A stretch of DNA of 64,000 nt from Tridacna crocea. Its lineage: Eukaryota > Mollusca > Bivalvia > Cardiida > Cardiidae. The notes beneath the pieces are model-generated. The model did no database searches. It worked only from the letters and a program-made list of their open reading frames with translations, and was not told where the DNA came from. The translations under genes were made by a program, and so were the position numbers. The stretch's first letter is position 1; the number at the start of each line of letters is the position of its first letter. The stretch lies in contig OX031065.1 of NCBI GenBank assembly GCA_943736015.1, positions 16,087,427-16,151,426 on the forward strand, read 5' to 3'. Shown piece after piece: positions 1 through 64,000 of this stretch.

Positions 1-374
1 TGTTCATTAGAATGGTTGTGGAATACAGTTGCAGGCAATATCACTTCTTCCCACAATACTTTCAAAATTCCTTTTCCCGTTTGACAAGGACGTAAAAACG
101 AATGTTCGTTCGGTAAAGGATTAACGGAAAGCGGTGTTTTCTGACAGGGGCAGGACCGCGTTTAGTGATTAATTCTTGAGAAAGGAAATCAATTGATGAT
201 TAACTCAAAATGATGGAACGGCTTGAGGGGCGAGGCTACCGGAAACCGCTCTATCAATGTCGTTAAATGTCGTAATCTAGAGCAACGATATTGGTAAACA
301 TAATATAAGAGCTCTTAAATGCATTGTCTGATGGTACGGTGTAAAACGCCGTTTTCAACATTATTTCAGTATCG

Positions 375-530
375 CAGCTAACCGTTCTTTCCTGTAGTAT
401 TTTTTTACCAGCGCTTCGCAGTTCATTCTTCTCAAGTCACTGGCTGCTTTCCAAAATAACCATTATCGAATCAATGGTTAGCCGTGAGAGAGAAATATAA
501 TCCTCGTGTGTCGCAATGACTGTCGTCAGT
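375..530 (-). mobile_element. SINE body fragment
   Basis: The sequence shares its body with the fuller SINE at 62395-62690: cactggctgctttcc, then a gtgagagag block, then gcaatgact. It has lost the tRNA-like head and the ATTG-type tail. Confidence 0.5.
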
Positions 531-544
531 TTTCGGAATAAACA

Positions 545-655
545 TACACAATTTTACCAATAGCGAAAAGTTTCGGCCCAGGTCAGCCTGCGCGGACAGC
601 GCAGGCTGACCTGAGTCGACACTTTTCGCAAATGCATTAAGCGCCCTTTTCACAT
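545..655. mobile_element. Family B hairpin MITE copy
   Basis: A near-perfect palindrome, caggtcagcctgcgc / gcgcaggctgacctg, is bounded by gcgaaaagtttcgg and cacttttcgc, followed by aaatgcattaagcg. This is the core and right end of family B. Confidence 0.7.
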
Positions 656-1289
656 ATTATAGCTCATATTTACATGTACATGTATTCCTAGGGTTTCATC
701 GGTTGAAGTATGAACTCTGCTATGCGCAAACAAAGGATACCATCACGTGAAACACGCTGCCAAAGGGAGATCAAACTAGATTTCCCTGATTACAAATCCA
801 TTGCTTTAAATACGTTAGAGGCGCTCTCGGAAAATGCATTATGTAATGCATTATGCTATGCAAGTCCTCACATAATTATATTCCACTTTGTTCAACCACT
901 GGTTCATGATTAGAATGGTCCTTTGAAACGCAGGAAAAAGCAAAACCTGTCAGCCTGTGTGGACTGCGCAGGCTTACATGCGTCGGTACTTTTTGAAGAT
1001 GCACTTAACCTCTCTTTAAACAGAGCCTGGCTCTCACAGATTTATAACTTTAACTCGGATATACATGGAAACGACCGTTACATTTTGCATTCAAAATGAA
1101 GCGTTTAGAATGTCATTCTTGGCAATGAACGGTACACCCGAGGTGCCCTTCTCCAAGAAAATCATGATATTGAAAATATCGCACAATTTTATCCTGCGAA
1201 ATATTATCACATATTGATTAAATTACGCCTGCTTTTAACAACAATATCGCGAAAAAGGAGAAAATTAAATTGCACAATTTTTTGAAAGT

Positions 1290-1812
1290 GCGTATGTAAC
1301 ACACGCGCTGTGTAGGGGATGATAATCCTAGTTATAACTGCGTTAGGGTACGAATGTTGATAAAATGTACCCACTATACTGACATTTGAAATCTTGATAG
1401 TAGTATAAGGGTCTCTTTGGAGTCAAGCAAAGATTATCATAACAGTACTACATATATTGTAACTTGTCATTCTCAGGGACAAGCAGCCACATTGATTAAC
1501 CTAGGCATGATTTAGGAACGCTAACAAGCGTATGTAACACACGCGCTGTGTAGGGGATGATAATCCTAGATATAACTGCGTGAGGTTACGAATATGTATA
1601 CAATGTACCCACTATACTGACATTTGAAATCTTAATAGTAGTATAAGGTACTGATATTTGAAATCTTAAGAGTAGTATAAGGGTCTCTTTGGAGTCAAGC
1701 AAAGATAATCATGACATTACTACATATATTGTAACTCAGATGTATATATGTTTGTTTGTCATTTTCAGGGACAAGCATCCACATTGATTAACATAGGCTT
1801 GATTTAGGAACA
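1290..1812. repeat. Tandem duplication, two copies of about 240 bp
   Basis: Copy 1 (1290-1527) and copy 2 (1528-about 1812) both begin gcgtatgtaacacacgcgct and both end near gatttaggaac. Copy 2 has an extra internal duplication of the gtactgatatttgaaatctt block. No coding potential is seen. Confidence 0.85.
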
Positions 1813-2266
1813 AACACGATAATGGGCGACATTATCTTGTGGCACTTAATTGCCCCTTTTTCAGCCAGCTTTTGACGTGTTTTTAATTGGACATTATACA
1901 TATAATTTTTGTTTCAGGCCAAGGGAATCGAACTTTTTTACAGGATACAAATGCGTCTTTTTTCACTACTCCCAATGTCTCGTTCAGATAAAAACAAAAA
2001 CAAAGCAAAAACGATGACTATTAAAGTAAAGTTTTAAACATAAACCCTTTAGACTTGAATTTTTAACAACAACAATTTGATTTTTTAACAATACCAGACT
2101 GATTATAAAAAAGATAATGTAACATGCCACTGCCTGGTTAATCACCCAGGTACTGAGAACAGCGCACGTTGCTTAACTAACCACAACGCACGTTGCTTAA
2201 CTATCACGAAAAGAAAATATATCAAACCACATCGTAGCTCTACAGCGTAACAGGTTTTAAGTCATA

Positions 2267-2695
2267 TACAGGGTAATTCATAATATATAATACAGTTTCA
2301 ATCCTTGATACTCTTTTTTTGATAGCACATACCTTATTATAATTTATATCACAATTCTCTACAATAATAACAGTTTTGATTGATATATAATGTTAAGTAC
2401 ACTCTATGCTTACATGTTAAATACAATAGGCCAGACTTTTTCACAGTATTTACATGATATGTCGTATGACGTTCATTCTGGACAAATTTGATGTCAAGTC
2501 CCTTTTCATGAAAGTCTGCTATCACCGATGAAAATATTTCTGGCATTACTTTTTCCATTTCTCTACAAAAAGCTTGTTTCAACTCTCTGTCAGTCTTCGG
2601 TTTATGTTAATATACATTTTCTTTCTAGTGTAATGACAAGAAAAAGTCCAAAGAAGCATAATCCGGTGAATGAGGGGACAAAATATTGTCAGTCC
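2267..2695 (-). mobile_element. Mariner-like DNA transposon, 3' fragment
   Basis: The minus strand encodes broken pieces of a Tc1/mariner-type transposase C-terminus (LDFFL, then REMEKVMPEIFSSV, then HTTYHVN). The fragment ends at an acagggtaattcataa terminus, a form of end I associate with mariner-like elements. It pairs in inverted orientation with 2935-3462. Frame breaks make it non-functional. Confidence 0.55.
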
Positions 2696-2934
2696 TGAAT
2701 CAAGTTTTCCCGATAGTGTCATGAAGCCATGACAATGCTGAATGTGCCTTGTGGGGTGCTACTTCACACTTATAATGAAATTTCTCTACATAAATAAAAA
2801 ATTACCAAATTAAGAAAGAGTGCTGTGATTAGACATTCTTTTAATATGTTGGAGACACAACTATTATTGAATCTTACCTGACATTGCTGAAAAAGGTTTT
2901 AGTCAGCTTTAAAGCGAAAAAGAGGTTGAAAGAC

Positions 2935-3462
2935 ATTTGTTTTCAACAGGATGGAGCAGCACCACATACAGTACATTCAGTATTGTTGTGGCTTTATGAA
3001 ACTTTCGGGAAAACTGAACATCTTCAGGACTGAAAATTTTTGGCCCCTTCATTCCCCGGAGCATAGTTCTTTGGACTTTTTCTTATCCCCATCTTTTCTT
3101 ATGGGGATACTTGAAAGAAAATGTATATTAACATAAACCGAACACTGTGGAAGACTGGAGAAAAATAATGCCAGAAATGTATTCATCCGTGAAAGCAAAC
3201 TTTCGTCAAAAGAGGCAAACTTTCGTCAAAAGAGGCTTGACGTCGTAATAGTTTCGAGTGGACGCCATACTGCATATCATGTAAATGTTGTTAGAAAGTT
3301 TTACCTATTTTACACGTATGTATGAAAGTACCTAACATTATATATCAAACAAAACTGTAATTATTGTAGAGTGTTGTGATGTAAATTATAACAAGGAATA
3401 TGCTATCAAAAAAGAGTATCAGGGATTGAAACTGTATCATATGTTATGAGTCACACTGCATA
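2935..3462 (+). mobile_element. Mariner-like DNA transposon, second fragment in inverted orientation
   Basis: The plus strand reads FQQDGAAPHT, then LHSPEHSSLDFF, then VMPEM and RHTAYHVN in changing frames. QDGAxPH and SPxxxxLDFFL are hallmarks of the mariner catalytic domain. The last 200 bp are the reverse complement of 2267-2480, so the two fragments point away from each other. Confidence 0.6.
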
Positions 3463-4097
3463 TCTAACCTCTCTCCGTCACATTACTCGTCCCTTCGAGA
3501 AATCTCCACCTCGAGACACTTACGGCTTTATATAAGCTAGGCAATTGTACAAACTGGGAGAAATGACTGAGTTCGGGTATACGTTGCAACTCTGGGGATA
3601 TGCAAGTGCATACGCTAGTCTGTTCTTGAATAAGAACCATCACCAGCTATCTTTAGTTCATAAATCAGGGGAACAAAAGAGGGTAATGCAATTTCAGTCC
3701 GGAAGTTGCCATAATCCCACCACTGCCATCAAATGACCTTGATTAAGTTGAACGGAGAGAAAAAACACCACACCAGATTGCTATGTAACAGCAAAGCAGT
3801 TTTTAAGTCATTATATAACTAACCTCTTTCCTTGACCACAAATTGTTGCTCGTTTCGCTCTGTGTTTGTTCTACTTTTTTTTCATATTTCAAACCAAATT
3901 TACCCCATTTTACGGATTTTAAGGTAAATTGCGCAAAGTCTATACACACAAGGGTAAACTGTTGTCACTCGTATGTAACGGCGAAAAGACAATCAATATC
4001 ATTTTAAAGTTAAACTGTACATAAACATGTATAGGTTTACAACAATTGCAACATAAACATCTAAAACATTATAGCTGTAACAATTTCTTTTTTACAG
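3463..4097. other. Intron sequence before exon w1
   Basis: No gene or clear repeat is seen. A pyrimidine-rich tract (caatttcttttttacag) ends at 4097 and serves as the acceptor of exon w1. Confidence 0.5.
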
Positions 4098-4176
4098 GAA
4101 AGAGATGAGATACGCTTTGAAAGCTACTGCAGAATTGAACATGTCTTAACTGGGTTTTGGTTGCATGCTCTCAAAG
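4098..4176 (+). CDS. ITPR: ITPR exon w1, last MIR repeat
   Basis: Acceptor tttttacag, donor gtaaga, ends in phase 1. It encodes SYCRIEHVLTGFWLHALK, which aligns with SYVRLRHLCTNTWVHS of human ITPR1. This is the first exon recognisable in the window. Confidence 0.88.
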
Positions 4177-7100
4177 GTAAGATAAAAGTTCCAAATATAT
4201 ATCTTCCTGTTGACTACCTCATTTTTCACATTTGATGCATGTGAAAAAAGTAGTTAGAAGCTTGGAAAGAAAGTTGTGTTAGCATTGGAGTGAGAAAACC
4301 AGGAAACACATGTACGCACTGACAACTGTGATGTTACCTGACCAATTAGAATAGCATTAAACTTCAAACGAACGAACGAACAAACAAACAATTAAAGCTT
4401 TTCACTCAATTCTGAGTTTACATAACTATGAGGAAAAGGGTTTTTGAAAACAATTTCCACCACTTAAGCCTGTTGCTACTTGGGTTTGGACAAGTAAAAT
4501 AAAATATATATGATAATAGCTTAATGCATTATGTAGAAACTTCCAGCGTGCCTATTCCATAAAACAGACAATTTGTTTATATTCAACAAAATACCAAATA
4601 ATCTGTTTTCTAACACCCTTGAGGAAGAAGGCTTTTAAAAACTTTGTAAAAAGAAAATGCTGGAAACTTGCTTTTTTTCTTTTCCCACAATTTTTTGTCC
4701 CACATGACAGAAAAAAATTCAGAGCATTATTCAATATTTCATCGGCAAATAACTATCGTTTGAATGATAGTAAAGCATTTTTGTGTGGTAAAAGAGTTAA
4801 AAGACAATTGTTAAGATCAGCCTATATGCTTCGTGCGTAATACTTTGACTATAGAGCCATTTTTACAAATACAAATAAGCCAGGGGTAAAAGAGAGACTA
4901 ATTTAATAATCATCCTGATAGTTCTTTGAAAATGAGAAAAGAGGGTCTTAAATTTTTGAATTTTGAATTTCTCAAAGCTGGTAACTCCCTTGCCTACGGT
5001 TTTAGTCTTTTTACAAACAACTTAACACGAAACTTTTTATTCCATTCTTATTGCTTCAAATTTGATACAAGATGTTTGTAAAGAGTTTAAACTAGTGTGA
5101 CATCATTATGTTATTATTGAATACGAAAAATGAGTTCGTTCGAATGTGCTGTATATTTCATTCTATAAATCTAAAAAGAAAGAAAAAGCCATTTACCTCA
5201 GCATGTTGCTAAATTTCAAGTTTTCTGAGCATTGTATGAAAACAAAATAACGTGATTCCAAAGATAAGTGGTAAGTTTCTTGACTAGATTAGAAAAAGAA
5301 AAGGAAAAAAAAAACAACAACATTTGAAGTTTAATCTTTGATTTGCTTTGTCCAGATGAAGACTACATTCGAAAGAAGTTCCGAGACGTTGAGAATGTAA
5401 ACGATCAAACTCTGAGAGGTTTAAGATGGGACAGCGCCATGGTGCGCCAGGTAGAGTCTTATTTGTTCTAGTTCTTGATATATTGGATGTTTTAAAGATG
5501 CCGTGCCTATTTGGCCTAAGCGGGACAGTTTTTCCATTGCTAGGGGTCTCTGTTTTATCACCAACAACGGGAGGTATTTAGCTTTAGTAGTGCTTTACAT
5601 ATAAAACTTGTAAGACAGTTCTGCTCCTTTCTGCGTTCCTAGTTGTGTAGTTCTTGGTGAACATTCATCAGTATAAGCGCGACTAAAGCTGCTTTTGTGG
5701 ACAGTTTTTAACTGAGATCAGACAATACAGAGTGTGCAGTCTGAGTGTGATTTACACCGCCCTTTGTAGTCGCCCTTTGTATCTTTATAATCTTCGGAGC
5801 ACTATAAGGTTAGTCATCGGTTTACAGTACAAAAGATATCGTTATGGAAGCATTTCATTTTTTAACTCGAATTTTGTTTTATATTTCAAGTAAAATAGAG
5901 AGAGAGAGAGACAGAGACAGAGAGAGGGAGCAATGTAAGTGTATTAACATTTGACGCCCAATAGCGGCCCCTTTAAACAATTCTGTGTATAAGATACAGA
6001 TAAATTTCCTTCATGCCAATAAAAATCACGGCGATTATCTTATGTCAGATGATCTGCTTAAGTAAAAGTGCTAACAGTTCTAATTTTCATTTTGATCACC
6101 TTAAATGACCCTCTATTTAAGGAATTGTTCCGTAGGCCTACAATAAATATGTCTAATGGAATTTTTTGGTTTTTTAATTAAAATTGCACAATTATATTTC
6201 ATATTAAGGACCCATGTGTAAAGGTTAGTTGTCATGGCAGCCATGTAAATGTATTTTCTTTTTCGACTTACTTTTACGATGTTCAAGAGAACATTTATTC
6301 AGAATTATGCATGGGTGCCATTTTGTTTCAAATCAAAGTACTAAACATACTGAAATTCACTGCCTGATCGAACGCAGAATTGAAATGATGATTCATGAAT
6401 AATAATGAAATGTGGTATTTATGTCTGAAGAGTTAAAGTATGTTAAGTTCATTTGATGTTTTTTTCATATCTTTTTGATAATTACTTATAATACCATATT
6501 AACTGCTTGCTTGCCAACGCTGCATGGACTTGTACGAGCTTGATGTCATTCTAAAAAATGTTGGCGTACAATACCGGTACCATTTACGAACACCCTATTT
6601 AATCAACTTGAAACGGATTGTGTCTTCTTTGATTTACTACGCTGATGTAAACATCTAATTACAATTTTTAACATCTTAACAAGAATGACGAGTTAAAATT
6701 CGGGTGTGTTTCGCAGTTGGAATCAAGTTACTATAAATCAGGGCTCTGTTTACGAAGAGTAAACTTTTGTTTCCCTGAACGACAATTCTATTCAGGATTG
6801 AATTTATTTTTGCTGTAATATGAATATGAAATACCATCATGTTGTAAAGGCATGTGCATGTGTACGTATGTTGTTTTGTTTGATTGCCAAGACAGTTCAG
6901 GTTGGTTTAAAGAACGGCATGACATTTGCTAAACATATGCAGTTCAATTAGTTTTATTAATTAATTATGTAGCATCATTCTCATAGTTTGATAGATGTAT
7001 ATGCAAGAAGCTCATGAGACAATGCATTCAAGATAAAACACAGCTTCTTTTTTCAACAAATTCAGCTAATAAGTATATTTTCAGGGAGTAGTTAAACCTT

Positions 7101-10100
7101 TACCTATAGCAATAAGATATTTCCGTAAGGCTAGTAAACAGAATGTTTCCAATAGAAACTGGACTCTAAGACTCTTTTCCCATAGATTATTTAACTTTAA
7201 AAAGGCGCGCCTTATACGTGAAAAGAGCGTCTTTAAGCTGAGTACATACTGCAAAGCCCGAGATGATTTTTCATTTTCATCTGACCACTTAGATATAATT
7301 CAGCAATACATCTCATTGCATAGGAATGTTTCAAACGCTGGTAGTCCCGTCTAATCAACTACTTGGCATGTGACATTTGCATTGTGCATCACGTTTTTTA
7401 ACTATATATTTATCTTTTAATTCAAACATCAGAAACAAAGTTTAAAAAGATCCGAAGATATTGAAAAGTTTCACCTGATTTTCCATAAATTTATTGTCGG
7501 TTTCTTTGTCTGATTGTAAATCAAATTCTGTTGCAATGAAACATTTTATTTAATCTGACACTTTCCAACAGAACTTAATAAATAGATAATTTAAATTGTA
7601 TGTGAGTGTACATTTATCTTAAATACATGTACCTACGAAATCAGAATAGCAGTAAGGATTAGTTTGAGATATTCATTAGAAGATTCTAATAAGCTCTCGA
7701 GAAAAAATAGAAGGAAGTAAACACAAGACGTCGTAAAACAAGACTTTGTACTCACAAAATTCATTACATGATCCGTATGAGAATCACTAATTACGTATAT
7801 TATATTTCATGTGTCTATTTTTAGAAATGTTATGGGTAAATGAATGTCGTAATTTAAGCCCCGTCACAGTGAATATTTTCCTCCTGCCGAAAATCTGGGA
7901 CTACTTTTTATGAAAATATTGGTTATCCGATTCATTGACTTGAGATCACTAGTTTTAAAAGTGGCATTCGTCGACAAAAAATCAGAGGAAATATAATATA
8001 TGATGTATTTCATCAGCTATTGGTTAATATGGGGAAATATTTGCCTCAAAAGGGAAAGGTCCGCATAAATAACTTGTGCCTTACGGCACTCCTTATTTTC
8101 GCATACCTTCCCCTCTTTCGGCAAATATTTCCCCATATTACCACAAGCTGATGAATTAAACTCTATATATTGATCATATATTTGCACTAAAACAGCTACA
8201 ATCTATACTATTGTCCGCTAGAATATATCTTTTTTTGTCTTGAACCACTTTCTAGGTTTCCGCAAGCGGAGAGAGCCAGTATGACGATGCATTTACAATA
8301 CAAAACGTGGAAGACATTCATGTCAATGAATTTAACTACGTGGCTGGATTTGTACCGTTTCTTCACAACCTTATACATGATGTAAGTTCTTACTGTATGT
8401 TTTTACTGTAGAAAGGACATAAAAGTTAGCAGTTCTTACCAAGTAAGGACCAAAGTGGAGCAGTTTCAGAATTGTTTCGGCAATAATGTCGGGCATGGTA
8501 GATCCAAAATCAGTTTTTTTTACAGTCTGTTACCAAGCTACATTGTCCGCAATCAAGGTCAACCCTTGTCACAAACCACAATTTCTACTTACTCTACAAC
8601 ATTGCTTGCATCTGTGGATGATAAATTAGAACACCACCTAATAACCTTTGGAAAAGCAGGAATCCTATGTTTGCAAACCCGAAATTGTGTTAATATACGT
8701 ATTGTAGAGAAAAGTACCCTAGTGTCTTTAAATAGGAATTCTAACATGAAAGATGAATTCGGCTCTCTAAACACAGTGCAACGAATGCTTGGTAAAATCT
8801 GCGTCATTCCATATAGAGTCTTGTCATTCTGTATAGAGTGACGTCATTCTGTACAAAGAAAGTAAGTAAGTTATCCAATGGAATGTAATCTGCATCAGCG
8901 TTTTTACCCAAAGTATAAACTTGTTTTCCTTTCAATAAGAGCTGGTCATGTAGGAATCGAAATAATCTTTTTTATCGTAGTTTATCGATCAGTAAACCAC
9001 GTTGTGAGTTATGAGGCGCAATGAATAAACCACCCGGGCTATTGCCCTCATGGTTTATCTATTGTTCCTCATAATGCACAACTGGTTTATTGGACGATAT
9101 TACGATAGAGAGGAGATTATTTCTTAGATAATATCTTTTAACATGCCACAAACAACATAGGCACTTTTGTGGACAATGTAGATAAATAACAATATTTTCA
9201 GATCATGTAAAATTCTCTGATAAAAAGCAGATAGTAAAATTTTTGGAATCTTTCTCGTGTAAAATGATAGTGTTTAGCTGTATTTCTATATGATGTTTTA
9301 TTCTCCATTTACTTTTTCACTATCTATCTTTATTTCCTTATTTCTGTCTGTCTGTCTGTATGTCTGTCTCATCTTACTGCGTAAATCGATATAAATGCAT
9401 TCCAGTTTTTGCTAATTTTCTGCTTTTTTGTATTTTTTTCGTTTTATCTTTTAATGCGTTATTACCATTTTTATTTCACAAAGAGTTTTTGAGGAAAGAT
9501 AAATAAACACAAACTTAGTTCTTTGGCATTCTTGATGTAGTCATTACTTCATTACAGAGGGAAACAGGAATTCTTCTGAATGCAAAGAAAACACATCAGA
9601 TTATAACAGTGAGTATTCTCCTTCATTTTCATATTCTTTTGTTTCGTTCTGTGTGGCTCAGTGGTCAATTCCTTGAATGTTTAGCTCAGAGATCCTAATT
9701 TGATCATAATTTGATTCGAGCAGCCGGAGCTAGTCATGTGGTAATGTCCTTTTAGAAAAGCACTGCAAAGACGTATTGTTTATTTTTACTACATTCAAAT
9801 TCGTCACTTACTGAATGTTATCAAAATGGAAAAGTGTAAAATTTGTTGTTTAGAAAGGGTTAAAGCGTTACTTAGTTTTGATTTGCAAAGTAACATCATT
9901 CGATGTATTCATGATATAAACGTAGTGAGTTAAAAATGTAAATTCAAATAATTCATGGAATACTGGTCAATGAATTGACATGTCTTTATTACATTTTAGG
10001 CAATGGAAGAGCTGAGAAAGTTTATGATGATAAAAAACCAGCCAAACAAAAACAGACAGAAGTTAATGAGAAACTTGAGGGTAAGATTCTTAGTTATCTT

Positions 10101-13100
10101 TTCATCGATTTCAGATTATCCATGTAGAGGTTATGTTGTTGAATCTTTACTCCGTGAAATCCTCACTTGATTCTCCCATGTCACGGGGGAGAATAACTTG
10201 GGCAATGCACCACAGATCCCTGGTGGAAAAAGTAATCAAAGACAGGAACCAAACCAATGAGTAAATTTCTATCCCGAAAATGAACAACCACCACTAAAAT
10301 GCAGTATTTTAATGTATATTTGTTTGCAGGTTATTGACCTCTTAGTGAAGATATTACAGTTCCCACTAGATGGCGTACCGGATGAGCAGAACATTATTCT
10401 GATATTCAAAGAGGCGTATGAGATTCTATACACATACATGATTGGTAAAAGTAGGAAAAACGCCTTATACTTTGCCAAGTACATAGAGTTTTTCCAAACG
10501 CAATTCACACAAAAGGTAGGCACAAATCGTTGTGATCATCTAATAGTTGTATATCCCTCGAGCCATGCCTTGTGAAAAGTCGGTTCAGTGCACATACAAA
10601 AAAGTTTCAACCTATGACACCCTTAGCAGACTGGACAGGCTGACATGAGTTGAACTGTTTTGCTATTAGTATTGTTTGCATATTCAATGGCCATACTACC
10701 TCTTAATCGAGTCTGTTGTTAGACAAAATCATAATGGATTTTATGGATCTATAATTATTTAAGGATGTGTTTGGTATGATGCATCACAGAGATGCCGCCT
10801 TACCAAAGTTATTTTGTATACAATATTTTGGAAATCGCATACAAGCCCAGTCTTGCAACCTAAGTCCTAAAACAATTTTGAACAAAGGAACAAATTGACT
10901 GAGTTTAATGGTGTTTTCAAGTATGTAAGTAGTCAATGCAAATAGACATCGACGTCTGGTATTTCTCTGCTGGGCTATGCTTTATCTTTAATGATCTTGC
11001 ATGAAGGCCACAAACTGTACATCTTACATGAAACGTAGCTTTATCTTTATTTCCATCATGCATTGAGCCAGTAGCTTGCAGCCTTAACGTGAAAGGAATT
11101 CTGCTACTTATCTGCAGGCCTTTCCGCATTAACTTTTTCAGTAGTACTTTCCCATCAGGCTACAGTAGTTGTCTTTGTCACCTTAATCTGACGTAATTCT
11201 TGGGATGCACTGTCAATTAAATCCTATCAATCAAGGATACAGATATTTATATGGTTTAAGTTTTAAGTAAGACTGAGTTCTGAGTGCACTGTCAAAACAT
11301 GATTAAGTACACATTAAAAGAATAAATTTTGAACTTTCTAAATAAGAAAAACAACACCACATTATAATTCTCCGTAGTAGTCATCTGTCAAAGTATTATT
11401 TTCAATTGAAATATCAAGAAAAAGCCATTACCCGACACCATCAGCTCCTTCTTTTGAAATACAAGGTTTTCACTGATACTCAGACATATGTCGCTAGGAA
11501 ACCAACTTGAACTTCTTTTTTGTACTTTTTCAAGATAAATAGTTACCCAGGTATTGGTAAATTCATTAAAATGTTTTAGAGTAGCTTCTCTGCACGTGAC
11601 GCCATCAAACATTTCTCTCCATTCACAGGGTGGTATTGGTCTCAATGTAGCCCAGATGATAGTTGAATTGATTCGTGATAAACGAAAGATCGTCGACAGA
11701 ATATCCCATTCTCAGATAGACGAGTTTGTTACCCTGTTACAGTCCAGTCAGGTATAGTATACATATAAACTATTCCCTATAAAATCATTGGCACAAGTGA
11801 AAATAACCTTGAATCATATAACTTAAAAGAATCAAAATCAATGTGAAGTTTACAATATTTTATTGTAAAGTCGGTCTAAGTGTTAGTCCTTGGCAGAAAA
11901 ATGAGTTTTAAAACTAGGTTTAAAGCTGCCAAATTGCACCTTTTTTTGTTTACTTTTACCAGGTTTTAAAATTTATTTTTCTGCCAATAACACAAGTACA
12001 GATGATCATGATCATCTTCACAACAAGTTCCCAAACTTTTAAGTAGAATAGTTTGAATTTATATGCATTTTAACATCTGCACTGTTTACTTTTGGCCTCT
12101 TCTGGGTTATTACATAACTTCTCTTGCTTTCAATGTAATATACCCCTCACAAATTTTCTTGTCTTGCACACGTTTTAGTTATTAATAATACTTTATGTAC
12201 CTAGCTTTCAACAGTACAACGGCCTTTCTCAAGTGTAATCCGGTGATACATTGGCAATGTATCGCAGGATTATACTGGAGGACGGAAGTTGTACTGTTGA
12301 AAGCTCGCGTACATAAATCAAAATTATTAGAATTAATATTTCTCAAGAAGAGGATATCATATTTTGTTACACACGTTTGATATCACAACTGAGTGATGTC
12401 ATATTTGATGTCATTTTGTATGTTTTCACTGAAGTAAATGGGTTTTATGAATATTACCGCAAGTGAATTTGGACTATGAAGGTTTTGCAAAAAATGTCAG
12501 ATACTTTTTATCACAAAACGATTTTTCATGAAATAAAGATCAGATAATATGCATAACCATCTATACATACACCGGTGGTAAAATTCGTATAACCTATTCA
12601 CTTCAATACAATACGTACAAAATGACGTCAAAAATGAAGTCAAACAAACATGACATCAAACGTGTATTAGATAAGAGAATTCGTAATGGATATATTACAC
12701 TGAAAACGAGTGAGGTTATATGATAAAGAATTATTTCATTAAAATCATTAAGGAAAAATGTTAATAAGTCTGTCTTGATAACATTTTCCATATACTCATT
12801 TAATCAATTTCTATCTCAAAAGTCAACTCATATCAGATACTATAGACTAGACTACATCCATGGAATACTATATATCGTTAAATATTCTGTAGGATAATCT
12901 GTCGATTGTTTTCTCTACAGAACTACAGATTTCTTGACCTCCTTCACGTGCTGTGTGTTTGTGACGACATTGCTATACCAAACAACCAATCCTATATTGT
13001 TGAACGGTGGATGCAGTGTGAACAGGTCTGTGATTATTTTTCTGTTATCAACAGAGTCTACCATGAGAGTGTGACTTTTAAGACTACATGTTATCAAAAT

Positions 13101-16100
13101 GCATCGGATTGTAATGAATGTCTGATGTCTATATGCCTCATCTTACCGAAAGTTTTGAAGCTGTCCGCTGAAAATCTATTTTAGGGTGGCAGATAACGAC
13201 TGCACTTTGAAATAAATATTATTTATGTTGCTAAATATCAGTCAAGTTCTTTGAAAAAAGGGTTTTATGCAAGGACTGTGCAGGCTGGCGTGGGTCAATA
13301 TTTTCTGCAGATGCAATAAAACCTCTTTTTACAAAACATGGCGTATATGTATATTTTCTATATCGTTCACAGAAAGGGATATATTTGACTGCGCGGGGAC
13401 AAGATATCAACAGACAACCCAACATCCTCTATATATCTACAGACGGAGGAAGGAACTGGCATGCTCTACATGAATTTGTAGATGTAAGTTTTTCTTTTAC
13501 TGATTTCTTACAAGACTAGTCTATATTTTGACATTTTGAACGAATGGTTACTGTCTTGCATTTCAGCTCTTTACATCCACAAAGATGTTGGTAAGAAACC
13601 AATTTACCATTATTTTGAGAAATTTGGAGAGATTCGGAAAGTGTAGTAGAAAGTTAATTATACACGTACTTAATACATGTACAGCCACAGTTGATTTTTT
13701 TTTTGAAACAATTAAACTAGTTGTAAACTCTTTTGTTGTGTTTGTATCCTATTTGAAAAATACGAAAACATTGAGAGAAAATGGATTTAAAAGAGAAAAA
13801 AAAAGAACAGAATGAAAAAACAATGTGACAAGAAGAGGAAAGTGGGGAGCGCATGAATGGAAGGAATTTTAAAAAAGGACTTTAATAATAGTAAAAATTC
13901 CCATTTCCTGTCATTGTAGGAACAGCACCCATCTTATGACAAGGATAAACATGACTTTCTGCTTCACCAGTTGGACTTGTACATAGCACTATGCAGGGTG
14001 CGTATCTGTATTTGTTTGTTGTGTTTTTGACTATCTACCAATCCAATACGTAGGCCACTTAAGCCGTATGGCGTCTGTTAAATGTGTAGAGCCAAAAATG
14101 CGGAGATCTCAGCAGATCATTCGTTTATATATAGATTTGATTATTCACACGGTAGACAGAATTGCTGTGAAATTGCCTGCAATAATTATCATTGCGCCAA
14201 AAAGATCCATTTGCTTGTGTCAGTGAATTTCGTTGCTTGTTTATTGTTATGGAACAAAAAGGCATATTGTTATCGTCACTTGTGATTGTCTCAATGTAGA
14301 AATGATCGCTACAATTGTCTTGTGTCGTCGTTATTGGGTAGAAATGATTGTAAGTCATGTTTTGTTAATTAATGTTATAGAGTATAGTGATCACTACAAT
14401 CTTACCTTGTAATTGTTAGAGGGTAGACTGATCGCTATAACCTTACTTTGTGATTTCTTATACGGTATAATGATCACCATAACCTACTCTTATACATTGT
14501 TAAATAGGGTACAGTGATCACCATAACCTTCCCTTATAATTTGTTATATAGAGTATAGTGATCACCATAACCTTCCCTATAAATTGTTTTAAAGAGTATA
14601 GTGATAACCATAGCATTCCCTTATAAATTATCATCGGGTAGAGGGATCACCTTAACCTTTGTAAATAAATTATCACAGGGTATGGTGATCTACATAGCCT
14701 TCCCTTATAAATTGTCAAAGGGTGTAGTGATCACCATTACCTTCCTATAAAAATTGTCATCTGGTATAGTGATCACCATAGCCTTCCATAAAAAATGTAA
14801 TCGGGTATAATGATCTCCATAGCCTTCCCTTATAATTTGTAATAGGGCATATAAATTGTCATAGGGTAACGTGATCTCCATAACCTTCCTTTATAAATTG
14901 TCATCGGGTATAGGGATCACCATAACCTTCCCTTATAAATTGTCGTCGGGTATAGGGATCACCATAACCTTCCTTTATAAATGGTCGTCGGGAATAGGGA
15001 TCTCTATAATCTTACTTTATAAATTGTCATCGGGTATAGGGATAACCATAACCGTCCCTTATAAATAGTCATCGGGTGTAGGGATCCCTACCATATCCTT
15101 CCTTATTTAAGTTTCATCGGGTATGGGGATTACCATAACCTTCCTTTATAAATTGTCATCGGGTATGGGGATCTCTATAACCTTCCTTTATAAATTGTCA
15201 TCGGGTTTGGGGATCACCATAACCTTCCTTTATAAACTGTCATCGGGTTTGGGGATCTCTATAACCTTCCTTTATAAATTGTCATCGGGTTTAGGGATCA
15301 CCATAACCTTCCTTTATAAATTGTCATCGGGTATGGGGATCTCTATAACCTTCCTATATAAATTGTCATCGGGTAAAGGGATCTCTATAACCTTCCTTTA
15401 TAAACTGTCATCGGGTTTGGGGATCACCATAACATCTTTTATAAATTGTCATCGGGTATAGGGATCACCATAACCTTCTTTTATAAATTGTCATCGGGTT
15501 TAGTGATCTCTATAACCTTCCTTTATAAATTGTCATCGGGTTTGGGGATCACCATAACCTCCTTTATAAATTGTCATCGGGTTTAGTGATCTCTATAACC
15601 TTCCTTTATAAATTGTCATCGGGTATGGGGATCTCTATAACCTTCCTTTATAAATTGTCATCGGGTTTAGGGATCTCTATAACCTTCCTTTATAAACTGT
15701 CATCGGGTTTGGGGATCACCATAACATCTTTTATAAATTGTCATCGGGTATAGGGATCACCATAACATCCTTTATAAATTGTCATCGGGTTTAGTGATCT
15801 CTATAACCTTCCTTTATAAATTGTCATCGGGTTTAGGGATCACCATAACATTAAATTGTCATCGGGTATGGTTATCTCTATAAACTTTCTTTATAAATTG
15901 TCATCGGGTATAGTGATCGCCATAATTTCGTTCATAAATTATCATCGGGTATAGGGATCCCTGCCATAACCTTCCTTTATTAATTGTCATAGGGTATAGA
16001 GATCACTATAGCCTTCCCTTGTAAATTGCTATACGGTATGATGATCACCATAGCCTTCCCTTATAAATTGTAATCGGGTATAGGGATCACTATAACCTTC

Positions 16101-19100
16101 CCTTACAAATGTTACAGATAATAGTGATCACTATAACCTTCCTTTGTAATTTGTCATAGGGTATAGTGATCTCTATAACTTTCCCTTATAAATGTTACAG
16201 GTAATAGTGATCACTATAACCTTCCCTTGTAATTTGTCATAGGATATAGGGATCACTATAACCATCTCATTTAAATTGTTATAGGGTAGAAATGATTACG
16301 CCATCAACGTCATCACGAAGGAGTTGCGATATCTGACCTGGGAGGAGACCTTCCTTGCCCTGCGATCAGACATTCTACCCGACGCCATCAGAGCCAAATA
16401 TTGCGACATTACGACAAGTGAGAGATGATTAAAGCCATGCTCTGACAAAAGAGGGTTAACCTATTACCACACAACCCCTACTTTTGACGCCCCTGAGAAA
16501 AAAGCCTTTAGAAAATATTGTGGGAAAAAGAGAAAATGCTGGTAACCAGCATTTTCTTTTTTTTTCCACAATGTTTTCTACCCTTCCCAGAACAAATTTC
16601 AAATTTTCAGTCACTTTTATTTTGTCGTCTGCAAATGCTTTTAATTTGAACCAGTCTAAAATATTGTCGTTGGGTAATGAGTTAAATACATCTTCGAAAT
16701 GCATGATACCAAATAATGATGAACCAATAAAAAAGTTTTGTATAATAACCGACTGGATAATGACATACTATCGCCCTTAGACATGCAGAGAATTCACAAA
16801 TGGCAAAAAAGTGTCGATTCATTTCATCTTGCGCAGACTGCACAGGCGGTCAAGGGTCGATACTTTTTTTGGCGATGTATTAGCCCTTTCCCAAACGACA
16901 AACTTTTGGACTAGACCAAATTGAAAGCATTTGCAGATGACAAATCAACTCTTGCTGAAAAGATGATTTCTGCCTATGATAGGGTAGAAAACATTGTGGG
17001 AAAAGGAGAAAATGCTGGTTACCAGCATTTTCTCCTTTTCCCACAATGTTTTCTAAAGGTTACTTTTCCAGACCCGTAAAAACCAGGGATTGTTTGGGAA
17101 AGGGTTAAACCCCCTTTTTCACTGAGCGAGGCTCATATCATTTGTTTAGTGCAATTTATCATTTTCTAAACAGTTCTCTTTCTGAGTTATTAACAAAATT
17201 TGGGTTTTCATTACATAGAACTATACGTAGATACTGTATAGCAAAAGCTTTCAGCCACGGTTTGAGCCGAGAAAGGGACAATTCGATGTTTACACGACTG
17301 CCAGGCATAATTTTTAGAAGTTCAAGTAAAACAAACGCCAACCTTTATTCTTACATATGTTAGGGCCCGTAATATTTCTAGGGTTTTAAAATAGTAGACC
17401 CGTAACACTTCTAGTTCAGCATGGAATAAAATTTCGTGTTAGATGATAAATTCGGATTTATACAGATATCATACTTTTACCCATTTTTAACCGACCAGAA
17501 ATTCCTTTGATGTATATCTTTAAATTATTTATTGATACTTTCGTTAATTTTCAGAAAAGGAAGGTAATTATTATCTCCCTTTGTAATGGGAATATAGTGA
17601 TTTTAGATTTATAAATGATAATTCCAAGAAGACAACAAAAAGAAAAAGCGGCTCGATTAAAGTACTATAAGAAAACGTTACTCATTATTTTAAATGGCAG
17701 CAAATTTTGTAGGATAATATTGTAATGGAAATAGCTGTTTTCTATTATGGGTCCACTACGTCAAGTAAAGTCACACTAAACACTCCGATACTACTCGACT
17801 ATATCTTACTGATTATTTTCTCTACGCGCAGGTTTGTTTGTAGACATAGGAAACAACTATTCTGTACTAGCACACCCAAACATCTGTTTTGTGTATGACT
17901 ATGTAGGCTCCAAAGACGAAGAGAAAAGCCAGGGAGACTTTGTAAGTAAATTAGCTTCGCGTAAGAACAACCTGTGATGCACTGGTCCTTTTCCCAAATT
18001 TCTTCTAAACAAGGTCATTAAAAGTCGGGAATGTGCGGTAAAGGAATAAAGGGAAGAACATTTTTTTCCGACCCCGGTATTTTGTAAATATCACTTGTCA
18101 TAAACATCAACCATCGCGTTTTCTTACATGTTGTAACAATCACGTTAGTGATCGAAAACAACTGTCAGTGTAATTACCGTAAATCTACAGACTTTAATTC
18201 TTGCATCTTTTTTGAAAAAAAAAATCGGTAGTCATGTCATTGAAACATGTTCACAATTTTGAAGTATAATAGATATACCTTTTTCCTGTAACTTTTTGCA
18301 ACACAAAATTTTATGCTCAATTTATGCCATAGACTACAAAAAAGTTGTCGATGTAAACTTAAGCAAACTATGTTAAAATGGCTGGGTTGATTTTTCTACA
18401 CAGATCGTAAAGGAGCTGGTGGCCATATTTCCTGTGTTACGAGACTGGATTGCAGAGTTTTTGTCAGAAAACAAATGTATGATAGCGTCCGATATTGGTC
18501 ATAACATGCTGATTGAACAGGTAAAACGCTGATCGTAAAGTTACAGAACAGAACAGAACAAATATTTTGTTGGCTTTACACATTAACGTTTCTAATCCAT
18601 ACATGATTATTTTAACATTTCTCAAAGGTCTATAAAAGTGAATTAATAAATATTAGAAATTAGTAATTGGGAAATGATCATACACATTGATATATGTGTT
18701 AAATAAACACATATATTGAGAGTATAATCTGTAAGACTGATTATCCAAATAATTCATTTTTTCTGATGGCAAATGTACATTTTATAAAGTAAATTTATAA
18801 GATTTTGGAGGGTCCTTTTATTATTAGAAGAAAGCAGTTGACAAAGTTTTTGCATATTCGGTCTTATTCTACAATACATGTAAGTATCAATATATCTTTT
18901 TCTTATGAATTCATATTTACAACAAATGAAAATAAAATGAAACTCATCCTATATGTCTCCATTATGACATGTATTACAGAGCCTCAAATTTCTTTCTACC
19001 CAGTTCCCACCATAGCGACCGGCTTGTATATGTAGAAAAATATGTTTGAGTCATCTTCTGCTTAAAAGGGGGCTTAATGCATGTCGGTAATTATAGGTTG

Positions 19101-22100
19101 CAAATGATTGTGTTCAGAGTTGAAGTGAAATTAGATTTCCGACAACAGCTCATAAATTCTCGAAGTTGAAAGAAAACTTTCTGCTAAAATCTCGCCAGTT
19201 TTCAAAGTGCAATTTAATATTGTCCTTTGTCATAACTTCGATACCTTAAACCGATATTTTCATACCATCAGAGAAACAAGCAAAGCATAGATTTAATTTT
19301 GGCATTATAATCGATAGGAAAAGAGTAGGAAATCATTGTTGGGCAAAGGAAAGTACATTTCACTTGATAATCATAGCAAACATTCTAAAAATACATTTGA
19401 TCATCACCAAAAATTGACCATAACTTTGTGAAAACGTGTATTTAACCCGATTTTCATAGCAAAATTTTCCTAAAAATACATTTGATCACCACCAGAAAAT
19501 GACCAGACTTTTTCCCATAACTTCTTGGATCATTTTCGAAAAAAAAACAAGAGTCACTCCAAATGTAGTCAAATGACGTCAAACATGGTATTCCTAAATT
19601 TCACAGGTTCTGCCGTTGTCAAAGATGCATTTTCTACGGCATATTTGAATTCATGGGCATTTCGTGTATATAGATATTGGAGAGGAGAGTGTTCTTGACC
19701 TATTTAACGGAATTCCATCTTTAGTTAGCTCTCCACGTGGACCATAATTATGGATAAGATATTCATTTTCAATCAGGAAAAAAATACGAATAGAGATCTA
19801 TGTATCTTAGGCCTATTTCAAGTATGTTGTGGAGAGCTGGATTTACAGTATTCGCAAAACTACCTAAAGTTGTACTTTGTTGGGTACATGATATCACTAT
19901 TTTTACCCGTCGATCTACTGAATGTTCACAAGTTTATAACCATGATTATTTTTCTTAACTCATTACGGATGGGCAAAATTTTAGGCTTCTCCAAATCGAA
20001 AGCATTTGCAGACGAAAAAACATAAAAGTGACTGAAAATTTTAACTATGTTTTGTGAAGGGTAGAAAACACTGCATGTGGGGAAAGAAGAAAATGCTGGT
20101 TACCAGCATTTTCTCCTTTATCCACAATGTTTTCTAAAGGCTTCTTTCTCAGGATTGTCAAAATTATTGATTGTGTGGTAATGGCTTAAGTATGGATAGC
20201 TCGGATCTCTCCAAAAATTTGGAAAGTCGTCAGTTTGGTTTCTCCCTTTCGACCTATATGCTAGATGAATTGTTTACTGTAGATGGTCATGTTTCTGTGT
20301 ATAGGTCGTCCGTCTGCTCTATCATTTGGTAAAATTTGGATATTACATGGATGCCGAAGATGTGGAGAATCTGTTACCGCCATTGCTGAATCTTCTGGAT
20401 GGACGCCATGACTTTCCAGCACCAAAGGACAAAGAAAAAGGTAGAAAAGAAATTTATCCATTTATTTTTTTCTTTTTTAAAGTCTGGCTAAAAATTCTCA
20501 ATATATTTGGGCGCGGCTGATGACCTACCTTCAGATAATGGCTAGCAACACGCGAAAAGGGAAAAAGAAAGAGTAAAAAAGTCACGTTATGTTTATTTTC
20601 CTTTCTCAAAATATCGACTTTCTCCTTACTTCCCTAAAAAACAGTTGGCCAAGTTTTGGATGAAAATCATCCATATATATCCATTTTTAAGTACACGGGT
20701 GAATACTAAAGCAATACAGCGAATTTGAAAATTTTCCCACAGATATCCGTTGAATTGCAAAGGTGGTTCTAACAAAGCACGATTTTTCTGTCGAAATATC
20801 GCCGGTTCGTCGTCGTCTGGGCATATCATAGCCTATTCTTCGAAGATTCGACCTGTCTTTTATGACACATCACTCCCCCGAAATATTGGGGGGCGGGGGA
20901 TTGTAGTAATACGCGCTATAAAGTATCAATGGAAAAATGGTTAAAAAAAACCAGGCCTGTTTTAGCTCCAGATTTCTCTAAACTACTGAACATAGCTGAA
21001 TGAATCGCATCAATTAGTGTTTTATTGAGAAACCGTTTATTTTAGTTTGAAATTCACAAAGTAACGGTTGTTGTGTAGAAAAGTAGTCCGGTTCTGTACC
21101 CAGGGTGCCTAAATTAGATTGATGTCTATTTGTAGAATGCCATCTAGCAGGAAATAATGCCGGTTTGTACTTGTAAACTGTTATGATTATGATCTTACAG
21201 AAAGCACTGCACCTCAACCAACTGTAATTTTGACTGGTAACCAGCATTTTCTCCTTTTCCCACAATATTTACTACCCCTCTGAGAGACAAGTCACACACT
21301 TAAGCTGCGTCTTATTTTCTATCTGCAAGTGCTTTCAATCTGGACAAGTTTACCTTTTGTCGTATGGTAAAGAGTTAAACGAGGCAGTAATGAATTCGAG
21401 TTAAATGCCGAACTGCTTCTTTCAGGTTACTCAAAAGAGATGATGAAGAAAGTACAGACGTACCAAGCCACGGAGAGATATGACGTCAACAAGGAAACCG
21501 CTGCAATCGTTAACGCTAAATTCCAGTAAGTAACTCCTGAGTTTTTATTTCCCTTCTTTCTTTTGGCGTACCTACAACGCTGGCTTTTGACATAGGCCTA
21601 CTCTTGGTACATGTATAGATGTACAGGAATGAAGAAATAGTAGATTGCGATTGGTTAAAAAAGTGAACATGTTTATTCTACGGGTTCTTGTAGGCCTGTT
21701 TGCGGGCAAATTTAACACAGCTTCATACAAGCGTGACGATCGCTATTTTTTTGCGTTTTCCATTAACCAATAAATTGTACATATGATCCCTGCCCTGAGT
21801 AAAGGGGGCTTAATGCACCTGCGAAAAGTATCGATCCTGGTCAGTCTGCACATCCATGGCTTGCTTGGGACCATGGATCACGGAAATGCACTAAGCCCAT
21901 TTTTTCCGGAGCATGTTATAAGGGTTGGTTGAGGAACTTCTTATAGCAAGATAAATTCATTTCCAGGTCAATTAATTTTCAAAGACCTGTGCTGAACAGA
22001 ATGTGGAGTAAAGATGAATCATTATTGTGATATATGAAGTTTTTTCCCCGTTGTCTGCGCATGTCATATTCTTCGAAGATTCGACCTGTCTGATGTGACG

Positions 22101-25100
22101 CATCACCCTCCCCAAAGTTTGGGGGATTAGAGTAACACGCGCTATAATGTAACTATTGAGAAAATTGCTTTTTTTAATGCATTTGAGGAGAAGTAGGCCT
22201 GCTTTAGCTCAAGTTTCTCTAAACTGCTGATGATAGCTGAATGAATCGCATCGGGTAGCGCTTTATCGAGTAAACGTTTATTTAGTTTGAAATTCAAATT
22301 AATGGCTGTGACGTAGAAAAGTAGTCCGGTTCTGTACCGAGAATGCCCAATTTAGATAGTTGTGTATTGGTAGAATGCCATCTAGCGGGAGATTATTTTT
22401 TTTCTGTTAGTATATTCACAATCAAGAAGCTTGTTCCGTAAGACGTGTAAGCTACTATACTCAAGTTATTACTATGACTAAGATGCAGGTATGTGTTATA
22501 GTCAGGCAGGTAGCGTGGCCGAGCGGTCTAAGGCGCTGGTTTAAGGCACCAGTCTCTTCGGAGGCGTGGGTTCGAATCCCACCGCTGCCAAATTAAATTT
22601 TTTGTCACAACTTTAATTTTATCAAATGGTTCGGTGTTTTTCCTTCAATTCATTATGAGTCACTGTTATCATCTATTTACCCTTATCGTTCTAAATAATT
22701 GAAATGGAGTTATCAATTCGACTGTGAAAAAAAAAAACAAAACAAATATTGCTATTTCAGAGTTATGTTTTAGGGGAATCATAATTATCTTGTTATCGGA
22801 AAGTGTAGATCTAAGATCAGACTGCACGTTCTGTGCAGTCTGATTTTAGATCTACGCCGTCCGCTAAAGGTCAGCGAGTCGCGCTTTGCAGCCTAAGGGT
22901 TTACATTATTCAACTCTTATCCTGCTAAATATGTGAAATGAAAGATTATCCCGTTAGCACACGACAAAATTTTTGACCTATCCAAATTGAAAGCCTTTGC
23001 AGACGACAATTTAATTGTGGCTCAAAGTGTGCATTTTTGCATTGATAGGTTAGAAAACTCTGTAGGAGAAGAAGAAAATGCTGATTACCAACATTTCCTC
23101 CCCCTCCCACAATGTCTTTACCACACAATCCAGAGTTTTCACGACCCTGATAGAGAGGTCTTCTGGGGACATTGTGGGAGGAGGAGGAAATGTTGGTAAT
23201 CAGCATTTTCTTCTTCTCCCACGTTGTTTTCTACCCTTTCATAGTCGGATTTCAACATTTGGGTAGGATTAGTTTTGTCGTCTGCAAATGCGTTGTATTT
23301 GGACTGGTCTATGATATTGGCATTTGGTAAAGAGTTAAATCTATGTAATGAATTTATACTTGATAAAGTTATATTGGTAATGTCCAAGCATAGGCCTGGT
23401 CCTTTATTGTGGGCTCGATCTTCTGGCAATTGGTGAGTATGATCTATGCTTTGTGGGTTGGGGAGTGTATTGATGCATCTCCAAGGTATTGACCCATGTC
23501 AGCGCAGGCTGGCATGGACTGAAATCTCCCAATTTTCTGTATATCCAAGTAATGGTTTATCTCCTGATTCGGTCGGGTATTAGACAGGGTGGACTTTATG
23601 GATCCGTGATTATGTATTGAATTGCTTGGTATTCTATACCACGGAGATGCATTGGGCCCCCTTTTGTCGGAGCATGGTTCAGGTACATTCTTGGTCTGGG
23701 TTCGGGCCCATTTGGCGGGATGAAAGCTGCAACGACTTCATCCCGGTACTTTGTATTAGTTGTTTACGTGACGTCAACGTTACCTTGACGTTGCGTAAAC
23801 TACTGAACATTACTGCAGGCATTCTATCACAGGATCACACTTGAAGAAGGCGGTTGTACCGCCGAAAGCTTGTGTTCATTTTATAATTAAAAATATGATA
23901 GAGGGTTAAGCTGATAGTAAAAACCCAAATTTGGCTATTTCAAAGGTAGTTTTTATAAGGAAAACATGTTTTAATCAGACTGTATATCAAGATCAGACTG
24001 CAAGTTTCATGCTGTCTGATCTTGATATACACTGTCTGCAAAAGGTCAGCCAGTCGCGCTTAGCAGCCTAAGGGTTAACCTATTTTTTGCCTACGTCAGA
24101 CAAAGATAGACATAGTAATTGTTTATGATAACGTTATAAATACATTTCCACGCGTAAGTTAGTTACAACGAAACGGTTAGATCTGGATCAGACAGCATAA
24201 ATAATGATTGTGCTGTATTATTTCTGGCTTACACTTGAAATATTTTATCAGACAAACATCTGTTTATACACCATTGACAAAGCGACGTGAAATTTGTCGT
24301 CTGCAAATGCTTTCGTCTATTTTTTTTTCGAATGCCTTGATCCATTGGCAGGCGAAAAAATGTCTCACCTGTCAATATCGAAAGTGAAAAGTAAATTGAG
24401 TAAATGAAGTAGGCCTAAATATTATACTGTTGCGATAATGTTTTCAAAAGTGGTCTGCTACAGGGATGAAGAGAGAGAGAGAGAGAGAGAGGGGAGGGAG
24501 GGGAAATGTTGAAAGGGGAAGAAAAGGAAGACAGACAGACAAACAATGAAAGGGAGGGGGCTGATTCGGTTTAAATATCTTACTTTTCTAGATGTTGATA
24601 GGTAGTTAGCAACGATGATCAAATATCGAGAAATTATATTTTGTAATCAATTCAATACGTCACCAACTCGAGTTAAATTCAGGTGACCTACCAGCTATAA
24701 ATTATCGATAACCAAGTATTCACGCTGACAACCGTCAGGTAGCGTGGCCGAGCGGTCTAAGGCGCTGGTTTTAGGCACCAGTCTCTTCGGAGGCGTGGGT
24801 TCGAATCCCACCGCTGCCACAGATATTTTTATTCTTTTTTTTTTTCATTGATTTTTGAATTAATATTTAATATAATTAAAGCTGACTTGGGTTATAATTA
24901 TGTAATGTTTGGCCAGTAGACCCGTTTTAAATCTCAGTCTGTCCCTCGAACCATATTGATATTTCGAGGAGGTAATCGAGAATCTACTCCATTCGGCGCC
25001 GTAGGCGAAAACAGGGATATTTGCGGATGGCATAGGTCAAGATCATACTGCACAGAACGTGTAGTCTGATCTTGAATCTATATCATCCGCTTGTTTAGTC

Positions 25101-28100
25101 AAGCTCATGTGATAAAAATACATCTGATCGAGTCTCAGTGGGTTCTATTTACAGGCATCGAAAAGGATCGAGTTTGGCCTGTAACCCGTGAAAAGAGACA
25201 ATGGGACATTTGCGTAAAGTGTCGTTTCGGATCAGCCTACGCAATCCGAATAGGCTAATCCGAAACGACTCTTTCCGTTTTTATGTAATTTTCTGTTTTG
25301 CGCAAGTCTAGTGTAGCACAATATCGGATGTTGTCGTAAAGTGCCGTCTCGGATTAGCCTGCGCGGACTGCGCAGGCTGATCCGAGACGACACTTTACGC
25401 AAAATTCCGAATACCACTTTTCACGTATTGCCTCTCTGAAAGAGTTAACTACATTCCATTATTTTTTTTTAATAAATTACATAAGCACCGCTTAATTACA
25501 TAAGCACCGCTTAATTACCGCTTAATTACATAAGCACCGCTTAATTACATAAATTACATAAGCACTGCTCTGGGAAAAGGGATTTTAACGTATCTCTCAG
25601 ATCCACAGAAAAAGGTATGATTTTGATTTTAGAATTAAAAGTATCAATTACTCTCCACGAACCCCATCGTCCAGCGTCCGTCGTCCGTCAACAATTTGTT
25701 TAAAGGGCAAATCCTAAGATTTTTTGACCATACTGTTTTTTTGCTCCAATCAGCTGCAAATGATGTTAGTAAACACGTATCCATCAGTTTTCATAAATAC
25801 CACTCTGTAACATGCCATAAATCACGCTCGAATTGTCACGCTGATATACGGTCCCAAAAATGGTGCATGGCTTACTTCCCCTGATTCGCTTATCTTCCGT
25901 ACCTGTGTGACGTCATAGTCGCGTAAGCCTGTGTTTACAGTCAGTAGAAATAAGTAGAAACGCTGGTGATTATACGCAGATATCTGAGTATTAACATGGA
26001 ATTCAGCCGAAAAAATGGTAAATTGTGCAGCCTATGGCTTCAACGTCGAATCAGGAACACATAGAATTAGTATGTTCAAATTTCCGAAGGAATTAAAAAG
26101 GAGGAAACTATGGATTCAACGTTTAAACCGGGGCCGGACAGTAACGGAGGATTTTGTGCCATCAGTTCATTCCAAATTGTGTTTGAAACACTTCGAGGAC
26201 AGTTCTTAATAAGTCCAAAACTCGTAAAAGAAGTTGGTTATAGGAATATTAGGCTGCGATTAAAACCTGATGCTGTGCCGACATTGTTCGAAACTCCGAG
26301 TCGAAATAAGATCGGCCATAAGACAGACATTCCGCAATGGCAATCTCCAAAAAGAAAAACAAACATAAGGTCGGTAATTCCTTTAATTGTTTTTCGTAAT
26401 ATTTTATCCTTTTCTAGATCTACATTCTGGACAAAGTAGAAATTGGTGCCGTTTTCTCCCTTTTTTTCCCTAAATGTTTTCAACATTTAACCCTTTACCA
26501 AGAGACAAAATTTTAGAATGGTCCAAATTAAAAGCACTTGCAAACAAAGTAAACCTAACTGAAATATTGAAATTTGTTTCCACCAGGATAGAAAACATTG
26601 TAGGATAAGAAGAAAATGTTGGTTACCAGCATTCTCTCCTTTTCCCACAATGTTTTAAAAAGGCTTCCATCTCAGGGTTGTAAAAACAAGGGATTGTTTG
26701 GTAAAGGATTAATTTGCACATGACAAAAAATGGTAATCAAAAAGTTGAAATGAAATTTGATTTGGAAAGGATGGAAAACATCATGGGAAAAGGAGAAAAT
26801 CTTAGCAATTTCTCTTTTCCTCACAATATTTTCAAAGGCAACAACATAACATATTCATCCAAATTCATAACATAGATTTTGGAAGTACCAAAGTCTTGAT
26901 TGTTCAAATGATGTTAACTTCCAAGTGTTTCAGCTTTTTCTTCCTTTTCCACAATGTTTTCAAAAGGCTTCTGTCTCAGGGTTGTAAAAAACAAAGGGTC
27001 AAGTGACCATTCACCAAACACAAAAATTTTAGACTGGTTCAAATTGAAAGCATTTGCAGACAACAAAAGAATTGTGAACCAAAAATATTTGCAGCTGATT
27101 GGAGTGAAAAACAGTATGGTCAAAATATATTAGGATTTGCCCTTAAACAGTAAACATCTTTTTCTTCCCACACTGTTTTTCAAACACTCTTTCTTTGGGT
27201 ATTGGAAACTAGACCTAGGGTTTGCATGGTAAAGGGTGAAGTCAGTATCTGGCTACCCCTAGTCAAGGTCATAAATGTTTATCACCGGCCAGTTGAAACA
27301 ATACAGGAAATGGTTACATAACATTTGCATATCTCACCCCTTTACTCTGTAATGTTTGTTTGTGACAGTAAACCCATGTTACAGATTTTATTCCGTACAC
27401 TTCTTCTCTTAGACATTTCACTCTTAAAAATGATTTGACAACTTACTATCATTTTGAACAAATTTTGAATTGTATCTTGTGTAACCCTTCACCCATGAGA
27501 GAACAAATTTTGTACCTGTCAATGTTTACAGAATTCTTTACAAGGTACAAATATAGAATCCATCAACAAATAGTTAGAACTAACATCTCACGATTATCAG
27601 TCGTAAAAGTCAAGAAATCGGTTATTTGACATGAAACTAAAGTTTAGAAGTGTCTTTAAAAGTGTCGGGGAACTGTGTAGTCGTGGAACTGTCTTGAAAC
27701 CGTCTTTTTTTAATTATTATTATTAATGCCACCCGTAAATCTACTGAAAATACTTCAAGTGAAACAAAGCTTATGCCGTACACTTAATTTTATCATATAT
27801 TCGAATAATATTTCTGTAAGCGACGTTCGCCCCGTAGCCTAATACATGTAGGCGTGATACTCATCACGCTGTTCAAAAGTCCGGCATAACATCGTTATTT
27901 TCGCCATTGGTGGGCAAATTTTTACTTTTATCCTCATCATCAGAAACTATTAAGTTTCATTAAAAACTTGGTGGTACATGTACGGCCTTACCGGCCTAGA
28001 ATCGTGTATTCCTTCGTCTTAAATATCGCTCATTTCACTATCTGAAACAAGGTCCATATTGAAACAAACGCTCCTATGACGTCACAGATCAAGGTGCGCT

Positions 28101-31100
28101 ACAATAAGTAAGGGAGGTAAGCGATGCAAGAAAAACTAATAAGCAAAAATATAAATTGAAAAAAAGTACTTTTACTAATTTTTTTTTCGAATTACAATAT
28201 TACCAGGTTGCCATTTGATAGATGTAGATTTCAAAATTAATCATATCAGAAACTTGTTGATTTGCCCTTTAAACATATTCTTCTCCTAAACCACTGGGCC
28301 AATATTGATGAAACTTAGCAGGGATATGTTGGTCTACCAAAATTGTTCAAAGAACGTTCCTATTACTTGCAGATAATTTAGAAATTCAAACACACTGACT
28401 CAACGCAAGTCTGCGCAGGCTGAACTGACTATATTACTATACAGATGCATTAAACCCCCTTTTCACAGAGTATATCTAACAAAACCTGTCATAGCTCTTG
28501 TGTGTTTATTTATATTGTCATTTAGTTTTGTCATGTTTGGGCACGAACTTAAATTTGGTCACCCATTTCAGTTGTGCAACTTAAGATATCAGGTCTCGTA
28601 ACCATAAGGTCCTGAGTTCGATACCCGGAAGCGGGTGTTAACTTTAGGGATTTTTCATTGGCCCACAAATTCGGCGTGAGTACTGGTGTAGTTCCCAGGA
28701 AGTGGAATCGAGAGAGATTAGTATAGGTTGTAAGAACTTGTTTCTCATTCAATGTAAAATAAATATGTTGAAATAACATCTGCATGAATCCTCAATTATT
28801 TCCATATTTATATATCTGTTGTATTGTATGTAGTCCTCGATAGTATAGTGGTAAGTATCCCCGCCTGTCACGCGGGAGACCGGGGTTCGATTCCCCGTCG
28901 GGGAGCATTTCTTTTTCTTTTTATTCACCGAAGCACAAAGTACTCCACGTCAAATTTTGTGATCGTGCCATTAAATCCCGCTAGATGGCATTCTATAAAT
29001 ACTCATCTATCTAATTTGGGCATCCTGGCAATCTCCGAGCAGAGTTGTCGTTCGTTACTCTCACATACATCTCTGCGATGGGCTAAATGACAAGAATCTT
29101 GTCAAACCGAGGAAAATATGTTTTGTTACTGTTTAACTATTCCATGTGTAAAATTATAAGGTTGACGAAGGAAATATGATTCTGGATACATTATAGAAGT
29201 GTTCAAACTGATGAATTTACCGGTATAAAATGGAACTATTTTTTTCGAGCCTCTTTACTGATAAGAATCAAACGCCAAGTTTATCAAAAAAGGCTGCGCC
29301 CATGAATGATAACAACAGTTTTGACACACCGATAAATCTTAGGTAATAAGATTAAAAAAACAAGTTATGGTCCTTTAAAAGGCATGTAAGCTTTTCAGAA
29401 AATCCGTCTTTTTCACATTTCCTACCACTTAGGGCATAATACCATAAAACGCCCCGCCATAAATCGCGAAAACCCATGAAAATCAAAATCATGTGTCAAA
29501 AAATTGCAACTGGTTTATGGATTCATTTCGTATACATAAAATACAATATTTTTCAACGGAATGAAGCCGAACATTTCATTAAATTTCTTCATTTAACCCA
29601 AAAAACAATGCCACATGTAAGCATTGTCTGTGTAGCAGAGGGGCGTTTTACGGTATTATGCCAAATAAACGTTTACTCAATAAAACACTATCTCGTATTG
29701 ATAAAAGCCATTATCTCCATTGATACCTTATGCCGCGTATTCTTACAGTCTCCCCGATATCGGGGAGAGTGATGCGTCATATAAGACAGTTCGAATCCTC
29801 GAAGAATATGACATGCGCAGACAACGGTGATCGTGCCGTACCTATTAGACATCCGTCCTGCGTTTTTTACACACAGACGTATGTTTTACCGTGAGAATAC
29901 GAGTATATATTTAGAGTGTCTCTTACAACGTTTTAAAGAGGGACGTATATTTCACCGTGAGAATATTTCATGTGTTTTTCATACGCATTTTTAGCTCCCC
30001 TTAGCGTAAAGTGTTAAAAATGAGCTATTGTGAAAGCCCTATGTCCGGCGTCCGGCGTCCAGCGTCCGTCGTCCGTCGTCCATCGTCCAGCGTCCGTCGT
30101 CCGTCAACAATTTGCTTAAACATATTCTTCTCCTAAACTACTGGGCCAATCTTGATGAAACTTAGCAGGGATATGTTCCTGTGGTGAAGTTCTACCAAAA
30201 TTGTTCAAAGAACTGAATTCCACCCATAACTCTGGTTGCCATGGCAACAAAAACGAAAAAAATACAAAATTTTTGAAAATCTTCTTCTCTGAGACAAGAA
30301 GGCGTGAGCTTTGATATTTGGTATGTGGCATCTCCTAGTGGACCTCTACCAGGTGTGTACAAATGATGCCCCGGGGGTCAAAACTGGCCCCCACCCCGGG
30401 GGTTACAAGTTTAAGCATAAGAACAATGAAAGGAGAACTTTAAAAATCTTCTCCTTGAAACTTGAAGGTGTAGAGGTTTGATATTTGGCATGTGCCATCT
30501 CCTAGTGGACCTTTGCCAAGTTTGTTCAAATGATGCTCCTGGGGTCAAAACTGGCCCCACCCAAGGGGACACAGGTTGGAGCATAGGGACAAAGAAGGAA
30601 AACTTTAAAAATCTTTTCCTCTGAAATTTGGAGGTGTAGAGCATTGATATTTGGTATGTTGCATTTCCTAGTGGACCTCTACCAAGTTTGTTCATATGAT
30701 GCCCCTGGGGTTAAAATTGGCCGCGTCCTAGGGTTACAAGTTCAAACATAGGGACAAAGAATGAAAACTTTAATATTCCTCTCAAAAACTAAAAGGCATA
30801 GAGCTTTGATATTTGCTATGTAGCATCTGCTAGTGGACCTCTACCAAGTTTGTTCAGATGATGCCCCTGGGTTCAAAACTGGCCCCACCCCGGTGTCACA
30901 AGTTTGGGCATAGGAACAAAAAAGGAAAACTTTTAAAATCTTCTACTCTAAAACTAAAAAGCGTAGAGCCTTAATATTTGGTCTGTGGCATCTCCTAGTG
31001 GACCTCTTTCTACTTTGTTCATATGATGCCCTTGGGATAAAAACTGGCCCTGCCCCGGGGGTCACAAGTTTGAGCATAGGAACAAAGAAGGAAAACTTTA

Positions 31101-34100
31101 AAAATCTTCTCCTCTCAAACTAGATGGTGTGGAGCTTGTATATTTGGTATGTGGCATCTCCTAGTAGACCTCTACCGAGTTTGTTCAAATGATGTCCCTG
31201 GGGTCAAAACTGGTCCAATCCCCGGGGACACAAGTTGGAGCATAGGAACAAAGATGTAAAACTTTAAAAATCTACACCATTGAAACTTGAAGGTGTAGAG
31301 GTTTGATATTTGGTATGTGGCATCTCCTAGTGGACCTCCACCCAATTTGTTCACACATGATGCCCCTGGGGTTAAAACTGGCTCAGCCCCGGAGTTACAA
31401 AACCAAGTATAGGAACAAAGAATGAAAAATTTAATATTCTTCTCAAAAACTAAAAGGCATAGAGCTTTGATATTTGGTATGTAGCATCTCCTAGTGAACC
31501 TCTACCAAGTTTGTTCATATGATGCCCCTGGGGTCAAAACTGCCGCAGCCTGGGGGGTCATAAGTTTAAACACAGCAACAAAGAAGGAAACTTTCAGAAA
31601 ATGTCCTTCTCTGAAACTTGAGGGTGTACAGCTTTGATATTTGGTATATAGCATCTCCCAGTGGACCTCAACCAAATTTGTTTATATGATGCCCCTGGGG
31701 TCAAAATTGGCCCTGGCCATGGGGTCACAAGTTCAGGCATAGGAAAAAAAAAATAAAATTCTTCTTCTCTAAAACTAGAAGGCATAGAGCTTTGATATTT
31801 GGCATCTAGCAATTCCTAGTGGACCTCTACCAAATTTGTTCATATCATGCCCTCGGGGTCAAAACTGCCTCTGCCCTGGGGGGTCATAGGTTCAAACATA
31901 GCAACAAAGAAGGAAAACTCTAAAAATCTTCTCTGAAATTTGAAGGTGCAGAGCTTTGATATTTAGTATGCAGAATCTTCTAGTGGACCTCTACAAAGTT
32001 TAGTCATATGGTGTCCTTGGCGTCAAAACTGGCCCTACCCCGTAGGTCAGAGGTTGGAACATAGGAACATAGAAAGAAAACTTTAAATTTCTTTTTCTCT
32101 TAAACAGGAAGGTGTAGAGGTTTGAAATTTGGTATGTAGCATCATAGAGTGGACCTCTACCAAGGATGCTGCTTTGGTCAAGGCTGGCCCAGCTCCGGGA
32201 ATCGGACGTTCAAAGATAGGAAAAGAAGAATGAAAAATTTAAAATTCTATTTTGGAACTAGAAGGCGTAGAGCTTTGATATTTGTTAGCTAACCTTAGCA
32301 AAAAGTGCTAAAGGTGAGCTGTTGTGATCGCCCTATGTCCGTCATCCATTGACAAGCACCCATCGTCCATCAACAATTTCTTAAGACATCTTCTTCTCCT
32401 AAAACACTGGAACAATCTTGATGAAACTTGGCAGAGATGTTCTTTGGGAGAAGCTCTACCAAAAGTGTTCAAAGAATTGAATTTCACCCATAAACTAAAG
32501 TCTCAGGTGAGCGCTCCAGGGCCAATGGACTTCTTGTTAATCCATGCTGTGCAAAAAAGAAAGTCTCAAACTCTTTCAGCAGTTAATTATGTCATCATGG
32601 TCTGCTTCAACAGTGCGATATGGAGTCCACCGGAACTCAGACTTAAATCTCACAGGCTCAAGTAAATAGACGGCATAGATCTAAGATCGGACTGCATGCT
32701 CTGTGCAGTCGGGTCTTGATCTATGCTGTCCGCAAAAGTCCATGCTATATTTTTGTTTTTGTTGAAAGGACTAAAATTTAATGTTTCTGTATTATATATT
32801 TTCAGAGTTTTAGAAGTTCTGGATTTACTGTTGACATATCAACGAAATTCACGATTACAGGTGTGTACCTAACCTCAAACCTGATAGAGCTTTAACCATT
32901 GTACCGCGAAACAACTAAAATGAAATTTTCAATTCAACATTAAAAACCCAAATTTTGCTATTTCAAAGGTGTAAGGAATAATATCTCCTCTTCAGACAGC
33001 ATAGATCCAAGATCAGACTGCATGTTTCTGTGCAGTCAGATCTTGATCTACTCCATCCCCAAAAGGCCAGTTAGGCGTGCTTAGCAGCGTAATGGTTTGA
33101 ACCGTTTACCACTGTACAAAATTTAAGGCTTGCCCAAATTGAAAGCTTTTTCAGATGGATAAAACAGGATTATATAAAGACCGACTCTCCTATGGAAGAG
33201 TGAAAAACATCTTCGGAAAAGTAGAAAATCCGGGGAACCAGGATTTTCTCTTTTTTTCTATGATGTTTACAAAAAAAAATATACTCCCAGGGTATTACGC
33301 TTGTTAGAACTCGGCACTGTGTGGTAAAAATGGTAAAAGGGGCCCAATTCAGTGTTTTATTCTGTAATCAAAATTTCTTGTAAAACAACTATAAATACAA
33401 TAAGATACATTTTCCTTACCAGCTGTTTCGGGTAGTGTTAAAACTTCGTTAATCATCTTAAAACAAAACGAAACAAATAATATCTGCTTTTTCAGAGTTT
33501 TGTATCAAAGTACAAGATAGCGGAACAGGCTGCCGCTCAAGGTAGATACCAGTCTGTGATCAATCAACTACTTTATGATGACTTCAATCCACACGACCAG
33601 TCCAAGTAAGTAAATATACTGCTTGTACTTTGATAGTTATCATTTAGATATTTCAATACGGGCATATGTAACAAGAAAAAGAAAACAGTTTTGCTTTAAA
33701 AGAAAGTCATTTCCTCAGATGATTAATTCCATAAATCTTACATATTGAAACACCATACCTGATCCATGCCACACATGCATATCGGCTGAATCCTGGAAGA
33801 TGGTGATCCCTAGCAAATTTCATGTAGTATAGATATGGAGTGTTGTAGTAACTTTTCTTGTACTTGTGTTGATTTCAGTCTGCGTGGAGATATTTGGATT
33901 CTCATTAACTTGAAGACAGAGCTCTCTGAAGTCACTTAACCCTTTCCCAAACAATCTCTGGTTTTTACGGGTCAGGAATAGAAGTCTTTTGAAAACATTG
34001 TGGAAAAAGGAGAAAATGCTGGTAACCAGCATTTTCTCCTTTTCCCACGATGTTTTCTACCCTATCATATTGAAAAATGATCTCTTTAGCAACTGTAAAT

Positions 34101-37100
34101 TTGTCATCTGCCAAATGCTTCCAATTTGGTCTGGTCCAAAATTTGCTGTTTGGGAAAGGGTTAAACAAAGTTCACCACACATTACAGATTATAATCCTGC
34201 CATGGTCTTATTTAGTTTTATTTTTTCAGATAATTTGATTCCATTCGAATCCTCAACTCAGTAAATTTCTTTCCTTGGAAGCCGCACTGGCTGCGGCGAT
34301 ATTACAGAAGAAATGTTGAAAACACCGTTAAAATTTACACATAAACAGTTATTTTTAAAGGTTGATCGTGGTCACTGCAATGAGATTCATACCTTATTCA
34401 CAGCTGAAAATTGATCTGACAATGAAAGCAAGCCAGTAACTGTTGTTTGGTGGTTAAGCAAAAAACTGGCAAGAGATACTCCAGGAAGGCATAGAAACTT
34501 GTACCAGCCGCCAGGATGTAACTGAATTACTGTTAAGTACTGCATTAGACAAAAGGCATACAAAATCTTTCTTTTTTTCGTGGAATTCACTAACTTGCGC
34601 ATGGCTGTGTTAAAATGTACATGAGACAAACTTTGGGCAAAAAAAAGGGGGGGGGGGGGTTAACCAGTCCCCATAATACATTCATCATACCAAGCAAGTC
34701 ATTGCATACTGTAGTTAGGAACCCATAAAATATCTTTTTTTCTAAAAAAGAACGGAATCATGAAGTAGTAAAGTACACCGGTCCTTTGATGTGGTGAAAA
34801 GTAGCCACTGGCAAAAAGTTTGGAATCAGGTCAGCCTGCTCAGATTGCACAGGCAGACCTGGTTCAATACTTTTTGCAAATGCATGAAGCCCCCTTTTCA
34901 CAGAGCATGGCTTACCTGTATGTTGTACCTTGTATATTTATTCTGTTTGTAGGAAAGGACTTGGGATACAGAAAAAGGTGAACCGGGAGCTGAAGGATAT
35001 GTTTAATGTGTCAGCAATATTCGACGTAGAATTTCTGACAAAAGTTCTCATGGTTCGTATAATTTTGTATTTTGCTCATATTTCTGTAAATGATAACAAT
35101 GATGTTAGTTGGTTAATTGATCGATTGATCGATTCATCGTTCTGTTTTTGCCAGATCAGTCTAAGTGTAAGTCACCAGCAGGAAAATGAATTTTAAAACT
35201 AGATATTATCTGCATCATTATACCCCCCAAAACTCTGTTTGGGGGGTATATAGGAGTCAGCTTGTCGGTCCGTCCTTCGGTCGGTCCGTCCGTCTATCGG
35301 TCGGTCGGTCTGTAGCTTTTTGTCCGCTCTATTTCTCATAAACTATTGGACGAATTTTATTCAAACTTCACAGGTAAACTCAGTATCAAGCAGAGATGTG
35401 CATATGAAATGTTGGTTATGGTTCATTGATTTTTCACTGAGTTATGGCCCTTTCATGAAATTTCTTGTCCGCTCTTTTTCTCATCAACCATTGGACAGAT
35501 TTGGTTCAAACTACACAAATAGACTCAGTGTAAAGCAGAGATGTGCATATTTTTATTTTGGTTATGGTTTATGTAGGTTTCATGGAGTTATGGCCCTTTG
35601 ATGATTCTGGACAAATTTCTTTTTCATACTTGAATTTTGTCCGGAGCATATCTCCAAAACTATACTAGCTAGGGTTATGAAATTTCATGGGTGGATAGAT
35701 CTCATCAAGGGGGAGTGCAGTGCACAGGAATCATAACTCTTGCTAGCTTAATTTTTGAGTTATTGCCCTTTGTTGTTGTTTTTATACTTGAATTTTGTCC
35801 GGAGCGTATCTCCAAAAGTATACTAGCTAGGGTTATGAAATTTCATGGGTAAATAGATCTCACCAACGGGGAGTGCAGTGCAGAGGAATCATAACTCTTG
35901 CTTGCTTAATTTTTGAGTTATTGCCCTTTGTCGTTTTTAATACTTGAATTTGGTCCGAAGCATATCTCGAAAACTATACTAGCTAGGGTTATGAAATTTC
36001 ATGGGTGGATAGATCTCATCAAGGGGGAGTGCAGTGCATAGGAATCATAACTCCTGCTCCCTTAATTTTTGAGTTATTGCCCTTTGTCGTTTTTAATACT
36101 TGAATAGGGTCCAGTGAATATCTCCAAAACTATACTAGCTAGAGTTAAGAAATTTCATGGGTGGATAGATCTCATCAATGGGAAGTGCAGTGCATAGGAA
36201 TCATAACTCCTGCTCCCTTAACTTTTGAGTTATTGCCCTTTGTTGTTTTTCATACTTGAATTTTGTCCGGAGCGTATCTCCAAAACTATACTAACTAGGG
36301 TTATGAAATTTCATGGATGGATAGATCTCATCAAGGGGAAGTGCAGTGCACAGGAATCATAACTCTTGCTCACTTGATTTTGAGTTATTGCCCTTTGTCG
36401 TTTTTCATACTTGAATTTGGTCCAGTGCATGCCCCAGCTTAACAACTAGGGGTAAGACGGGCGTATCTTGTGACAATTTGCCGCTCATGTTCAACTCTTA
36501 CTTTTGTACTCAACCATTCTGCATTCTGTGACAAAGACCTGTTTGGTGGCAAGGAGCTGGTGGGGGGTATGATCACGTTGAGTGATAGCTCTAGTTTAAC
36601 CTGACCTAGGTCAAAATCATTTACATAAATTAATATTTTAGTTTTACCCTCGGCATCACTTGGTAAATGTCCCCAATGGTCTCGGAATTATTTCGTGCAG
36701 TTTACGCCAATCAGTCTTTAACTAACTGAATAGCTTAAGTTGAAACTTTCCGGTCAATAGTAATAAAAGCAAATATTGGAATTTCAATGTTACTTTTTTA
36801 GGGAAATATCTCCTCAATCGGACAGAGTATATCCAAGATCAGACTGCACGGTTTGTGCAGTCTGATCTTGGATATACACTGTCTACAAAACGCTTTGAGT
36901 TGCGTTTTGTAGGCTTAGGGTCAAATTACTTACCTGTGTGTGTAGGTATTATGCCTTCCCGTGTATATGTAACTTTCCGAATAATAGTCTGAGTTCTATT
37001 TTTATACCTACCTATATATTCAGCATAAAGGTCAGGATCAGACTAAATGAAGTAGACTATAAAAAGTTGCAAGCTTTTGTTTACTTTGCGATTTTAAAAT

Positions 37101-40100
37101 CCATTTTTTCCGCCAGCAAATAACACCTTGATGAGCCAAGCAATAGCAAGGTATCATCTTCATAATACATGTATTTTCTATACTGTTAATATTTTAAAAT
37201 CTCGATTGTATTTGGCCACTATAGAGACTTTATACAAAAAGTACAACATATGACTTTGAAATATTTTTTTTTCGGATTGTGAATACATTGTAACAAAAGG
37301 TGGACTTGTAAAATTATCTTTTCTTTACATATTTTCAGGATCTATCAAACTACAAGTACAACAAAATGATCATGAAATCGCTGAACATTCTAAACAAGAT
37401 CTACTCCTCAAAGATGAACATGTTTAATCTTGCAAGTAAAGCCCAGGTAAGGCCATCCATACTCTATGAAGAGGGTTTGATACGTCTGCTAAAAGTATTA
37501 AACTTTCGGCATGTCCAAAGAACGGCTACCTCATGAATAAGTCTGTTTTGGGGACACAATAGATTTTTTTTTATCCATATTTATTCATTGAGATGACATA
37601 GATGCATAAAACACCCTTTTGTCAGAGCCCTATTCATATGAGTGGCACTCTTGCAGAAGGGGGCTTAATGCATCTCTGTTATACACAGTACTATATGCCA
37701 AGTCATCACATAAATATGGGTCCTTAGAAGCCATTTTTTTCAATAATCAACTTAATCATGAGGTAGATTGGTCCTAGATTGACAAATGGAAAATTGACCA
37801 ATAGCAAAAACTTTTGGCCCAGCTCAGCCTGCGGTGACTGCACAGGCTGACCTGGGTCAATACTTTTCTCAGATGCATAAAGCTCCCCCCCTACTTTTCA
37901 CAGAGCTCATATATTTTAACCCCTTATCGAACAACAAAAATCTTAGTTTTATCTTGATTGGAAGGACACACGAAATCTGGCTGAAAGATTTGAATTTCAG
38001 CTCTGACAGGGTAGAAAACAATTTGGGAAAAGAAGAAAATGCTGATTACCAGTAAGAAAGTATGGTTGACAGGTAGGGATTAGTCTTCGAAAGGACAGAA
38101 AATAATGCGGAAAAAGGAGAAAACATTGGTTATCTAGCCTTTCCCAATATGTTTTCAAAAGCTTTTACTTTCAGAGTCATTTAAACTGTGCTGACAATAT
38201 GTTTTAAACAGTTGGGGCTAGTTGCATAACAGCAGTTTAAGGTTAAACCTAGTTTAAGCCATAATGAATTCATGGCTTAACTAAGGTTAAATTGCCTTTG
38301 TTCAACTGGCCCCAAGTTGAAGTTTTACTGTTGATTCATGCAGCTTAGTCCACTTTTAACACGATGATACCTCATTTATTTTTGTGCTTCTGGATTTGGC
38401 CTGCTCTTGACAAAATAGCTCACATGGTAGAGCAATTAACACATGCTAACGTAAAATTTCGGGGCACTTGAGGGTGTAGATTCAATCTCCCAAGCTGGTC
38501 AACTTAAATTTCTTAAGGATGTCTCGTATAAGATGGTTCCCATGTGAAGCTGCTAAACATGAAGTATGTTAAGGCACCAGATATAATTTAGGATGGATTT
38601 GGTCCTTTACCTTGCAATATCCCTAGTAACCAAACAAGAGTCTCCCAGGAGGCGTCACTCTTTGAACGCAGAATAAACACATCACAAGAATAACAGGGAA
38701 ATTACGAGTAGATCATGGGAATGCCCCAGTTGTACTCGTAACTTCGCTGTAACTCTTGTTCAAACTTACTCAGCAAAGAGGATAGTGTAGATCTGAGATC
38801 AGACTGCACATATGGTGCAGTCTGATCTTGTTCTAAGCAGTCAGCTAATGCGTTACATGACATATTGTGGCAGAGGTGCGTTTAAAATGGCTAATAAAGT
38901 CAACGATCTATATTTTTTTAGATATTGCTGACCCAGGATTCAGCCCGTGTCCACAGAGAGGTGTTAAAGAACATGCCCATTTTACGGCGGCTGTCCAGGG
39001 CTAAACTGGACGATCAGCAAGTCAAATTGATGGGAAATATCCTAGATGATCTGGCAGAGTAAAATTACAAACTGTTCAAAATAATGGCCTGCAACACGCA
39101 AAAAGGGGCATTCGAACATTTGCATAACGTGTCGGCCCAGATCAGCCTTTGCAGCCCGCAAAGGTTAATCTGAAATGATACTTTCTGTTTTCATGTAATT
39201 TTCTAATTTGCGCAAATCTGCTGTAGCACAAAATCTAATGTAGTCATAAAGTGCCATCTTGGATTAGCCTGCACGGACTGCGCAGGCTGATCTGAGACAA
39301 CACTTTAGGCAAATGTCTGAATGCCCCTTTTTGGCGTGTAGCAAGCCAGTCATAATATGGTTAAAGTCTGTGAAAAGGGAATTGACTGAATCTGCAAAAA
39401 GTATCTATCCAGGTCGGCTTGCGCTACCTGCGCAGGCTGACCTGGGTCGATACTTTTTGCTTTTGATCAATTTTCTGCATGTCAAAGGATCAGTTTACCT
39501 CACAAATCAGCTGTCTATAATCATGATGTGATGATTTGCTTGGTATGATAGATCACAGAGATGCAGTATACCCCGTGTTCCCAGTGGTGCTATATCGTCA
39601 GTTTATTTCAAAAGCGTCTTAACTACAGCTTGTTTCAAGCTGTAGTTTTGAAGTAAACTGATGACATTTTGATTGATTAGACCCTGTTTTGCCGCATCTA
39701 TTGTTTTTAAATTGGACAAAATGAAACATTGGACAGATGGTTGTTTTTACCTAAAAGACAAGACGGACATTGTTGGGAAAAGAGCGATTGCTTGTGACAA
39801 GTAATCCATCTTTTCCCGCCATGTATTCAACAGTAGTGTTCAGTATGGATGTAGAATATCTGCCATAAAGATATAATGTCTTGGAAATATTATGAAATCG
39901 GGGAAAAACTGTCTGAAACTTAAAAAGATTGATTATTGTCATACCTCACCTTGAAAAATTGCAAAGAGCGTCAGGTACTCAAGAGCATGTCTTCAGTTTA
40001 CTTCAAAAACCTCGTAACTACAGCTTGACACATGCTGTAGTTACGAGGTTTTTGAAGTGAACTATGTGTAGTGTGAGGAAAACAAAATACAGTTTTTCAA

Positions 40101-43100
40101 GATTCCACTGTCGGAAACTGTCGCAGATCCAGGTAACAATCTGTACATGTATAAATTATATGAGCCGCGTCAAGCGATTAGGGGTCTAAATGACATTTGG
40201 AACAAGTCCGGTTTTTCCGCACTTAAAGTGACGTCATTTTCCTACGTCATCTTTTATGGTTTTAAAACTGAACCAAACATTTTTTCGTGTGTGTTTTGTG
40301 GTGTTTTTATCTGGATTCAACTCATGGACATGGAGGACGAGTTAGCGGTAAGTATATTTCATTCATTTCAAACAATTCCGTGTTTTTCTTCGTGGTAGAA
40401 GTGCTGAAAACCTATCAATATTGGCCGTATAATATTTGAAGGTCATACGTGAACGAGAAGACAAAAATAACAGATGGTTTGAAAATTAGAGTGATGCTGT
40501 GGGTCTAAGCTGTATTTATTTCATGCTTTTCTTTCGCCATCTCTGAATTCAACGAAGCTTTCTCTAATTATGATCGGTCTGTAAATCTTATGTTTAATAT
40601 AGATATTCCGATCTTGACATCTAAATATTGACCTAGATGTGATAAAAAGATTAATTTTAAGCGCGGTCGTAAAAATTTAAGAAATAATCAGACTCTTTGA
40701 ACCAAAAGGAAACCATTGCAGAGTAAGGCTTTTAATTAGAAAAATGTAAGATCAAACCTGTTTATTTTTCGTTTTCTTAAAAAAAAAAAAGATTTTATCT
40801 AACCATTTCAGTCCAAAATTAGTAATTAGTATTATATTTATTAATAGAAAAGGTATTGTGGATCTGTAGTGCAACGGTCTGAGTGCCGACTTCAGGTCGC
40901 TGAAAACTTGCTTCCGTGGGTTCGAGTCATGCTATCAACATGAAATGAAATAGTTTTTTTTTTTTTCCTCCATGAAAATAAACATGCCATAATTATAGAT
41001 CAAATAAATATTTCAACATGCATTGGATCTTTAAATGAAGAAACGTTCTTGTTTCTTTTTCCAGGAACTAGAAAGTATAATATCAGATCACTTTGGGAGA
41101 ACTCCAGCTAACTCCCAGCTGAGTGAAAACGGTGACGATGACGATCTTGCTGATTATGTTGAGCAGGACCCTTCGATTGTAGAGGATTTAATCGACAGCA
41201 GAGTCAGAAGCTTTTTGTCAAAAGAGAGTGAGGAATTATCGGAGAGTGATCACAGTGATCATACAGAGGAATGCGGCGTGGATGCCAGTGTTGGAATTGA
41301 AGATGTTGAGGAGGAGGGTACAAATATTCTTGACAATCTTGGTGAAGGAAATGTTTTTGCTGATGACAATGATGTATATTTTAATGAAGGACATGTTGAT
41401 GAGCTACGAGAGAAAATAGAGAGATTCCGGTCGCATCGTTGTTGTCGCCTGAACTGCTGTAATAAGTTTTCCTTCGAGCAATTTTATAAACATATTCTAG
41501 ACATGCGAGAAATGGAAAAAGAAACGAAGGAAATGTATCTTATGGGATTACTGAATGATGAGGGAAGTATAGTGACGACAAAGCGGGGAAAAAAGAGACA
41601 AAGGATTAGAAGGTCGCACAAGTTTCTTGGGACAACAGTTTGTAGGTCTACCTTCCTCCTTTCGCATGACATCGGCAAAAAATACCTCGTTACTTTGAAC
41701 AAACATCTGTCGCATAACGGCGTTGTTCCAAGAAGACATGGTAACACAGGAAAACGTCCAGTCAATGCTCATTCATTCGAGGATATTCAACGTGTGGTAC
41801 ATTTCATAAAAAATTACGCAGACGAGCATGGAATTCCCCAACCAGCCGCACCGAGAGGAACAGATAATATCCCGCCAATTTACCTGACTTGTGGTACAAC
41901 AAAATCCCAGTTGCATAAAGACTATGCCGCAGTATGCACCGAAATGGTCCCACCAGTCAAAGTGGTTTCTTTGACAACATTTAAATCTGTGTGGGGTGCA
42001 TGTCTCTCACATATACGTATTGCAACACCAAGAGAAGATGTCTGTTCTACGTGCGAAAAGTTGCGTCGAAAGATAATGGATGCCGTGACGGAGGAGGAAA
42101 AATTGGAATCTACCAATACTATGAGACAACACATTCTCCTAGCACAGCAGGTATGGGTAATTTTTTTTAACCTTCATTTTTTATTAAAAAAAAAAAAACT
42201 ATTCTTTTTCAAACATTATTATGTGGCTTATGATTACAAAGTATTTGCGAAATCAGTAAATTGTATTGCATCTGAAATGTGAATAAAGATCAGACTTCAA
42301 AAACGTGCAAACTGATCTAAGTCCACGCTTTCTTCGAGGTATGTCTGTGGTTACGAAAGGCAAGGTTAAAGGGATAATAGTTCACAATAGCTCTACCCAG
42401 TATAGGAGTGTGTCTTCTGTGAACAGTTTATGTCACATTGATGCTTACTACACAATGAACATCATACAGTTTACTAGTAATCATTCAAGACAAAACGACA
42501 AATTTAGGGTAACTTCGACGGCGACAACTACTGTAACTAACCTCTCCCAAGATAAAGAATATCTAACGAATTTCTCTTTACAGGCACAGTAACGCTCAAA
42601 AGTAAATAATGCAGGTGTAAAGTGCATTTGAAATAGTTGTGAAGATGAAATATTGTAATTGTACGGCCGGTCCAACTTTTTGTCGCTGGCGGAAAAATTA
42701 ATTCTAAGACTAGGATGAAACTTGCCAGGTCGCTCAATGTTTTGTTTACTTTTTACCTTTTTTTTTTTAAATTTCTTTTTGTTTTTCTGCCAGATTTACA
42801 CTTGGACCAACGATATAACAATAGTTTGTCATTATCACAATAGTTTGCATACTTTTACAGGATATGATTTAATACTAAATGCATTATTACACCGGCATGT
42901 TTACTATTGGCCGCTACAGGGACTTTAAAACGGATTATCAGTCTGTAGCAGTTTAATTTATTTCAGGAACGAGACCTGTACAATAGATGTGTTCGACAGA
43001 GTAGAGAGGCTGGTCTGGCTCATTACACTTTCGATTTCAGCCAAAATGTGTGCCTACCTCACTTCTCCAGGCAGATGGGACCCCTGTATTTCATGACCTT

Positions 43101-46100
43101 GCGGAAACTTCAGATTTTTGGCTTTCGAACGGACGGTATTCCAAAACAGTACAACTTCCTTATAGATGAGGATCAAACAATCGGACAAGACGGATCTAAC
43201 ACCCACGGACCTAACGCTGTTATTTCTATGGTAGACTGGGCACTAAATACTCACGGAAATCAAACGAGATCATTCTCCATTCATGCTGACAACTGTCCAG
43301 GTGAAGATTTTTATCTTCTGCCACTTTAAGAAATATCACACATTTGATTGATAAATGGTCAATACCAGTGTCATGTGGAGTAAAGTCGTGTAAACTGGCA
43401 ATAATTTGTATTTTAGGCCTGTATAGCATAGATCATTTTTTCACATTCTATTCTAGATAGGTATTCACAAAGTTAGACAAGCTACAATACATGGCCAAAC
43501 ATACTAACTGAATTTGGACAAACAAAGAGGCTAAATTTATATCCTGTCTGTTCTCATGAACAGAACTTTGTTTTTGTATATTGTAGTGTAACTGATGCTT
43601 TCAGTTCTGTTCTATTCTCATGCATGAACTGTTTGCTTTTCAGGTCAGAACAAAAACAAATTTGTAATGTGGTATTTTATGTGGCGGACAATGACGGGAC
43701 AGAATTCAACCATCGAATATCTTATGCAGGTCCCAGGTAAAATTATCATCATCTCAGCATATAACATTTGATCTTCAGTTCTTAGTGAACAATGAAAAGG
43801 AAAGATATCATCTTACATTTTCCACAAAGAGTGGAAATTAAAGTATTGTGTCCTATTACTTTTCATCGTTGGCCGTTCATTCATTCATTCATTCTTTCAT
43901 TCTTTCATTCGTTCAAATTTTAATTGCAGACATGTAATTTCATTTCTGTAGGACATGCCCGTTGTCTAGTTGATGGAAGTTTTGCTCACATAAAACGACT
44001 CTATAGACGCACTGATTGTGAAACGCTAGAGCAACTGCGAGATTTGGTTAACAAGTCATCAACCACGAATGAAGCTGTTATGTATCCATCTTGGTGTTGG
44101 AGGGATTGGAAAACATTTCTAAGTGAATGGTTTATACCTATTTCCGGAATACGGTAAGAAAAGGGTTCACCAACATTAAACTTAAACATAAAAAAGTTAT
44201 TCTCTGCGAACATAACTAACTTAGATCAGGCTGAGAATTTCGCACAGCCGGCCCAAACTTTCCCTTTTATGTAGATTAGTTTTCATATTGAATGGTGAAA
44301 TGCTTTTCGACTTTTATTAACAATGAATGATTTTTTATATGCACTGCTCTTCACAGTCTTCGGCAACTTTTTCAAGTTCCCCATTTTGTTGATGAAGATG
44401 TGCATTTGTGCATCAATAGACTCATGTTTTATCACCTATGTTTGCATCCTGCCCAAGCTTTTACGAGACAATACTAGACTGTTATTGTTCAACTGGAATC
44501 AAATCAGAGATAGTGTGTGTATCTGATCTTTGATAATCAACGTTTAGACAAACATTAATAAAAGTGTCTATAAAATTATTTACATATATCATTTTCACAG
44601 AAAATACCAGTATTTCCGTTTTTCTGCTGAAGAACCAGGTGTCATGACAGTTAAAGAAAGTCAGAGTGCTGAAGAGAAGAAGATAAATATTCTGAAAGAT
44701 CCAACACTTAGGTTCAATGAAGCACGAAATACCCCCGCAATCCTACAGCCAGCAGGACTGAGTCGACAACGCCACAACTATCTGTTTAAAACAGTCCGAC
44801 CTTACATACGACCTATTCATCGAGATATGTTTTGCCCCCCAGAGTGTTAATTGTTGATATGTTCACGAATTTAGATGTGCATCGGTACTTTTACGCAGTT
44901 CCATTGTGTGCAACTTAATGAACTCAGTCGCCAGTAAATATCAAAAGTTTTAAGTGAACTAAATAAGAATTTGTATATTTTGCGTTATCCGTTGCTAAGC
45001 AACCATCTGTGTGTGAAATATGAGGATTTACTTCATTACACATTTAACAGTTGATAATTACATAAAATGTGCTTCTGTCCCTTTAAATGTATACAATAAC
45101 GATACAAAGAACAGACATGTCATTCAGTTTGGAACGTGAAAAGCGTGACGTCAAAAAAATTACAACGTGCTTACAACGGTGGCGTCTTTTGCATAGCCGT
45201 TTCTTGATAATTTGTAGGGATATCTTTGAAATTTTTATACCACATGAAAGGTAAAGTGTTATACTTCAATTTACAGTGAAAATCTGAAAATCGACCAAAA
45301 TGTCATTTAGACCCCTTTTTGCTTGACGCGGCACATATGTTTTTTCCAAAATTGAAAGCAGATGACAAAATAAACATACTGAAAAATTGAAACTTGTTTC
45401 CAGCAATCTAGAAAACGTTGTGGGAAAAGGAGAAAATGCTGGTCACCGGGAAAAAAGGCTTTTTTCTCAAGATCGTAAAAACCAGGGATTGTTTGGTAAA
45501 GGGTCTATCTTACGCTTCATTCTTAAGTTGTTTTTTGCCCACAATCATTTTCTTTCTGTCTTTCTTTATTCTTTTTTTCCTTCTTGGGTCTCAAAGATTT
45601 ACCCATCAAGACACAATAGTATGTAAAAGATATTGATTATGTCAGTCTGGAAGATTGCAATTGAGTGTGAGGGGAAAAACGAAATAAAACTTATCTGGTC
45701 GTTTTCAGATTCTGTCACCTCCCAATGACCCCAGATGAGCCCCATCCAATGAATCAGAACATTATGATCAGCAACGGTATGTATATCAGTGAATATTAAC
45801 CCTTATCCTGTTAAATAACTACTAGAATAAAATATTTAATTCTATAGTGAAAACCCAAATATTGATATTTCAAAGTTTGGTTTGAGGAATGATATCTCCT
45901 TCTTGAACAGTGTAGATTCAAGATCAGACTGCACATTCTGTGCAGTCTGATCTTGATCTACATTGTCCGCAAAAGGCCAGTGAGTCATGCTTAGCAGCCT
46001 AAGGGTTAATTCAGTAATGTTTTGTAAAGAAGTGGGGCTTTATGCATCTGTGAATTTAAACTTATTTGATTCAGCCAACCAGAAGTTGCATTAATTGCTT

Positions 46101-49100
46101 TCAAATTTTGAAAATCCTTAAAAATAAGACACAGGAAGTTCTGTACCCTTTATCAAACAATTCCTGGTTTGAACAACCTTGTCGAAGAAGCCTTTTGAAA
46201 AACATTGACGGAAAAGAAGAAAATGCTGGTAACCAGCAGTAATTTATCCTTTTTTCCCATAATATTTTCTTCTCTTCCAAGGTCAAGTTTCAGTTTTTGA
46301 GTCATTTTTATGTTGTCGCACTTTTCAAAACTATAGTTGCATTTGCAGGCAGTGTAGATAAAGATCAGACTGGATGCTGTGCTGTCTGATCTTTGATCAA
46401 CACTGTCTACTTTGCTGAAACAAAACAGACAAAAGGACAAAAGTGTTCTTTAAATAGCAAGTATTTGGATCTTGTTTCTGGACTGAAAGTACCTGTATGT
46501 TTTCGTGACACTCGCAGGCATGATTGACGTGAGTTTAGGTTAAACATATGAGCCGTGCTCTGGCAAAAGGGGGCTTAATGCATCTGTGAAAAGTATCAAC
46601 CCAGGTCAGCCTGTGCAGTCAGCGCAGGCTGACCTGGGCCGAAACTTTTCGCTGTTGGTCAATTTTCTGTATGTTAAAGGGCTGCGCAGGCTGACCTGAG
46701 TTAAGAAACGTTTCGCAAATGCATTAACCCCCATTTTCAGAGAACATGACTAATTGTTTTTTACATCCATTTCAGGAATTTTAAATGTCCTGTTTGATAT
46801 CATAGTACAAGATATAGACACAAAGCTGTTGGTAAGTACATTTGAGTTTTCCTTGATCTTTGAATCAAAACTAGGATTGAACCATCCTCAGTGAAATTGG
46901 GGTTTAATTTAGCTGCAAAGAGATTCGAATCATGTCCGAGCAGGCTAGTATGGGTCAATTCTTTTTCCATTGGTCAATGCTCTGCATATTAAATGACCTA
47001 TCTACCTCATGATTTAGACGGTTGTTAGACACAATGTATTTTCAGGATCCATAATTATGTGATAACTTGCTAAGCACAGTGCATCATGAAGATCCATTTT
47101 GCAAAGAATAAAACTGTTTAGTCAAGCCATGGCGATCCCTAATACTCCCATCACAGCAAACACATTCCATCCCGAAAAACTTTGGCAACAGACTAACACT
47201 ATGTTAAGACAGGGGTCTAGCCCCCTGGACGTCTGCCTCCCGGACTTTTGCCCCAAGACTTTTGCCCCCTTAGGACACCTGCCATCTTGAAGTTTGCCCC
47301 CCGGACATCTGCCAACCTAGGACATCTGCCCCCCGGACATCTGCCCCCTTAGGACATGTGCCCCCTAGGACATGTCCCCCCCCTCCCCGCCCGACATCTG
47401 CCCCCTGGACATCTGCCCCCATGTGACACCTGCCCCCTGGACATCTGCCCCCTCAGTTTGTTTACAACTTGGACCTCTAGCTCCTTTTAGGGACAATCTC
47501 AAAAAAGCAACTTTGAGATATACACGTATATTGTACATGGTAATTTTGACCGGCACTATGAAAATGACCTCTCACCTGTTGTATCTTTAAGTGCTATTTT
47601 GTTGAAAATCTTCCGCTGATCAATTGATTTCAGTTTTAATATCAAACTTCCAGTATGATAACTATAGAGTTAGTTACTCATCTGGCACGCCTGCTGTAAA
47701 CCCCGATAAAAAATTCTTTTTTTGCATTTTAAGAAAAATAAAGCAAAATTCATGATGTTATTAGTTCTTCAACATCATTTAGAAGAGGCTTATCGTTTCC
47801 AAGGAGGCAGTTTTCCTACGGGAGCAAATATCCAGGGGCAGATGTCCTACCAGGGCAAATGTCCGGGAGGGGATGTCCTAAGGGGCTGAATGTCTGGGGG
47901 GCAGATGTCCAGGGAGCAAATGTCTGGGGGGCAAATGTCCTATGGGGGCAGATGTCCTACGGGGGCGAATGTCAAGGTGGCAGATGTCCAGGGGGCAGAT
48001 GTCCTAAGTGGGAGATGTCCTACGGGGGCAAATGCCGGGGGGCAGATGTCCAGGGGCAGGTGTCCTACGGGGGCAGAAGCCCAGGGGGCAGATGTCCAGG
48101 GGGGGCAAATGTCCTGATTCCCGATATATTGTATTCCAAAACCGTTGATGGCCAGCGTGTCTCCTAATATATCTGACAGTAGGAATGCGTTTGATGTAGT
48201 CTGATCTGGACCCACTGAAAAGTCCACTGGGGCAAAAGACATCCTACTATGTATATTTAAAAAGTTTTCTTCCTTAAATCAGTCAACGTCAAGGTCGCCA
48301 TTGTGTGGTAAAGGGTTAAATTTTGGTATGTCTGTTTTTTTTATTGGTAGAAAATTTATGGTGGCATGACAGATATCTTCAAGAAAGCATTTTACTTGCT
48401 GAAACTGTTAGCCCGAGAGAACCACCGTGTACAACATCACATTATGGACCGTCTTGACATCATGTTGGATGTTCGAGTCGTGGAGTCCGACCTAGCCATT
48501 GCTCTGAAAGAGGTAACCTTTTCATTTGAATTAGTGAAAAAAGAAAAGACATTTGAGTGGGCTAAAGAAATATTAAACTTGTAATCTTGATTTACATTAA
48601 TATCCAAAGACCCACTTCAATCTGTGCTTTATGCGCAACCTAACTTTTCGGTGTTTTAATGATCATAAGGAAAAGAGCTTTTGAAAGCATTGTTGATAGA
48701 GAAGAATATGTTGGAATTCACAATTTTCTCCTTTTGTCACTATGTTTTGTTACTTTTTAAAGACAAATCCATCATTTTAGACACCGTTTTGATTTTGTGG
48801 TTTGCTAATTCTTTAAATTTGGACAAGTTTGGGTATATTTTGATATGGTAATGTATTAAGGGATTAAACTTGATAATTTTAGGTTTTCTGTGGCAACCAA
48901 GCAACGTGTTTGAAAATATCTCCCAGACAAATACAGAAAATTGTGAATCGTGCAGCAGATCTTCAACAACGGGCTCCAGAGTTCCTAGATCTGCTCGGAA
49001 TGATTGTCAAAGTTGTAGGCACAAACCTGACTCTGAAGAGAAATCAAGCCTACGTAATGAAATACATCATGCAAAACTACAAGAAAGTGGCATTTGTCCT

Positions 49101-52100
49101 GGATATGACAAATGAAGACAGGTATGTATAAACGGGGCATAATATCATCCATTTATTTCAAAAACCTCATAACTACAGCTTGTTACAAGCTGTAGTTACA
49201 ATGTTTTTTAAGTAAATCAACGATATGCCATAGTGTAGTACATGTATGCTTCCTTGCGTTCGTATTTGCTTCGAAGTGCCAGGTAAAAGTTGATATATCC
49301 TGTGACCCAAGATCTCGCAAGATGTCAGAGTTTTCGTAGTCAACGAGAGGCAAATGCAAGCAAATACAAGTATGAGGATGGGTCCTACAACCAGACATTC
49401 TTTTCATTTTGTACATAATATCATATATACATAAAACTTTCAACATAAAAAACAAAACAAAACAGGAGAACATGAAATCTCGTATACGTGTTTGCTTACA
49501 TTAGTTTGACTACAAAAGTTATATGGGTGTAATGCAGAGAAATGACCTTCCCCTACAAAATGACCCAGGTCATTATTCTATGTAGAGAAATGACCTCAGA
49601 AGTCATTTCACTACATATAGGAATGACCCGGGTCACTATTTTACGTAGAGAAATGACCCTTCATCCATTTAGGCCAAGCACTATTACTTTATTTGCTTAG
49701 TTTAGGTACCCTGCAGCTCTTTTTCGTCCTGGTATAGTTTTTGATCATTTGGTACTAGATATTTAGCGAAGGGAAGAAGTTGATCAGAATGTGTTGTACG
49801 ACATAATTGGGCAGTGCTGTCATGGCAAGGAAATATTCTAAAGATTTTCAGTTTTTCATTTTCATTTTCTTTTCTATAACAACAAGGTTGAAGATTCTGA
49901 CAGATCCGGGAGAAATATCCAGTTTACGATACTATATTAGTTTGTTAGATCTTCTTGCCGCTTGTGCTGAGGTATGTTACTTCATTTGGTTTATTCTTTA
50001 ATTTCTTGTATTTTTCTAACTTGTCTTTTTTTGAAACACTATTCCTAAGTGTGGCGAATTGCTAGAAAGTAGAATATTAACATTGTGTAGAAAGATAATG
50101 TCAAATCTCTATTAAGAACAGTATTTAGATTTAGTGGAAACTAGGTATGACGGGCGCGTCTTAACCCTTTCCCGAACAATCCCTGGTTTTTACGGGTCTG
50201 GAATAGTAGCCTTTTGAAAACATTGTGGGAAAAGGAGAAAATGCTGGTAACCAGCATTTTCTCCTTTTCCCACATTGTTTTCTACCCTATCATGGACAGA
50301 AATAATTTTTTCAGCAAGAGTTGAATTGTCGTCTGCAAATGCTTTCAATTTGGTCTAGTCCAAAGGTTTGTCGTTTGGGAAAGGGTTAACTCAGATCAGA
50401 CTTTGGGCATATTGTCTACATATAACAAACAGGTCCCTACAGACTGTAATATATGTCATAACAGAGGTACAGAAGATGAGTTTCATTTTATTTTTATTTG
50501 TTGTAAATGTGGATTCATAAGAAATTGATCGATATATTGAGAGTTTTTATAGAATAGGACCAAAATATGCAAAAACTTTATCAACTGCTTTCTGCAATCA
50601 ATAAAAGGACCCTACTTTATAAAATGTGCATTTGCCGTCATTTGCAGAAAAACAAAAGGCAGAGTTGTTGTCATAGCCCTTGCCCTGTCGTCTGTATCGT
50701 CGTCATTGTGCTGCAAAACTTTGATATTTTATCATATTTCTGTTTTTACTGAACATAATTATAAGCCATGCACTAGTAAAAGGGGGCTTAATGCATCTCC
50801 ATTTTATATATAATACTAGCCCAAGACATCACATAATCATGGATCCAAAATGCCTATTTTCTTCTATTTTTTTAACTCGTTACCAAACAACATTATTTTA
50901 GGCTTGTCCAAATCGAAGGCATTTGCAGACGACAAAATTGATGTGACTCAAAAATTGAAATTGTTTTGGAAGGGAAGAAAGCATTGTGTGAAAGGAGAAA
51001 ATGCTGGTTACCAGCATTTTCTCCTTTTCCCACAATGTTTTCAGAAGGCTTCTTTCTCAGGGTCATGAAAACCAGGGATTGTTTTCGAAAGGGTTAAGAT
51101 AACCTACTTAATCATGGGATAGATTGGTTATTACGAACAAAGTCCGTAACAAAGAAACAAATGAACAAAATGCACAGCAGAAATACAAACCGCATCTGGC
51201 AGGACTGGAACCTACAAATATCCTCGTTTTTCGAGGTTTAAAAGATCAATACCAAAACCATTGAGCTAAAGACATAACTGCCTAACACAGTTTTTATAGG
51301 TATTATATTGAAATCAGGACGAAACCATGCATGAAGGAATGGTCTCCTATAACATGGTCCTTTTACAAACAGAAAATTTACAATTAGCAAAAAGCTTCGG
51401 CCCAGGGCAGCCTACACATGCATTAAGATGCATTAAGATCCTTTTTTTTTTTTTTACACAACATGGCTCATATCTATTTCAAACTTGGATAAGTTGTTAA
51501 CTAGATGGAAAGGGGAGATCATTCAATAGAAGCAGGGAACGATCGTATTAAATTTTGACACAATTATAAATGCTCTTACCGGTATTTTTTTACCTATGTC
51601 TATACAGATAAGAGGGAGTGATGGTATTCTAAAACCATTATTTCTCTTTGAAGCCTTATGTTGTGGGTACTCATTAGAATCGTCTCGAAAAGATGATTCT
51701 TATGATTACCCACAACATAGGGTTTAGTGAAGCATAATCAGTATTTTCAATTTTGAAATCAAAATCACCCCCTCTATCTGGAGCTGTGTTAAGTGTCAAT
51801 TTTTACTGCAGGGTGAGAACATGTTTATAGAATCTTTGTGCCAGACAATTTTACCTATCGATGACTTGCTCTGGGTACTGAACAATGATAAGATCGACAA
51901 TGTATACAAGAAACCTTTCCTCAAGTGTCTGCACCACGTCTATATGAAAAGTGGAGACTCTGTGGTGGAATCAGGAGCCAGTGAGATGTCACATTTTGGG
52001 TTGGTACCCCCTTTTTGTATTTGGAAATCTGAAGGTCATGTTATAGTTTGTATATCTAATTTGTAGTTGACTAAAGTAAATGTCAGTGTATGGAAAGTAT

Positions 52101-55100
52101 TAATTAAACAGATAAAGCTGGAGACAAAAAGTCTAAGAATCTCTCCCTTTCTCTCTATTTTTTTTCAGCTTTATTCCTACCAGTTCCTCCAGATTAATGC
52201 ACCTTGAAGTACAAATAGTATACTTTTAAACACTTCCCAACAGAATTCTCTTCTTGTAGAAACTTACTGCTTTCAAGTCATCTGAGTTACACTTTTTCAA
52301 ACTGTAGAGTGTAGATTTCTTATAAATCCTTTCATGGTCCTAATTCCTATTGGTGCCATAAATATAGGGAAAAAACTATCTTGGACCATTCGAGATGGTG
52401 ACTTTCAGGACTAAAGGTCAATGCCTTAAAAGCAAAATATGAATCAATAGAAATCAGAATCGGTTGAGAATAACACAGGCCCCAATTTATCAAAGAATAT
52501 ATGATATTACCGATATGTAGCAAAGTTGTCTTCTCTAGTGTAAAGTTTGATATGTTAATAATTTTCTGATGAACAAATTATACTTCAGTGTCATCTCAAG
52601 AAGGCGTTGTCAACTCATGACATGGTAATCTTGTTACAATGTGAAATATATTGTTCTATAGACAGATCATATTGTTCGTATGTTTAAGCATGGTCTATAC
52701 TGACAAATGTGTTTGAGTTAACATGTGACATAGGCATATAAAGAAATTTACTAACAGCAAATTTTGCAGTAGTTTATGGGAATGTTTTATATAAATGTTT
52801 TATGAATAATTAGTGATACGTAAATATTCAAAATTACTTTAGTTCTGCAAAATATTTGCTGTAGTTCAAGGTAACATTAGTCATTTATATCCTGGCCACC
52901 ATTCATTCATCGATCAAAATATATTTCGTCATTCAAATAGAAAGAGCAAATATTGCAGTTTGAATGCACAAATTGTGACAATAAGCACTACTTGACTGTG
53001 TTATGTATTTCAGTATTTTAATATGTTCATAAACAGTAAACAACAAAAGTATGAGTATATCCAGAAGCAAATCAAGATCGAAGATAATTAAATGATACAA
53101 TGAACACAGCAGAATAATTTTTTTTCTTTTTAATTGAGAGAAAATATTCTTAAAATTTACTAACCAATGTTGGAAATGCTTTGTTTGGTAAGATTTTATT
53201 ATCAATTGTAATTTTCACTCAAGTTTTTTATTTTATTTTTGATAAAATGGAGTGTTCATATTTAGAGCACTGCTGGTCCTCATGATTCGAACGCAAGATA
53301 AGCTTTATGCATATATATCAATGTATCATTTAGATATAGGTGAACATTTAACCCTTTCCAAAACAATCCCTGGTTTTTACGGGTCAGGAATAGAAGCCTT
53401 TGGAAAACATTGTGGGAAAAGGAGAAAATGCTGGTAACCAGCATTTTCTCCTTTTCTCGCAATGTTTTCTACTCTATCATATAGGAAAATCATCTTTTTA
53501 ACAACTGTTAATTTGTCATCTGCAAAATGCTTCCAATTTGGTCTGATCCAAAATTTACCGTTTGGAAAAGGGTTAAACATTTATGTACTAGCAACATTTG
53601 CATAACATAATAGAGCAGAAGAAACCTCTAACTGGTAACCAGGAAAACAGAAAACTGGTGCAAGATTCAAGAAATGTATATTAAGACTGTATAAAGACTA
53701 AATATATCTTGCATATTATAATAAACGAAATTAGACATATATACTTAGTTTTGTCAAACACTGTGTACGTTTAACAGTGTCTTTTCACAACTGTTCAAGT
53801 TTACCATTTCAATGTGCAGTTTTAGTAGGTTGGCTTTGTTATGATATTATTTTGGTATATAACCAGCACGGTTAGATGCGACTAAATATGGGCTGTGCTC
53901 TGGAAAAAAGGGGCTTCATGTATTTACTTGATGTTTTGTCTTGAGCAAGTTATCATAATTATGGATGCATAAAACTCATTTTTCTAACAACTGATTGAAT
54001 AATAAAGTAGAATGGTCCTAGGACAGGAAGAAACTTTACAAATAGAAGAAGGTTTCGACACGAACAGCGCCTCTTGAAATGGGTCGATACTTTTTATAGA
54101 TGCTTTTTAAGTCCCTTTCCACAGAGCAAGGTTCATATATGCTTCATATTGTACTTAGAGGTGTAAAAATGTATAACATAATCATATAACGTAATTATTT
54201 TTTTTCATAACAACAGTTGGTTTCAGGTATCTATATAAGATGTTTGTTAATTCTGAATGCAAATCGAATATATATTTTTGTATATATCGGGGTATATTTC
54301 TACAGACATTTGAGATTTGAATGGCTCATATAGGCAACTAAAACCCTGCAATGTTTTCTAGAGATGTCTTCTTTACAATAAATAATGCTTTCCAATCAAT
54401 CCATATACCATAAAATAACTGTGCAGTCTAGTCTTGGATCTACATTGTCCATAGAGGACATATTGTTCCGCTAAAAATACCTTTGACATTGGACTTTTAA
54501 GGGTTGAACGTTTCATTTCTTTTATTTACCTGGATAAAGGTCAATAAGGTTCGATATAGTATTACTTTAGATTGGCCCAAATTGAAAACACTAGAAGATG
54601 ACAAAATAATCAGAACTCAAAAAATGATATTTGTTTCCAGCAGGGAGAAAACATTGTGGGGAAAAGGAGTAAATGCTGGTTACCAGCATTTTCTCATTTT
54701 TCCACAATGGTTTCTATAAGCTTCTTTCTCAGGGTCATTAAAAGTCGGGATTGAATGGTAAAGAGTTAACTCTTATCATGCTAAATAACTACAGAGAAAC
54801 TTTCGATTCGATGAGAAAAAAAAGAAATACACCTATTTCAGTGTTATGTTCTGAGGAACACTATCTCCTTATTGAACAGTATGGATCCGAGATCAGACTG
54901 CCCATTCTGTGCAGTCTGATCTTGATCTGTACTGTTCGCAAAAGGTCAGTTAGTCGCACTCAGCAGCCTGACAGTTTAAGATAGTCCCTTATTATCATCG
55001 TTACTGCCACAATAGTCTATGTTGTGAATTTTATGGTATTTTCAGTCATGGCAACCATTTTAAAATGCTTGGCCTTTGTTGACTGTGAAAAAAGAATAGG

Positions 55101-58100
55101 GGGCCAATCGAAATTCCTTATTAGACATTTCTTTTTCATTTTTCCACCTTATTATTTTTTCATAGTCAGTTTCTTGATATAGCCAAGACAAGAGTTAGTC
55201 CCCTTGATTATTAAATTTTTTAGTATAAAAGTTGAATTTGACAGGAATGACGACTTGCAGTAGGTTCTTATTACTTTACTGGAGACTCCGCTGTGTTGGG
55301 TTAATGCGAAACCTTCCTGCTTTAACTCTTTACTAAACGGCAAAATTTCAGACTGGTCCAAATTGAAAGCATTTGCAGGCGACAAAAGAAATGTGACTCA
55401 AAAATAGGAATTTGTTAAAAGGGTGGAAAACATTGTGAGAAAAGGAGAAAATGCTGGTAATCAGCATTTTCTCCTTTTCCTACAATGTTTTATAAGGCTT
55501 TTTTCTCAGAGTCGTGATAACCCCGGATTGTTTGGTAAAGAGTTAAAAAGATATCTGAACATAAGGACGAATGATGGCACAATGGCACAACGCATAATAA
55601 TGATGACCTTTTTATGTTCTGAAAATACTAAAATATGTTCGATCTGTAACATACTTCATTTTATCGTTTAAGTGATTTATGGGAGTATATGTCAAATGTA
55701 TCGGTAGAGATGAACAGACTGACTGACAGTGTGAAAGAAGACCCTGACAAAATTGCTGTCTATATCAAAACAGCGCCGGAAAAAAGGTAAGGACTTTTAG
55801 AAAATAAAATTGGCTGCTTCTTAAAATGATGTGAAAATATACTTAAAGAATGAAGAGATTTTTTTTTTCATTGAGGTATGGAAAAAAAACAAACCTAGTC
55901 ACACTGTATGAAACCGTGAAGTGTTTTCATACAAAAGTGTTATTAAGGTTTTTTTTCATACCGCCATAAAAAAGTAAAATTCTCTTCATTCCTTATGATT
56001 TAATGTTATAGACAACATACACTCATGGAAATAATTCAAAATGCATTCATTTTCTTTAGTTTTAAATCTAACCTTGGAGTTCCTAAAGCCCCTTCCACTT
56101 ATATTTGTATGGCATAAGTATACAATAGGGAAGCAGTTTCAGATCACCAATACTGAAAATTAACCAATAGAATGAAAGTAAATGAGCAAAGCAGTGTGTA
56201 GGACCCGCAAAAGTAAACTTTAGCGAAAGTAGTTCCAGCACAAGGTTGTATTTTTTTTTATGGAGATATGAAAAAAAATGTTCTACCAATCAGAACTTGT
56301 GAGTGTTCATGAAAACAACTGATATTAAATTATATGTAGATATGTACAATTATGGGTAATAAAGTTATAACGCTTAGGAAATTTTAGGGTACATACTAAA
56401 CCTGTATCATATTCACTTGCTATGGTATAAATTAGCATCCAATAATGTTGACTAGCGGTAGACCTGTTTGCATATTGTTATCATAAATATACCCACAAAT
56501 TGGTTTGCACAGGCCCGCAGAATAGACAGTTTCCCGTATTTGACCAACCGAAAATTGTTTAACTCATTACCAAATGGCAACATTTTAGGTTTGTCCAAAT
56601 CAAAAGCATTTGCAGACAACAAAATAAAAATGACTGAAAATTTAAAAGTTGCTTTGTGAAGGGTAGAAAACATTGTGGGAAAAGTAGAAATGCTGGTTAC
56701 CGGCATTTTCTCCTTTTCCGACAATATTTTTTATAGGTTTTTTTTCCAGGTTGTCAAAAATAGGGATTGTGTGGTAATTGGTCAAATGTTCATTCAACTT
56801 CAAGTATACCAAAATAGAGAAGTGGGTCAAATAACAACACAATTAAAAAAATGAAATTGATCATTAAAGACCTTTACAGGCGAAAAAAGGGTGTTCAGAT
56901 CTAATGCTTTTTGAGATAGTTCAGGAGCACAATAAGTATTTAGACTTCTGATGCATACATATAGCACATAAATGTAGTTCTACATCAAAGCTCATAGAAC
57001 TGCTGGATAATTACAGCATTTATCAACTTTGTCCCCAATTTATAATTTTGTATTGATATGATTACATCCATTTAAAAATTCATTTAAAATTTGGCAAATG
57101 AAGGGTGTATCTTCTACTATTCTCAGAGTCACAAAAAAACTGTTGTAACATTCTTTTATCAACCCTTTACCAAACAATCCCAAGTTTTAAAACCACTGTA
57201 AAAGACGCCTTTTGAAAACACTGTAGGAAAAGGATAAATACTGGCAACCAGCATTTTCTCTGTTTCCCACAATGTTTTCTTCCCTTCCCAAAACAAATTT
57301 CAGTTTTTGAATCACATCAATGTTGTCGTCTGCAAGCGCTTCCAATCTGGACAAGTCTAAAATATTGTCGTTCGGTAAAGTGTTAAGTTATCGTATTGGA
57401 GTCATAGATTCTCTTGAGTCTTTAAAATGTTATTTTATACCATGTTTACAGTAGCATGGCAGCGGCTCCCGACTTTGAATCCTCAGCTTACGGCACACTT
57501 CTTTACTTTCTGGAGGGTGTGTTACCATTCCTAGAGGCTTTCTACAGAGATTTTTACTTTCCTGACGAGACCCATCCTAACGAGATGGATGAAACGGACC
57601 ATATTGCCAAAGCCATAGTTGTGAGTATTGGTCTCATCATAGAAATTGACCTACTTCCATACCGAGAAACAGATTTACAGACATTATGGAGTGGCAGATA
57701 GCAATATGGGTATAAGTCAGTGTAGGTCTGAGAAACGATTTCTTGCTCAAATATAAGCACCTGACATAAGCCTATTAGCGTACTGCACCGTGAATCGTAA
57801 ACAAACAGGACAGGTTTCGGACAACTGGGTCATACTGATGTAGGCCAATGAAATGAAAAGATGTGTCCAAGTGACTACAACTTTATATAAATCTAATACA
57901 TAATGTCATAGTTAATTAAGAACTGCCTTAATCTTAAAATGGAAAGTTTTCATTTGTAATATGGGGAAGAAAAAAACTAGGCATGTTTTTCAAATCAATA
58001 TGAATAAAAACTCTGACATTCACAAGATGCATTCGCAGACCGATTAGATAATGATCAAATTTGACATAAGTATCACAATAAATATCTTTGATAAGACTCA

Positions 58101-61100
58101 TCCAGAACTCTAGGAGTTAACGATGATTTTGAAGGTGAACTGGACTTTTTCATAAAAACTTTCTTGCAGATGTTCGGAGAGATACTTGGTCCACTTTTAT
58201 ACAAACCACAGCACATGAAAAACCTAGTCAACTCTATCACTGTTATAGTTCCTATTTCGAATATGCCGAATTCGGTAAGTGAAACTGTCATATCTTTATT
58301 TGTAACATGATGTATTCCTCATTTAAAGATGAGCAGTGTCATGGTTTAACCCATTACCACACAATCCCTACTTTACCATTACCCGATAATCCCTACTTTT
58401 GATGACCCTGAGAAAGAGGCCTTTAGACATTGTGGGAAAAGAAGAAAATGCTGGTAACCAGCACTTTCTCCTTTTTCCACAATATTTTCTACCCTTCACA
58501 AAACAAATTTCCAATTTTCAGTCACTTTTATTTTGTCGTCTGCAAAGGGTTTTGAACAGGACAAGCTTGAAATATTGTCGTTTGATAATGAGTTAAGGGA
58601 GTTTATTGCATCTCTTTGTTATCATAATAATTACGGATCCATAAAATCCAATTTGTATATAAACTCAATACAAAACTACAATACTATAGACTAGTCCAAA
58701 TTGAAAGCATTTGCAGAAGACAAAATAAAAGTGACTGAAAATTGGAAATTTGTTTTGTGAAGGGTAGAAAACATTGTGGGAAAAGGAGAAAATGCTGGTT
58801 ACCAGCATTTTCTCCTTTTCCCACAATGTTTTCTGAAGGCTTCTTTCTCAGGGGTGTCAAAAGTAGAGCATGTGTGGTAATGGGTTAACTGACAGAATTA
58901 TGAGGTAGAATAGTCCTTTGATATGCAGAAAATTTAATAATAACAGAATGTTTTGACCCAGGGTAGCCTACGCTTATTGCACAGGCTGCCCTGGGTCAAT
59001 ACTTTTTGCAGATGCTTTACACTCTCTTTTCATAGGGCTTGGCTCAAATGTTTTAGCAATAATTAGTCACAGTATATACCTATAAGGAGGCAATTTAACT
59101 CTTTACCTCACAAGAAAATTTTAGACCAGTCCAAATTGAAAGCATTTGAAAACGACAAAATAAATGTGACTGAAATGTTGAAATTTGGTCTGGAAAAAGA
59201 CAGAAAACATTTTGGGAAAAGTAGAAAATGCTGGTTACCTTTTCCCACAATGTTTTCTATAGGCATCTTTCTCAGGGGCGTTAAAAGTCGGGATTGTGTG
59301 GTAAAGGGTTAAGGGTCATTGGAATACATGATCAGAAAATTCTTCACTTGTTAGTGTATAATTATTGTCATTATTATGTTCTTTAAAAAAAAAGACAGGC
59401 TACTTCTTCATCAGCAAACAAGTCTGAAAATCTGACATATGATATACAGCATAAAACCGTCTCTGCAGTTTCCAAAGCAAAGTCTTTTTTTCTCACGCCT
59501 GCACTTCATGTTCTTTCAAAGACACAAGAGAAGAAAACATCTTTAAATCCCATCTTCTTGATTATATCAATCCAACTTAAGTATTTGCATAAATCTCTCT
59601 GATGTTTTTGAATATTGATATTGAAGTAACTACTACAAAACTTGTTTTCACAGAATCTAGAACATGTCCTGGACAGGTTTTCTACAGGTATCACAGTCGA
59701 AGACAATTCCTCGGCGATAAGAAGGGTAATACGATGAAGGCTTTTAAATTCTTACTATTTCTTATCATTGGCATTGATATTAAATAATAAAAGACATTAA
59801 TCATGATATGTGAAAAAGGTGTTTAATGCAAATGCAAAGAATATCGACTTAGGTCAGCCTGCACAGTCCATGCAGGCTGACCTTAGTCGCAATTGGTTAG
59901 TTTGCATTTCTTAACCCTTATCCGGGTAAATAACAAAAATCAAATTATCAGTTTGATATTAATAACTTATTGATGTTTCAAAGTTATGGGAGGGGAATAA
60001 TATCTCCTTATCGGACAGTGTAGATTCAAAACCAATAGAAGTCAATTAACCCTTTACCACACAATCCCGACTTTTAACACCTCTGTGAAAGAAGCCTTTT
60101 GAAAACATTGTGGGAAAAGGAGAAAATGCTGGTAAAGAGTTAATCTTTTTTACCAAAACAACAAACACCAAGGTGCTCTTTCTACTGTTTTCCAGGGCAA
60201 CATTGAGTACTATGCAGACGAAGTGGAGATCAATGCCAAATTTAGAACTTTTACCAGAAACTGTTCCATCGTGTTTGCGGGACACAATACAGTGGAGGCC
60301 CAACTCAGACTCAAGTCAAAAAGAGGCCAGTATCACGTCTGTTAACTTGTAACTCCCTGAAACATTGCAACAGATAAACTTGAAAACTGAAATATGGATC
60401 AGCATCAGGAGTTAGGGTTTTAAACAATATGTTTTAACTCTTTACCAAAACACGAAATTTTGTATGTGTTGAAGTTGTCTATCCCAAAGATATTATTGTT
60501 TTCTCACGGTATGAAGTAAAGCGGGAAAAAGATGTCTTATCGATACTTGCTCTCTCTCTTTCTCTCTTTCTCTCTATCTCTCTCTCTCTCTCTTTCGTTC
60601 TTATTGCTATTTAAACTGGATATTCTACAAACAGACTACACAGAGCTAGGTGGTGATGAAGAACTGCCCTTGGGTGAAGAATTCCAAAGTCTTGTGAAAG
60701 TTTTCATTACGCCATCAGAAAAGAAGCCGGAGAAACGATATGAATGGGCAGCTAAACTAATAGAACAGCTTTAGTAAGATTATATTCTTGTCTATATTGA
60801 CTTGTTCCTTGAAACAAATTCTTATTAAAGAAACAGAAACTCCTCCTAGAGGAACAACTATTCACTTACACCGCTGAAGACATTTCTTTAGACCTGGAAT
60901 GTGACGACAAATTTTGTCGTTTGATAATGTACAATGTGGTGCACACGAAATTTGAGAAAATGAAAGTTGATAAAATTTTAACCCTAAGGCTTCTAGGTGC
61001 GACTCACCGACCTTTGTGGCCAGTGTAGATCAAGATCAGACTGTACAGAATGTGCAGTCTAATCTTTTATCTACACTGTCCAGTAAGAACACGTGTATTT

Positions 61101-63898: not shown

Positions 63899-64000
63899 GT
63901 AAATAATTCTCGTTTTGTACATTCATTCAGTATAATAAGTTTGAATTGAAACAAATCTACATATAGTTACTTATAGACTGAGACTAGACCCAACAGGTTT

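Follow-up and report, generated by a model that had tools for sequence, protein, structure and literature searches.

The 64-kb stretch of Tridacna crocea DNA analysed here (the window) very probably harbors a DNA transposon of the cut-and-paste type that is autonomous and was active recently, with its only recognised gene, DUF7869, encoding the transposase. DUF7869 is recurrently linked to terminal inverted repeats (TIRs), i.e., in the clam genome as well as on three bacterial contigs. It is most likely the transposase of a transposon group in animals and bacteria for which we found no description. As a kind, TIR elements whose transposase has an integrase fold are already known.

In the mechanism we propose, the cysteine-containing, helix-rich N-terminal part of the protein would bind the 38-bp TIRs, and the residues D393, D478 and D520 of an RNase-H-like core would hold two metal ions. 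The core would cut at the TG..CA ends, and these would then be joined to target DNA whose strands are cut 2 bp apart. This would result in 2-bp duplications of TA, TT or TG, with TA inside TATATA-like sites prevailing.

With this, a likely function can be assigned to PF25273 (a Pfam domain of unknown function), together with the boundaries of its element and a rule for its targets. The eight near-identical copies, all of them intact, would allow a direct test of activity, and the bacterial relatives of about 2 kb would be compact material for biochemical and structural work.

Element boundaries and target site

All features are listed in Table 1. The 38-bp inverted ends with about four mismatches that the preliminary description had reported were borne out (34/38 positions match, 4 mismatches; BLAST: 89.5% over 38), as was the TA just outside both ends. 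The conserved TIR-core pattern is found at 2 places in the 64-kb window, both of which are the element ends. It matched in 0/100 shuffles and its chance expectation in the window is 0.00.

Table 1. Features of the clam element (positions in the window) and of its bacterial relatives (positions in L036, L037 and L041).
Feature	Position	Strand	Remarks
Element	40161..45335		5,175 bp, 38-bp TIRs, one six-exon 662-codon DUF7869 gene
Left target-site duplication TA	40159..40160	.	abuts left end
Left TIR, 38 bp	40161..40198	+	starts TGAGCCGCGTCAAGC; first base identical in 11/11 full-length copies
Exon 1	40324..40347	+	start codon at 40324; only 24 nt; 100% identical in L028-L030
Exon 2	41065..42150	+	acidic N-terminus and cysteine-containing region
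Exon 3	42967..43300	+	first two putative catalytic aspartates
D393 codon (HYTFDF), putative catalytic residue 1	43033..43035	+	D in 207/210; counterpart on beta-strand 1 of core (P0001 model)
E438 codon, near-invariant acidic residue	43168..43170	+	end of strand 3; E in 209/210, Q in L037
D478 codon (HADNCPGQNK), putative catalytic residue 2	43288..43290	+	end of beta-strand 4; D in 210/210
Exon 4	43644..43736	+	
Exon 5	43952..44153	+	third putative catalytic aspartate
D520 codon (GHARCLVD), putative catalytic residue 3	43972..43974	+	helix after strand 5; D in 189/191 ungapped rows, of 210
Exon 6	44601..44850	+	with stop codon 44848-44850
Right TIR, 38 bp	45298..45335	-	inverted match to left end
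Right target-site duplication TA	45336..45337	.	abuts right end
L036 (Nitrospirales MAG, 3.9 kb), inverted ends	200-3740		intronless DUF7869 frame between
L037 (Ca. Thiomargarita nelsonii, 4.6 kb), element	1632-3677		2046 bp; perfect 36-bp TIR, TT on both sides
L041 (same order as L037's genome), element	1542-3599		2058 bp; perfect 38-bp TIR, intronless 631-codon gene; from profile searches

We compared the flanks of the 11 full-length copies from the clam genome. The same dinucleotide is found on both sides in 11/11 copies vs. 72/110 cross-copy pairs, namely TA in nine copies, TT in L030 and TG in L029. Since the two non-TA copies also match on both sides, this points to a duplication rather than a mere target preference. 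The duplication of the clam element is 2 bp long and not strictly TA. Insertion targets are AT-rich and TATATA-like. Flanks of 4 bp are identical in 6/11 copies but also in 51/110 cross-copy pairs; the matches are thus explained by the TATA-rich target, and a 4-bp duplication was rejected. Flanking 8-mers, inspected as a test for an 8-bp duplication, are alike in 0/11 full-length copies.

Copies in the clam genome

The left 111 bp of the element were used as query against the 1.05-Gb assembly (31 contigs), which yielded at least 26 matches, two of them being the ends of the window element itself. In this assembly, the window occupies positions 16087427-16151426 of contig C10. The 15 stretches covering the other 24 matches were compared with the element by BLAST. 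Seven of them (L021-L027) match over the full range 1-5175 with 99.2-99.7% identity. Together with the window element, they form eight young copies that differ pairwise at 7-17 positions (99.67-99.87% identity, aligned bases only) and are located on contigs C1, C2, C3 (two), C5, C10 (two) and C18. All eight share their end points within differing flanks, and all carry the intact 662-codon frame with all ten splice-site dinucleotides. The encoded proteins differ from the window protein in 1-3 amino acids; variable gap-free columns among the young copies amount to 12/1986 in coding and 30/3181 in other positions.

Three further copies (L028-L030) are older, i.e., full length and about 79-84% identical, with ends in common with the window element. 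L030 has an open 667-codon frame; the frames of L028 and L029 are broken. L031 retains a left portion of about 2.1 kb (88%), and L032-L035 are four fragments. First and last bases are identical throughout the 11 full-length copies.

The cut-and-paste TIR element carrying DUF7869 and its recent activity, both proposed in the preliminary description, are thus supported: the former by copies with fixed ends and other flanks, the latter by the eight young copies and their intact frames. The element may still move today. With regard to empty sites, the left flank of L024 contains an uninterrupted relative of the repeat that L026 and L030 sit in. This provides a paralogous target without the element for two insertion sites, which is not precise to the base because the junction has an AT-run of variable length.

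Gene structure and protein

The gene was claimed to comprise six exons that join in phase into 662 codons without a stop. This held, with the five introns being of the GT..AG type and a stop codon following the frame. The older copies independently support this predicted exon structure. Between the window and L030, exons are 89.3-100% identical vs. 70.6-80.3% for introns; for L028, exons reach 88.8-100% and introns 68.6-79.9%, with similar figures for L029 (exon 6 counted with three bases past the stop in all of these comparisons). The window and L030 proteins share 584/662 amino acids, with a dN of 0.059 and a dS of 0.241. The higher exon identity and dN being lower than dS thus support the predicted exons as well as selection acting on the protein.

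The Pfam model DUF7869 (PF25273) matches residues 450-598 with an E-value of 9e-15 (55.2 bits vs. a cut-off of 26). The closest named proteins are from Ruditapes (51% over 96% of the query), Mya (57% over 75%) and Mercenaria (58% over 69%). The named DUF7869 members encountered here come from bivalves, cnidarians and a hemichordate and carry the labels 'uncharacterized', 'hypothetical' or 'DUF7869 domain-containing'. Intron 1 contains a tRNA-like stretch, which was discarded as it is called neither by ARAGORN (window, L021-L030) nor by Rfam (window; L021, L022, L025, L026, L030).

Predicted fold and putative catalytic residues

Structure models of two DUF7869 homologues (P0001, L036) show a retroviral-integrase-like (RNase-H-like) fold with a conserved DDD set. 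Residue conservation was assessed in an alignment of 210 DUF7869 proteins (Table 1). On this basis, D393, D478 and D520 form a putative catalytic triad, which was placed by topology and conservation on the two homologue models rather than by side-chain superposition.

Two more acidic positions, E438 and D333 (the latter conserved in 206/210 aligned proteins), are equally conserved, which counts against a unique placement of the triad.

As a further point against the proposed reading, Foldseek searches with the P0001 and L036 models returned no match at E <= 0.001. The best match of the P0001 model is TnsB with a weak E-value of 3.3e-3. For the L036 model, the search against viral proteins reached 3.5e-3, and giant-virus IS4-like proteins are among the weak matches. 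A search of PDB chains by sequence gave one insignificant match.

DUF7869 elements on bacterial contigs

We scanned a prokaryote collection of 84,980 species for the pattern [LIF]HADNCxGQ, which detects only stretches with that pattern. Among the 9 stretches found, 2 are relatives (L036, L037), and L041 adds a third. The bacterial elements are about 2 kb long, with L036 enlarged by a nested ISL3-family element, and DUF7869 is their common gene. All three share the DD41D spacing and the TG..CA ends with the clam element. The ISL3 element in L036 sits at the 3' end of the DUF7869 frame and is flanked by an exact 8-bp duplication (CCCCATGT). In L037, the DUF7869 gene is split over two frames that overlap (-1) and has an AAAAAAG run; a neighbouring frame matches HPr-kinase-C below the cut-off. 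Flanking dinucleotides are alike in L037 (TT/TT). They are unlike in L036 (TA/AA) and L041 (TA/TG), which counts against the proposed reading. For L041, the right flank may be an assembly artefact, since the outer 75 contig bases are a perfect inverted duplicate.

DUF7869 is rare in the bacterial groups profiled. Above the cut-off, PF25273 is found in 1/235 genomes from the order of L036's genome (its own), in 2/42 from that of L037's (those of L037 and L041), in 1/369 genomes sampled in the class (L037's own) and in 0/14 controls. Another genome of the class (L042) reaches 19.4 bits, i.e., it stays below the cut-off; the respective frame looks by eye like an unrelated gene for a secreted or lipoprotein-like product, and the match was set aside as chance. 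IMG/VR pattern scans (15 and 5 stretches) gave no confirmed relative. Neither the L036 protein nor the second L037 piece had a match in plasmids, and the latter had none in phages. At E <= 0.1, no NCBIfam transposase model matched the L036 protein or either of the two L037 pieces, while the nested ISL3 gene of L036 was recognised.

Because the three contigs are short (3.7-4.6 kb) and stem from draft assemblies, a binning error is possible. True bacterial residence is favoured by the nested ISL3 element, a DDE_3 transposase frame on L041 and the lack of introns. The bacterial DUF7869 elements are presumably insertion sequences that would work like the clam element.

Relation to known transposases

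Judged by sequence profiles, DUF7869 significantly matched no described transposase in the Pfam and NCBIfam scans and among the best-listed families for 74 members. The window protein has no match to IS630-Tc1-mariner (ITm) or KDZ profiles at E <= 1. Likewise, for 74 DUF7869 members (E <= 0.5), neither ITm nor KDZ is among the best 25 of 56 families. KDZ (Kyakuja-Dileera-Zisupton) transposases occur in eukaryotes and combine cysteine clusters with an RNase-H-like core; Zisupton duplicates 8 bp, in contrast to the 2 bp of the clam element. The core of retroviral integrases carries a DDE triad and aligns with DUF7869 at 12% identity, whereas DUF7869 has DDD. Furthermore, no reverse transcriptase gene was seen in the clam element, and its 2-bp duplication differs from the 4-6 bp given for retroviral integrases (PMC10045372). 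The sole transposase profile among the best 25 of 56 families is ISAzo13/Zator, found for 2/74 members without significance (best E 0.1); these elements make duplications of 3 bp (PMC10045372).

No paper naming DUF7869 was found in the open-access papers searched. Within the titles and abstract starts listed, we also found no described superfamily or Thiomargarita insertion sequence matching this element; an earlier name may exist in Repbase. Matches to GQNKN concern unrelated topics including ecology and look like dataset identifiers, and two short TIR strings hit unrelated papers among the matches listed. A bivalve-wide survey of class II elements sorted ORFs by 17 known DDE/D superfamilies (PMC10294476), such that DUF7869-type elements could go unclassified.

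Alternative explanations

Taken alone, the single window could also be read as a host gene, or a segmental duplication, that merely happens to lie between inverted repeats, and nothing beyond it speaks for this. Given a TIR-core expectation of 0.00 in the window and eight young copies on several contigs that end at identical bases within different flanks, we consider such framing practically negligible. The differing flanks also argue against the young copies being segmental duplicates of one insertion. Another reading takes DUF7869 as a passenger or regulator within an element that is moved through its TIRs by some other transposase in trans. Non-autonomous elements with passengers are common, and we infer the catalytic activity of DUF7869 rather than observe it. 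Still, DUF7869 is the very gene that the clam element has in common with the TIR-framed elements on three bacterial contigs, and the two homologue models are integrase-like in fold with conserved DDD, which makes a mere passenger quite improbable.

If DUF7869 is the transposase, it might represent a deep, unrecognised ITm branch that is too diverged for sequence models. The TA target, the DDD triad and the cut-and-paste chemistry would be in common. However, 41 residues separate D2 and D3 of the clam element compared to DD34D in Mos1; the near-invariant DNC.GQNK and GH.....D motifs and the five introns differ from ITm, and the clam copies use TT and TG targets in addition to TA (9/11). We regard an ITm branch as doubtful. 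Our slight preference is for DUF7869 being a new DD41D transposase superfamily that spans bacteria and animals, with the terminal signature TGRG...GCAAAA.GGGGT.TAA (as at the right end of the clam element and in a single bacterium from the order of Thiomargarita). This superfamily would have undergone at least one move between domains, would have gained its introns in animals and would still be moving in a bivalve.

Shared ends and protein tree

The ends of the clam and bacterial elements all start with TGAG, TGGG or TGTG. The right end of clam copy L025 (TGGGCCGCGTCAAGCAAAAAGGGGTCTAAATGA) resembles the L041 end (TGGGGGCGTGAAAGGCAAAAGGGGGTTTAAGGTGA): their alignment score is reached by 0/2000 base-composition shuffles, which is the best of eight comparisons. 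The window element's own right end shows TGTG where the right end of L025 starts. For the clam left end vs. L041, 80/2000 shuffles reach the score. The six end comparisons with L036 and L037 revealed nothing beyond the first bases (score reached by 220-1680 of 2000 shuffles).

A midpoint-rooted FastTree tree was computed for 209/210 proteins (the L037 piece was dropped for length and L041 is absent). Here, L036 groups with a named protein from a Desulfobacterales MAG in a clade of 35 (support 1.0) that is separate from the bivalve sequences. A protein recorded as coming from a Thioglobus MAG groups with cnidarian proteins in a third group. The second Desulfobacterales protein is part of a clade of 28 (support 1.0). 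The closest relatives of L041 by BLAST (P0160, P0180 and P0159; 54-56%) all belong to this clade of 28.

Repeats and tRNA-like sequences at the clam locus

Reading intron 1 of the clam element by eye, we noted a tRNA-Leu-like stretch that has a long variable arm and precedes a T-run. It is common to all young copies (8/8), with extra changes in the window copy, and is decayed in the older copies L028-L030. ARAGORN gave no call for this stretch in the window or L021-L030, nor did Rfam in the window, L021, L022, L025, L026 or L030. Elsewhere in the window, three tRNA genes are predicted (see table).

The window contains many occurrences of a ~190-bp repeat that has a near-palindrome inside it, and the repeat is also present in the flanks of several element copies; it is probably a MITE or foldback family. 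Immediately left of the element, we find nested foldback repeats, i.e., one pair with 33-nt arms (94% complementary, spacing 3 nt) and another with 55-nt arms (82% complementary, spacing 354 nt).

Coordinates of features in the window and on bacterial contigs
Feature	Sequence	Position
tRNA gene Leu(AAG), predicted	window	22509-22590
tRNA gene Leu(TAG), predicted	window	24738-24820
tRNA gene Asp(GTC), predicted	window	28834-28906
tRNA-Leu-like stretch	window	40858-40939
~190-bp repeat (examples)	window	16917-17108, 50161-50352
Nested foldback repeats	window	39600-40063
ISL3-family insertion sequence	L036	2281-3621
Frame overlap with AAAAAAG run	L037	2637-2663
Inverted end duplicate	L041	1-75, 3598-3672

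Sequences recorded as bacterial

Within the DUF7869 element of the Nitrospirales contig L036 lies an ISL3-family insertion sequence, flanked by an exact 8-bp duplication. On the Thiomargarita contig L037, the DUF7869 gene is split into two frames that overlap (-1), and an AAAAAAG run lies in the overlap. Such an arrangement is known from insertion sequences using programmed frameshifting, and by analogy the split gene could be of this kind; the alternative would be a plain frameshift.

The ends of contig L041, from the same order, are a perfect inverted duplicate of each other that overlaps the DDE_3 transposase frame and is possibly an assembly artefact. Finally, the protein search matched a bivalve-like DUF7869 protein (P0029) recorded under a Sedimenticola MAG on a 2.3 kb contig. 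Its presence there probably reflects host contamination of the bin; in the DUF7869 protein tree it clusters with bivalve sequences.
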